From: Bolinopsis microptera | Lineage: Eukaryota > Ctenophora > Tentaculata > Lobata > Bolinopsidae | Length of the DNA stretch: 64,000 nucleotides | Direction: 5' to 3' | NCBI RefSeq assembly: GCF_026151205.1 | Contig: NC_087075.1 | Location: 680,501-744,500, forward strand | Part shown: piece after piece, positions 1-64,000 of the stretch | Layout: each line of letters begins with the position of its first letter | Position numbering within the stretch: position 1 is the first letter of the stretch | Translations under genes and position numbers: made by a program | Notes under the pieces: model-generated | The model's database searches: none | What the model was told of the DNA's origin: nothing | Seen by the model: the letters and a program-made list of their open reading frames with translations, nothing else

Positions 1-614
1 CTTTCTAGTTACCAGTATCCCGTACCTGAACAATACAATGCTTACTTTCTAGTTACCATTATCCTGTACCTGAACAATACAATGCTTACTTTCTAGTTAC
101 CAGTATCCCGTACCTGAACGATACAATGCTTACTTTCTAGTTACCAGTATCCCGTACCTGAACAATACAATGCTTACTTTCTAGTTACCAGCATCCTGTA
201 CCTGAACAATACAATGCTTACTTTCTAGTTACCAGTATCCCGTACCTGAACAATACACTGCTTACTTTCTAGTTACCAGTATCCCGTACCTGAACAATAC
301 AATGCTTACTTTCTAGTTACCAGTATCCCGTACCCGAACAATACAATGCTTACTTTCTAGTTACCAGTATCCCGTACCTGAACAATACAATGCTTACTTT
401 CTAGTTACCAGTATCTCGTACCTGAACAATACAATGCTTACTTTCTAGTTACCAGTATCCCGTACCTGAACAATACAATGCTTACTTTCTAGTTACCAGT
501 ATCCCGTACCTGAACAATACAATGCTTACTTTCTAGTTACCAGCATCCCGTACCTGAACAATACAATGCTTACTTTCTAGTTACCAGTATCCCGTACCTG
601 AACAATACAATGCT
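1..614. repeat. Minisatellite, 44-bp unit, about 14 copies
   Basis: A head-to-tail array with a 44-bp unit containing CTTTCTAGTTACCAGTATCC followed by CGTACCTGAACAATAC. Copies differ by single substitutions (for example CAGTAT to CAGCAT). The array is open at the left edge of the window, so its full length is unknown. It ends at about 614, where the sequence becomes unique. Confidence 0.95.
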
Positions 615-676
615 TTCTGCTACTCCACAAACGTTTGTGATAAGCAGTTTCCCATGATATCTATATTATATATAAT

Positions 677-854
677 GAGAATAGTATAGTGCTGAATAGT
701 ATAGTGCTGAATAGTATAGTGCTGAATAGTATAGTGCTGAATAGTATAATGAGAATAGTATAGTGCTGAATAGTATAATGAGAATAGTATAGTGCTGAAT
801 AGTATAATGAGAATAGTATAGTGCTGAATAGTATAGTGCTGAATAGTATAATGC
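677..854. repeat. Short tandem repeat, 14-15-bp unit
   Basis: GAATAGTATAGTGCT (15 bp) alternates with a 14-bp variant GAATAGTATAATGA, about 12 copies in all. The two unit types are interspersed in short runs. The minus-strand open frame across it is a repeat translation and not a gene. Confidence 0.93.
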
Positions 855-965
855 TTACCGGAGAGGAGAAGAGCAGAAGAGGAAACGATGAAGAGAAAGG
901 GCCATGATGAAGTGGATGTCAGCAACCAAGGGCACGTAGATCAGAATACCAGACATATAACAGGT

Positions 966-1835
966 GGTGTCTCCTAACGGCCACCTAGTGGGGGCAGTCG
1001 TCATGGGGGGGGGGGGGGGGTGTCTCCTAACGGCCATCTAGTGGGGGCAGTCGTCATGGGGGGGGGGGGGGGGGGGGGGTGTCTCCTAACGGCCACCTAG
1101 TGGGGGCAGTCGTCATAGGGGGGGGGGGGTGGTGTCTCCTAACGGCCACCTAGTGGGGGCAGTCGTCATGGGGGGGGGGGGGGGTGTCTCCTAACGGCCA
1201 CCTAGTGGGGGCAGTCGTCATGGGGGGGGGGGGGGGGGTGTCTCCTAACGGCCACCTAGTGGGGGCAGTCGTCATAGGGGGGGGGGGGGTGTCTCCTAAC
1301 GGCCACCTAGTGGGGGCAGTCGTCATGGGGGGGGGGGGGGGGTGTCTCCTAACGGCCACCTAGTGGGGGCAGTCGTCATAGGGGGGGTGTCTCCTGACGG
1401 CCACCTAGTGGGGGCAGTCGTCATGGGGGGGGGGGGGGGGTGTCTCCTAACGGCCACCTAGTGGGGGCAGTCGTCATAGGGGGGGTGTCTCCTAACGGCC
1501 ACCTAGTGGGGGCAGTCGTCATAGGGGGGAGGGGGGTGTCTCCTAACGGCCACCTAGTGGGGGCAGTCGTCATAGGGGGGGGGGGGGGGGTGTCTCCTAA
1601 CGGCCACCTAGTGGGGGCAGTCGTCATGGGGGGGGGGTGTCTCCTAACGGCCACCTAGTGGGGGCAGTCGTCATAGGGGGGGTGTCTCCTAACGGCCACC
1701 TAGTGGGGGCAGTCGTCATAGGGGGGGTGTCTCCTAACGGCCACCTAGTGGGGGCAGTCGTCATGGGGGGGGGGGGGGGTGTCTCCTAACGGCCACCTAG
1801 TGGGGGCCAGTCGTCATGGGGGGGGGGGGGGGGGG
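966..1835. repeat. Minisatellite with variable poly-G linkers, about 17 copies
   Basis: Each unit has a conserved body of about 39 bp (starting GGTGTCTCCTAACGGCCACC and ending GCAGTCGTCAT) followed by a run of 6 to more than 20 G. The body is nearly invariant while the G run changes length from copy to copy, so the array mixes minisatellite and homopolymer behaviour. Small open frames on both strands here are repeat artefacts. Confidence 0.95.
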
Positions 1836-1854
1836 CTGTTTTAGGAAGAGGGAA

Positions 1855-2292
1855 TGTTGGGGTCCGGAATTGTTGGTGTGAGACAAATCCCACACTGTTT
1901 CACGCCAACGAGTACCGAACCCGAATTTTATTAAAAAAATAATAATTGCAACAAGTGTACATTATACATAGTACATTATACATTGCACATTGTACATAGA
2001 TTTTCATACCTTCTGCAAAAGTGGACAAAGGCAGCAGGTATCACCGCTACAACACTGTACATAACATCCGCGATGGCCAGGTGCTGCACCAATATGTTAG
2101 AGAAATGGTCTATTCCTATATTGCTCTGCTTCATTCGGTTTATCGTCCAAAATACTACAACGTTCCCAACTAGACCTGGGTAGAGCTGCTGTTAACTTAT
2201 ATAATATATATAATCTAATAGTTACAGTGCTATATACACACATAATGACATGTCTTCAGCTACACTCTCAAGAACCGTATAATATTATAACA
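1855..2292 (+). mobile_element. Possible solo or 3' LTR with polypurine tract
   Basis: A purine tract AGGAAGAGGGAA (1843-1854) is followed directly by TGTTGGGGTCC. About 438 bp later, just before the 25-bp satellite, the sequence reads ATATTATAACA. The TGTT...AACA ends plus an adjacent polypurine tract are what a plus-strand 3' LTR would show. No second copy lies in the window, and no primer-binding site or coding region accompanies it, so this remains a weak call. Confidence 0.3.
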
Positions 2293-2299
2293 TGGTAAT

Positions 2300-5200
2300 C
2301 TATTGTAGGGGGTGCACTACCTAACTATTGTAGGGGGTGCACTACCTATCTATTGTAGTGGGTGCACTACCTATCTATTGTAGGGGGTGCACTACCTATC
2401 TATTGTAGGGGGTGCACTACCTATCTATTGTAGGGGGTGCACTACCTATCTATTGTAGGGGGTGCACTACCTATCTATTGTAGGGGGTGCACTACCTATC
2501 TATTGTAGGGGGTGCACTACCTATCTATTGTAGGGGGGTGCACTACATATCTATTGTAGGGGGTGCACTACCTATCTATTGTAGGGGGTGCACTACCTAT
2601 CTATTGTAGGGGGTGCACTACCTATCTATTGTAGGGGGTGCACTACCTATCTATTGTAGGGGGTGCACTACCTATCTATTGTAGGCCATAGGGGGTGCAC
2701 TACCTATCTATTGTAGTGGGTGCACTACCTATCTATTGTAGGGGGTGCACTACCTATCTATTGTAGGGGGTGCACTACCTATCTATTGTAGGGGGTGCAC
2801 TACCTATCTATTGTAGGGGGTGCACTACCTATCTATTGTAGGGGGTGCACTACCTATCTATTGTAGGGGGTGCACTACCTATCTATTGTAGGGGGTGCAC
2901 TACCTATCTATTGTAGGGGGTGCACTACCTATCTATTGTAGGGGATGCACTACCTATCTATTGTAGGGGGTGCACTACCTATCTATTGTAGGGGGTGCAC
3001 TACCTATCTATTGTAGGGGGTGCACTACCTATCTATTGTAGGGGGTGCACTACCTATCTATTGTAGGGGGTGCACTACCTATCTATTGTAGGGGGTGCAC
3101 TACCTATCTATTGTAGGGGGTGCACTACCTATCTATTGTAGGGGGTGCACTACCTATCTATTGTAGGGGGTGCACTACCTATCTATTGTAGGGGGTGCAC
3201 TACCTATCTATTGTAGGGGGTGCACTACCTATCTATTGTAGGGGGTGCACTACCTATCTATTGTAGGGGGTGCACTACCTATCTATTGTAGGGGGTGCAC
3301 TACCTATCTATTGTAGGGGGTGCACTACCTATCTATTGTAGGGGGTGCACTACCTATCTATTGTAGGGGGTGCACTACCTATCTATTGTAGGGGGTGCAC
3401 TACCTATCTATTGTAGGGGGTGCACTACCTATCTATTGTAGGGGGTGCACTACCTATCTATTGTAGGCCATAGGGGGTGCACTACCTATCTATTGTAGGG
3501 GGTGCACTACCTATCTATTGTAGTGGGTGCACTACCTATCTATTGTAGGCCATAGGGGGTGCACTACCTATCTATTGTAGGGGGTGCACTACCTATCTAT
3601 TGTAGTGGGTGCACTACCTATCTATTGTAGGGGGTGCACTACCTATCTATTGTAGGCCATAGGGGGTGCACTACCTATCTATTGTAGGGGTGCACTACCT
3701 ATCTATTGTAGTGGGTGCACTACCTATCTATTGTAGGGGGTGCACTACCTATCTATTGTAGGGGGTGCACTACCTATCTATTGTAGGGGGTGCACTACCT
3801 ATCTATTGTAGGGGTGCACTACCTATCTATTGTAGGGGGTGCACTACCTATCTATTGTAGGGGGTGCACTACCTATCTATTGTAGGGGGTGCACTACCTA
3901 TCTATTGTAGGGGGTGCACTACCTATCTATTGTAGGGGGTGCACTACCTATCTATTGTAGGGGGTGCACTACCTATCTATTGTAGGGGGTGCACTACCTA
4001 TCTATTGTAGGGGGTGCACTACCTATCTATTGTAGGGGGTGCACTACCTATCTATTGTAGGGGGTGCACTACCTATCTATTGTAGGGGGTGCACTACCTA
4101 TCTATTGTAGGGGGTGCACTACCTATCTATTGTAGGGGGTGCACTACCTATCTATTGTAGGGGGTGCACTACCTATCTATTGTAGGGGGTGCACTACCTA
4201 TCTATTGTAGGGGGTGCACTACCTATCTATTGTAGGGGGTGCACTACCTATCTATTGTAGGGGGTGCACTACCTATCTATTGTAGGGGGTGCACTACCTA
4301 TCTATTGTAGGGGGTGCACTACCTATCTATTGTAGGGGGTGCACTACCTATCTATTGTAGGGGTGCACTACCTATCTATTGTAGGGGGTGCACTACCTAT
4401 CTATTGTAGGGGGTGCACTACCTATCTATTGTAGGGGGTGCACTACCTATCTATTGTAGGGGGTGCACTACCTATCTATTGTAGGGGGTGCACTACCTAT
4501 CTATTGTAGGGGGTGCACTACCTATCTATTGTAGGGGGTGCACTACCTATCTATTGTAGGGGGTGCACTACCTATCTATTGTAGGGGATGCACTACCTAT
4601 CTATTGTAGGGGGTGCACTACCTATCTATTGTAGGGGGTGCACTACCTATCTATTGTAGGGGGTGCACTACCTATCTATTGTAGGGGGTGCACTACCTAT
4701 CTATTGTAGGGGGTGCACTACCTATCTATTGTAGGGGGTGCACTACCTATCTATTGTAGGGGGTGCACTACCTATCTATTGTAGGGGGTGCACTACCTAT
4801 CTATTGTAGGGGGTGCACTACCTATCTATTGTAGGGGGTGCACTACCTATCTATTGTAGGGGGTGCACTACCTATCTATTGTAGGGGGTGCACTACCTAT
4901 CTATTGTAGGGGGTGCACTACCTATCTATTGTAGGGGGTGCACTACCTATCTATTGTAGGGGGTGCACTACCTATCTATTGTAGGGGGTGCACTACCTAT
5001 CTATTGTAGGGGGTGCACTACCTATCTATTGTAGGGGGTGCACTACCTATCTATTGTAGGGGGTGCACTACCTATCTATTGTAGGCCATAGGGGGTGCAC
5101 TACCTATCTATTGTAGGGGGTGCACTACCTATCTATTGTAGTGGGTGCACTACCTATCTATTGTAGGCCATAGGGGGTGCACTACCTATCTATTGTAGGG

Positions 5201-6476
5201 GGTGCACTACCTATCTATTGTAGTGGGTGCACTACCTATCTATTGTAGGGGGTGCACTACCTATCTATTGTAGGCCATAGGGGGTGCACTACCTATCTAT
5301 TGTAGGGGGTGCACTACCTATCTATTGTAGTGGGTGCACTACCTATCTATTGTAGGGGGTGCACTACCTATCTATTGTAGGGGGTGCACTACCTATCTAT
5401 TGTAGGGGGTGCACTACCTATCTATTGTAGGGGGTGCACTACCTATCTATTGTAGGGGGTGCACTACCTATCTATTGTAGGGGGTGCACTACCTATCTAT
5501 TGTAGGGGGTGCACTACCTATCTATTGTAGGGGGTGCACTACCTATCTATTGTAGGGGGTGCACTACCTATCTATTGTAGGGGGTGCACTACCTATCTAT
5601 TGTAGGGGGTGCACTACCTATCTATTGTAGGGGGTGCACTACCTATCTATTGTAGGGGGTGCACTACCTATCTATTGTAGGGGGTGCACTACCTATCTAT
5701 TGTAGGGGGTGCACTACCTATCTATTGTAGGGGGTGCACTACCTATCTATTTTAGGGGGTGCACTACCTATCTATTGTAGGGGGTGCACTACCTATCTAT
5801 TGTAGGGGGTGCACTACCTATCTATTGTAGGGGGTGCACTACCTATCTATTGTAGGGGGTGCACTACCTATCTATTGTAGGGGGTGCACTACCTATCTAT
5901 TGTAGGGGGTGCACTACCTATCTATTGTAGGGGGTGCACTACCTATCTATTGTAGGGGGTGCACTACCTATCTATTGTAGGGGGTGCACTACCTATCTAT
6001 TGTAGGGGGTGCACTACCTATCTATTGTAGGGGGTGCACTACCTATCTATTGTAGGGGGTGCACTACCTATCTATTGTAGGGGGTGCACTACCTATCTAT
6101 TGTAGGGGGTGCACTACCTATCTATTGTAGGGGGTGCACTACCTATCTATTGTAGGGGGTGCACTACCTATCTATTGTAGGGGGTGCACTACCTATCTAT
6201 TGTAGGGGGTGCACTACCTATCTATTGTAGGGGGTGCACTACCTATCTATTGTAGGGGGTGCACTACCTATCTATTGTAGGGGGTGCACTACCTATCTAT
6301 TGTAGGGGGTGCACTACCTATCTATTGTAGGGGGTGCACTACCTATCTATTGTAGGGGGTGCACTACCTATCTATTGTAGGGGGTGCACTACCTATCTAT
6401 TGTAGGGGGTGCACTACCTATCTATTGTAGGGGTGCACTACCTATCTATTGTAGGGGGTGCACTACCTATCTATTG
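2300..6476. repeat. Satellite-like array, 25-bp unit, about 167 copies
   Basis: Units of 25 bp (TATTGTAGGGGGTGCACTAC plus CTATC) run for 4.2 kb with very high identity. Minor variants are a GTAGTGGGTGC unit, a four-G unit, and an expanded unit with GTAGGCCATAGGGGG. The variants are clustered and recur at a regular distance, showing later block duplication of part of the array. No open frame of note crosses it. Confidence 0.97.
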
Positions 6477-6529
6477 CTTCTCGTAGGTATTAATGTAAAG
6501 ATTTAGTAAAAATCGACTCAAAACCTAAA

Positions 6530-6612
6530 AATATGAATAATAATGGGGGTTGGGGGTTTGAATAATAATGGGGGTTGGGGGTATGAATAATAATGGGGGT
6601 TGGGGGTATGAA
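6530..6612 (+). repeat. Three copies of a 26-bp G-rich repeat
   Basis: TGAATAATAATGGGGGTTGG units repeat three times, each carrying GGGGGTTGGGGG. Closely spaced G runs of five give quadruplex-forming potential on the plus strand. The 68-codon minus-strand frame here is just this repeat. Confidence 0.85.
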
Positions 6613-7360
6613 CATGATAACGTACCCACGATAAGACTTAGAACAGTGTAAATGCCCAGAACGGTGGAGAGAGAGTTACTGGTGATAACACTGTACTGCA
6701 CCATCTCAGAGTTATTTAAATGTAGTGCCATCTGGTGCTAGGATAGTTAGTTTAGAGCAAGCATTAGTAATCTGAATATTATATAATAACAAGAATTTCG
6801 CCGCGGTTTAACCACGCACGATCAATTTTCCCTACCAATACCATGTACTTGTACCATTATGGCATTAATTCTTTTGAGTGAAAAGTGTGACTGGAAAAAA
6901 GTGCACCATATTTACATACTGTGTTTTTATAAATGAGTGGGATTCGTGCATGGTAAAAATTGACGATTTATTTGACCAATGCAGCGCCGCGCATCAACAA
7001 TAAATGAATCAAGAAAATTGCGGAAAATAACTTTGCGAAGGAGGAATTTTACTGTAATTAATTAACACATGGCTAGCGTCGCGCGCAGCATAACAGACGC
7101 TTCCTATACACTTAATTATAAGGGAGTGGTCTATATTGCGAAGGAGCAGACTTTTGTCGTCACCGCAGGTCCATCGGGCCACCTCATATATCCAAACCCG
7201 ATTACTTATTCCCTACGATCTTTTTGCCTTCGGCAAGAGTAGGGAAAAAAATTACTATAATCATTAGTATTAGAGGTATCAAATGGAACAATAATGACGC
7301 AATCTCTGCTGTCTCTAAATAAGTAACTGCAAGTAATGTTCCAAATCATGCTTACATATC
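6613..7360. other. Unique spacer, no gene recognised
   Basis: AT-rich single-copy sequence between two arrays. It contains a small hairpin around 7214-7249 (CCCTAC...GTAGGG enclosing TGCC...GGCA). I see no credible coding exon, RNA gene or transposon end. Confidence 0.6.
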
Positions 7361-8036
7361 TAGCTGAAGGTAGCTAGACCTAGCTGAAGGTAGCTAGAGC
7401 GAGCTGAGGTAGCTAGAGCTAGCTGAGGTAGCTAGAGCGAGCTGAAGGTAGCTAGAGCGAGCTGAAGGTAGCTAGCGCTAGCTGAGGTAGCTGAGCGAGC
7501 TGAAGGTAGCTAGCTAGCGAGCTGAAGGTAGCTAGAGCGAGCTGAAGGTAGCTAGAGCGAGCTGAAGGTAGCTAGAGCGAGCTGAGGTAGCTGAGCGAGC
7601 TGAAGGTAGCTAGCTAGCGAGCTGAAGGTAGCTAGAGCTAGCTGAAGGTAGCTAGAGCGAGCTGAAGGTAGCTAGAGCGAGCTGAAGGTAGCTAGAGCGA
7701 GCTGAAGGTAGCTAGAGCTAGCTGAGGTAGCTAGAGCGAGCTGAAGGTAGCTAGAGCTAGCTGAAGGTAGCTAGAGCTAGCTGAAGGTAGCTAGGGCGAG
7801 CTGAAGGTAGCTAGAGCGAGCTGAAGGTAGCTAGAGCGAGCTGAAGGTAGCTAGAGCGAGCTGAAGGTAGCTAGAGCGAGCTGAAGGTAGCTAGAGCGAG
7901 CTGAAGGTAGCTAGAGCGAGCTGAAGGTAGCTAGAGCGAGCTGAAGGTAGCTAGAGCGAGCTGAAGGTGAAGGTAGCTAGAGCGAGCTGAAGGTAGCTAG
8001 AGCGAGCTGAGGTAGCTAGAGCTAGCTTAAGGTAGC
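7361..8036. repeat. Minisatellite, 20-bp unit, about 33 copies
   Basis: GAGCTGAAGGTAGCTAGAGC units repeat with variants (GAGCTAGCTGAGGTAGCTGA and single-base changes). The unit is rich in the tetramers AGCT and CTAG. The left part is more mixed than the right part, where copies are almost identical. Confidence 0.95.
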
Positions 8037-8812
8037 ATGAGATAGCTCGAAGGAGCTTGTGAAACTGAATGTAATTGGAGTTTGAGTACAGACTAGCGGC
8101 AACTAATATTAATGGATAAGCCGCACACATCACGTACACACAAATATAAAATACTAAATAGCTAAATTTGCGTTTTTATAAAATTATTGTTCAAAAAAGT
8201 ACTAAATCATATCAATAGCAAATACTTAAATGAAGGATCAAGCTAAAACCAATTTCCAGTAGATTTTCGGAATGCTTGAATGATTATCTAACTTCAATAT
8301 GCCCTCAAATGTAAATAAAATTACTTCTTATTGGAGCAAAATCGACTTGAAACGTTGTTACTTTGTAAAAAAAGAAGTTTTTAAAAACCGCCTAACTTGA
8401 TGACGTCATCAAGTGGTGACAGACAAGTTTTCGTACAGAGAATTACGGCATTCATGGCTTGCTATCAGCTTAGGTAGCTAGTAATTAGTGTCCAATTAGC
8501 TGAGGTTTATCGTTATTGCCGAGTAGTGCTTCCGAGAGTTTGGACTACATGTGATGGAATCAAAACAATACCATTTACCAAACCACGTGAATATACTGTT
8601 AATGATGATATTATATAATTAAGTACATCATTATTCATTAAATACCATACTAACGTAATTTAATCCATTCTAGGAAAATGATGTGATCTTGGAGGCTATT
8701 CGTCTACTCGACGTTGGTGGTTGCTCTACGGTGTACCAGTGCTGCTAGCCACGCCAGTTGCGGTTGTATGTTGGTGGACTTGTGTTAGGAGTTGTGTTCT
8801 TCGGTGTGAAGT
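8037..8812. other. Unique AT-rich spacer, no gene recognised
   Basis: Single-copy sequence with no long open frame and no recognisable transposon end. The right part (8690-8812) turns GT-rich and leads into two short tandem duplications. Confidence 0.6.
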
Positions 8813-8925
8813 GTGTACTATCGGTGAGAAGATAGATTACAGTGTACGGTCGGTGTGACCAGTGTGTACTATCGGTGAGAAGATAGATTACAGTGTACGG
8901 TCGGTGTGACCAGTGTGGACTATCG
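8813..8925. repeat. Tandem duplication, 51-bp unit, about 2.2 copies
   Basis: A unit beginning GTGTACTATCGGTGAGAAGA is repeated at a 51-bp spacing (starts 8813 and 8864) with a partial third copy. Confidence 0.9.
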
Positions 8926-8995
8926 GTGAATATAAGTCAATTGGATTGTACTTAAGATAGATTCCAGTACGAAGAACTTCAGAGAAGAACTCCAC

Positions 8996-9120
8996 AGATC
9001 TCAACAGAAGACAAGTAATAGTGTCGGTGTATTGTAGAGATCTCAACAGAAGACAAGTAATAGTGTCGGTGTATTGTAGAGATCTCAACAGAAGACAAGT
9101 AATAGTGTCGGCGTATTGTA
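8996..9120. repeat. Tandem triplication, 42-bp unit
   Basis: A unit beginning AGATCTCAACAGAAGACAAG occurs three times at a 42-bp spacing; the last copy carries one T-to-C change. The minus-strand frame with a repeated RSLQYTDTITCLLL peptide is a translation of this repeat. Confidence 0.92.
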
Positions 9121-9436
9121 GTAGAGAAGTTACATTGATTGATAGTGATTTGGATACTTTATATAATTGAAGTGATTGAGTTATTATATATTGAATTACT
9201 AATTACCTTTGTTAGTCATTGCAGTGAGAGTGCGTAGTGGAGTGTGTTATTCTGTAAAGCAATTGACTAGTAAAGATTCACGTAGTACAATATTGTGTAT
9301 TCTCTCATTATCATTGTTCAAGTAGATAGTATTGTATCCCATTATTTCTCTAAATCTTTACAACTAGTGCTACATAGTACTTGCTTTATTATATTCAAGC
9401 CGCGTTGCGAGACATAAAAGGGACAGAAATGAACAT

Positions 9437-9645
9437 AACGTTATAAATATAATGTAATAAACATAATGTAATAAATATAATGTAATAAACATAATGTAAT
9501 AAATATAGTGTAATAAACATAATGTAATAAATATAGTGTAATAAACATAATGTAATAAATATAGTGTAATAAACACAATATAATAAATATAGTGTAATAA
9601 ACATAATGTAATTAATATAGTGTAATAAACATAATGTAATAAATA
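9437..9645. repeat. AT-rich tandem repeat, 28-bp (2 x 14) unit
   Basis: AATAAACATAATGT and AATAAATATAGTGT alternate about seven times. Minus-strand frames (LLHYVYYTIFIT-type peptides) are repeat translations. Confidence 0.93.
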
Positions 9646-9736
9646 GAACGGCAATCTCATTACAATGAGCGTATGATTATAGGGTACCAGACTCCAGAGT
9701 GAGTATGTTTAGCATGTTCAATATGCTACACGTGTA

Positions 9737-9778
9737 CCCTCCACGTGCACCCTGCACGTGCACCCTGCACGTGGAGGG
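9737..9778. other. Inverted repeat with four CACGTG palindromes
   Basis: Two perfect 13-bp arms, CCCTCCACGTGCA (9737-9749) and TGCACGTGGAGGG (9766-9778), flank a 16-bp loop that itself contains GCACGTGC. CACGTG is the canonical E-box bound by bHLH-leucine zipper factors in animals, but no gene start is recognised nearby. Confidence 0.7.
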
Positions 9779-11222
9779 GTGGAGTGTAAAGTGATATGTT
9801 TTTAAATGAGTTATATATGCACGTGGAGCTATTAATAATACTGCATATTGACTATTGTCACGCTCCTTTATATTGAGTCCAAAGTGCCACTATTGGTTGT
9901 TCCATTGTCCAGTAAGACATTCACATAGTGCTTAATGTATTGTGTATATAGTATATGTATTGTGCTATGCTCTTTATATAAGGACAATTAGTGAAATGCT
10001 CTAGTATCTCCTTATAAACAGGGGTCATTATAAGCAGGGGGAGCACAGCAAATAATGCTTTTACTCATATATATATATATACAGGGTGGCCCAAAAGTAA
10101 CTGCCCACACGCAACCCTTTAATAACTTACGTAATTCGTTTACTGGAGGTGTCAAAACAAGGCAAGTTTCTATTCGGTATATTTACAAGTACAAACCCGG
10201 CCTAAATATAAAAAACTAATTCAGCTTACAGGTTATACCATCAAAAGGAGTAGACTTACTATAATGGCTACAATTATAGTAACCCAGAGAGCTCGAGATC
10301 ACAGTCTGATCATGGACATTGAATATGAGAGTAAAAGATCAAATTCTTAACATAAATTTTAGTGGTAGTTTCAAAACAAAAAACAGGTAAAAATATCTTT
10401 CGGGGACACAATAGAATTACACGTAAAATTTCGGCCTAAAATTTCAAGGTTTATCAATTGAAATAGTGAGCAATTTATATAGAAATGGTAAACACAAAAA
10501 AGTTATTAATACTAATAGAGATTAGAGACTCAGACTGTAAGTCGCCACGAATTTTGTAACCATAGTAACAGTATGTCACGTGTTCAATATGAGCCAATCA
10601 TGCGCCAGCTTCGTGATATAAGGGATAAGAAGTGAGCTGATACATTCTTTGTACTTTTGTATTACTATTGCACTAAAAGGGCTCTAAAAGATGCTGCATG
10701 GAAAGCCTGGGAAATTTGTCTACCCTTGTGGACTATAAGAATTAAATAACTATGGCAAAAACTGTACTAAAACCCTAAAACCTAAATAAATACTTGACCC
10801 TAATAAATTGCCCCTAATCTTACTTTACTACAACAAACTTAACAAATACTCAAATCATAAGGGGGGGGGGGGGGGGGGGGTTCAAATCACGATTATCACG
10901 ATCAGAAACCTGAGCAGTTGGTTTTGTAAACATTGCTGCCACATTGCAATATAGGACATTACATTGCTGCCACATGGCACAAGCATGTTTCTAAAAAAAC
11001 AAACAATAAACACGACCTTCTACATGTATTAAAGCTGCAATGTTAATGAAAGAGGAGGAGAGAAGAAATAATACTATAATACGAGACATGGCTTCATTTG
11101 TCAAGTGTGAGCTGATGATCGTATTATTGGATTAGAAGTTGGTATCTTAGCAACGCATGAATGTCTTGTACAAGCAAAATTGATACTTACGGTGATGAGA
11201 TGTTGACATGTACAGGATCATC
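9779..11222. other. Mostly unique spacer; one mariner-like end and a G20 run
   Basis: The stretch holds a short TA microsatellite (10067-10081) followed at 10082 by CAGGGTGGCCCAAAAGTAAC. This resembles the terminal repeats of some mariner-type elements, but no matching opposite end was found, so no element is called. A homopolymer of 20 G lies at 10861-10880. Nothing coding is recognised. Confidence 0.5.
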
Positions 11223-14200
11223 CCAATATTAGGCACTAGGCAGTACACCCCCTATCCCAATATAGGACATTACAGACGGTGCAGGGTGCACCCCCTACCA
11301 ATATAGGATATTACAGACGGTGCAGGCCCAACTCAATATAGGACATTACAGACGGTGCACCCCCTCCCAATATAGGATATTACAGACGGTGCACCCCCTA
11401 CCAATATAGGATATTACAGACGGTGCAGGCCCAACTCAATATAGGACATTACAGACGGTGCACCCCCTACCAATATAGGATATTACAGACGGTGCAGGGT
11501 GCACCCCCTCCCAATATAGGACATTACAGACGGTGCACCCCCTACCAATATAGGACATTACAGATGGTGCAGGGTACACCCCCTACCAATATAGGACATT
11601 ACAGACGGTGCAGGCCCAACTCAATATAGGACATTACAGACGGTGCAGGGTGCACCCCCTACCAATATAGGATATTACAGACGGTGCAGGCCCAACTCAA
11701 TATAGGACATTACAGACGGTGCAGGGTACACCCCCTACCAATATAGGACATTACAGACGGTGCAGGGTGCACCCCCTACCAATATAGGACATTACAGACG
11801 GTGCAGGGTACACCCCCTACCAATATAGGATATTACAGACGGTGCAGGGTACACCCCCTACCAATATAGGACATTACAGACGGTGCAGGGTGCACCCCCT
11901 CCCAATATAGGACATTACAGACGGTGCAGGGTACACCCCCTACCAATATAGGACATTACAGACGGTGCAGGGTACACCCCCTACCAATATAGGACATTAC
12001 AGACGGTGCAGGGTACACCCCCTACCAATATAGGATATTACAGACGGTGCAGGGTACACCCCCTACCAATATAGGACATTACAGGCGGTGCAGGGTGCAC
12101 CCCCTACCAATATAGGACATTACAGACGGTGCAGGGTACACCCCCTACCAATATAGGATATTACAGACGGTGCAGGGTACACCCCCTACCAATATAGGAT
12201 ATTACAGACGGTGCAGGGTACACCCCCTCCCAATATAGGATATTACAGACGGTGCAGGGTACACCCCCTACCAATATAGGACATTACAGGCGGTGCAGGG
12301 TGCACCCCCTACCAATATAGGACATTACAGACGGTGCAGGGTACACCCCCTACCAATATAGGATATTACAGACGGTGCAGGGTACACCCCCTACCAATAT
12401 AGGATATTACAGACGGTGCAGGGTACACCCCCTACCAATATAGGATATTACAGACGGTGCAGGGTACACCCCCTACCAATATAGGACATTACAGACGGTG
12501 CAGGGTACACCCCCTCCCAATATAGGATATTACAGACGGTGCAGGGTACACCCCCTACCAATATAGGACATTACAGGCGGTGCAGGGTGCACCCCCTACC
12601 AATATAGGACATTACAGACGGTGCAGGGTACACCCCCTACCAATATAGGATATTACAGACGGTGCAGGGTACACCCCCTACCAATATAGGACATTACAGA
12701 CGGTGCAGGGTACACCCCCTACCAATATAGGATATTACAGACGGTGCAGGGTACACCCCCTACCAATATAGGATATTACAGACGGTGCAGGGTACACCCC
12801 CTACCAATATAGGACATTACAGACGGTGCAGGGTACACCCCCTACCAATATAGGATATTACAGACGGTGCAGGGTACACCCCCTCCCAATATAGGATATT
12901 ACAGACGGTGCAGGGTACACCCCCTACCAATATAGGACATTACAGACGGTGCAGGGTACACCCCCTACCAATATAGGATATTACAGACGGTGCAGGGTAC
13001 ACCCCCTACCAATATAGGACATTACAGACGGTGCAGGGTGCACCCCCTCCCAATATAGGACATTACAGACGGTGCAGGGTGCACCCCCTACCAATATAGG
13101 ACATTACAGACGGTGCAGGGTGCACCCCCTCCCAATATAGGACATTACAGACGGTGCAGGGTGCACCCCCTACCAATATAGGACATTACAGACGGTGCAG
13201 GGTACACCCCCTACCAATATAGGATATTACAGACGGTGCAGGGTGCACCCCCTACCAATATAGGATATTACAGACGGTGCAGGGTACACCCCCTACCAAT
13301 ATAGGATATTACAGACGGTGCAGGGTACACCCCCTACCAATATAGGACATTACAGACGGTGCAGGGTACACCCCCTACCAATATAGGATATTACAGACGG
13401 TGCAGGGTACACCCCCTACCAATATAGGATATTACAGACGGTGCAGGGTACACCCCCTCCCAATATAGGACATTACAGACGGTGCAGGGTACACCCCCTA
13501 CCAATATAGGATATTACAGACGGTGCAGGGTACACCCCCTACCAATATAGGATATTACAGACGGTGCAGGGTACACCCCCTACCAATATAGGATATTACA
13601 GACGGTGCAGGGTACACCCCCTACCAATATAGGACATTACAGACGGTGCAGGGTGCACCCCCTCCCAATATAGGACATTACAGACGGTGCAGGGTGCACC
13701 CCCTACCAATATAGGACATTACAGACGGTGCAGGGTACACCCCCTACCAATATAGGACATTACAGACGGTGCAGGGTACACCCCCTACCAATATAGGACA
13801 TTACAGACGGTGCAGGGTACACCCCCTACCAATATAGGACATTACAGACGGTGCAGGGTACACCCCCTACCAATATAGGACATTACAGACGGTGCAGGGT
13901 ACACCCCCTACCAATATAGGATATTACAGACGGTGCAGGGTACACCCTCTACCAATATAGGATATTACAGACGGTGCAGGGTACACCCCCTACCAATATA
14001 GGATATTACAGACGGTGCAGGGTACACCCCCTACCAATATAGGATATTACAGACGGTGCAGGGTGCACCCCCTACCAATATAGGATATTACAGACGGTGC
14101 AGGGTACACCCCCTACCAATATAGGATATTACAGACGGTGCAGGGTACACCCCCTACCAATATAGGATATTACAGACGGTGCAGGGTGCACCCCCTACCA

Positions 14201-17200
14201 ATATAGGATATTACAGACGGTGCAGGGTACACCCCCTACCAATATAGGACATTACAGACGGTGCAGGGTACACCCCCTACCAATATAGGATATTACAGAC
14301 GGTGCAGGGTACACCCCCTACCAATATAGGATATTACAGACGGTGCAGGGTACACCCCCTACCAATATAGGACATTACAGACGGTGCAGGGTACACCCCC
14401 TACCAATATAGGACATTACAGACGGTGCAGGGTGCACCCCCTACCAATATAGGATATTACAGACGGTGCAGGGTACACCCCCTACCAATATAGGACATTA
14501 CAGACGGTGCAGGGTGCACCCCCTACCAATATAGGATATTACAGACGGTGCAGGGTACACCCCCTACCAATATAGGACATTACAGACGGTGCAGGGTACA
14601 CCCCCTACCAATATAGGACATTACAGACGGTGCAGGGTACACCCCCTACCAATATAGGACATTACAGACGGTGCAGGGTACACCCCCTACCAATATAGGA
14701 CATTACAGACGGTGCAGGGTACACCCCCTACCAATATAGGATATTACAGACGGTGCAGGGTACACCCCCTACCAATATAGGACATTACAGACGGTGCAGG
14801 GTACACCCCCTACCAATATAGGATATTACAGACGGTGCAGGGTACACCCCCTACCAATATAGGACATTACAGACGGTGCAGGGTACACCCCTACCAATAT
14901 AGGATATTACAGACGGTGCAGGGTACACCCCCTACCAATATAGGATATTACAGACGGTGCAGGGTACACCCCCTACCAATATAGGACATTACAGACGGTG
15001 CAGGGTGCACCCCCTACCAATATAGGATATTACAGACGGTGCAGGGTACACCCCCTACCAATATAGGACATTACAGACGGTGCAGGGTACACCCCCTACC
15101 AATATAGGACATTACAGACGGTGCAGGGTACACCCCCTACCAATATAGGACATTACAGACGGTGCAGGGTACACCCCCTACCAATATAGGACATTACAGA
15201 CGGTGCAGGGTACACCCCCTACCAATATAGGATATTACAGACGGTGCAGGGTGCACCCCCTACCAATATAGGACATTACAGACGGTGCAGGGTGCACCCC
15301 CTCCCAATATAGGACATTACAGACGGTGCAGGGTACACCCCCTCCCAATATAGGATATTACAGACGGTGCAGGGTACACCCCCTACCAATATAGGACATT
15401 ACAGACGGTGCAGGGTGCACCCCCTACCAATATAGGATATTACAGACGGTGCAGGGTACACCCCCTACCAATATAGGACATTACAGACGGTGCAGGGTGC
15501 ACCCCCTACCAATATAGGACATTACAGACGGTGCAGGGTACACCCCCTACCAATATAGGACATTACAGACGGTGCAGGGTACACCCCCTACCAATATAGG
15601 ACATTACAGACGGTGCAGGGTACACCCCCTACCAATATAGGACATTACAGACGGTGCAGGGTACACCCCCTACCAATATAGGACATTACAGACGGTGCAG
15701 GGTACACCCCCTACCAATATAGGACATTACAGACGGTGCAGGGTGCACCCCCTACCAATATAGGATATTACAGACGGTGCAGGGTGCACCCCCTACCAAT
15801 ATAGGATATTACAGACGGTGCAGGGTACACCCCCTACCAATATAGGACATTACAGACGGTGCAGGGTACACCCCCTACCAATATAGGATATTACAGACGG
15901 TGCAGGGTACACCCCCTACCAATATAGGATATTACAGACGGTGCAGGGTACACCCCCTACCAATATAGGATATTACAGACGGTGCAGGGTACACCCCCTA
16001 CCAATATAGGACATTACAGACGGTGCAGGGTACACCCCCTCCCAATATAGGACATTACAGACGGTGCACCCCCTACCAATATAGGACATTACAGACGGTG
16101 CAGGGTGCACCCCCTACCAATATAGGATATTACAGACGGTGCAGGGTACACCCCCTACCAATATAGGATATTACAGACGGTGCAGGGTACACCCCCTACC
16201 AATATAGGATATTACAGACGGTGCAGGGTACACCCCCTACCAATATAGGACATTACAGACGGTGCAGGGTACACCCCCTACCAATATAGGACATTACAGA
16301 CGGTGCACCCCCTACCAATATAGGACATTACAGACGGTGCAGGGTGCACCCCCTACCAATATAGGATATTACAGACGGTGCAGGGTACACCCCCTACCAA
16401 TATAGGATATTACAGACGGTGCAGGGTACACCCCCTACCAATATAGGATATTACAGACGGTGCAGGGTACACCCCCTACCAATATAGGACATTACAGACG
16501 GTGCAGGGTACACCCCCTACCAATATAGGACATTACAGACGGTGCAGGGTGCACCCCCTACCAATATAGGATATTACAGACGGTGCAGGGTGCACCCCCT
16601 ACCAATATAGGATATTACAGACGGTGCAGGGTACACCCCCTACCAATATAGGATATTACAGACGGTGCAGGGTACACCCCCTACCAATATAGGACATTAC
16701 AGACGGTGCAGGGTACACCCCCTACCAATATAGGATATTACAGACGGTGCAGGGTACACCCCCTACCAATATAGGATATTACAGACGGTGCAGGGTACAC
16801 CCCCTCCCAATATAGGACATTACAGACGGTGCAGGGTACACCCCCTACCAATATAGGACATTACAGACGGTGCAGGGTACACCCCCTACCAATATAGGAT
16901 ATTACAGACGGTGCAGGGTACACCCCCTACCAATATAGGACATTACAGACGGTGCAGGGTGCACCCCCTACCAATATAGGATATTACAGACGGTGCAGGC
17001 CCAACTGAATATAGGACATTACAGACGGTGCAGGGTACACCCCCTACCAATATAGGACATTACAGACGGTGCAGGGTACACCCCCTACCAATATAGGACA
17101 TTACAGACGGTGCAGGGTACACCCCCTACCAATATAGGACATTACAGACGGTGCAGGGTACACCCCCTACCAATATAGGATATTACAGACGGTGCAGGGT

Positions 17201-17975
17201 GCACCCCCTACCAATATAGGACATTACAGACGGTGCAGGGTACACCCCCTACCAATATAGGATATTACAGACGGTGCAGGGTACACCCCCTACCAATATA
17301 GGACATTACAGACGGTGCAGGGTACACCCCCTACCAATATAGGATATTACAGACGGTGCAGGGTACACCCCCTACCAATATAGGATATTACAGACGGTGC
17401 AGGGTACACCCCCTACCAATATAGGACATTACAGACGGTGCAGGGTACACCCCCTACCAATATAGGACATTACAGACGGTGCAGGGTACACCCCCTACCA
17501 ATATAGGACATTACAGACGGTGCAGGGTACACCCCCTACCAATATAGGACATTACAGACGGTGCAGGGTACACCCCCTACCAATATAGGACATTACAGAC
17601 GGTGCAGGGTACACCCCCTACCAATATAGGATATTACAGACGGTGCAGGGTACACCCCCTACCAATATAGGACATTACAGACGGTGCAGGGTACACCCCC
17701 TACCAATATAGGACATTACAGACGGTGCAGGGTACACCCCCTACCAATATAGGACATTACAGACGGTGCAGGGTACACCCCCTACCAATATAGGATATTA
17801 CAGACGGTGCAGGGTACACCCCTACCAATATAGGACATTACAGACGGTGCAGGGTACACCCCCTACCAATATAGGACATTACAGACGGTGCACCCCCTAC
17901 CAATATAGGACATTACAGACGGTGCAGGGTACACCCCCTACCAATATAGGACATTACAGACGGTGCAGGGTGCAG
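11223..17975. repeat. Satellite-like array, 41-bp unit, about 165 copies
   Basis: A 6.75-kb array with unit CCAATATAGGACATTACAGA plus CGGTGCAGGGTACACCCCCTA. Common variants are GATATT for GACATT, TGCACC for TACACC and CTCCC for CTACC. Shortened units (without GCAGGGT) and units with GCAGGCCCAACTC are concentrated at the left edge, with single examples near 16995 and the right edge. Short open frames inside are repeat translations. Confidence 0.97.
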
Positions 17976-18550
17976 TCCCAACTCAAACTGGACTCAACCC
18001 TCAAGGATTCTGCAAGATATTAACGTGGCCATATTAGATTAATGTATATAAATAATAATTATCGAGTTTTGAATTTGTTGGCGCGGAAACGTACTCACTA
18101 TAACGCGAGAATATCTTCATATAAAAGATTATACTTTCTTACGATCCTTCACGTTTTATATTTTGGTAATGAAGAAGTTGCATATAATAATAAGTTAATA
18201 AAGAAATTAATAAAGAAGTGATATAGAAGTTAATAATATGAGGCTAACGCAAAGGTAGAGCTCATACTGAAGGTAGAGCTCCTACGGAATTATGAAGTTC
18301 ATACTTACAAAACTCGGTGAAGCAAAGTACCTTAAGGCCAATAAATTTGATTCACAATAAATTTGGTTACAACAATTTAGGTTACCATAATTTCAATCAC
18401 AAATTTCGCAAATTTTTAGTCTACACAAATTTAAGTCACATTTTTTTGACTTTTCGAGACCATTTTCAATTCTATTTATTTGATTTTTCCATTATTTAGC
18501 TAGTTTTTTTGGCACAGTCATACTTTAAAGGGCATGTCTCACATAATTAC
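17976..18550. other. AT-rich spacer with a degenerate 15-16-bp periodicity
   Basis: Single-copy sequence between two arrays. From about 18337 to 18440 there are diverged tandem units of 15-16 bp built on AATAAATTTGGTTAC, which gives the weak plus-strand frame seen there. No gene is recognised. Confidence 0.6.
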
Positions 18551-21011
18551 TGTCCAGTAATGATAATACAGTCGAGCGGGATAGTGTCCAGTAATGATAA
18601 TACAGTCGAGCGGGATAGTGTCCAGTAATGATAATACAGTCGAAGCGGGATAGTGTCCAGTAATGATAATACAGTAGAGCGGGATAGTGTCCAGTAATGA
18701 TAATACAGTCGAGCGGGATAGTGTCCAGTAATGATAATACAGTCGAAGCGGGATAGTGTCCAGTAATGATAATACAGTCGAGCGGGATAGTGTCCAGTAA
18801 TGATAATACAGTCGAGCGGGATAGTGTCCAGTAATGATAATACAGTCGAGCGGGATAGTGTCCAGTAATGATAATACAGTCGAGCGGGATAGTGTCCAGT
18901 AATGATAATACAGTCGAGCGGGATAGTGTCCAGTAATGATAATACAGTCGAGCGGGATAGTGTCCAGTAATGATAATACAGTCGAAGCGGGATAGTGTCC
19001 AGTAATGATAATACAGTCGAGCGGGATAGTGTCCAGTAATGATAATACAGTCGAAGCGGGATAGTGTCCAGTAATGATAATACAGTCGAGCGGGATAGTG
19101 TCCAGTAATGATAATACAGTCGAAGCGGGATAGTGTCCAGTAATGATAATACAGTCGAGCGGGATAGTGTCCAGTAATGATAATACAGTCGAGCGGGATA
19201 GTGTCCAGTAATGATAATACAGTCGAGCGGGATAGTGTCCAGTAATGATAATACAGTCGAGCGGGATAGTGTCCAGTAATGATAATACAGTCGAAGCGGG
19301 ATAGTGTCCAGTAATGATAATACAGTCGAGCGGGATAGTGTCCAGTAATGATAATACAGTCGAAGCGGGATAGTGTCCAGTAATGATAATACAGTCGAAG
19401 CGGGATAGTGTCCAGTAATGATAATACAGTCGAGCGGGATAGTGTCCAGTAATGATAATACAGTCGAGCGGGATAGTGTCCAGTAATGATAATACAGTCG
19501 AAGCGGGATAGTGTCCAGTAATGATAATACAGTCGAGCGGGATAGTGTCCAGTAATGATAATACAGTCGAGCGGGATAGTGTCCAGTAATGATAATACAG
19601 TCGAGCGGGATAGTGTCCAGTAATGATAATACAGTCGAGCGGGATAGTGTCCAGTAATGATAATACAGTCGAGCGGGATAGGGTCCAGTAATGATAATAC
19701 AGTCGAGCGGGATAGTGTCCAGTAATGATAATACAGTCGAGCGGGATAGTGTCCAGTAATGATAATACAGTCGAAGCGGGATAGTGTCCAGTAATGATAA
19801 TACAGTCGAGCGGGATAGTGTCCAGTAATGATAATACAGTCGAGCGGGATAGTGTCCAGTAATGATAATACAGTCGAGCGGGATAGTGTCCAGTAATGAT
19901 AATACAGTCGAGCGGGATAGTGTCCAGTAATGATAATACAGTCGAGCGGGATAGTGTCCAGTAATGATAATACAGTCGAGCGGGATAGTGTCCAGTAATG
20001 ATAATACAGTCGAGCGGGATAGTGTCCAGTAATGATAATACAGTCGAGCGGGATAGTGTCCAGTAATGATAATACAGTCGAGCGGGATAGTGTCCAGTAA
20101 TGATAATACAGTCGAGCGGGATAGTGTCCAGTAATGATAATACAGTCGAGCGGGATAGTGTCCAGTAATGATAATACAGTCGAGCGGGATAGTGTCCAGT
20201 AATGATAATACAGTCGAGCGGGATAGTGTCCAGTAATGATAATACAGTCGAGCGGGATAGTGTCCAGTAATGATAATACAGTCGAGCGGGATAGTGTCCA
20301 GTAATGATAATACAGTCGAGCGGGATAGTGTCCAGTAATGATAATACAGTCGAGCGGGATAGTGTCCAGTAATGATAATACAGTCGAGCGGGATAGTGTC
20401 CAGTAATGATAATACAGTCGAGCGGGATAGTGTCCAGTAATGATAATACAGTCGAGCGGGATAGTGTCCAGTAATGATAATACAGTCGAGCGGGATAGTG
20501 TCCAGTAATGATAATACAGTCGAGCGGGATAGTGTCCAGTAATGATAATACAGTCGAGCGGGATAGGGTCCAGTAATGATAATACAGTCGAGCGGGATAG
20601 TGTCCAGTAATGATAATACAGTCGAGCGGGATAGTGTCCAGTAATGATAATACAGTCGAAGCGGGATAGTGTCCAGTAATGATAATACAGTCGAGCGGGA
20701 TAGTGTCCAGTAATGATAATACAGTCGAGCGGGATAGTGTCCAGTAATGATAATACAGTCGAGCGGGATAGTGTCCAGTAATGATAATACAGTCGAGCGG
20801 GATAGTGCCCAGTAATGATAATACAGTCGAGCGGGATAGTGTCCAGTAATGATAATACAGTCGAGCGGGATAGGGTCCAGTAATGATAATACAGTCGAGC
20901 GGGATAGTGTCCAGTAATGATAATACAGTCGAGCGGGATAGTGTCCAGTAATGATAATACAGTCGAAGCGGGATAGTGTCCAGTAATGATAATACAGTCG
21001 AGCGGGATAGG
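18551..21011. repeat. Satellite-like array, 34/35-bp unit, about 72 copies
   Basis: Units GTCCAGTAATGATAATACAG plus TCGAGCGGGATAGT (34 bp) alternate irregularly with a 35-bp version (TCGAAGCGGG). The minus strand has no stop codon in two frames across the array, giving apparent proteins of more than 830 codons. Because 34 is not a multiple of three, each frame cycles through all three repeat translations every 102 bp. Those frames are artefacts. Confidence 0.97.
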
Positions 21012-22345
21012 ACAGTTTAACAAAATGTGTGGGTATGTGCAAAATAGAGCTTTTAAGGTATAAACTATTGGTAACTTGAGCTTTGTAAACAGGAAGTAGA
21101 CGAGTATTTAAACTTAAAATTTATGGTTTGAGCCCCACATAGCAGCTGCGATCTAACCTCCCAAGTCCCAAGCAATCTAATTACTAAGCTGGTGGATTCA
21201 TGAAGCCTTATAAATTACCCTCAACTTAACGCCCCCGCGCTGCGGTATCAATAAATCATGAGAAATTTACCTGCAAATTGTGGTGACGTCAAGGTTGAAC
21301 CCCCCCCCCCCCCCCCCCCCTTAATCGCCTGACGCTATACTTACATTTTACGCTCTTGCCAACTTTGAAATTAATTTCGAGTTGTCTGTGAGTTTGAGTT
21401 TGAGTTTCACCGTAGTTCAAATCAGCGAAACGTAAACACATGCAGGCCCTACTTCACCCCACTGTAGAATAATGAAATGAAATGAAATGAAATGAGGTAT
21501 TTATATCCCGCTCATATGATTAACCAACAACACAAGGAAGGTGGTTAACCATGTCAGAGCGGCTGACTGTGAGTGATGTGAGCAAATGTGTAAACGTGAA
21601 CAAAGTATAACTCATCATAAGGCAAAGACAAAATTAAAACATCTTTTATTGTAAACCACACTAAACTAAATAGAAGCAGAAACCATACAATACATGTAGG
21701 TATAATAAAGGTTCAGTGACATAATCAATCAAGAAAGAGACAGATCCTAGAAAGTTAGACATCAAGAATATAGAATATAATATTAAACATATGCAGGCCC
21801 TACACCCCACAGCTGTAGAATAATAATAACGAGTACAACACTACTTCATAAGTACAGTGTACACACTAAAAACAGTACAACTTCAACGGATTATGAAATT
21901 TTTAGCGATCTGAAAATAAGATTCCTACTAGGTAGTGCACCATCTATTCCTACTGTCAGTCCTCAAACTTCATTAATACTTTAATACCCAGCCTCCTCCT
22001 GCTTTAGTATGAACCTATATAGACGATATTATATACATATATAATATAGAGTATTATAGATCATATATATAGACCACTCCGCCAATCACCACACCATCAG
22101 CCTGATCGTTTTATAATGTTTAAATGAGAGACTTGCCGTGAACAGACGTCTGTCAAATAAAACGCAATTTAAAAGTTATTTTTACACACAAAACAAGGGG
22201 TGGACTCCAAATTTAATCTAATACTCAAATATGCGGCTTGCACTGAGTCCCTCATTAAATTGAATTTCAAATATTTGCCTTATTAAGCAGCTGCCATCTC
22301 TCAGGTAATCTAAATTGCAATAATTCCGCCTTGAAATTGACGTGA
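21012..22345. other. Spacer with one small retroelement-like insertion
   Basis: Mostly unique AT-rich DNA. It holds a run of about 20 C (21301-21320), an imperfect direct repeat flanking 21474-21784 (entered separately), and TA-rich sequence near 22020-22070. No protein-coding exon is recognised. Confidence 0.6.
21474..21784 (-). mobile_element. Small retroposon-like insertion with long flanking direct repeats
   Basis: About 310 bp is bracketed by imperfect 40-bp direct repeats (21434-21473 and 21785-21824) that share ATGCAGGCCCTAC and TGTAGAATAAT. The left end carries a (GAAAT)n run, read on the minus strand as a simple-repeat 3' tail. Flanking duplication plus a microsatellite tail suggests target-primed retroposition of a SINE or truncated LINE. 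No promoter boxes or coding sequence were recognised. Confidence 0.45.
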
Positions 22346-23700
22346 GGTGACAAGCAGTACCCCACGTGACAAGCAGTACCCCACGTGACAAGCAGTACCC
22401 CACGTGACAGGCAGTACCCCACGTGACAAGCAGTACCCCACGTGACAAGCAGTACCCCACGTGACAAGCAGTACCCCACGTGACAAGCAGTACCCCACGT
22501 GACAAGCAGTACCCCACGTGACAAGCAGTACCCCACGTGACAAGCAGTACCCCACGTGACAGGCAGTACCCCACGTGACAAGCAGTACCCCACGTGACAA
22601 GCAGTACCCCACGTGACAAGCAGTACCCCACGTGACAAGCAGTACCCCACGTGACAAGCAGTACCCCACGTGACAAGCAGTACCCCACGTGACAAGCAGT
22701 ACCCCACGTGACAAGCAGTACCCCACGTGACAAGCAGTACCCCACGTGACAAGCAGTACCCCACCTGACAAGCAGTACCCCACGTGACAAGCAGTACCCC
22801 ACGTGACAAGCAGTACCCCACGTGACAAGCAGTACCCCACGTGACAAGCAGTACCCCACGTGACAAGCAGTACCCCACGTGACAAGCAGTACCCCACGTG
22901 ACAAGCAGTACCCCACGTGACAGGCAGTACCCCACGTGACAAGCAGTACCCCACGTGACAAGCAGTACCCCACGTGACAAGCAGTACCCCACGTGACAAG
23001 CAGTACCCCACGTGACAAGCAGTACCCCACGTGACAAGCAGTACCCCACGTGACAAGCAGTACCCCACGTGACAAGCAGTACCCCACGTGACAAGCAGTA
23101 CCCCACGTGACAAGCAGTACCCCACGTGACAAGCAGTACCCCACGTGACAAGCAGTACCCCACGTGACAAGCAGTACCCCACGTGACAAGCAGTACCCCA
23201 CGTGACAAGCAGTACCCCACGTGACAAGCAGTACCCCACGTGACAAGCAGTACCCCACGTGACAAGCAGTACCCCACGTGACAAGCAGTACCCCACGTGA
23301 CAAGCAGTACCCCACGTGACAAGCAGTACCCCACGTGACAGGCAGTACCCCACGTGACAAGCAGTACCCCACGTGACAAGCAGTACCCCACGTGACAAGC
23401 AGTACCCCACGTGACAAGCAGTACCCCACGTGACAAGCAGTACCCCACGTGACAAGCAGTACCCCACGTGACAAGCAGTACCCCACGTGACAAGCAGTAC
23501 CCCACGTGACAAGCAGTACCCCACGTGACAAGCAGTACCCCACGTGACAAGCAGTACCCCACGTGACAAGCAGTACCCCACGTGACAGGCAGTACCCCAC
23601 GTGACAAGCAGTACCCCACGTGACAAGCAGTACCCCACGTGACAAGCAGTACCCCACGTGACAAGCAGTACCCCACGTGACAAGCAGTACCCCACGTGAC
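22346..23700. repeat. Satellite-like array, 19-bp unit with CACGTG, about 71 copies
   Basis: CAGTACCCCACGTGACAAG repeats with very few variants (GACAGG in five copies, CACCTG once). Since 19 is not a multiple of three and the unit lacks minus-strand stops, three overlapping minus-strand frames of about 480 codons result (YCLSRGVLLVTWGTACHVG peptides). These are artefacts. Confidence 0.97.
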
Positions 23701-23950
23701 TAAACCAGTCAACTGTCGCAACACCAATGTCGATCAAATAAAGAATATTAAATTTAATATTTCATTAATAAACTAGGGAATCTGGTTCTGGCTACTGGTA
23801 GGGAGGTGAACAGCTGTAGGTCAAAACAAACTAACTCCAACCATAACATAAAACATAAAACATAAAACATAAAACAAACCTCCTCACCTCCTGTTTACAT
23901 AACAAATCCACACTTCTCGTGGTTTGGTGCCCATCCCCATAAGTGTATTT

Positions 23951-24790
23951 AGTACCCCACGTGCGGTCAGTACCCCACGTGTGGTCAGTACCCCACGTGC
24001 GGTCAGTACCCCACGTGTGTCCAGTACCCCACGTGTGGTCAGTACCCCACGTGTGGTCAGTACCCCACGTGCGGTCAGTACCCCACGTGTGGTCAGTACC
24101 CCACGTGTGGTCAGTACCCCACGTGTGGTCAGTACCCCACGTGCGGTCAGTACCCCACGTGTGGTCAGTACCCCACGTGCGGTCAGTACCCCACGTGTGG
24201 TCAGTACCCCACGTGTGGTCAGTACCCCACGTGTGGTCAGTACCCCACGTGTGGTCAGTACCCCACGTGTGGTCAGTACCCCACGTGTGGTCAGTACCCC
24301 ACGTGTGGTCAGTACCCCACGTGTGGTCAGTACCCCACGTGTGGTCAGTACCCCACGTGTGGTCAGTACCCCACGTGTGGTCAGTACCCCACGTGTGGTC
24401 AGTACCCCACGTGTAGTCAGTACCCCACGTGTAGTCAGTACCACACGTGTCGTCAGTACCCCACGTGTGGCCAGTACCCCACGTGTGGCCAGTACCCCAC
24501 GTGTGTCCAGTACCCCACGTGTGGCCAGTACCCCACGTGTGGCCAGTACCCCACGTGTGGCCAGTACCCCACGTGTGGCCAGTACCCCACGTGTGGTCAG
24601 TACCCCACGTGTGGCCAGTACCACACGTGTGGTCAGTACCCCACGTGTGGTCAGTTCCCCACGTGTGGTCAGTACCCCACGTGTGGTCAGTACCCCACGT
24701 GTGGTCAGTACCCCACGTGTGGTCAGTACCCCACGTGTGGTCAGTACCCCACGTGTGGTCAGTACCCCACGTGTAGTCAGTACCCCTCGC
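23951..24790. repeat. Satellite-like array, 18-bp unit with CACGTG, about 46 copies
   Basis: CAGTACCCCACGTGTGGT repeats in frame with codons (18 bp = 6 residues), so both strands show long open frames with six-residue repeats such as VSTPRV and LTTRGV. There is no start context or unique flanking domain, so I do not call a gene. The first 14 bp of the unit match the 19-bp array 250 bp upstream. Confidence 0.96.
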
Positions 24791-25914
24791 GCTGATTATT
24801 TTGTGTATAGCTTAACGTTTAGCTACTATCAGTATCTCTACAAAGAATTATATTCGCCTACTGAATTTAAATCGACAGTAAGAAACCATTATTAAGTCTG
24901 GTCCGGGGAGGGATAAAGATTTTCATTTAAAAGATAAGCGGTAAGGTTAAGAACGGGCAACTCACAACTTTATGAACAGACAGAATCCCTCATACCCCCA
25001 AAGAACTCCTCATTCACTAATTAAAAGTACTAGCTAGTATATAGTAAGATGGTTACTTTACTTACTCGAGGTACAATTATCTGATTAGTAGGCACTTTGG
25101 AGCTTTTCATGATTAATTGACCGCGGAACATTTGAGAAATTGCAATATTCATCGGTTTAATTTGATGAGGTGACTCACGTTTCGACTACCCGTTTCAAGA
25201 TAGTAGTGCTCGCTCAATCAGTCCCTTTTGAAATATTGCAATAAATATTGTTCTTTTTTCTGCTGATAAGGTTTCTTTTTTTCTGCTGATAGTGATACTC
25301 TCAGTACTGCATTTATAATTGAAGAAAGTAGTAAATTAACGATATAAACAAGTTACAATCTTTATTGTATATTGTCTTGACTTTTACAAGTAAGCTGTGA
25401 CTGATTGAAAACATAAATAATGGACAACTTTATTGAAAATCATGCGTGTACTATCCAAATCAACCACCAATGGCAATGGTCAAAGTAAATTCTTTTTGTT
25501 CAGTCTTCTGCCTTTGGCAGTACTATTTCTGAAAATATTTACTCAAGTAAGGCGCGCGCTATATCTCCACCGAAAGCACATTCAATTTGAAACGTATGAA
25601 ATAGTTTTATAACTTGCTTTATTCAGCTCTGCACTAAGTTGACATGAAACAATTACCGAAATTGAACGAGGAATCGTTTAGAATCACTTTCGAGGCACCT
25701 CGACAAAAGATATTCACGCTATTGTGCTTTTCACAGAGAAATACGTCACTAGGGTTTTTGAGCTTGTTACTCTCTTTCAAAAGTATTTTAAGTGATTTGT
25801 ATAAGTGCATATCACATATATTGATTCTAAATACATATCAAAAGATTTTATCTCGATTCAAAAAGTTTGAAAGAAGTTACAGCAATGCGCGCGATTTGTG
25901 ATTTGGGATGACGT
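24791..25914. other. Unique AT-rich spacer, no gene recognised
   Basis: Single-copy sequence. An 85-codon plus-strand frame at 25644-25901 has no recognisable motif and no supporting context, so it is not called. Confidence 0.55.
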
Positions 25915-27190
25915 ATTTTACTCGTCTAAATTTCTTCGAAGTAACGCGCGCCGCTTTCTTCTCGAAAAGCAAGTGCTACGAAATACAAGTGCTACGAAAT
26001 ACAAGTGCTACACTGCTACGAAGTAGCGCGCGCTGGGCTAGTCCATTAACAATGGACAACATATGTAGTTAACATTGTTTATTGTTAATGGACTGATCAG
26101 GTGTGCGCTACTTTGTACTTTGTACTTCGTTCGCGTTGCATAGCTGCTACTTCGAAGAAATTGTTGTAGATTATTAATAACTTACATAGCTTGTGCCAGG
26201 TAAATTAATAACCTACCAAAACGGTCGCCGAGTTGGACTCGCTGACAGTCTTAAAAGCATGTTTATTAAAAGTTATTAGTTTTTATGTATCTTTCTCATC
26301 ATTTTCACCTTAAAGTCTTTCACGTGCACGTCATGCACTAGCGCGCCACTAAACTTAATCATAGTTAATATAGTTAAATTATTTGATACCCTCTAAAAAG
26401 CATTGGAGGACTTCGCCGAGCGTGCTAAATCACTTTACAGTCGATCTTCGAGATTGTTCTAAAAGGGCCTCCAACAGTTGAAACCAACTTCAATCGATGT
26501 ACTTTCGAATTGTATCACGTTGCGACCCCGGCCCCACGGTCGTTTCACGGTCCTGACGATACAGGGGGAGCCGCGCACTCGTGCGCGGCGGGTCATACAA
26601 CGTATGAAAACTTTCGGACGCTGATTCCGAATCACCCCCCATGACATATATTAGGGTTAAAATGCTCTCCTGACGAGATATTGGCGAAAAACTGTCTCGA
26701 TCACGTGATATGACCGTATAAGGAATGAGGAAGTTAGTCTAATTTCTCGTTAGGGTTAGGGTTTCAGCAAATGCTTTTGTTAAGGATTGGCCGGGTTAGG
26801 GTTAGGGTTGGGATCAGATTAGAGGGTTAGGGTTTCGAATAGTCGTTCAGGACCAGCTAGAGAACGGGTTGAAAAAGTTACGTGTGGTGCATTAATAGAA
26901 TGATAGCCTACTATAATTTAAAATTGTTTTTAAGTGAGCATAATGGGTATATTTTTGACCGTTGTTAATGATTTGGCCCGGCGCGCGCTACTTCGTAGCT
27001 CGTGCCATCGGGCACGAGAAGAAAGCTTGTATCACGTGGTGACCCCCACTGTCGCTTCACTATCAACTATAGTGTAGAGTTTCTACGATACAGGGGGAGC
27101 CGCGCACTCGTGCGCGGCGTGTCATACAACGTATGACAAAAGAAAGCGGCGCGCGCTACTTCGAAGAAATTTAGACGAGTAACATCCGTC
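25915..27190. repeat. Cluster of GC-rich dispersed repeats with inverted copies
   Basis: A segment of about 40 bp near 25922-25965 (containing CGTCTAAATTTCTTCGAAGT and GCGCGCCGCTTTCTT) recurs inverted at about 27145-27183. Between them are three copies of CAAGTGCTACGAAATA (25968-26012) and an inverted repeat around 26044-26098 (arms GTCCATTAACAAT and ATTGTTAATGGAC). Two copies of a repeat of about 100 bp with the palindrome GCCGCGCACTCGTGCGCGGC lie at 26511-26609 and 27029-27141. The motif GCCGAGTTGGACTCG occurs near 26230 and again near 27517. The cluster looks like nested short non-autonomous elements. Confidence 0.6.
26750..26840 (+). repeat. Degenerate interstitial telomere-type repeats
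   Basis: Several short runs of GTTAGGGTTAGGGTT are interrupted by unrelated bases. TTAGGG is the usual animal telomere unit. The runs are short and diverged, so this is an interstitial remnant and not a chromosome end. Confidence 0.75.
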
Positions 27191-27790
27191 AAGTATATTT
27201 TTGGACCTAAAGGTTTTAGTATGGCAACTTTAAAATTGGTTCTTTTAATCATTTATTAAATATCAGTCTAAAAATATATAAATCTGGAATCTGTTCACAC
27301 TGTGAACCAGTCCTATAGAAACTTTTGATACATGTTTCGTATCCAAATATCAGAGATATTATGTTGCCTTCGGCGGCGCTTTGCGCGCGAAAAGTGGCAT
27401 GCACAGTATGTCAAAAAACTTCAAAAATCCTCTAAAATTAAATATTAACATATTTAAAATATTTAAAACGTCTCAATAATGGAAATAGTTGTATGTTTAC
27501 AACCTACCAGGACGCGCGCCGAGTTGGACTCGTCGACGGTCCTGTATATGGAACAGATATTTTACGAGTATCACCCGTTAATGGAAATAGTCATACAATT
27601 AATAATATAATAAATCTACCAAATTCTTAATATCTACATAAGAGAAAAAATACCTACCTAAGTCAATGTCTACCTGTAATACACTAAATATTAGGTTAAA
27701 TACATAGTGGAGTCAGCACACATTTACCAAAATCAAAAAATTTTTAATAGGAGGAACCTGTGGGCCGAGAACACTGGATTAAATTAGGTC
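26885..27790 (-). mobile_element. 3'-UTR fragment of a family-B CR1-like element
   Basis: This segment aligns by eye with 36780-37200, the 3' UTR of the better preserved minus-strand B element. Shared blocks include GTGCATTAATAG, ACTTTAAAATTGGTTCTTTT, AATCTGGAATCTGTTCACAC and GTGTGCTGACTCCAC (in complement). No coding part remains. It is interrupted at 26958-27192 by a separate short insertion. Confidence 0.75.
26958..27192. mobile_element. 235-bp short insertion with 11-bp target duplication
   Basis: The family-B 3' UTR is split here, and GTATATTTTTG occurs on both sides (26947-26957 and 27193-27203), while other B copies have the site only once. The insert is GC-rich and contains the palindrome GCCGCGCACTCGTGCGCGGC and GCGCGCTACTTCG segments. 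An 11-bp duplication favours a retroposed or short non-autonomous element. Confidence 0.55.
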
Positions 27791-27831
27791 AAGGCATAAT
27801 ACTATGCTACAACGGTGAACAGGTGCATGAC

Positions 27832-28375
27832 GTGAAGTTCTAAACTGTTCTCCATCCAAAAAAGATGCGTACGCCTTCTATTTGGAAGCAAACCTAGCTT
27901 TGACCGGGCAGAGTACTATGAAACATTTGCACGTGCAAGACCATACAGTGAACACATCGCAAAAAGGAGCTTTGCTTTGGAAAACACTAAGCCAATATTC
28001 AATACCGAGAAAATCATGTCAATCCACAACCTGTACACCCAACATATATCCACTGAACTGTTTAAAATTTTGAAACTGCATCAACCCATCTCTCTGACAA
28101 GTTTATTCCAAACAAGTTCCAGAACATGTAGCCAAACTATGCGGGTCCCCCGACACAAACTTGACATTTCTAAACACAATTTTGTCTTCAAAGGTACGAC
28201 TATATGGAACAGTTTGGTTGATAAAATATTCGACAAATGCACTCCTAATGAAAACAATGTCATGGTCCCTGGCTCTAGTAAATTTTCCGACCTTTCCTCC
28301 CCCATCTCAATTATCAAGAGCCGTATCAAAAAGCTTTTACTTGAAACCCAGCAACACCTGGCTAAATCTAACTAG
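27832..28375 (+). pseudogene. C-terminal fragment of a CR1-like reverse transcriptase ORF (family D)
   Basis: An open frame of about 180 codons runs from just after a stop at 27830 to the stop at 28373-28375. Its start reads like the post-RT region of CR1-type ORF2 (QKRCVRLLFG), followed by ARARPYSEHIAKRSFALEN and a C-terminal block with TTIWNSLVDKIF. The same positions in family B read QKHCVRVLFG and STKIWNTIAPKLKLFD, so it is homologous but clearly diverged. The polymerase core and endonuclease are missing, so this is a 5'-truncated copy. It starts next to the family-B 3' UTR fragment, whose orientation is opposite. Confidence 0.7.
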
Positions 28376-30417
28376 GACCAGTGGTGTCGATTAACATTTA
28401 ATAGGTGAGTCTAAGTGACACAAATGGAAAATTTTAAGAAAAGACGGATCAAAACACAGATCCAAGGACAAGGAGACCCCACTGCAGGACCATACATGCT
28501 ATTGGCTTGTGCATGGCCCAAAAGGTTCCAGTTGTCCAGGAAACTGTACGTAGCTGGTCAACTAGTTTTGAATTCAGACTAGGCTTGATGAGTTCTGGGG
28601 TTTCTAGAGGTAAGATTTGATGGTGCCAGGTTTGTTCAGGCGGACATGGAAATTATGCGATGAATATATATAGGTATATAAAAATCATATCAATATAAAA
28701 ATAGATCTAAAAAAACTCAAACGTAACAGTTAATAGGTGTGACATACTATTATTAAACTAAGCTCAGTTAATGTAAGAGCCGCTTTAGAAAGCACTGGAG
28801 TTTATCTCCAGGATTAAATTATATCGAGTTATATGATTTAGCTATAAGGCGGTTTATAAATGTTGTATTTATTTTATTTATTATTATATTCTTATAATTA
28901 TATCATATGAATTGATTGCACTGCTAATAAATAAAATACTTTGTTTTACTAAAATACTTTGTTTTACTGTAGGTATGTATCTAGTGTGGAGTGAAAATGG
29001 CGGGAATGGAACTGACCAATGAGAAGTGCGAAACGTGGGAGCCTAATATGGTTTGATTGATGTTAAGGGTTAGTGTGTTGAATGCGAGGCGGAAGTGTAC
29101 GTTTGTGAGATGTGGTCCCTGTACTCAGAAAGTAAACAAAACCTATAAATATCACTAAATATCACTACATGTGTAGACGATCCCCTGTCTGCAAAGTATA
29201 AAATATGTTACACCAGGCTTGTTTTTAGATCATGAATACGATGTAGTTACATTGAAACGCTCAGAAGCCCCTATGGGTGGCCTTCGGGTCAGTGGCGTAA
29301 CCTTGCCTGTTGGCGCCCCCGTCGAAAATGCGCCCCCTGTTGGCGCCCCTCCCCTATTGGCACACGTCCCTAAAATTGAACAAATTAGGTGATTACAGAG
29401 GATCCGCTGGTAAAATCTCTAAAAAAGTGTGTTTCTAGAGCAAAACGTGCAGTTTTGCCAGTACCCCAGTTAAATTTTTCAAAATTGTCCCACATTCAAA
29501 CGACGATTTTGTGCACAGCAGGGTCAGCGGAGCCCATTGTTACGCCACTGCTTCGGGTCTGGGTCACAAAATACTCTCTGAACCTCCAAGTTGTGTGGCC
29601 TGGTTGGCACTAACGAGTGGTGTGCTCTCTTGTTGAGAGCAAAGGTTGGGATTTGCCAACTCAAAATTCCCATAGGAACCAAGAAGTCAACACTAATAGC
29701 TACCAAGCACCAGGAAATTTCTCTTTCAGATATCAGGTTATGGTACAAGATAGTACACCTACAAATGATGACACTTTAGACACAGGTACCTAGCTCTAAG
29801 AGCTAGGTATTAAACCACCAGGAAATTCTCTGTAAGCTTTCAGGTCCCATCGAAGTCACCCATCACAGAGATAGGGATCCCAATTAGCTCATTCTGACTA
29901 CAAAGACACACTTCTCCCTCCAGTAACCACTTTTCAGGTCTTTTCAGTTAAGACAGCTAATGCACAAGGGCTGACACACGCTAGACACAGGCTCGTGATA
30001 AGACAGAGTTAGGGATTTCAACTCTCTCACTCTGACTATGAGGACACACTGATAGCGTGAATTGCTGGCACTTCTTCCTCCAGTAACTAGACAGCTAAGG
30101 GCTTATCTTGAGCTAATTGATCTAGGATTAGGGGGCCGGGTTAGCTTTGCCACACTCTTCATTGAAGTGTGAATGGACGCTCTACAATCATCTAGTAACA
30201 GCAGATTTTGACGACACCCTTACTGGTTCTAATCAGTTTCTACAGCGGAAGATCTCAATGCTCGAAAACAGTTCATCTCAGACAGATCTGCAGAGAAGCT
30301 TTATCACAGCCTTTCCTATTTCACGGGGAACCCGTAGGTGGACAGCATAGCTCACTAAAGCATAGTGGACCTCTTTAGTTCTGAGACGCAAAGCTAACCG
30401 GACCAGGAATAAACAAC
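28376..30417. other. About 2 kb with no recognised gene
   Basis: Mixed AT-rich sequence. There is a small 18-bp duplication (AAAATACTTTGTTTTACT, 28933-28968) and paired occurrences of CACCAGGAAATT near 29709 and 29817. Short open frames at 28881-30350 have no motif I recognise. The last part, up to 30417, could belong to the 5' side of the old plus-strand B element but I could not align it. Confidence 0.5.
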
Positions 30418-30585
30418 ACATCTAAAACTAAGACAAACCCTGATGGAGACCATGATCTCGAACAAACCTTCAAGGTATACCAAAGGATCCTCAAATCTGT
30501 AATTAACTCTGCAAAAAATACTTACTCTTGCAACCAAATCATATAAAATAAGCACGACCGTAAGAAGACATAGCAGATCATTAAT
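30418..30585 (+). pseudogene. Old plus-strand family-B element, ORF2 fragment (left part)
   Basis: The plus strand encodes PDGDHDLEQTFKVYQRILKS followed by VINSAKNTYSCNQII, then a stop. This is the linker between endonuclease and reverse transcriptase found in the minus-strand B copy at 42291-42400. The reading frame is dead by a nonsense change (ATAGAA to ATATAA). It ends at CATTAAT (30585) and resumes as ATGAACTTAGAG at 44863, so everything between is an insertion. It also preserves the empty site of transposon C1 (CTTACTCTTGCAACC). Confidence 0.85.
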
Positions 30586-31288
30586 CAGTTAAACAAAAAT
30601 TTCAGTTAAACAAAAATTTCAATTTTATGCCATTTATTACATATTAAACAAGTTTACAATAAATCAATTTGATATAAAATAAATAAATAAATAAATAAAG
30701 TCAATTTTTACAGCACAGCAATATATCTAAATATCAGATCCTCTGTAATCATAATGTATAAAAAAAGGAGCTTTTCTCTGTGCTGAAGGATGAATCAAGG
30801 CAGATCATGGTTCTGTTAGCAGGCCACCCTAGTTATGGACAATACATATATATAAAATAATTAAATTACAATTTTAAAATTGTGTCAAGATTGAACTAAA
30901 ACATAACTCAGGGTAAAATAGACGTATTCCCTTCGTCAAATTAACTATTTACAATACTAAACTTAAACGAACTCCGGGTAAAATAAACGTAATCCCTTTG
31001 TCAAACTTGCTATTTACAATAAGTTAATAAATTAATACGGTTGAAAATTATTTCATATTCAATAACAATGTAGCATCAATATAATTGATACAAATGAGGA
31101 GCATACAGTGAGAATTGCACATAACAGGAGGACTGGAGGTATGGAGCAATAATGATTGACAGTGCACCTTTCCACTGATGTTCCTAATTTCCTGTAATAG
31201 CTTAATAGGCATGGAAATACTTTGATTGCAGGGGATAGATTGGATTCACTTATGTACTGAGATAACTTAACCGAAATAACATAACTGC

Positions 31289-34200
31289 CTAGATACATTG
31301 GCTAGTGTTGGGTGGGATCATGAATTTATCGTAAGAGTTATCCCCTTGGTAATTCTCATCAGTTAGCAACATATTCATAAGAGTTTCTTTGTATAACTTA
31401 GAAAATTTCTTAACGTCGTCACACTCTCTAAGGGACTTTGGTAATATGTTCCAGGCCTTAGTTCCTAGATAGTTAAACTCCTTGTGAGATCTTGATTTAG
31501 GAGTATAAAGATTGCAGTTTTCTGCCTCACGTGATCCACCAGAAATATACGAGAATTTTCCGATAAAATGCTTTGGACATGTTTCATTGATTATACGGTA
31601 CATATATGAGCTAAGATGAACCTGTCGTCTCAAATGGAGAGGAAGCCATCCCATATTTTTGTATACATTAACCGACCTCTCTCTGATGTTTACATCTAGG
31701 GCTATTTTAGCAACCTTTTTGTACATGATATCTAACTCTCCTAGTCGTTTTTTATATGTTCTTGACCAGATGGTGTCTAAGTAGTCAAAATGTGGCAACA
31801 TAAGTGCATTAGCAAACATCTTCCTGAACTTAAGAGGGAGAAGTTTTTTTGATCTATACATAGCACCAATTCTTTTGGATATCTTTTTCTTAATGTTATC
31901 AATATGTTCATTAAATGTCAATCTGCTGTCAACTATAAGTCCAAGGTACTTATGGGATTTAGTTTCACAGATTACCAAAGTAAGGTCATCACAAATTTCA
32001 ACAAGGATGGCATCAAGGTTAGGCTTAGAGTCAAGGATCATTAGTTTTGTTTTTTCATTATTCAGGGATAGTTTATTAGCCTGAAGCCATCTGATAACTA
32101 ATTTCAACTCTTGTTTGATGTTACCATAGTTTCCTCTAGATATATTGTCAAAATATAATGCACCGTCATCAGCAAATAGATAAGGTTTAGAAAATAGGCA
32201 TGCATTAGGCAGGTCATTGATAAAAATGCTGAATAGAATTGGTCCTAATATACTTCCTTGAGGCACTCCAGAGTTCAATGAATGTAAACTGCTTATCCTA
32301 CTCCCAACTCTAGTTTGCTGTAATCTATCTGTGAGGAAGCTCCTAAACCAGCTCAATGCAGTATCTTTTATTCCATAATGCTTCAGCTTTTGAATGAGAA
32401 TATCATGGTTAACAGTATCAAATGCCTTTCTGATGTCCAGGAAGATAATTGCAGGATGCTTGGCACTGTTCTTAGCAGTAAATATACGATCAAACAGATC
32501 TAACATGAGATAAGTTGTAGAGTGATCTTTACGGAAACCATATTGATGCTCTGAAAGTATTCCCTTTTCATCAAGATATTGAGTCAGTTGGGAGTTCACA
32601 CAAAATTCGATGCACTTTCCAAGAATCGGTAAAATTGAGATTGGTCGATAATTACTAGGATTCTCAGTATCACCATCCTTATGGATTGGGGTGACTTTTG
32701 CAACCTTGCAGCTGTTTGGCATGATGCCACTGGATAAACTCAAATTTACAAGATGTGTTAATGGAGCAATAAATGCAGGTAAAATTTGTCTAAACACTCT
32801 CAATGGTATATGATCATTAGTGGATTTGCTACAAGGGATACTTGCCACATAGTCTAAGATATTGGACTCAGTTATTTCAGTAAAGCTATTCAAGCTGGTC
32901 TCGTTGTCAATCTGCTCATTTTGTAGATAAGATAGAAATTCATTTTCATTTTCCAGCTGCACTTCTGCTTGGATCTTTGGACCTATTTCAGCAAAATATT
33001 TATTGGTGGTTTCAGCATCAAGATTGTTATTGATATTGTTAGCTTTAACAGGCAGATTTGATGCTGTCTTTATCGTTTTCCATACACCCTTTAGATCATT
33101 CATGGCACACTTGGCTTTCAGTTCTGTTGCTAAGTTAGTCTTCCTATTAATTCTAGACAAATAGGTTGAATAGTTTCTCTGCCGTTTATATGCCATCCAT
33201 AATGAGTCACATTTATTACAGTGTATAAGACCATTTGGATGTATACGTCTGTTCTTGTTGTGTGTTAAAAATTTACGGTAAAGTTTCCCTTTCAATTTCT
33301 TACTTTCTAAAAATTCTGGAGATGGCTTATGGATGTAATCACTATGGCACTTAATTTGTTTGATTGGACAGAAGTGATCATAGTAGTGATCAATATGTTC
33401 GTTTAAACCATCAACTGCATCATTCAGACTAGTTGAATCTATTATTGGTCTATAATCACAGGTTTCCAAAAATTCTTTAAGAGCAGTAACATTCATTTTG
33501 CTGTGATCTCTTATTAGTAACTTCTTGAATTTTGAGGCCTTATGCACATTGAAATCGACAATGAACTTTACGACCTGATGATCTCCTATACAATCATCAA
33601 GGACTTTGCAGTCAAGAAACTTGGAGTAAGTGTTTGTTATGACAACATCGATTGTGGTCTTTGTGATTCTGTTTCCTAGTTTAGCAATGCGGGTAATATC
33701 CTGAACTACCTGTACCATTCCAAACATTTTCATTGTAATGTCTAATTTCTTATAGTTCATACTGCTGATGTTGTTTTGGTCTACATTTACATCACCCAGC
33801 CAAATAACATTCTTACTTCCTATACTCATCATGCAGTCTGTCATATAATCTAAAAATTTGTCAAGAGGACTAAACAACTCAGATCTGTAGAAACAGCAGA
33901 TGAAAATATTGCAATCTGTAAGATGGATCCAAATAGCCTCGATTTGGTCATATTGCAAAACTAAGTTTAGTTGAATCATTTTAAACTTTATGTGCTCACT
34001 GATGAGAATGCCACATCCCCCATGACCATTGTCGTTAGGACGGTCTTTGCGGATAAAAGTAAAATTCTTGGGTAGGTTTAGACTGGCTGAGTCAATATCC
34101 GACTTAAGATTTGTTTCATTCAGGCATAAAACATCTAATTTCTCTTTCCAGATTAGATCTTGGATTTCAAGACATTTTGGCATACCTGTTAGTCCTCCCT

Positions 34201-34309
34201 GCATGTTGCAATGTCCCACTGCAAGCTTTTTGGCATGGTATGAAACTGTGATTTTACTAATGCACGGGTTAATGCAAGAACTGCTGTGAGAGCATGAAAA
34301 TTTTTCCAA
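31289..34309 (-). CDS. Family A ORF2: endonuclease and reverse transcriptase
   Basis: The protein of 1006 residues has an exonuclease-endonuclease-phosphatase (APE-like) domain at about 30-250: HCNMQG (33-38), LNET (E65), GDVNVD (172-177), TTIDVVITN (D221) and GDHQ (D243, H244). These metal-binding and catalytic positions are all present. The reverse transcriptase spans about 535-800, with YRPIS, FLDIRKAFD (D625), GVPQGSILGP and LFADD (D714, D715), followed by a C-terminal region with a SHKYLGLIVD block. It would nick target DNA and copy the element RNA at the nick. The frame is uninterrupted, so this copy may be young. The start is the first methionine; the translation could begin a little earlier or later because the spacer to ORF1 is short. 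Confidence 0.93.
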   Translation of the reverse strand: MEKFSCSHSSSCINPCISKITVSYHAKKLAVGHCNMQGGLTGMPKCLEIQDLIWKEKLDVLCLNETNLKSDIDSASLNLPKNFTFIRKDRPNDNGHGGCGILISEHIKFKMIQLNLVLQYDQIEAIWIHLTDCNIFICCFYRSELFSPLDKFLDYMTDCMMSIGSKNVIWLGDVNVDQNNISSMNYKKLDITMKMFGMVQVVQDITRIAKLGNRITKTTIDVVITNTYSKFLDCKVLDDCIGDHQVVKFIVDFNVHKASKFKKLLIRDHSKMNVTALKEFLETCDYRPIIDSTSLNDAVDGLNEHIDHYYDHFCPIKQIKCHSDYIHKPSPEFLESKKLKGKLYRKFLTHNKNRRIHPNGLIHCNKCDSLWMAYKRQRNYSTYLSRINRKTNLATELKAKCAMNDLKGVWKTIKTASNLPVKANNINNNLDAETTNKYFAEIGPKIQAEVQLENENEFLSYLQNEQIDNETSLNSFTEITESNILDYVASIPCSKSTNDHIPLRVFRQILPAFIAPLTHLVNLSLSSGIMPNSCKVAKVTPIHKDGDTENPSNYRPISILPILGKCIEFCVNSQLTQYLDEKGILSEHQYGFRKDHSTTYLMLDLFDRIFTAKNSAKHPAIIFLDIRKAFDTVNHDILIQKLKHYGIKDTALSWFRSFLTDRLQQTRVGSRISSLHSLNSGVPQGSILGPILFSIFINDLPNACLFSKPYLFADDGALYFDNISRGNYGNIKQELKLVIRWLQANKLSLNNEKTKLMILDSKPNLDAILVEICDDLTLVICETKSHKYLGLIVDSRLTFNEHIDNIKKKISKRIGAMYRSKKLLPLKFRKMFANALMLPHFDYLDTIWSRTYKKRLGELDIMYKKVAKIALDVNIRERSVNVYKNMGWLPLHLRRQVHLSSYMYRIINETCPKHFIGKFSYISGGSREAENCNLYTPKSRSHKEFNYLGTKAWNILPKSLRECDDVKKFSKLYKETLMNMLLTDENYQGDNSYDKFMIPPNTSQCI

Positions 34310-34475
34310 TTTTTGCTGCTATAAACTTGTCAGAATAAGATAAATTGCAGAACTGGCAAATTTGTATGAGATAATAACAAAACTTTCTAAAACTTCAATA
34401 AACATGAGGAACAATGTGTAATTATCCCTTATCTAGAATCTAGATGAAATAAATGTTAACAATCTTTCTGAAAAT

Positions 34476-36350
34476 TCAAACTTGCTTATGGGCCCAATAC
34501 TTCAGAAATTTAGCAAGTCGAATAACACCGCTTGTATTGAGGTGACAGTTATCAGATATTTTTGCAGATGGTCTGGCAAAATAAAATTCTTTCCTGAATC
34601 CACTTCTATTATAGTTAAATAAATTATGGGTGCTAATGTAATTAAAACAAGAATCTTTGCTACACATATCCTTAATAACCTTATTCAGCTCTGCCACAAC
34701 ATCATTGCGGCCTTTTGTACTCCTGGGAAGAATATTGAGAACATTAATTGTTGCATTCGGATACACTGATTTGAGATAATTTAAGAGATTACTAATGTCA
34801 CCCGCTGCATCCTTCAGTGACTTTGAGCCAAAATAGACTGTGTTCACATTATTAGTTCCTGTCATAATATAAATAATAGATGGGGATGGAACGGAGTGTA
34901 GGTCAGTTTTTAGTTTATTTAACATTACTTTGGCATCAGCCCCAGGATAAAACAGTTTACTAGCACTAACAGTGGACGATGATAACTTGTCCGCATCAAG
35001 AAACCTGAACATAGAGCTGCTTATGAATAGGACAGACTTTTGTGAAGCTTTGGCTGGCTGTTTGCAAACTGAGAGTGCAGGTGAAGAAGAGTCTGTCAGT
35101 TTGTGTCCTGAATGAGGGATGGGTGGGGGCGGTGAACGCAGACCAAACTCAGTTGACTGAGTGATCCTAGGGGGCTTCATCAGTCTTAGGGTGATGCTGA
35201 TCCGGGGTTCATCACACATTTCGTCTGGCAGTATCTCATGTTGAAAGTCAGCCTGAGACAATTTGGACATGATGAAGACATCTCCATGCTGAAGCTGCAC
35301 AGAGCCCACAACTTCATTGCTGCCGTTTGATCTAATTTGCAGTGTTCTCGTCGCACCCAGTGAAATGGTTACAATATCAGAGTGTTCTACAATACATGAT
35401 TCAGAATCGCTATGAGCTGGCATGAACTCTGCTCCAGTTTCATATAGATTGACGAGAATACTATTGTGTCTGAAATTGGGTAATATCACATTAATGTAGG
35501 AGCTGAGTTTAGCAAGGTAGGAATCATTGTGTACACTTTTTGGGTCATGTGTTGCACCTGAATACTCATAGGGAAAGTCACCAAAATAAACCGATTTCCT
35601 GTTTTTAAAACCGTGACTGAACTCAAGTTCTTCCATTAATAGATCAAGTGAAAATTTAGAGAATGGACCATCATCTAGTAGGGTAACTGGTTTCACTGGT
35701 GATGGGGAACAAGTTACAGATATATTCATTGGCCCCGGTGTTATAGGATCGTAGACAGGGGCAGGGACCAAGTTTGGATATTTGTCTCTGGGCTTAGGGG
35801 TGTTGATCCGTGATTCACCAGTAGCAGTAGATACAGGGAGATCAGACACATCATCCTCGTCTGCCATAACCTCGTTAACAACAATCTCACTGATAACAAT
35901 CTCGTTTCCAACAACCTCCTGTGGAACAACCTTGTCCACGACATCGTTGTCAACAAACAAACTGTCCGATACAACATCTTCCACAACAATGTCATCTACA
36001 TCAAACGCTTCTACTTGATTGATAACAACGTGTGACTGAGGGGTAATGGTTATGATCTCACATTCAATCTCCTCTGATAAGTTCGGCAGCAAATTTTCAC
36101 ACTTAAAACTCTGTTCTTGTATTTGAGTTTGATCTGATATGAGACTATCATTGTACTGAGCAATGAGATCACTAGTTCTGATAATTTCATTCAATAAAGA
36201 CAACTTTTTTTCTAAAAAGTCAATCTTGATGTCTTTTGACAGACAATTGTTACAGTTCTCTGATTTTTCAGACTGGAATGAAAAGTTCAAATGTTCTAAA
36301 GGGCGCTCACAAAAGTGGAGACTAATGTCTGAGCTCTGATTATTTGACAT
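34476..36350 (-). CDS. Family A ORF1: AlkB-type dioxygenase domain fused to SGNH hydrolase
   Basis: The protein of 624 residues has three parts. Residues 1-225 look disordered, with a CNNC pair near 33-36 and an acidic, valine-rich stretch (115-165). Residues about 228-395 form an AlkB-like 2-oxoglutarate/Fe(II) oxygenase: YFGDFPYEYSG (255-265), NLY (301-303), HSD (H313, D315), QHEI (H371) and RISITLR (R383, R389). This matches the AlkB signatures NxY, HxD...H and RxNxTxR, with spacing close to cellular AlkB. Residues about 438-620 form an SGNH/GDSL-type hydrolase with SSSM (S446), GTNN (498-501) and DNCH (D600, H603). Esterase-like ORF1 proteins are known in CR1-type elements. The AlkB module would be expected to oxidise methyl groups on RNA or DNA bases; that is inferred from family and not shown here. 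Confidence 0.85.
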   Translation of the reverse strand: MSNNQSSDISLHFCERPLEHLNFSFQSEKSENCNNCLSKDIKIDFLEKKLSLLNEIIRTSDLIAQYNDSLISDQTQIQEQSFKCENLLPNLSEEIECEIITITPQSHVVINQVEAFDVDDIVVEDVVSDSLFVDNDVVDKVVPQEVVGNEIVISEIVVNEVMADEDDVSDLPVSTATGESRINTPKPRDKYPNLVPAPVYDPITPGPMNISVTCSPSPVKPVTLLDDGPFSKFSLDLLMEELEFSHGFKNRKSVYFGDFPYEYSGATHDPKSVHNDSYLAKLSSYINVILPNFRHNSILVNLYETGAEFMPAHSDSESCIVEHSDIVTISLGATRTLQIRSNGSNEVVGSVQLQHGDVFIMSKLSQADFQHEILPDEMCDEPRISITLRLMKPPRITQSTEFGLRSPPPPIPHSGHKLTDSSSPALSVCKQPAKASQKSVLFISSSMFRFLDADKLSSSTVSASKLFYPGADAKVMLNKLKTDLHSVPSPSIIYIMTGTNNVNTVYFGSKSLKDAAGDISNLLNYLKSVYPNATINVLNILPRSTKGRNDVVAELNKVIKDMCSKDSCFNYISTHNLFNYNRSGFRKEFYFARPSAKISDNCHLNTSGVIRLAKFLKYWAHKQV

Positions 36351-37207
36351 AGTTATATTATCAAGAGTTCAATGTTCAGAAGCACAATAAACACTGTAAA
36401 CGCAATACCTTCAGTCCAGATAGTAGTTTTGATGAGAATAGTTTTGATGAGAAGGAGGAGGATGAGTAATCTTCAAGTACACTCACAGCAGTCCTTTGCA
36501 CGTCAACACTTACGCTCGTCTATCATATCTCATACCTCAAATTATTTGTTATATAGTAGTGTTGAAAGTATTAAAACGGAATCCTAATTCAAAGTGCAGT
36601 ATGGTTGTCACTCTTTAAATAGATTAGATATAGGTTGACGGGGCAAAGGAGTGTTCGTGCTGTTCGCTATTGCTCACACCAAACGGCAACCTAGTAAATG
36701 TTTTGTATGAACACCGGTCTCCATCACGATACAAAATTAGGATTGTAGAATTTATTGTATAACTATTAGTGCAGTGGAGGTAGCGGTGTGGTGCATTAAT
36801 AGAGTGACAGCCTACTGATTTAGAGTTGTTTTTAGGTGAGCATAATGGGTGTATTTTTGGAACTAATGGCAACTTTAAAATTGGTTCTTTTAATCATTTA
36901 TTAAATATCAATTTAAAAATATATAAATCTGGAATCTGTTCACACTGTGAACCAGTCCTAAAAATCTCAAAAACCCTCCTAAATTAAATATTAAAAACGT
37001 CTCAGTAATGGAAATAGTCATACAATTAAGAAATTAACCAAATTCTTAATATCTACCTAAGAGAAACATTGCATACCTACCTACTAAGTCAATTTCTACC
37101 TGTAATACACTAAATATTAGGTTAATTACATAGGTGGTGGAGTCAGCACACATTTACCAAAATCAAAATTTTTTAATAGGAGGAGCCTGTGGGCCGAGAT
37201 CACTGAA

Positions 37208-39157
37208 TTAAATTTGATGAAGGGGATTGTTTTCAAATGACAGCTGCATTATGTCATAATCGCTTGTGGTCCATGCCGAATCATTATAAGCATGTTGCAG
37301 CTTTAGAAGTGCCTTTTTCAGGCGACTTTTAGCAAGGCTAATCTTGTAGGAGTAGTCAAAGAGCTTCAGTTTTGGTGCAATTGTGTTCCAAATTTTGGTG
37401 GATCTCGATATAAAGTCATTAGATGGGAGTTGTGAAATGATAGTGGTTTCCTTTCTAGAAGATGACTGATAATGCTGTTGCAGTGATGCTGGGCACCTTA
37501 GTTTTAGTATTTTAAAAACTTCCATAAATGTGTGATATGTATATAAATTTTTGAAAGCCAGGATGTTTTGTTGCTTGAAAAGTGGTTTACAGTGCTCTAG
37601 TTGGAAGAATGTATGGTCAAGTGCCTGGCTGTCAAACTCTCTTGTTCTTGCACATGTTAGGAACTTGTTTAGGTATGCCTCTTTATCACCAAAGAGGACC
37701 CGTACGCAGTGCTTCTGAGACAGCCAGATACTTGCTGTCCTAAAGAGTGCTGCATCACCCCAAACTGAGATACAATATGTAAGGTGGGATTCAAATAGTG
37801 TGTGGTAGAGGTCTTTATGGAGTTCCTTTGGTACAGAGTCCCTAATTCTATTTAAGGTGGCAGAGGCATAGTTTAACTTTCGTTTAAGTGCTGTTATATG
37901 AGGCCCCCAGGAAAGCTGTTCGTCAATAACAACTCCAAGAAACTTAGTTGCTTTGGTTTTTTTAATTGGAAAGCCATCAATATGGAGTTGAAGCGAATCT
38001 GGCAATTCTACTGGTTTACTAGCCTTTGGTTTAAAATGCATATAACAGCACTTTGACATGTTGATGTGAAGTTTGTTAAGGATCATATACTTTTTTATAC
38101 AGCTTAGCAATTTGTTGCCTTTCTCATAAGCTTCTTCTACAGTTTTTCCATCAATAAAAATGTTGGTGTCGTCAGCAAATAGTATGAAAGTTCCTAAATC
38201 CGAGGAATTGGCAATATCATTTATGTATAGAAGAAAAAGGAGCGGTCCCAAAACAGAGCCTTGTGGAACTCCATATTTAATGATAAGGTTTTCGGATTTT
38301 TCATTAAGGACTTCTGTGTACTGTGTTCTATTTGATAAGTAGCTTTTAATAAGACAGTTTGCATTGCCTCTTATTCCATACCTATCTAGTTTTGTTAGGA
38401 GTGTACTATGGTCGATTGTATCAAATGCTTTACTCAAATCTATAAATATTCCTAGAACATGGTTTCGTTTTTTTATGCTCTCTTCAATAATCCTAACAGA
38501 GTAGTTAACAGCATGGCTAGTAGAATGGGACTTGCGGAAGCCAGATTGGTTTTCATCAAGGATATTTTGTGACAGAGCGAAACTGTAGATACGGCTGTAT
38601 ATCACTTTTTCAAATATCTTACCAAATATAGGCAGTGTAGAGACAGGTCTGTAGTTTCCTACATCCTCTTGGTTTCCTTTCTTAAATATGGGAGTAACTT
38701 TCCCAACTTTCAAAACATCAGGAAATACCCCGTTCATCATGAGTTTGTTGAAATGTTGGGCTAAAACAGGGCAGATTAAATGAGCTGACTTTTTGATTAT
38801 ACGGATCGGGATATCACTAGATTTACCATTTTCCAACTTGGAAATTATTTCCATGAGCTCAGTATGTGAACAGTCAGATAGGAATATAGAGTTATTGTTG
38901 GATGGCAGGAGGTAGTCTTCAAATGTTGAAAATTCAGAAGCCTGTATAGGCAGGTCAGCTATTGATTCATTTAGAGTGGAGGCAATTGAGTTAAAGTATT
39001 TGTTGAACTCGTTTGCAATAACCCTTCTATCTGTTATTTTTCTGTTGTCGATTATAAATGAGGGTTTTATAGTCTTTTTACACTTCCCTCTAAGTTCATT
39101 AATGATCTGCCATGTCTTCTTACGGTCGTGCTTATTTTCTATGATTTGGTTGCAAGA
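37208..39157 (-). CDS. Family B ORF2, reverse transcriptase part (split by transposon C1)
   Basis: About 650 codons encode the polymerase half of ORF2. Visible motifs are YRPVSTLPIFGK (171-182), the A motif IFIDLSKAFD (D242), YGVPQGSVLGP (297-307) and LFADD (D331, D332), followed by thumb-like and C-terminal regions (FLGVVIDEQLSWG, WNTIAPKLKLFDY). The open frame seems to start with a methionine at 39163, but that codon comes from the terminal repeat of C1. The true coding sequence continues from 42291 on the other side of the insertion, where the frame is kept (494 codons upstream). The combined ORF2 would be about 1143 residues, usual for the CR1 group. The old B(+) copy at 44863-45473 is its diverged paralogue. 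Confidence 0.9.
   Translation of the reverse strand, partial: SCNQIIENKHDRKKTWQIINELRGKCKKTIKPSFIIDNRKITDRRVIANEFNKYFNSIASTLNESIADLPIQASEFSTFEDYLLPSNNNSIFLSDCSHTELMEIISKLENGKSSDIPIRIIKKSAHLICPVLAQHFNKLMMNGVFPDVLKVGKVTPIFKKGNQEDVGNYRPVSTLPIFGKIFEKVIYSRIYSFALSQNILDENQSGFRKSHSTSHAVNYSVRIIEESIKKRNHVLGIFIDLSKAFDTIDHSTLLTKLDRYGIRGNANCLIKSYLSNRTQYTEVLNEKSENLIIKYGVPQGSVLGPLLFLLYINDIANSSDLGTFILFADDTNIFIDGKTVEEAYEKGNKLLSCIKKYMILNKLHINMSKCCYMHFKPKASKPVELPDSLQLHIDGFPIKKTKATKFLGVVIDEQLSWGPHITALKRKLNYASATLNRIRDSVPKELHKDLYHTLFESHLTYCISVWGDAALFRTASIWLSQKHCVRVLFGDKEAYLNKFLTCARTREFDSQALDHTFFQLEHCKPLFKQQNILAFKNLYTYHTFMEVFKILKLRCPASLQQHYQSSSRKETTIISQLPSNDFISRSTKIWNTIAPKLKLFDYSYKISLAKSRLKKALLKLQHAYNDSAWTTSDYDIMQLSFENNPLHQI
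39154..39157. repeat. Left target-site duplication of transposon C1 (AAGA)
   Basis: AAGA directly precedes GGGCATATTTC at 39158, and the same four bases follow the right end at 42287-42290. The empty site in the B(+) fragment near 30527-30537 has AAGA once (as TCTT). Confidence 0.85.
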
Positions 39158-39544
39158 GGGCATATTTCAAAACTGGTTCCACTTGGAGGAAATTTCAGAA
39201 ATGCTTTTATCAATCCAATTTTTGAAATTTTAGAATGTTTGAACTTTATACTTTGAAAATCTGCAATATTGGAGACATCAATCTACTCTATCATGCAAAA
39301 ATAGCTCATTCTATCATCGACACTAAAACAATCCTCAAAAGTGTGCTCTACTTCATAACGTCTCTAGATTAGGCCTTTGCTTGAACTAAACCCAAATTTT
39401 GTGTGTTAGTATATAATGAGATTTCATTTTTACAGACTGATATAAAGCCCAATCAAGGAGAATGAGCTAACATGGGGAAAATGTGGTTTAAAAATTTTTG
39501 TCACTCCGTAACAAAAAAGTATCAAAAAGTTATCTATTCTCTTA

Positions 39545-40603
39545 ACCAGGTTTAATTGGGGTGCACAATGTAAAGCGCTTGTTTCCAAAGCTACCTCTAG
39601 ACTTGGACTACTTAAGAGAACATGTCATTTCACTACTGATAAAAGGCAGAAAAGATCGTTCTATTTAGCGTTAATTAGGTCTATATTTGAACATTGTTCT
39701 GTCATATGGTCCCCTCAATCTGCAACTCATCTTCAACAGTTTGTTGCTATCCAAAAGAGGGCTATTAAATGGATCAATGGTGAACCTTACTCCAGTTATA
39801 ATGACGATAAACTTGCTACAGAGCAAAAGAAACTAAATATTCTCCCTGTTAAACAGAAGTTTATTTATAACGATCTTATGACCTTCTATAAAATAGTGAA
39901 TAGCATAATTCCAGTTTCGCTCCCTACATATATAGTCCTATGCCGTCCAGAGGGCACCCGATACACTAGGCACAATGCTCAAATAATTGATATGTCGGAT
40001 ACTTCAACTTACATGAGTACCACTGTGCCCTGCTCGGATGCCTTCCGAAATAGCTTTTTTCATAGATCTATGCTGAAATGGAATAGTCTACCAGTATGTA
40101 TACGGCAGTCAGAGCGGATTTCTACTTTTAAGGCCAAACTGATCAAGTACCTCTGGGCTGCCGATACAGTCTGGCCAGATTAGCTCATCAGTCTTATGAG
40201 TCTCAGAAATTTGTTTTTGTTGGTTACAATTCTGTCCGTCCAATTTCCTATCTGCTTGTCCTTTTCTTTTTCTTTATCAGTTGTGACGGAATTGTAATGA
40301 ACAAAATCCTTATAATTATTTATGATATGTTTGATTTCTTGTTAATGTTTGTCATTCAAATTTGGTAGACGGCCCCAACGTTAATGTGGCTCTTGCTATG
40401 TGTTGGTTCAGCCGAATTAATTATTATATAATCAAGTTTATTTTTATCGTTAGTTGTCATCCGGCCAAACATTAAGCAACTTATATTGCAGCACCATTTA
40501 CCATTTAGTATATCAAAATATGTCATTGTAATTTTGCATGGCTGAAATGTAACGCTTGATTTATATATATAATGATTAATTGAATTTTCAAATAAAAAAA
40601 AAA
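39545..40603 (+). mobile_element. 5'-truncated non-LTR retrotransposon nested in C1
   Basis: The plus strand holds the last 210 or so codons of an RT-bearing ORF, ending at a stop at 40181-40183. It begins TRFNWGAQCKALVSKATSR and continues with LGLLKRTCHF, FEHCSVIWSP and QKRAIKWING. These are typical of the region after the polymerase core in CR1/L2/Jockey-like elements. About 420 bp of 3' UTR follows, ending in a short A run (40590-40602) after an AATAAA-like signal. The poly-A end sets it apart from families A and B, whose tails are short repeats. The 5' boundary is approximate and no clear target duplication was found. Confidence 0.7.
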
Positions 40604-40783
40604 ACTACACGCCTATTGCATTCCATATTTTCTGAAGTATCTCAGTGACCTTACACTAAGATTTTCCAACATTTTCGATTGATAACATTATAATTTAAGA
40701 GGAGATATGATGAGCCAAACTTTGGTCACTCCGTAACGCTGTGTTACGGAGTGACAAATTCAAGGGACATTGTCACTCCGTAA

Positions 40784-41428
40784 CGAATTTTTTTTATTGA
40801 CATTGGACACATACTGTCCAATCAGGTTGTCAAAAATACACCAAAGGAGTTTGCAACCTATGCTGACAGTCTTCTCAAGTCAATCAATGTCGTGTATGTT
40901 GGAGATCTAGCCTCAGGTATGGAAGAGGAGTGCAGAAGGAAAGCAAGACCAGTTCCAGGAACCTTGAAAGTGCACCACATTGTCCGTTCTTTCAAAGATA
41001 ACAGCTGCATCCTTACCTTTAGGGGCTCGTCAGTTGATGGATCTTTGATAAAGAAGATAGAGTATGCCGATGAATCATCTGCTCAGACGACTTCAACAAC
41101 AGTTATTGGAGAGGAGGAAACACCATCATCTTCTAACAGCTGTGAAACTTACAACATTGATCAATTCGTGATTGTTAACTGGGAGGGTGAACTTTACCCA
41201 GGAAAAGTTATTGGCAAGCCAGACAGCAGTAACCTTACCGTTAAGTGCCTTGTACCAGCTGGAAAACCTGGATCAATCTGGAAATGGCCTGACAAAGAGG
41301 ACGTCCATGATTACGAACTTAGTGACGTGAAAGGAGCTATTGGTATGCCGAAGCTTTTGCCGGGAACAGGGAGAAGAATAGAGTTTGAAGTACCTGAACT
41401 TGCTTATAAGTGGGGTGTAAAGGTTTGA
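40784..41428 (+). pseudogene. Transposon C1 internal coding fragment with Tudor/SH3-like segment
   Basis: An open frame of about 214 codons starts immediately after a stop that lies inside a GTCACTCCGTAAC motif. It reads FATYADSLLKSINVVYVGDL, then a linker, then IDQFVIVNWEGELYPGKVIG and GSIWKWPDKEDVHDYELSDV. The second part looks like a small beta-barrel (Tudor- or SH3-like) with conserved aromatic residues. The first part resembles the C-terminal portion of proteins encoded by repeated elements in invertebrate genomes, as far as I recall. It may be the C-terminal exon of the transposase or an accessory protein of this family. No catalytic triad is visible, so function is open. Confidence 0.5.
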
Positions 41429-42290
41429 ATTTTCGTTAATCTGTGTACATTGTACAGTTTATAACTTTAAACAAATAAGCCCAGATTTTTAAACATTTCA
41501 TTATGATATGTCACTCTGTAACAGATTCTTAACCGAGTAATATTTGTAGAAAGTTAAACCAATGAGACTGATTTTTATGCAGTTGTTTATATTTTTCAAA
41601 CAGTGATTTAAATGTGCTGTATTTTAAGGGAAATTTACAGAGTTGTAAGCTACAGGGTTGATTTTTTATCACATGATCGTATTTTTATTCATAATTGTGA
41701 TCAAGACTAATGAATTGTACCAGATTTGATTTATTTCACATCAATAAATTTGTGTGTCTACCTTGTTTAAGTGTTATCTATCTAATTTTGAAAAGAATTC
41801 TACTATTTAGAGCCAGGAACAGGATGAAAAATGATGAAAAATTCGAGTGGAATGAGAGACTGTTTGATGCGTCACTCCGTAACAGTCACTCCGTAACAAT
41901 CCCCAAAATTTTTGAAGCCTCAAATTTTTTATTCCTTAGGCAATACACACTTTTTCTTGATTAATTATTGAAGGAAAATGTCTGAAAAGTGCCTGGAAGC
42001 CGTCAAAATGCAACTTTCATGAATATCTGAGATAAAAATTAGGTCAGAATATGGGTGTACCAAAATCTGAAAATTTATCTAGTCACTCCGTAACGAAATT
42101 TCGACTTTTAATTACTCGAAAACGGATTGATTTCTCACTATTTTCTTTGGCAGATATGTAAATCGTAGGTTTGAAAAGCCTTAGAAACATAATTTAACCA
42201 ATAATGAACCTGTTTTCTTGGACATTTTTCGGAAAAAATGGGTAAAATTGTCACACCGTAACATTCTATAGTTTTGAAATATGCCCAAGA

Positions 42291-43772
42291 GTAAGTATTT
42301 TTTGCAGAGTTAATTACAGATTTGAGGATCCTTCGGTATACCTTGAAGGTTTGTTCGAGAACATGGTCTCCATCAGGGTTTGCCTTAGTTTTAGACGTAA
42401 TCCAGTTATCTTTTAATTCATGTTTTTTTTCAACGGCTGCTGAGATACTATCTGTTATCCAGGGGTTATTGATAGGATTCCGTTTAGTAGTTTTTGGCTT
42501 TACAAGTTTGCATGTTGCATCAAGTACATGATCAAATAATTTAGTAAAATCCGAGAATTCATGAGAAGTGTGGAGCTTTGAGAGGTCAGTGTTCAGTAGG
42601 GTTAGGAATTTATTAAGGTTGGCATTACTGAAGTCGTAGTACTGGACATGTTTTTCACTTTTTGGACCAACCTCAAATTCGATGTCAGTGAATTCAAATG
42701 TTGGAGCATGGTCACCAATTCTATCTGTTATACAACCTGAGAGAACACAGTTACCAGGGTCATTCGTGAGGATGTTGTCAATACAAGATGGTTTGCAATT
42801 TGGTCTCTCATGTGTAGGTATCGAAATAACGGGAGCGAAACCATTTCTAAATAAGCATTCTTCAAAAAGAGTATAGTTGCCATGACCAGCGTCACCATTC
42901 ACTTTAAGAAGGTCAACATTAAAGTCCCCCATTATACGTACACCAGATTTAGGGAGGAGTTTACATATGTGATCAAATGACTTAAGGAAATTATGAATGT
43001 CACCATTAGGAGGGCGATAGATGACCCCTGAGATGAGTGTGAGCTTGCTGGATGATTGAGTGATCTTAACAAAGATTGATTCAATATCAGGCGTGCAGTA
43101 GCCAACATTTTCTATGACTTCTGCATTAAGGTGATTTGCTACATACAGGGCAACACCAGTCCCTTTCAGCTTGTTCTCCTGAGTGACCTGATAAAAACTG
43201 TTGTATTGCGGTATTCTGTATAGTTCTTTAAGAGGTTCATCTGTGTTTGTTTCAGCGATACCAATTACAGAGAAATTTAGTTCAATCCGTTTGAGTTCAA
43301 CATTAAGACAATCGAAGTTGGTTTTGTTACCATCTAAGTTGACAAAGTAGGATGTGAATTTTGAGTGTGTGGATGAAAGATTACATGAGTTTTGAAGCTC
43401 CCTGACTACCCTATTAAGATCAGTTGTAGAGTAGCTCTGACATTGGTCTAGAACATTCGAAATTTTTTGAATAGTTTCGTCATCACATCCACCTTCATCA
43501 TCATAAAATTTATCACCACCATCACTAATCATCCCAGAGAAGGGGTTGTAGCGTGGTATCACATTCAATGAACAAACCTTACATACCCATAGACCATTGG
43601 TGGGGCAGAAACCTGCTACTTTATAACATTTAGTATGAATAGCTGTCCGACAGGCTTCACATTCCAGTAGGGGCTGCCCAATGTTGATGGGCCTTGAGCA
43701 TGGCTCACAGACCTCCTTAATTAATTTCATGATCATAGTAATGTGTCGGTTAGGTTGGACCAGTGGATCCAA
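42291..43772 (-). CDS. Family B ORF2, PHD finger and endonuclease part (split by C1)
   Basis: 494 codons up to the C1 junction. A PHD-type C4HC3 zinc finger lies at the N terminus (C22, C25, C38, C41, H46, C49, C64, C67), followed by a spacer and an APE-like endonuclease at about 140-365. Its motifs are GIAETN (E174), GTGVALYV (204-211), GDFNVD (282-287), CIDNILTN (D332) and GDHAP (D354, H355). The catalytic residues are kept. A PHD finger at the front of ORF2 is known in CR1-group elements and may read chromatin at the target; that role is inferred. The start codon lies inside the end of ORF1 (23-bp overlap), which suggests coupled re-initiation. The frame past 42291 in this copy enters transposon C1 and is not native. 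Confidence 0.9.
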
Positions 43773-44862
43773 CCCTCTGTGCTGACTCCCTAGACACCTT
43801 TTCCTTCAGAAACACACAGTTTTTCATGTGGCTTACAAACTTAGCTAAACCTCTACTTCCTAGGTGGATTGTGTCGTTACCCCTAGTGAACTTAACCGAT
43901 AATAGCTTATTGTTATCTAAAAAACCATACATACCCTGAAACCAAATATTAGGAAAACAGTTCTTTATCATCTCCTGTACCAAGTTGTTGTAGAGCATTA
44001 TGTTTTTATTCATTTCATGGATTCTTGATGGTAAAACAGGTACAACAAAAATGTTAGTAAGTGGACACAATTGACGTATTTCAGTTAGTTTGTTCTTTAA
44101 AGTTGACACTGTCTCGTGGATATCTGAGACATTTCTTACGTTTTCACAGCGTAGATCGTTGGTACCACACATAAGGAAAGCGTTGGAGAATCCAGCACAC
44201 AGGTGTGGATCGATGTCTTTGACACGGGCAGCCTTGACTCGTTTACCAGGGAAGGAATGACCAACTTTACCTGCACCATCCCCAAAGTTGACATCTTTGG
44301 TATTCGAATCACCGATTAAAACGATGCTTCGTCGAGACTGGCTGCTGAGAGATCTGAAGGTGATCGAAAATCTCTCCTCTGTTGGGTTATCATCAGGTAA
44401 TTTTGGCACACCGTGGCGGTACCAATTTTGTGAAGACCTTGTCATAGTGTAAAGTGAGTTAGACTTCACATCAAGCTCAATAGGATCTAGGTCTTTGTCT
44501 TGTTTGGATTCAAAAAGCACAGTTCTAGTCGCACCAATTGAGATTGTGACGATTTGCGAGTTGGCAAGAATAGTGGATTCATCATCAGAATGCATAGCTA
44601 GGTAGCTTTGGGATGGAGAGAGTCTGTCTGAGGAAGGGTAGTGGTTAATGAGGACCGAGTTTGGCTTGTGCTCGAGTTGTAATTCTGAGGAGAACCTGTC
44701 AATAACAGAAACAAGTTCAGGTGGGATAGGCTCAAGTTCTTTAGGGGGCTGGGAACCAGTGTAGCTGTAGGGCTCTCCATACAGCCGGACGCTGTGGCCA
44801 TTCTCTTCGATGAAGTCTCCAGAGTCCTTAAGATAACCTAGAAGGTCTCCTACACTGCTTAG
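43750..44862 (-). CDS. Family B ORF1, partial: AlkB-type dioxygenase fused to SGNH hydrolase
   Basis: About 370 codons are open from the junction at 44862 to the stop, although the first methionine is at 44595, inside the domain. Visible AlkB features upstream of it are LYGEPYSYTGS and VLINHYP (NxY). After it come AMHSDDE (HxD), YRHGVPK (second His) and RFSITFR (RxNxTxR type). The SGNH domain has IGDSNT (nucleophile Ser in GDS), CGTNDLR and GNDTIHLGSRG (Asp and His, three apart). Thus both active sites look complete, although the protein N terminus is lost. Sequence identity to family A ORF1 is low outside these motifs, so the fusion is old. The last 23 bp overlap ORF2. Confidence 0.82.
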   Translation of the reverse strand, partial: LSSVGDLLGYLKDSGDFIEENGHSVRLYGEPYSYTGSQPPKELEPIPPELVSVIDRFSSELQLEHKPNSVLINHYPSSDRLSPSQSYLAMHSDDESTILANSQIVTISIGATRTVLFESKQDKDLDPIELDVKSNSLYTMTRSSQNWYRHGVPKLPDDNPTEERFSITFRSLSSQSRRSIVLIGDSNTKDVNFGDGAGKVGHSFPGKRVKAARVKDIDPHLCAGFSNAFLMCGTNDLRCENVRNVSDIHETVSTLKNKLTEIRQLCPLTNIFVVPVLPSRIHEMNKNIMLYNNLVQEMIKNCFPNIWFQGMYGFLDNNKLLSVKFTRGNDTIHLGSRGLAKFVSHMKNCVFLKEKVSRESAQRVGSTGPT

Positions 44863-45473
44863 ATGAACTTAGAGGGAAGTGTAAAAAGAGTATCAAACCC
44901 TCATTTATAATCGACAACAGAAAAATAACAGATAGAAGGGTTATTGCAAACGAGTTCAACAAATACTTTAACTCCATTGCCTCCACTCTAAATGAATCAA
45001 TAGCTGACCTGCCTATACAGGCTTCTGAATTTTCAACATTTGAAGACTACCTCCTGCCATCCAACAATAACTCTATATTCCTAACTGACTGTTCACATAC
45101 TGAGCTCATGGAAATAATTTCCAAGTTGGAAAATGGCAAATCTAGTGATATCCCAATCCGTATAATCAAAAAGTCAGCTCATCTAATCTGCCCTGTTTTA
45201 GCCCAACATTTCAGCAAACTCATGATGAGCGGGGTATTTCCCGATGTTTTGAAAGTTGGGAAAGTTATATTTAAGAAAGGAAACGAAGAGGATATAGGAA
45301 ACTACAGACCTGTCTCTACTCAGTACACAGCCTAAATTTGGTAAGATATTTGAAAAAGTGATATACAGCCGTATCTATAGTTTTGCACCTAAGCTTAAGC
45401 TTTTTGACTACTCCTACAAGATCAGCCTTGCTAAAAGTCGCCTGAAAAAGGCACTTCTAAAGCTGCACCATCT
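44863..45473 (+). pseudogene. Old plus-strand family-B element, ORF2 fragment (middle part)
   Basis: The plus strand continues B ORF2 exactly where the 30418-30585 fragment stops, with NEFNKYFNSIASTLNESIAD and MEIISKLENGKSSDIPIRII. The frame breaks after GNYRPVST, and an internal deletion removes the whole polymerase core, joining IYSRIYSFA to PKLKLFDYSYKISLAKSRL. It is close in sequence to 37208-39163 but disabled by at least one indel and the deletion. It stops at about 45473, where an unrelated 365-bp segment is inserted. Confidence 0.88.
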
Positions 45474-45839
45474 TACTATATATAAAGCGAGACGATATAT
45501 ATATAATATATATATATATATTTATTTATCCGCACCATTTTACTGACACCACGGCATCAACTTTAACACGGGTTTCCGCAAAAACCGTACAAGATATAAA
45601 ACTGAAACTTTTTTAACTGATTCAAATGCTTTAATGGCCTTCAAATCAGCATGAAAAAATCGAAAATCGGCCAAGGAATAAGAATTTTAGTACCCAAAAT
45701 TTGGACCCCCAAGTGGTGTCAAAAACGCGAATTAAATAGGTAATAATTATTTTTACTGGGAGACTTTAGGGTAGGAAACTGATCCGGCCACCAAAGAGCC
45801 TTGACACCAGTCTTAAAGGTTTGACGGGTTCCTGCTAGT
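45474..45839. mobile_element. Insertion of about 365 bp in the old B(+) copy, unclassified
   Basis: The B(+) coding sequence breaks after AAGCTGCACCAT and resumes near 45840 with TTATAATGATTCAGC, matching the C-terminal end of B ORF2. The intervening sequence begins with a (TA)n microsatellite (about 45508-45522) and contains TGACACCAC and its inverse GTGGTGTCA. No clear terminal repeats or target duplication could be fixed by eye. Confidence 0.45.
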
Positions 45840-47930
45840 GCTTATAATGATTCAGCACGGACCTCAAGCGATTATGACATAATACAGCTATCATTTGAAA
45901 ACAATCCCCTTCAACAAATTTAATCCAGTGTTCTCGGCCCACAGGTTCCTCCTATTTAAAAATTTTGATTTTGGTAAATGTGTGCTGACTCCACCACCTA
46001 TGTATTTAACCTAATATTTAGTGTATTACAGGTAGACATTGACTTAGGAAGGTATTTTTCTCTTAGGTAGATGGGCAATTCTCATAAAAAGCGTCACAAA
46101 TCACTAATAGAAATTTTTTCCTCCAATTTCTATAAAAGTTATATCATGCGTTAGCTTATAAAGATCTCTATTGGACACCATTGTAGTGTCAGCAGTTTGC
46201 AGACTTTTTAGCTGCTAAATTGACCAATCAGTGTTTAAATTGGGTGTCCGTCTGTGACGTTTTTGTCACGTCCGTGACGGGTTACGGACAGGACAAAATA
46301 AGAATAGTCACGTCCGTGACTGGTCACGGACAGGACAAAATAAGAATAGTCACGTCTGTGACTTGTCACGGACAGGACAGAATAAGAATAGTCACGTCCG
46401 TAATGCATCACGGACAGGACAATTCTTATTTTGTCCCGTCTGTATGCACTTTTAGAGTAGCTGAAATCTAAAAACTGTATGTAATTTATGTATGTGATAC
46501 ATACTGATAAATACTTTTCACGTACACAGTAGGGTAGGATTTGGTAACTTGGAACATGGGGTAACTTGGAACAGCCTGGGGTAACTTTTAACGGCACTGG
46601 GTAACTTTGACCACAAAAATTAATCGATTTTGGCAACCTTGAACACCATTCAATGAAAGGATGTAACTTATCAGAACAACTTACCTGGTTCAGTTTATGG
46701 TTCTGGGCTGGTTTGATCTTACAACACCTTCAGCTGAGGTATTTCTTATACTTATGCTAATTATACCTAAAAATCCATTATCGTGTTACCTAATAATCGA
46801 CGAGAATGCATGAAAATGTTGATAAATCTTCAGTTAATTTGTATTCCCAAATGATTATTGAGGTTTTAGTATACCTGATAGAATCACTTGGAACACTCTA
46901 ATTGAGGTATCAAGGAAGTTCTAATGCTTGAATTCAATTAGAAACTCTAAAAAAAGTGTCACAGACACGACAAAATAAGCCATAGTCACGTCCGTGATGC
47001 ATCACAGATGTGACAGAATAAGACATTGTCACGTCCGTGACTCATTTTCAGGCGTCACGGACGCGTCACGGACGTGACGACACCTTTAATTATTCTCCAC
47101 AATTAATTTAATTGCAACAACATTTTACGTACAAATTAATTCATATTTGTCACATAGATAAATTGGCCAAGGAGGAATATTTTAGTTCTTGTCCCATTGA
47201 AATTGGACCATAAATAACGGTACTACATAGGATAGAATCAGGCGTCACGGACAGTACAAAGTGCTGACACCTCTGAAAAAAGCCTGTTTTTTGCTTAATT
47301 ATTTAAATTGATAATGAGTTTTTAAGTTATTCATGTTAAAAGTGATGACACAGTAAATTTCAAACTTTTATCAATCAATTGGTGCTTGAATCAACGTTTT
47401 GTTATTTACTGAAATGAAATGATATGAGATTTAAAATTCGAGGGAGTAAATGACGCTTTTTATGAGAATTGCCCAGATATTAACAATTTGGTGAATTTCT
47501 TAAATTTTGTATGACTATTTCCATTATTGAGACGTTTTTAATATTCAATTTAAGAGGGTTTTTGAAATTTTTATAGGACTGGTTCACAGTGTGAACAGAT
47601 TCCAGATTTATATATTTTTTAACTGATATTTAATAAATGATTAAAAGAACCAATTTTAAAGTTGCCATACTAAAGCCTTTAGGTCCAAAAATATACCCAT
47701 TATGCTCACTTAAAAACAACTCTAAATCAGTAGGCTGTCACTCTAGTAATGCACCACACCGCTGTCCGCTACCTCCACTGCACTAAAAGTTATACAATAA
47801 ATTCTACAATCCTAATTTTGTATCCTGATGGAGACCGGTGTCCATACAAAACATTTACTAGGTTGCCGTTTGGTGTGAGCAATAGCGAACAGCACGCACA
47901 CTCCTTTGCCCCGTCAACCTATATCTAATC
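45840..47930 (+). mobile_element. Old B(+) element, ORF2 end and 3' UTR, split by C2
   Basis: The last codons (SDYDIIQLSFENNPLQQI, stop) are followed by a 3' UTR that mirrors 36600-37207 in inverse orientation, with shared blocks such as TTCTCGGCCCACAGGTTCCT and AAACATTTACTAGGTTGCCG. Transposon C2 interrupts it at 46073-47474. The UTR is cut at 47930 by the LTR element and resumes at 55989. Confidence 0.85.
46073..47474. mobile_element. DNA transposon C2, 1402 bp, 24-bp terminal inverted repeats, AGAT duplication
   Basis: The ends are perfect 24-bp inverted repeats beginning GGGCAATTCTCATAAAAAG (46073-46096 and 47451-47474). They are flanked by AGAT on both sides (46069-46072, 47475-47478), while the uninterrupted B 3' UTR has AGAT once (in TTAGGTAGATATTAAG). 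No transposase is encoded, so it is non-autonomous. The interior carries a dozen or more copies of the dyad GTCACGTCCGTGAC or variants, four of them in a 41-bp tandem array (46267-46431). Several copies of GGTAACTTGGAAC lie near 46535-46600. The 4-bp duplication and GGGCA terminus match C1, suggesting one superfamily. Confidence 0.88.
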
Positions 47931-49271
47931 TGTAAGCAGTGGACACTTGCTTCTCGGTTCGAAGTTTATTTGCATTTAATTAAGGGTTTGGACAATGGAA
48001 ACGAGCGTGATAATAAAAGGTACACAAAATTAAACTATGAAACAACACAATGAATAATCCGACAACCTCTACTTCAAATCCTAATTAACCAGACTCGTAT
48101 CGCCTATAAACGCCCAGCGATCTAGCGAATAGGGTGAGAATACAAACAAGGGGTATAATAAAGGTACCCAAGGTACTTAACTGAACAACGAATAACCGAA
48201 TATTTGCTCTGGAACCAAACGCTTAGTCACTTAGACTCATATTGCCTCAAATACTATGCAACAAATTCCTAATTACTCCGATTCATACTGCCTCAAATAT
48301 TACGCAACATACTTCCTGCCGTTAATCCTACCCTTAATCTAGCTTTACCTATCTGAGTCAACCATTGCTGACTATTCCTCCCGGGCTCTTACTCTTAGTC
48401 TAGCTTTATCTGTCTAAGTCAACCAGTGCTGACTATTCCTCCCGGGCTCTTATTCTTAATCTAGCTTTACCTATCTGAGTCAACCATTGCTGACTATTCC
48501 TCCCGGGCTCTTACTCTTAGTCTAGCTTTATCTGTCTAAGTCAACCAGTGCTGACTATTCCTCCCGGGTTCTTAGTCTTGATCTAGCTTTATCTGTCTAA
48601 GTCAACCATTGCTGACTATTCCTCCCGGGCTCTTACTCTTAGTCTAGCTTTATCTGTCTAAGTCAACCAGTGCTGACTATTCCTCCCGGGCTCTTATTCT
48701 TAATCTAGCTTTACCTATCTGAGTCAACCATTGCTGACTATTCCTCCCGGGCTCTTACTCTTAGTCTAGCTTTATCTGTCTAAGTCAGCCTGACTGCAAA
48801 TGCCTCTATCCTGATAATAGTAACTACGTAATGCTCTACTATTAGATGACCGCCAGTATTATACTGACCACTATAACCATCTACCTAACTGAACGACCTA
48901 ACCTTAACAGGTTCTAGCTACAGAACCTGCCCGGTATCAACATGACCCCCCTCTCGATCGGGTAAACTGGCACTCCTCTATCCTCAAAAGGCTAACCCTA
49001 CCATTTCCCAGGAATCTCAAACTGTCCTGTCGATAGCCACAACATTGTAACACTAGTATTCTGTAAACACTCCATAATTCAACCTCGTACTGACCCAACA
49101 TATGTTAAACTGACCTCTCTGCACTTAAACTGCAATAACTGTCGTCTACTAATATATGCCCAAAATACTACGTCACATACTGGACCCCACGACCGCCTTA
49201 TTATAATCATTACACTATCTACATATTACACAATATTACCCTAAATTCATCTCAATTAATCACTGCTTACA
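47931..49271 (-). repeat. 3' LTR of the minus-strand LTR element
   Basis: 1341 bp with TG...CA ends and short inverted termini (TGTAAGCAGTG/CACTGCTTACA). It contains seven to eight tandem copies of a 61-bp unit around CTATTCCTCCCGGGCTCTTA (48330-48800). Compared with the other LTR I see one substitution near 48131 and indels of 3 and 2 bp, so the pair is about 99 percent identical or better by eye. This implies a recent insertion or later homogenisation. Confidence 0.92.
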
Positions 49272-49660
49272 CAACTTTACAAAATATGTTCTTTCTTAGA
49301 ACCTTACTATACTGGTACAATAATTTAATGGAAAATCTCTTACTATAGACCATATCTCTTGCCCGGTCACGGCTTACACAACTTTACAAAATATGTTCTT
49401 TCTTAGAACCTTACTATACTGGTACAGTAATTTAATGGAAAATCTCTTACTATAGACCATATCTCTTGCCCGATCACAGCTTACACAACTTTACAAAATA
49501 TGTTCTTTCTTAGAACCCTACTATACTGGTACAGTAATTTAATGGAAAATCTCTTACTATAGACCATATCTCTTGCCCGATCACAGCTTACACAACTTTA
49601 CAAAATATGTTCTTTCTTAGAACCTTACTATACTGGTACAATAATTTAATAAAGTTTCAC
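49266..49660. repeat. 107-bp tandem repeat beside the 3' LTR, about 3.6 copies
   Basis: A unit beginning ACAACTTTACAAAATATG repeats at an exact 107-bp spacing (starts 49271, 49378, 49485, 49592). The first copy abuts the LTR terminus: CTTACA of the LTR end is repeated inside each unit as GCTTACACAAC. This is where the polypurine tract should lie, and no clear purine tract is visible on the minus strand. Confidence 0.88.
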
Positions 49661-49779
49661 AATATCCAAACTTAACGGCTTACTTTATCTGTCCATTTTC
49701 TCTTTCGTCTCTTCTTATCCCCGTCTCATTCTTCGTTGCGAACATCCTCATCTGGATCCGGTCCCGAGTCTCCGTTCGT

Positions 49780-50005
49780 TGTTCAACATATCTTCTTCTG
49801 GCTCTCGCTCCAGGTCTCCGCTCCTCGTTCTGAATATTTTCCTCTGGATCCCGTTCCACGTCTCTTGTCTCCTTCCAGATATCTTCTTCTGGATCTCGTT
49901 CCATGTCTCTTTTCTCCTTCCAGATATCTTCTTCTGGATCTCGTTTCATGTCTCTTTTCTCCTTCCAGATGTCTTCTTCTGGATCTCGTTCGATGTCTCT
50001 GTTCA
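49780..50005 (-). repeat. 45-bp coding minisatellite in the LTR element (15-residue repeat)
   Basis: The minus strand has a 45-bp period, which translates to about four or five copies of a charged repeat such as KRDMERDPEEDIWKE within a 124-codon open frame (50054-49680). Because 45 is divisible by three, the frame stays open. It could be a low-complexity tail of the polyprotein or an expansion in a degenerate pol region. No domain is recognised. Confidence 0.75.
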
Positions 50006-50271
50006 GAATACAAGTTGATGTACTACGCATCTCAATCCGTGGGTTTAGTGTCACTGTCTCTCTTGTACTCCAGGTATGTTAACCATCTTCTCCTCACCGC
50101 CCCTGTTGGGTGATACTCTCCGATAGTTATTTATTAAGACTTTGTTTTAATTTTCATTTCAATATCGACAGCTCTTTCAGTTCCAAGTAATTTCTGATTT
50201 ATCTGATTTTTTGTGATCAATGATATTGCACTGTTATTTCGATATAACTACTGTTATATAAATCTTATGAC

Positions 50272-50790
50272 TCATTCTGACTCTGTATCTCCTTCCAGCC
50301 TATCTGCATTCTCCCGTAACTCGTCCCCGACCACTCTGTGTCTCCATTCATCAGCTCTCGTCTCCGACCACTCTGTGTCTCCATTTATCAGCTCTCTGTC
50401 TTCGATCGTACTGTGTCTCCACAAAATGATAAACTGATTACACACCTCACCATATCTCTCCTTTGGTATCATCACCGTATCAATCATCACCGTATCAATA
50501 CTAGACTTTGTGTTAAGAGAATCATGTGATTTTTTCTGCACTTGACACTCACTGAGACGCAATTGAATTGTTGTACCTTCTGGTTCTTTCACCAAGTTCC
50601 GGACGTTGATGTCTTCCTTCCTTACAGAATTTTCTTTCCATCCAGGTCCAATTACACTTGCTCTCTGCCACACATCGTTGGTATGATCTGCTGAGTTATA
50701 CCTAATGACATCCTCACTCTTAAAGTCTAATACCTTATTCCTCTTGACTACAACATCTACCCAGTCTTGATTCTCATCAGACGAGAAGCA
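50272..50790 (-). pseudogene. Pol remnant downstream of protease in the LTR element
   Basis: The minus strand reads ENQDWVDVVVKRNKVLDFK, then RYNSADHTNDVWQRASVIGP and DINVRNLVKEPEG. A short block with W..A.V followed by a glycine and a basic stretch lies between integrase and reverse transcriptase in some Copia-type polyproteins, as I recall them. Here it sits only about 0.5 kb from the protease, so the integrase is missing. No polymerase motif follows, so pol has lost its core. Confidence 0.4.
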
Positions 50791-50852
50791 CTCTGAAATT
50801 CATCAGGCTCACTTGTGTCTCTATTTTCATCACCGACACTTTCTGACTTCAC

Positions 50853-51116
50853 TTATTCACTACTGGTCTCTACATTACCAGATTCTTCTATTGAAGTTTC
50901 AGTTTCACTCGAAACTTCCACTCCTTCTGCTGATGGTTCATTGCTTACTTCCTCTGATTCATTCGGACAGAATTCATCTTCACTGTCACTATCACTATCA
51001 ACAATCTCCTCTTTCCTTACACTCTCTTCCCTACCAGTTTGTTCAATGGTATATTTCTCTGATTTCATATTTTCCCATAACATGATATCTGCCACATAAT
51101 GACCTGATTTGGTCAC
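50853..51116 (-). pseudogene. Acidic segment after the protease of the LTR element
   Basis: An 87-codon open frame begins MTKSGHYVADIM and then becomes very acidic (DSDSDSEDE and many Glu/Ser). The first residues resemble the start of the region that follows the protease in Copia-like polyproteins. The acidic part has no recognisable domain. Confidence 0.4.
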
Positions 51117-51125
51117 TTTCAGTTG

Positions 51126-51500
51126 TTACCGTTCTCCGCCAATCATAATCTGATCATTCTCTATGTCTAATGATACCCCCAGTTGCTTCATGCTACATCT
51201 AGAAAACAAAAAGGGTAATTCTCCTGGAACCACAAATGTTTCTAACATGAAATCTCTGTTACACAACTTGACGGGTAACATGACACATTTAATAGATTCA
51301 ACCGCGCGTCCGTCTCCAAAACGAAAACTCAAGTTTCTCTCGACTTCGCTGACCTTTTTCTTCAACTCTTCAGGCATTGACTCTAAGAATGTGTTCAACC
51401 AAACATCACCATACACATTACTGGTTGTCCCAGTGTCAATCAACACCTTGTTAAATGTCTCATTGACTAACAGCACTGTCTCACAGTAGTCATTGTCAAT
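51126..51500 (-). CDS. Retropepsin-like aspartic protease of the LTR element
   Basis: The frame of about 120 codons contains FNKVLIDTGTTSNVYGDVWL, with the retropepsin catalytic triad DTG. It continues with LSFRFGDGRAVES, LPVKLCNRDFMLETFVVPG and LPFLFSRCSMKQLGVSLD, which fit the flap and C-terminal part of the fold. It would cleave the polyprotein. A CCHC zinc knuckle (CSICDTNKHFRADC, about 51598-51645) lies just upstream in a separate small frame, showing a frameshift or stop between Gag and protease in this copy. Confidence 0.75.
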   Translation of the reverse strand: MDNDYCETVLLVNETFNKVLIDTGTTSNVYGDVWLNTFLESMPEELKKKVSEVERNLSFRFGDGRAVESIKCVMLPVKLCNRDFMLETFVVPGELPFLFSRCSMKQLGVSLDIENDQIMIGGER

Positions 51501-51589
51501 TTTGTTTGATTCTTAACCCTTCCTGCCCGACTGATACACACACACTGAGCCCGAATCCTTCTTTCGAACATCATTAACATTGGGATTAT

Positions 51590-52456
51590 GTTGACAATCT
51601 GCCCGGAAATGCTTATTTGTATCACAAATTGAACATCTTGCTACATCGCCTGTTTTGTGACTGATAGCATTTAACTCATCTTTGTAGTCTGAGTTATTCC
51701 TTTCTTTTGAATTGAGCTGTTTGTCTCTTTCCCATGGTCTGCTATAATTTCCAGATCTCCCTCTGCCATTTGCATTGGAGTAATTGTTATAACCGCCAGA
51801 AGAGGACGATTTCCTTCATCCTTGTCCTCGATTATTGTATCCTTGATAGAATGTATATTCTCCGTTATCACCACTGATATCAGTATCCTTTTCATCAAAC
51901 TGACCCCTATGGTAATGCACATCCGATCCAGGTTCTACCTTAATCTTCACTGTGTCTAACTCCAGTCTGGATCTACGACAGAAAACAGCGTCACCGAACC
52001 ACCTCTTCAAACATTCCTCAATTGCTTTACTCGTCAACTTTTGAGTCCCCATTGCAGCTTTGATCAATATCTGTTGATCTTTGGTCAGGTTGGCCTGAGT
52101 TAACAACCTGTATGCCAACATACCATCATGATAAATTTCTTTCTTGTAATTAACAACTCTCCGATCCGGTTCAATCGTTTCTTGAACTCAGCGATATATT
52201 CTGTCATTTGCATTTGTTCCGGTCTAACAAACTTTTCTAGATGATCAATACCTAGAAACATACTCTGAGTATATATATAAATATACTCTAAGCGTGTTGC
52301 AAAATCTCTTGCCTTGAAATCCTGGATCCTCAAGACCCACACTGCAGCCTGCTTAGCAGCTGCTATCGAAGTTCCCAACTCCCAGATGCCGACCTCACGT
52401 TTCCATTTCAAGTAATCCATCCCCTCTGTCGACAAAGGTGGTTGGTCTCCTCCCAT
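51590..52456 (-). pseudogene. Second Gag-like module (Copia-type) of the LTR element
   Basis: Minus-strand frames 52456-52100, 52121-51816 and the stretch to 51590 together read as a Gag of the type found in Copia-like elements. It runs MDYLKWKREVGIWELGTS, KQAAVWVLRIQDFKARDFAT, EYIAEFKKRLNRIG and MLAYRLLTQANLTKDQQ, then a basic linker and a CCHC knuckle. It is broken by at least two frameshifts (near 52110 and 51815). It would form the particle shell and bind RNA. It follows a first, unrelated Gag (53517-52479), which is unusual. Confidence 0.65.
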
Positions 52457-52478
52457 GTCTTATCAGTTCTTCTACCTG

Positions 52479-53517
52479 CTACCAATGATAAATTTCTTTC
52501 GTCCATAGCTTTCTGTACAAGAGGATCTTGCCCTCTTTGAAGACCTCCTCGGCCACCGTGTCCTTGCGTACAATCCATTGCAATATGACCCTGTCTCCCG
52601 CATCCATAACAAGTGGGGGCTTTCTACATTCCTTTGCGAAATGTCCATGCTGTCCACAGGTGTAACAAGCACCGATGTCTCTTCTCGGCCGGTTCTCTTC
52701 CATCACTCGGTTTATCACTCCCTCATCCATCTCTATATCCTCCTCGACTTGAAACAAAAGTTCCTCCTCATTCTTCCCTGGTTTTAGGGCTACGACTCGC
52801 CAGGATCCCATCCAACTTAACTGCCCTCTTTAGCGCGGCCTCAAAATCTTGCACTCGTGACTTGATTAACTCGATCCCGATTTCATCCTTTAATACCCCA
52901 GCTGTAAATACATCTAGCCTGATGGTATTCTTGATCTCCTCCTCCTCCGGTGCATATGCCTCATCTGCCATGTCAGTGACTCTAGCTGCAAAATCCGCAA
53001 TGGTATCTTCCTCTTTCTGACGCATCTCAAAAAGTTTCTTCCTGCGCTCCGCCTTTGAATGCACATCACATAGCCCCTCTGTCATCCTCTCCAAACTCGC
53101 CTCTACATTTATCCTCTCTTCCCGGGTTAATCGTAGGGTCTCCACTCTCCTCTGTGCCTTGGGGTCCAAGTACGTCATGATCATGTCCACCAAGTCTTCA
53201 TCCAAGATGTCCGCAGCACTGGCAAATATTTTAAACCCGCTCAGGAAGGTTCTAAAGCTGTGTTTCCCCAGCACAAACATCCGAGGTTTCATTAATGGGT
53301 ATTTCTTACCCGCTGCTCTGTTCGCTTCTCTGATTCTCCTCTTTTCGGTCTCCTTCTCCTGCCTAGCTTCTAGCTTACCCTCTCTGAATCCATCTCTTCT
53401 TAGCTGTGCTCCCTGCTGCCTCAATTCATCATATTGAGTCCTTAACTCTTCGTTTGCTAGCTCAGCCTCCTGCCGCGCTCTCATCATTACCTCATTAGCT
53501 ATCTTTATCTCTGCCAA
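52479..53517 (-). CDS. First Gag-like module with two CCHC zinc knuckles
   Basis: The frame 53517-52768 (249 codons) starts with a predicted coiled coil rich in Glu, Arg and Gln (residues 1-70). A capsid-like helical region with RKKLFEMRQKEEDTIADFAA and DVFTAGVLKDEIGIELIKSR follows, as in Gypsy-type Gag proteins. A second frame, overlapping at 52811, carries GACYTCGQHGHFAKECRK (CCHC knuckle). A third carries CYGCGRQGHIAMDC (second knuckle). The frame breaks between knuckles at a CCCCC run near 52615, so a one-base indel, real or from sequencing, separates them. It would package element RNA. Confidence 0.7.
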
Positions 53518-54648
53518 TTCCTCTCTCAGTGCCGCTTTCCTGACTCAAATTATTTGTTATATAGTAGTGTTGAAAGTAGTAAAATAAAATACAAACACTG
53601 TCTCTCTCTTCAACACTGTACTACTTACGATGCAAATATTATCCCGCTCTTTAACAGTGTACGAATTAAAATGTAATAATTAAAATACCAAGTGTACAGG
53701 TCAAATGTAATAATTAAAGCTCTCGCTTATCAGCTCTCTATTGCTCGGTTTTTACTCTAATTGATAAATCAGTGTCTCACATCGTCACTCCATGACTTAA
53801 TCTCAGTCAGTTCCTCATATTCAAATATTCGGACAGTCAATTAAACACTCTCTTCACAGAAAAGTAGTCCTAATTTCTTTCATCATAGAAAATACCATGC
53901 CCCGGCACCCCTCAAATTTCAAAACCCCTTCAAAACGTTCCAAGTTTTCAAATCAATACACCGCTCTAATTCCCTACAAGTGACGTCACCACTCTCCGAA
54001 TAACCTCTCTTCAACCTCCAATGCTAGCATCACCCGGGTCTTATTTATATAATATCTCTTCCTCTATCTCTTCCTCTATCTCTTTCTCTATCTCTTCCTC
54101 TATCTCTTCCTCTATCTCTTTCATGATATCACAATACGTAGCGCTACTAAAAGAAAACAAGTCTGACACACTACAGAACGCTTCAGCAGGCAGCCACTCC
54201 CACTGAGGCTCTGGTGGCTGAAAGTATGTCAAGTCTGCCGTCTTAAAACTTACAATAAGACCCGGTTATCCATGAATCAACTCATCAAAACACTCTCTCG
54301 AACCAATCCCTCAACGGACGGACATATACTCCTCAAAATAACCCCTCCTAACCTGTGCCTCTCCGGAATCTAACCCCCTGTCCCCTCCATGATGAAAGAA
54401 ACCCCAAAAATACCATTTAAACTCTTACCCTTCACCGAGCATTCCTTTACAGCTTTACTGCTCTTGCACTGCACTAGTCTAACAATGGTAACTGACAACA
54501 CTGTATAATATTACGTTTACGTACATATTTACAAATACTCCTGACCTCTGTCGACTCACTCTCACACACTAAATAGTCTCCATTACCTTAATTAAAATAC
54601 AAAACAAACTATCCTATAATAAAATAGGATCCTACCGTTCGCGCCATT
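53518..54648. other. 5' untranslated region of the LTR element
   Basis: About 1.1 kb between the 5' LTR and the first Gag. It contains a 12-bp pyrimidine repeat (TCTTCCTCTATC, about 54046-54121). A 35-bp stretch (53544-53578) is identical to the 5' end of family A (36536-36570). No gene is recognised. Confidence 0.7.
54629..54648 (-). other. Primer-binding-site candidate
   Basis: On the minus strand, two bases after the 5' LTR end (CTTACA), the sequence reads TGGCGCGAACGGTAGGATCC. A TGG start is what a site complementary to a tRNA 3' CCA end needs. I could not match it to a specific tRNA. Confidence 0.55.
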
Positions 54649-55988
54649 TGTAAGCAGTGGACACTTGCTTCTCGGTTCGAAGTTTATTTGCATTTAATTA
54701 AGGGTTTGGACAATGGAAACGAGCGTGATAATAAAAGGTACACAAAATTAAACTATGAAACAACACAATGAATAATCCGACAACCTCTACTTCAAATCCT
54801 AATTAACCAGACTCGTATCGCCTATAAACGCCCAGCGATCTAGCGAATAGGATGAGAATACAAACAAGGGGTATAATAAAGGTACCCAAGGTACTTAACT
54901 GAACAACGAATAACCGAATATTTGCTCAACCAAACGCTTAGTCACTTAGACTCATATTGCCTCAAATACTATGCAACAAATTCCTAATTACTCCGATTCA
55001 TACTGCCTCAAATATTACGCAACATACTTCCTGCCGTTAATCCTACCCTTAATCTAGCTTTACCTATCTGAGTCAACCATTGCTGACTATTCCTCCCGGG
55101 CTCTTACTCTTAGTCTAGCTTTATCTGTCTAAGTCAACCAGTGCTGACTATTCCTCCCGGGCTCTTATTCTTAATTTCTAGCTTTACCTATCTGAGTCAA
55201 CCATTGCTGACTATTCCTCCCGGGCTCTTACTCTTAGTCTAGCTTTATCTGTCTAAGTCAACCAGTGCTGACTATTCCTCCCGGGTTCTTAGTCTTGATC
55301 TAGCTTTATCTGTCTAAGTCAACCATTGCTGACTATTCCTCCCGGGCTCTTACTCTTAGTCTAGCTTTATCTGTCTAAGTCAACCAGTGCTGACTATTCC
55401 TCCCGGGCTCTTATTCTTAATCTAGCTTTACCTATCTGAGTCAACCATTGCTGACTATTCCTCCCGGGCTCTTACTCTTAGTCTAGCTTTATCTGTCTAA
55501 GTCAGCCTGACTGCAAATGCCTCTATCCTGATAATAGTAACTACGTAATGCTCTACTATTAGATGACCGCCAGTATTATACTGACCACTATAACCATCTA
55601 CCTAACTGAACGACCTAACCTTAACAGGTTCTAGCTACAGAACCTGCCCGGTATCAACATGACCCCCCTCTCGATCGGGTAAACTGGCACTCCTCTATCC
55701 TCAAAAGGCTAACCCTACCATTTCCCAGGAATCTCAAACTGTCCTGTCGATAGCCACAACATTGTAACACTAGTATTCTGTAAACACTCCATAATTCAAC
55801 CTCGTACTGACCCAACATATGTTAAACTGACCTCTCTGCACTTAAACTGCAATAACTGTCGTCTACTAATATATGCCCAAAATACTACGTCACATACTGG
55901 ACCCCACGACCGCCTTATTATAATCATTACACTATCTACATATTACACAATATTACCCTAAATTCATCTCAATTAATCACTGCTTACA
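54649..55988 (-). repeat. 5' LTR of the minus-strand LTR element
   Basis: 1340 bp, nearly identical to 47931-49271 and with the same 61-bp internal tandem repeat (about 55050-55520). It should carry the promoter for minus-strand transcription. I did not identify an unambiguous TATA box. Confidence 0.92.
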
Positions 55989-56130
55989 TTTAAGCAGTGA
56001 GTGACAACCATACTACACATTGAATTAGGATTCCTTTAAATATCAAATTGATTTATTGTAAACTTGTTTACTCTGTAATAAATAGCATAAAATTGAAATT
56101 TTTGTTTAACTGAAATTTTTTGTTTAACTG
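55989..56130 (+). mobile_element. 3' terminus of the old B(+) element with an A-type tail
   Basis: After the LTR element the B 3' UTR resumes (GAGTGACAACCATACTACAC) to GAATTAGGATTCC (56022-56034). It continues with a tail of about 95 bp that matches the last part of family A (complement of 30590-30690), ending in two or three copies of TTTTGTTTAACTGAAAT. The element ends at about 56130, where the sequence becomes unique. Confidence 0.8.
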
Positions 56131-56232
56131 AATGCAATGGGAACTCTTCAGGATGCAAATTGCAAATAGGACATACATTAACTTTTAACGAATGCATTAC
56201 TAAAAATTTGGATTCGATTTGTTAGCTCGACG

Positions 56233-56439
56233 TTACATGGTAGCAATACAGGACAGACAATCCTCCTTCAGGTTCATTACTGTAAGGAAATCGTACTCGC
56301 TATTTGTGTTACACATGGCAAGTATCTGGTCTAATGGTAACTTAGGATCCCCATCAATCATTAATTCCTCTCGGATTCCCAGGCTGCATTTAAAGCGCTT
56401 AACAGCACCAGATTTAACTCCAGGTTTGTTCAGAACATC
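56233..56439 (-). CDS. Candidate terminal coding exon, unknown protein
   Basis: The minus strand is open for 68 codons, bounded upstream by a stop at 56440 and ending in a stop at 56233-56235. It reads GVKSGAVKRFKCSLGIREEL, then DGDPKLPLDQILAMCNTNSE and YDFLTVMNLKEDCLSC, a composition more like real protein than random translation. There is no initiating methionine near the start. If real it is the last exon of a gene whose other exons lie to the right, transcribed divergently from the IQ-motif gene. No upstream exon was found. Confidence 0.3.
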   Translation of the reverse strand, partial: DVLNKPGVKSGAVKRFKCSLGIREELMIDGDPKLPLDQILAMCNTNSEYDFLTVMNLKEDCLSCIATM

Positions 56440-57120
56440 TCAGACCAACTCAACTGACAACTCACTAGGTATTCTAGGTAACTAAGTTGCTAGAAGAACA
56501 GGAGCATTATATAGGTCTAAAAATCTCCTTCCACTGAAATATAGAAAAATTTAGCCCTGCACGGCAGGGCTACAACGTGAAACAAGGCATTATGGACTAT
56601 CGATTTATGAAATTTATACGTTTAGAATACAAGTCAGTCAATGAAATATTTTTAGAATAACTTTCATAAATTTAAATTTTGTTTTACTTAAAAATAAAGA
56701 TAAAATAAAAATGCTCTTATGCTCCCTCAATTTGATTACCTGGATATTATATGGTGTAGGGCTGCTGACTCCAGGGGTCTGTTGCATTGACATTAATATT
56801 ATTTTATGATTTTGTAATATATGCTTTGGGAGTCCTGACATGCAGCTAGCAGGGAGGGAGGGAGGGAGGGAGGAGGGAGGGAGGGAGGGAGGAGGGAGGG
56901 GGGAGGGATGGGGAGGGGGGAGGGTGGGAGAGAGGGAGGAGAGGGAGAGGCTTTCGGGAACTTAAATAAATAGCTATTGCAGACTTAATAATGATACTCC
57001 CATAGGGAGTATATTTTGCAAAGTTCCATGATAAATGTATCAGACAAGTTTTAAAGCTAAATATTCAATTCCCTTTGTGTTCAAAAGCATTAAATATTCA
57101 ATTATTCAGGATGTAAAATA
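56440..57120. other. Intergenic / 5' region of the IQ-motif gene, with polypurine tract
   Basis: Mostly unique. A strongly purine-biased tract of GGGA and GGAG repeats lies at 56850-56948 and could form a triplex or quadruplex. A possible splice acceptor (ATTATTCAG at about 57101-57109) sits 11 bases before the start codon of the next gene, so a non-coding first exon may lie in this stretch. Confidence 0.5.
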
Positions 57121-58578
57121 ATGAGTCAAGGTTATGGTTATGCTCCTCCAACTTTGGAAGAAGCTATCAAGTCTTACAAACGAGCAAAAGAAAAGGCAAC
57201 ATTGATTGATAAGTACAGTAATACGAGGGTAAAAAACTCAAATATTCCTCACAAATCAAATAATGGCTTGAAACAATGGGACCAATCACCAGGTAAACCA
57301 AACTTCAGGCCACGACGTAGGGGTTACAGTCAAGGAAGTATTTCAGAGCTTAACAATTCAGACGAAACAGATGCAGGTGATGATTACCAAAAAAAGAAAA
57401 AGAAACTGCCAAATCAGAATTATAGAGTATCTAAGCGCCGAGAGCCCCATCATACAAGACATAATGCACTTATCCCACATGAGTCAGTGCCTGCCTGGTC
57501 TCAAGCATATAATCCATTTTATCAGTGCAATCCATTCATTCAAAATTATCCTAACATGCCCTCTCATCTATCTGTTCCCGGTTTACCGAGCCAATACATG
57601 AACTCAAGTATGCCACTTGTCCCAAGTATGCCATACTTTTATCCTCAGCACGTTCCTCCACAATTGATGCAAGGCTATCATCACAACAATTTACAACATC
57701 ATCCTTACCCTACTCAATATAACGTGCAGCGTGCTGAACCTATGAATCAAAGAGATTTCCAGAGAGATTGCAAATATTCACCTACTCCTTCAAGACCTTA
57801 CAGTGACAGTGATCTTTTGGAAACTTTATCCAAGCGTTCTTTTCGCGACTCTGAGAAATTTTCTGTTATCCCTCCAATACATAGTATGGATAGAAACAGA
57901 GCTGCAGAAGTGATACAGCGTAGTTACAGGGGGTACAAAGACAGGGTAAAGTCAGGGGCCATCAGGGAAACCTTTTACTCAGATTTTATAGATAAGTTGA
58001 TTGATGATCTGCTGGTTGAAGAGCTGTTGCCTGACATCTTAGTTGAAGTACTCTTGTATGGAGTCAAAGATGTCAAGCTACCAAGTGTAACAGAACGAGT
58101 TGTTTCCGAATACTCTGATCAGATTTTAGAAGAGTGTGTTTATGATATGCTCAGAACAACTGCACACTCCGTCCTTTCTGAAATTCTGACTGTATATTCT
58201 GGGAAGAGGGCAGATAGTGAGGATACTGACATGATGTTATATCTTGTTGATGAGCTGGTTGCAATCCAGATAAGGGAGGTTGTTCAGGAGTTTTTAAGAG
58301 AGTATATTGTGGAGTTTCAGTGTGAGCGGGTCTTCAATCAGATGGTTTATGAGACAACGTCAGTGCTCGTGTGTGAAATGATGAAGGAACAATTTCCTCA
58401 TGTAGAAGAAGAGATAATGCCAAAGAAGGGTAAACCGCCTTTTGACCTTGACAATATCATACTGGCATCAGTTCTCTGCAAGTCTCTTGTGCCTAATGAA
58501 GATTACATATTGGATGGTGTGATAGCACAAGGCCTTGCAAATCAGCTCAAACTTGGAAACAGTGGATCCTCATCCTGA
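57121..58578 (+). CDS. IQ-motif protein of unknown function, 485 residues
   Basis: A single open exon of 485 codons with good codon texture. The N terminus has a helical segment (LEEAIKSYKRAKEKA, 12-26). Residues 60-240 are basic, then Pro/His/Gln/Tyr-rich and probably disordered, with a KKKKK patch (91-95) that could act in nuclear import. An IQ motif with IQ, RG and R at the expected spacing (AAEVIQRSYRGYKDR, 261-275) suggests calmodulin or myosin-light-chain binding. Residues 283-470 are a long helical, acidic domain (FYSDFIDKLIDDLLVEELLP). I do not recognise a named family. The start is the first methionine, preceded by a possible acceptor site. The C-terminal 16 codons plus stop are duplicated directly downstream. 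Confidence 0.8.
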   Translation: MSQGYGYAPPTLEEAIKSYKRAKEKATLIDKYSNTRVKNSNIPHKSNNGLKQWDQSPGKPNFRPRRRGYSQGSISELNNSDETDAGDDYQKKKKKLPNQNYRVSKRREPHHTRHNALIPHESVPAWSQAYNPFYQCNPFIQNYPNMPSHLSVPGLPSQYMNSSMPLVPSMPYFYPQHVPPQLMQGYHHNNLQHHPYPTQYNVQRAEPMNQRDFQRDCKYSPTPSRPYSDSDLLETLSKRSFRDSEKFSVIPPIHSMDRNRAAEVIQRSYRGYKDRVKSGAIRETFYSDFIDKLIDDLLVEELLPDILVEVLLYGVKDVKLPSVTERVVSEYSDQILEECVYDMLRTTAHSVLSEILTVYSGKRADSEDTDMMLYLVDELVAIQIREVVQEFLREYIVEFQCERVFNQMVYETTSVLVCEMMKEQFPHVEEEIMPKKGKPPFDLDNIILASVLCKSLVPNEDYILDGVIAQGLANQLKLGNSGSSS

Positions 58579-58627
58579 TGCCTTGCAAATCAGCTTAAAC
58601 TTGGAAACAGCGGATCCTCATCCTGAT
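58532..58627 (+). repeat. 48-bp tandem duplication over the stop codon of the IQ-motif gene
   Basis: The unit GCCTTGCAAATCAGCT... (58532-58579) is repeated at 58580-58627 with only two differences, CTC to CTT and AGT to AGC. Both are synonymous in the gene frame. The stop codon lies in the first unit, so the second unit is in the 3' UTR. Confidence 0.92.
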
Positions 58628-58681
58628 GCCTAGTTAGATACCTTATTGATAAGATACTTGTTTGAGTGTTATACCGCGTTA

Positions 58682-59114
58682 CACCCCTGTTCCATGCCCA
58701 ATGAACGATGAACGAGGATGGGCACGAGGATACGATTTCCATAAATTCGTCGAATATTGCCTCCAAATCCTCGCGCAAATACCCATCCTCGCGAGGGTAA
58801 ATCATCATCGTGCACAATTTCCCACGAGGATGATTTCCTCGCGATGAAATTATTGGACATTTCCATCCTCGTGAGGGTATCGCGAGGGTTTTCTCCTCAT
58901 CGCACGATGATGAAATTCGAATAAATCACTGATCTTTCCAAAAAGGTATGACAAATTTGGTATTGTGAAAATTCTCACAGTCTCTAGAAAACAGTGGTAC
59001 ACAAATTTTTAAAATCCGAGCAAGTTTATTTTTATCGTGCACCCCCTAGTATCATCGCGAGGATCCCACGAGGATCGCGCGAGGATACCTATATGAAATT
59101 TCGAAACAGGGGTG
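58682..59114. mobile_element. MITE of 433 bp with TTA duplication, rich in CGAGGAT motifs
   Basis: The imperfect inverted ends CACCCCTGTTCC (58682) and AAACAGGGGTG (to 59114) are flanked by TTA on both sides (58679-58681 and 59115-59117). The interior carries a dozen or so copies of CGAGGAT or its complement, often as TCCTCGCGAGG or CACGAGGAT. A 3-bp TTA duplication is typical of PIF/Harbinger-type elements, but the terminal sequence is not diagnostic. No coding sequence. It lies in the 3' flank of the IQ-motif gene. Confidence 0.6.
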
Positions 59115-59117
59115 TTA

Positions 59118-60128
59118 TAGAAGGACACCACTTGTAAAGGATAAGCTTCTAAGTACTTAAAATAACAATCGTGCAGTAATGGGGTGCAGTGAAGAAAAAT
59201 GAGACTGTACCCTATTGTTACAAATAAAAAATATATTATGATGAACTGATTGATTTCACTTTAACTTTAATCATAGAAGGAGGTGAAGTTTCTAATTTAA
59301 TTGATCGGTTGATTTGCCTCCATACTGATAACTTCTATTCTTTGTAGTTGAAGAAATAGCGTTCCAGGTTTAATGATGATGTGCTTTATATCAATATTAC
59401 AGACTTTCAGTGTTCAGAATATATTGTAACGAAATTTGATTTTTAAAACCTTAGTCAGTTATAAATTAAGTATAATCAATCTCAGTAGTTTATATTTAAT
59501 GTTAAGTTAAGACCAAAGTGTAATCATGTAACCTTACAGCTTTTCCTAATTAGGAAATTTTAAAATATTACCTAGCTTAATAAGGAAGGGGGTTTATAAA
59601 AGCTTATGTAACTTTTATACAATAGCTTTAATTTAAGTGGCTTGAACGGAGGGGAGGGGTCTGAAAAGATCAAAATCTGACGTAGGTAACAAATGTGCGA
59701 TTATAATGTGCATGCTAATTATAATCGCACAATCAAAAATCAATGTGAAGTCATATTATCATACTTTTGGTTTGACTTGTGTAAATGGTGTACATAGATA
59801 TCATGGATATGATGTAAATTAATGTTAAAGAAAATTTCAGATAAGTGTGCGTTGGAGTTGTTCAGATTACAGTAGAATATTTCCTTTTTATCAGGAATCA
59901 AGGATCATCTCTCTATTTCTAGACTATATTTCAAAAATGTTCTACTGTCAGTTTGTTTTCTTTTCGTGTTCCAAGAAATTACAGCTTTTCTATAATCTAT
60001 ATACTACTGAAATAACTTAATTTATCAAATATTATCTTACGAATAAAGACAAATTATTAAGAAGTATAGACATCCGGTTTAAATTTATCTTACAAGTGTT
60101 CACTCATAGCCTTAAATAACCTATCAGT
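59118..60128. other. 3' flank of the IQ-motif gene and intergenic DNA
   Basis: AT-rich and non-coding. An AATAAA at about 59222 is a possible polyadenylation signal for the upstream gene if its 3' UTR runs through the MITE. A perfect 14-bp inverted repeat lies at 59694-59731 (arms TGTGCGATTATAAT and complement, 10-bp loop). Confidence 0.55.
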
Positions 60129-60225
60129 ATGCTATCAAGAATATTAGTTCCAAGTCCGCTGTTGAGGACTGTATCAAAACTCTCTACATTTGACTCTATA
60201 ACAGGTCCTGGTGTCCCGTACAAAG
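60129..60225 (+). CDS. Candidate first coding exon, mitochondrial-type presequence
   Basis: From the ATG at 60129 the exon encodes MLSRILVPSPLLRTVSKLST, then FDSITGPGVPYK, and ends in phase 1 at a good donor (AAAG|GTGAG). The N terminus has Arg, Leu, Ser and Lys and no acidic residue, as in mitochondrial targeting peptides. A phase-matched exon starts at 61413. I do not recognise the protein. Confidence 0.45.
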
Positions 60226-60468
60226 GTGAGAATTCAATTAATCAATGTAATTAATCTTATAATTAATTTAAAAACTACTATACTTGTTGAGCTGCTACTT
60301 TGAATTGTCTCTAAGGTTGGAACTTGAAAATCTTATATTACTGTTACATTCGCTTTATTGGGTAATTATACAAAATAAAATGAGGATAATTTAACTACAT
60401 TTTAAAGAGACATATTCCTGAAAAAATTTTAAGTGTGTTATCGTATTATTTATTCTATAATTTGTTTA

Positions 60469-60606
60469 TTATTTTGGTGGTCCTGGAGGTTTAGCAAGGC
60501 CGTGCATCTTAGTTAGTTCCTGAAGTAGTGTACTTGACATCTTTGCTCCTTTGTAGCCCATAATGTTGCCAGCTTCCAGATACTTTGCTGCTTTTGTCTT
60601 GGCGGT
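60469..60606 (-). CDS. Candidate last coding exon on the minus strand, unknown protein
   Basis: On the minus strand an acceptor (TTATATTATTCAG) is followed by 45 codons in phase 0 (TAKTKAAKYLEAGNIMGYKG, then MSSTLLQELTKMHGLAKPPG and PPK) and a stop at 60469-60471. The peptide is compositionally protein-like, basic, with a proline-glycine end. It lies inside the inferred intron of the plus-strand gene. Upstream exons would lie at higher coordinates but none was identified. Confidence 0.4.
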   Translation of the reverse strand, partial: TAKTKAAKYLEAGNIMGYKGAKMSSTLLQELTKMHGLAKPPGPPK

Positions 60607-60805
60607 CTGAATAATATAAATATTAGCATTATTATTAGAAAAAATCAAATAACTAAATAATTCAGTAAATAATTTAGAAAATTGATTTATAGTATTTTTC
60701 GTGATCAGATGTCAAAGGAACGTATTTTCACAATATTTCATTGCCAAGAATTTGATATATTGTACTGTGTTACGGATCAATCTCGTATATTACAGAAATA
60801 CTTTG

Positions 60806-60898
60806 AAGTAGAGTAAAGTAGAGTAAAGTAGAGTAAAGTAGAGTAAAGTAGAGTAAAGTAGAGTTAAGTAGAGTAAAGTAGAGTAAAGTAGACTAAAG
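60806..60898. repeat. 10-bp tandem repeat, about nine copies
   Basis: GTAGAGTAAA repeated, with single variants (GAGTTAAGTA and GACTAAAG). It sits in the inferred intron. Confidence 0.92.
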
Positions 60899-60994
60899 TT
60901 AGAATTCTTTAGAATCAGGTATTTAAACTCTTCAATCTGGTGTCCATGTTAACACATTATACAACCTTTGGAGTTCATAGTGTGTTGAAGTTCT

Positions 60995-61313
60995 GATCTC
61001 ATAAAGTGACATGGTTAAATAGAGTGACGCTATTTAAAAATAAAACTGCTGAAAAAATTCAACAATTTGCAAAATGTCAGTTTCCTGGACATGGGCCAGA
61101 CAAACCAGACACGAGTTATTTGAAACATTCCAGGCACTTGTGTTGATTGAATTCAGTTTATCTCACGTGCAAGATGCCATCTGTACTGTCATTCTGATAC
61201 GTACAGATCACAACTTGGTGTTTTCTAATCTTCACAATTCTAATGTTTATGGGTTTTAGTTTACAATTGTCGGGACCTCATAAAGTGACATGGTTTAAAA
61301 TAGAGAGCTATTT
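60995..61313. repeat. Pair of 25-bp direct repeats
   Basis: CTCATAAAGTGACATGGTT followed by AAATAGAG occurs near 60995-61023, and with two extra bases near 61288-61313. About 270 bp lies between, including an unconvincing 61-codon frame. It may mark an old insertion or a local duplication. Confidence 0.6.
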
Positions 61314-61412
61314 AGAGAGCTATTTAGAGATCTCAGGTTTCCAGTAGAATTAATTTTATCAGACGTTAGAACAAAAAATTATTCGATATAATTTACTATG
61401 AACTTTGTGCAG

Positions 61413-61565
61413 GTCGAGGACCCTGGGTATTAACTATACCTCAACTGGAAACTAACACGGAGAGCAGCGCCCTCTTACCCTGGAAATCTCAAATCCCAAT
61501 GACTGTCAGATATAAAATACCCAAACATCCTCCCTCCCAACGCCACAGTAGAACAATCTCACCGG
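61413..61565 (+). CDS. Candidate second coding exon
   Basis: Acceptor TTTGTGCAG is followed by 153 bp encoding RGPWVLTIPQLETNTESSAL, then LPWKSQIPMTVRYKIPKHPP and SQRHSRTISP. It ends in phase 1 at CCGG|GTAGGC. The phase matches the exon at 60129-60225. The peptide has no stop and a plausible composition. No family is recognised. Confidence 0.45.
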
Positions 61566-62770
61566 GTAGGCTATTTTGTTTTATGTTTGTTTTAAAATGC
61601 TTATTTTCAGTGTTCGTTCACATTACACAGTACGTGATATTTAACAGTCTTGTTGCAATTGGGCATCAGAACTAGACTAATTTCAAGTCGCTTGAAGTAA
61701 CATAAAAGGGTCTACGACTCTATTACTTGTAAATAAATGGTTGATCAGTTCGCGCGAGGGACGCGCGCAGCATATATTATATGATGTATATTATCTATAC
61801 TAATAATCTCAAAATGCGTGTTTGTCTGTGCGCGTGTAATTTCCGAGCGGCTTAATCAAGAAAACGGTAAAACATATGAGTTTATAAGTGGTTTAATTGA
61901 TGGTTTTGTACCACAAATGTGACATGAAATGGCTCACTTTTTCTCGCTCTCTCTGCCATATGCAGCGTTGGTACATAAATCATAATTAGGTTATTTGGCA
62001 ACGTATCAGCGGTAAGATTCACTGTTATTGGGGGGGGGGGGGGGGGGGGGGGGGGGCTCATTGCAGTCTGTTTGGACTATTATAGAGAGAGTTCATACAT
62101 TCAATCGACAATGCAATGCGTGTTTTCGAATATAATAGGCGGGTTTATACTTTTGCATTTCAACTTCGATAGTGAAGTCCCGGCTGTAGGCACGGGTTAC
62201 ACTAATATTATTTATGATATTATTTTGTCTCACTCGATAGATCGTTTGACTCTGAAATAGCGACTCTATTCTACTCTCAACGCTGGCGACTTGCCAACAT
62301 GTAACGTCATGTGCTTTCGATTGAACGAATCACTTTTTCAGAAGTATCAAATTTGTTACGTATGCAGACGTCTATAAGCCTGATTACACCTAGTATAATA
62401 ACACCGAACGGGGTAGCGTCTTGGGGAAATATATCAGCACCGGAACAGGTTTGTGAAGAGGTAGCAATTCTTATTCTGTTGTCATGGTAACGGATTAATT
62501 ATAATTTAGGGTAGAGCTATCAGGTTTGCGAAAGTCTATATTTATCATCGTTAATCGTAGAACTGTTCAGAGTCATCACTTTAAAAGCGGTCGTTCACAA
62601 ATTACGTAATCACTTTTTGGAAATTGTTACCCCGCTCCGCCCCCCCCCCCCCCCTCCCCTCCGTAATCAAAAGAAATGTTTGGTGATCGTTTAATAATTA
62701 TAAAAAGTGTGGTGAATTGTCGATTCACCACAAAATAAATAGTTAATTAATAGATGTGGATACTGGCGGG
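61566..62770. other. Intron or intergenic DNA with possible Helitron-type end and G27 run
   Basis: At about 61794 the sequence reads TCTATACTAATAATCTCAAA, followed by TGCGTGTTTGTCTGTG, which resembles the 5' start of Helitron/Helentron elements in invertebrates. No 3' hairpin end or Rep/helicase coding was found. A run of 27 G is at 62030-62056 and a run of 15 or more C at about 62640-62654. No credible coding exon is seen. Confidence 0.4.
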
Positions 62771-62889
62771 GAGGTGATAATTGTTTGTTTACATTAATAG
62801 TGAGCACATGTTAAGCAGGCTGAGGAGGTGATAATTGTTTGTTTACATTTTAGGTCGAGCACATGTTAAGCAGGCTGAGGAGGTGATAC
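62771..62889 (+). repeat. 53-bp tandem duplication with splice-like junctions
   Basis: GAGGTGATAATTGTTTGTTT starts at 62771 and again at 62824. Each copy includes GAGCACATGTTAAGCAGGCT. In the second copy TTTTAG precedes GTCGAGCAC and GAG|GTGATA follows, so a 29-bp exon (RAHVKQAEE, phase matched to the 61413 exon) is possible but very short. Confidence 0.7.
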
Positions 62890-64000
62890 ATATTTTGTAT
62901 TATAGAAGGTTTGTAACACTTGTAACGCCTTCTTGTTACCCCCCTTTGAGGACCCCGAATTATTTTCTGAACGAAAGCTCAAAAATAACCGAGAAATCGA
63001 CCTTCTTATTAACTCATTTTGATGACTGTTTCTGACCTAAAATTGCACGAAAAATCGATTTAGCTAGGTTTCAGAACCTATAAACACTTCCTTATCCCTC
63101 AAAATTGATGTTTTATAGTTAATACGACCAACAAGCAACATATATTTTGATCCTTCGGTTCTACTCATGACCTAGACAGTTAAGCTGAACCCGACAGATT
63201 GAGGCAATCCTCACCTTAACTGATCAAACTGGTACTAACACAATTTTCAGATATAAATGTTCTTTGCGATACGTTTATTGCAGCTTTGCAACTTGAGTGA
63301 AGACCAGAGTACGAAAACACACAGCAGGTAAGCAACTCACTTTTGGTGACTGTTCCTCACGAACATTCTGATCCTGTAACATATGAACAGGGAGATCGTC
63401 TCCTTAACAAATCGAACAGGTACTATCACAATTTCCAGAGCACAGCATGATAACAAAGTCAAAAGAAACACAATGAAGGTAGGTTACCAACACCACAATA
63501 TAACAATCATACTGACAACTGAATTAAATGTATTCTGACGACGGGCAGCCCTGATGTGCTCCGTGGTCCTCAACGAGCGACCACTTGTAATAGAGGTGTT
63601 ATGTCATGTGACACCGATCCGTCCAATCACAAACAGGAAAAGTGAGCAGATCGATATCGTGTGTTTACTTTCCTTATCTTTATTTGACCCTCTGTTCACA
63701 TTGTTATCTCTACCACATCTTGACTCGGCAAGGTCCGCGTGCAATATCTGCACCGCGGTAAACACGCCATGATTACGTCATGAACTTGAAATAGTGTGAT
63801 TGTTGTACACTTATATAATAACCGTGCCCATCGCCCACGTACATTACAAACTGTTGGGGGGGCCGGGGGGGGGGGATGGGGTTTAAGATAAACAACCGAT
63901 CTTGATAGTGTGTTGGTCGCTCCTCCAACTGACTGTGATGCTAACCGTCCAGTCATGAACGGAACATTAACATTCTTTAGTTATAGCATGTTTCGGTTTC
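62890..64000. other. No gene recognised
   Basis: AT-rich sequence with short open frames on both strands lacking any motif. A G-rich stretch (about 63855-63878) gives a proline-rich minus-strand frame that I take as spurious. The window ends in unique sequence. Confidence 0.5.

Follow-up and report, generated by a model that had tools for sequence, protein, structure and literature searches.

AlkB-type dioxygenase and SGNH hydrolase domains fused in ORF1 of non-LTR retrotransposons of the ctenophore Bolinopsis microptera, and their reversed counterpart in a Helitron

Background

What might a retrotransposon do with an AlkB-type dioxygenase and an SGNH hydrolase, joined in the first of its two open reading frames? 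This question is raised by a locus of the ctenophore Bolinopsis microptera, lying within a stretch of 64,000 nucleotides (contig NC_087075.1, positions 680,501 to 744,500; hereafter the window). ORF1 of zebrafish L2 is an esterase, and CR1/L2-like non-LTR retrotransposons with PHD and esterase in their ORF1 were reportedly described by Kapitonov and Jurka in 2003. Judged by titles and the beginnings of abstracts, the literature gave no description of AlkB in a non-LTR element, though Repbase entries or surveys may contain one, and the literature on ctenophore non-LTR retrotransposons gave nothing on AlkB-SGNH. A limited search likewise found no report of AlkB together with an esterase in a retrotransposon ORF1.

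Here we describe the element, called A, as a LINE whose esterase-type ORF1 has an AlkB domain inserted, and which has an unexpected Helitron cousin. Loci are numbered with L and database proteins with P.

Results

Element A is a young non-LTR retrotransposon

Features of element A and of the other elements discussed are collected in Table 1. Downstream of ORF1 lies an ORF2 with Pfam matches to reverse transcriptase (RVT_1, 6e-37) and endonuclease (Exo_endo_phos, 1.9e-4, under its cut-off). Its solved relatives include LINE-1 ORF2p and R2, and Pfam gave no RNase H match in it. The frame is listed from a TTG; its real start is probably a later ATG. Characteristic traits of non-LTR elements are all present: endonuclease and reverse transcriptase share one ORF, the two ends bear no long direct repeat, i.e. 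no LTRs, and the tail consists of short repeats.

Table 1. Coordinates of the described features (window positions unless a locus is given)
Feature	Position	Strand	Evidence
Element A, whole non-LTR element of some 5.9 kb, with GTTTTAA at the 5' end and an ATTT-repeat tail at the 3' end	30677..36577	-	ends common to other genomic copies
A, 5' UTR, 227 bp; copies show two 5'-end variants	36351..36577	-	copy comparison
A, ORF1, 624 aa: predicted coiled coil, disordered linker, AlkB, linker, SGNH	34476..36350	-	Pfam, AlphaFold2
A, ORF1: long helix predicted at aa 34-78 (probably a coiled coil), with CxxC at aa 33-36	36117..36251	-	AlphaFold2
A, ORF1: AlkB-type 2OG-Fe(II) dioxygenase domain (aa 217-393); H313, D315, H371, R383, R389	35172..35702	-	Pfam, alignment, structure
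A, ORF1: SGNH/GDSL hydrolase domain (aa 433-624); S446, G498, N500, D600, H603	34479..35054	-	Pfam, alignment, structure
A, ORF2, at most 1006 aa: APE-type endonuclease and reverse transcriptase	31289..34309	-	Pfam, solved relatives, copies
A, 3' UTR with terminal ATTT repeats	30677..31288	-	copy ends
B1, distantly related element, 5'-truncated copy: open frame with most of AlkB, and SGNH	43753..44868	-	PF13532, six-frame HMM
B1, N-terminal part of ORF2: PHD-like finger, then endonuclease	42138..43772	-	Pfam matches below cut-offs
B-type ORF2, reverse transcriptase part; the endonuclease part lies about 3 kb away	37208..39163	-	Pfam, similarity
Helitron: SGNH, AlkB, DUF6570, Helitron_like_N, PIF1 in one giant frame	L061:3983-9901, L069:2-4198; G000 C10:16874382 onward	+	Pfam

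The searched genome (264,652,675 bases in 232 contigs) contains at least 81 ORF1 matches. Twenty full-length ORF1 copies, 19 from outside the window and the window copy, were taken with their flanks; they span residues 1 to 622 or 624 with 99-100% identity, in open frames without stops. Sixteen of the 19 non-window copies align with the window from 36577 to about 30677 in one piece (98.8-99.8% nucleotide identity), L039 aligns in two pieces, and L026 and L030 align in part. In the 18 copies printed (window included), the 5' start is exactly GTTTTAA in 11 and lies within about 10 bp in the other seven, and ATTT repeats terminate all 18. No consistent target-site duplication was found among these 18 copies; duplications are absent or very short, candidates being seen only in L027 (12 bp) and possibly in L035 (7 bp). 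ORF1 is intact in 20/20 copies, which were chosen for intactness, and the 1006-aa ORF2 frame in 12/20. Because 20 intact ORF1 copies are 99-100% identical, we regard element A as a young, high-copy non-LTR family.

A sequence-only reading of this DNA had placed ORF1 directly upstream of an endonuclease/reverse transcriptase ORF, and the arrangement recurs: ORF2 comes after ORF1 in all 20 family A copies (in part in L026 and L030) and in all three copies of family A2 (L043-L045). The same reading had suggested a search for AlkB, SGNH and reverse transcriptase on one element; besides the A2 copies, the combination occurs in a Mnemiopsis gene model (P0067), in which AlkB-SGNH is fused to a reverse transcriptase resembling that of element A ORF2. 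Assembly joining, or a host gene beside a reverse transcriptase, is ruled out by the 20 genomic copies, most of them with shared ends, and by the P0067 fusion. Weak support for the linkage of ORF1 and ORF2 comes from contig sizes: 7 of the 33 ORF1 matches on contigs of 4.5 kb-1 Mb share their contig size with one of the best 120 of 4245 ORF2 matches, and an offset control with all 113 ORF1 matches gave a mean of 1.15 and a maximum of 4. P0115, a protein with 80% identity to ORF2, is assigned to a Tenacibaculum MAG, on a 3.5-kb contig, and is probably animal DNA binned with the bacterium.

Both active sites of the ORF1 protein are complete

The N-terminal helix block is predicted by AlphaFold2 with pLDDT 65-90, and C36 is kept in at least 90% of 21 rows. 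The AlkB domain possesses the HxD...H iron ligands and the 2-oxoglutarate-binding arginine, and its predicted structure is a double-stranded beta-helix close to AlkB enzymes. The hydrolase domain combines the Ser, Gly, Asn and His (with Asp) blocks of SGNH enzymes with an alpha/beta fold; 4c1b, an 'ORF1-encoded protein', is among the structure matches of ORF1. Pfam, alignment and AlphaFold2 agree in this with the sequence-only reading, which had recognized AlkB elements and an SGNH set in an intact 624-residue frame, and the profile search and structure prediction that it had proposed returned a significant AlkB match and the AlkB fold with its HxD...H residues. A chance motif match is ruled out by Pfam, structure and conservation.

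Among solved sequences, ALKBH3 and ALKBH2, enzymes with m1A/m3C as substrates, come closest to the family A AlkB domain. ALKBH5 and FTO are absent among the structure matches listed, an absence that by itself proves nothing. E317 occupies the position of the ALKBH3 residue found as Cys in 8jnk, an active-site crosslink entry; the position is Glu in 100 of 101 aligned relatives (see below), and ALKBH5 is not known to have an acidic residue there. As judged from sequence, an ALKBH2/3-like site with acidic E317 would favour m1A/m3C over m6A.

Relatives in protein and contig databases

Residues 200-624, compared with 5.8 billion proteins, have 113 relatives at E <= 1e-3; the nine that bear species names all come from the ctenophore Mnemiopsis leidyi. 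In the alignment of the query with 100 of the 113 (the 13 left out are mostly shorter), H313, D315 and S446 are identical in all 101 rows, R383 and R389 in 100, and H371, D600 and H603 in 99 each. P0067 deviates where its ORF1 runs into the reverse transcriptase (His371 to Asn, D600 to Glu, H603 to Gly); the other exceptions are gaps in P0034, P0035 and P0071, and Gly498 to Ala in P0088. Mean pairwise identity is 0.418 in AlkB, 0.417 in SGNH and 0.13-0.22 in the linkers, and AlkB and SGNH distances correlate (r 0.755, reached in 0 of 1000 permutations). No relatives were found in the viral contigs scanned. A scan of genome contigs gave eight loci, matching on the SGNH side only, in records titled as bacterial.

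Further AlkB-SGNH families in the genome

The window harbours a second element, B1. Its AlkB domain matches PF13532 with 1.6e-21, the six-frame HMMs give 7.5e-31 for AlkB and 2.8e-15 for SGNH, and the SGNH blocks are of the classical GDSN type. The N-terminal part of ORF2, with PHD-like finger and endonuclease, also follows ORF1 in copy L052 (99%), and in L053, a B1 copy elsewhere, an open frame of 692 aa contains a weak match to PHD. We infer that the separate reverse transcriptase part in Table 1 belongs to B1, because endonuclease and reverse transcriptase parts lie side by side at 30418-30591 (+). The stretch that separates the endonuclease and reverse transcriptase parts of B1 contains a 178-aa open frame (40892-41428, +) with no Pfam match.

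Segments 30418-30591 (+) and 44859-45920 (+) are pieces of another B-type copy with 85-94% protein identity. As the two lie on either side of the entire 14-kb minus-strand block, that copy seems to enclose elements A and B1. Window positions 1-25000 contain tandem arrays of 25-bp (2298-6476), 41-bp (11243-17971, 166 copies), 34-bp (18551-21010), 19-bp (22347-23700) and 18-bp (23951-24786) units, and the long open frames at 18.5-24.9 kb fall on arrays of this kind.

A genome search with B1 gave at least 111 matches. When matches less than 2.5 kb apart were joined, at least 66 A loci and at least 108 B loci resulted, of which 52 and 67, respectively, have a stop-free frame of 500 aa or more, without overlap between A and B; these counts are lower bounds, and both domains were checked in part of the loci only. 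Eight B-type ORF1s are 619-737 aa long as read, some extending past the fetched stretch. All eight have an AlkB match over the Pfam cut-off and the SGNH residues; PHD-type matches at E <= 0.01 occur in six and GDSL-type matches in four, all below cut-off. In family A ORF1, Pfam finds the esterase and no PHD match. Two further kinds of ORF1, C (L065) and D (L067), have AlkB followed by an SGNH-like domain (GDSL 0.0073 and 0.001, below cut-off), and L066 is close to family A4. The labels A to A4 and B1 to B8 denote twelve ORF1 families informally, without formal family definition.

Nineteen representatives were aligned, 13 from the B. microptera genome (both window elements included) and six database proteins. 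All 19 are identical in H313, D315, E317, Q366, H371, R383, S385 and R389 of AlkB and in S446, G498, N500, D600 and H603 of SGNH, whereas Y303 is F in two and R251 is H in four. The B-type AlkB is less ALKBH2/3-like: B1 matches ALKBH3 with only 6.2e-4, and the sole solved match of the PHD-bearing P0113 up to E 0.1 is ALKBH8 (0.025). It is confirmed that the AlkB-SGNH architecture of ORF1 is far more general than one element. That related elements keep the pair with intact active sites suggests that it may help mobile DNA to copy itself.

A Helitron carries the pair in reversed order

Searching the genome with PF13532 gave 587 first-look candidates, the best 150 of which were scored and yielded 151 matches, each row listed being over the cut-off. 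Probable host genes are one ALKBH2-like (L062) and two ALKBH3-like (L063, L064), with the AlkB of each in a single open frame. L061 and L068 each begin a giant frame in which SGNH precedes AlkB. In L061, DUF6570 (7.5e-14) comes after the pair, and Helitron_like_N (2e-20) and PIF1 (3.4e-22) lie in the adjoining piece, L069. A Helitron carries both domains, in reversed order compared with the LINEs. Four further AlkB matches among those listed sit in frames longer than 2,000 aa.

Selection on ORF1

Polymorphism was counted in 19 copies of equal ORF1 length, L040 (626 aa) being dropped. Whole ORF1 has 28 synonymous and 31 nonsynonymous variants (pN/pS 0.31, p 1.2e-5), AlkB 8 and 4 (0.14, p 0.0011), SGNH 10 and 8 (0.22, p 0.0018), residues 1-216 9 and 15 (0.44, p 0.046), and the linker 394-432 1 and 4 (1.51, p 0.8). 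ORF2, in 12 copies, has 20 and 13 (0.16). Variant counts are small, and the choice of full-length copies biases against nonsense, not missense, variants. The twelve catalytic and near-catalytic residues printed are kept in all 19 copies. AlkB and SGNH are under purifying selection. A decayed passenger is ruled out by pN/pS.

Origin of the AlkB domain

In one AlkB tree, 24 element rows were split from six cellular and phage rows with support 100/98; in another, 19 element rows from five (100/99.8). When host genes were included, the host ALKBH2-like gene joined human ALKBH2 (99/97), the two ALKBH3-like genes joined human ALKBH3 (88/90), and 22 of 23 element rows, Helitron included, formed one branch (99/95) with L065 outside. 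Support for all 23 element rows together was 70/92 (not starred), and A and B alone as a clade were not rejected (p-AU 0.097). The B-type rows are one clade in both the AlkB (100/99.7) and SGNH (100/100) trees, and the Helitron AlkB groups with them (93/92). In the tree, element AlkB domains do not group with ALKBH2/ALKBH3 proper, and L065 joins neither branch. Long-branch warnings concern L061, L065, L067 and the branches to outgroups, and make the placements in these trees unsure.

Family A AlkB also matches 41 plasmid records (best 34.9% identity over 83%) and six phage records, and bacterial AlkBs are about as similar to it as ALKBH3. Read most simply, AlkB would have been gained once, long ago, next to SGNH; the two would then have shared a long history, with at least one transfer to a Helitron at a later time, and the Helitron may have captured its AlkB from a LINE. 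A second gain is possible, since L065 falls outside the element branch. Recent host capture is made unlikely by these trees, long-branch warnings included.

Discussion

Element A shares with CR1/L2-like elements an ORF2 with APE endonuclease and reverse transcriptase, an SGNH esterase at the C-terminal end of ORF1 and, in its B-type relatives, a putative PHD-like finger. It differs by the AlkB domain between the N-terminal part and the esterase, and family A has CxxC/coiled coil instead of PHD. Animal ALKBH3 and ALKBH2 are stand-alone repair enzymes, whereas the element domains form a separate branch. Helitrons, typified by DUF6570, Helitron_like_N and PIF1, are DNA transposons, and the one in this genome has SGNH-AlkB on its N-terminal side, in the opposite order. 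Another retroelement with an AlkB-superfamily domain is an orchid Ty3/Gypsy lineage encoding an ALKBH5-like m6A demethylase; it is an LTR element with a separate ORF of ALKBH5 type, in one plant lineage (PMC9289625). Element A, in contrast, is non-LTR, has its domain fused with SGNH in ORF1, is closest to ALKBH3/2 in sequence and belongs to many families. The same paper also cites AlkB domains in plant RNA viruses (Alpha-/Betaflexiviridae, Closteroviridae; PMC9289625). There, too, a selfish element encodes AlkB. Unlike element A, these viruses are not known to have reverse transcriptase or SGNH.

We give an even chance to the proposal that ORF1p is the nucleic-acid-associated protein of a CR1/L2-like LINE, with AlkB clearing m1A/m3C and SGNH serving a separate step. 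Once translated, the protein would coat the RNA of its own element, the cis preference known for other LINE ORF1 proteins. With Fe(II), O2 and 2-oxoglutarate, AlkB would then strip methyls from the Watson-Crick face (m1A, m3C) of the RNA template and/or the nascent single-stranded DNA. As these methyl groups block reverse transcriptase, a de-alkylase on an RNA-coating ORF1p would make full-length copies likelier. For SGNH, a step of ester hydrolysis or one related to membranes may be envisaged, in line with proposals on the esterases of other LINEs. The sequence-only reading had suggested that the element may carry its own nucleic-acid demethylase for protecting its RNA or cDNA, or for countering host methylation. 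The demethylase is partly supported, as it agrees with the fold, an ALKBH2/3-like active site and purifying selection, the activity itself being predicted. RNA or cDNA may be what it protects; the Helitron with the same pair moves the balance away from RNA alone, towards single-stranded nucleic acid generally. Countering of host methylation (m6A/6mA) is conceivable, the results speaking neither for it nor against it. Helitrons are not known to transpose through RNA, and their exposed strand is DNA; a role directed to single strands would cover LINEs and Helitron alike and would explain why both carry the pair. Against the proposal count the weaker ALKBH2/3 likeness of the B-type proteins, and the bacterial plasmid AlkBs that match family A about as closely as ALKBH3 does. 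With at least one ALKBH2-like and two ALKBH3-like genes present in the host, the benefit of a private copy would be hypothetical.

Other substrates of AlkB, m6A/6mA or protein, are possible and would be compatible with the sequence. We consider it unlikely that AlkB serves as an anti-silencing eraser, which would remove m6A from element or host RNA, or 6mA from DNA, and so evade host recognition, a role suggested for the orchid Gypsy AlkB: the orchid ALKBH5-like protein sets a precedent, demethylating m6A in vitro (PMC9289625), but the family A domain resembles ALKBH3/2 in sequence. Distinctly unlikely, in our view, is an AlkB that is mainly a module for single-strand binding or chaperoning in ORF1p, with chemistry of little importance. 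LINE ORF1 proteins are RNA-binding chaperones, and Pfam finds no zinc knuckle or RRM in family A ORF1, which has a predicted coiled coil; pure binding, however, would not need Fe and 2-oxoglutarate ligands, and these are identical in 19/19 representatives in spite of low overall identity and in 99-101 of 101 relatives.

Rated lower again is a joint eraser, in which AlkB (N-dealkylation) and SGNH (deacylation) would act on a modified nucleic acid or a shared ligand and move as a unit. The recurrence of the pair in LINE-type ORF1 kinds A, B, C and D, and reversed in the Helitron, is in keeping with it; the reversed order could nevertheless be a chance rearrangement, and SGNH esterases without AlkB occur in other LINEs (4c1b), which speaks for an SGNH role of its own. 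Least credible, and highly improbable, is a hitch-hiking fragment of a recently captured host ALKBH gene with no fitness role. ALKBH2/3-like genes exist in the host, yet they group with the human enzymes while 22 of 23 element rows occupy another branch, long branches notwithstanding, and the many diverged families and purifying selection also oppose it. To return to de-alkylation of single strands, a broader form of it is tentative and rather doubtful: AlkB-SGNH may be a mobile two-enzyme module, by which transposons that replicate differently (LINEs through RNA, Helitrons through single-stranded DNA) would clean or unmask their own single strands and which would have driven a genome-wide expansion of these elements in ctenophores.

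If true, selfish DNA of animals would carry its own nucleic-acid de-alkylase on a large scale, and the question of what extra ORF1 domains do in LINEs would have a testable answer. AlkB is used in the laboratory to read methylated tRNA before reverse transcription; the elements would be a natural case of such demethylation before reverse transcription and might yield new demethylases. Through the Helitron, one protein module would connect an RNA-based with a DNA-based transposon class.
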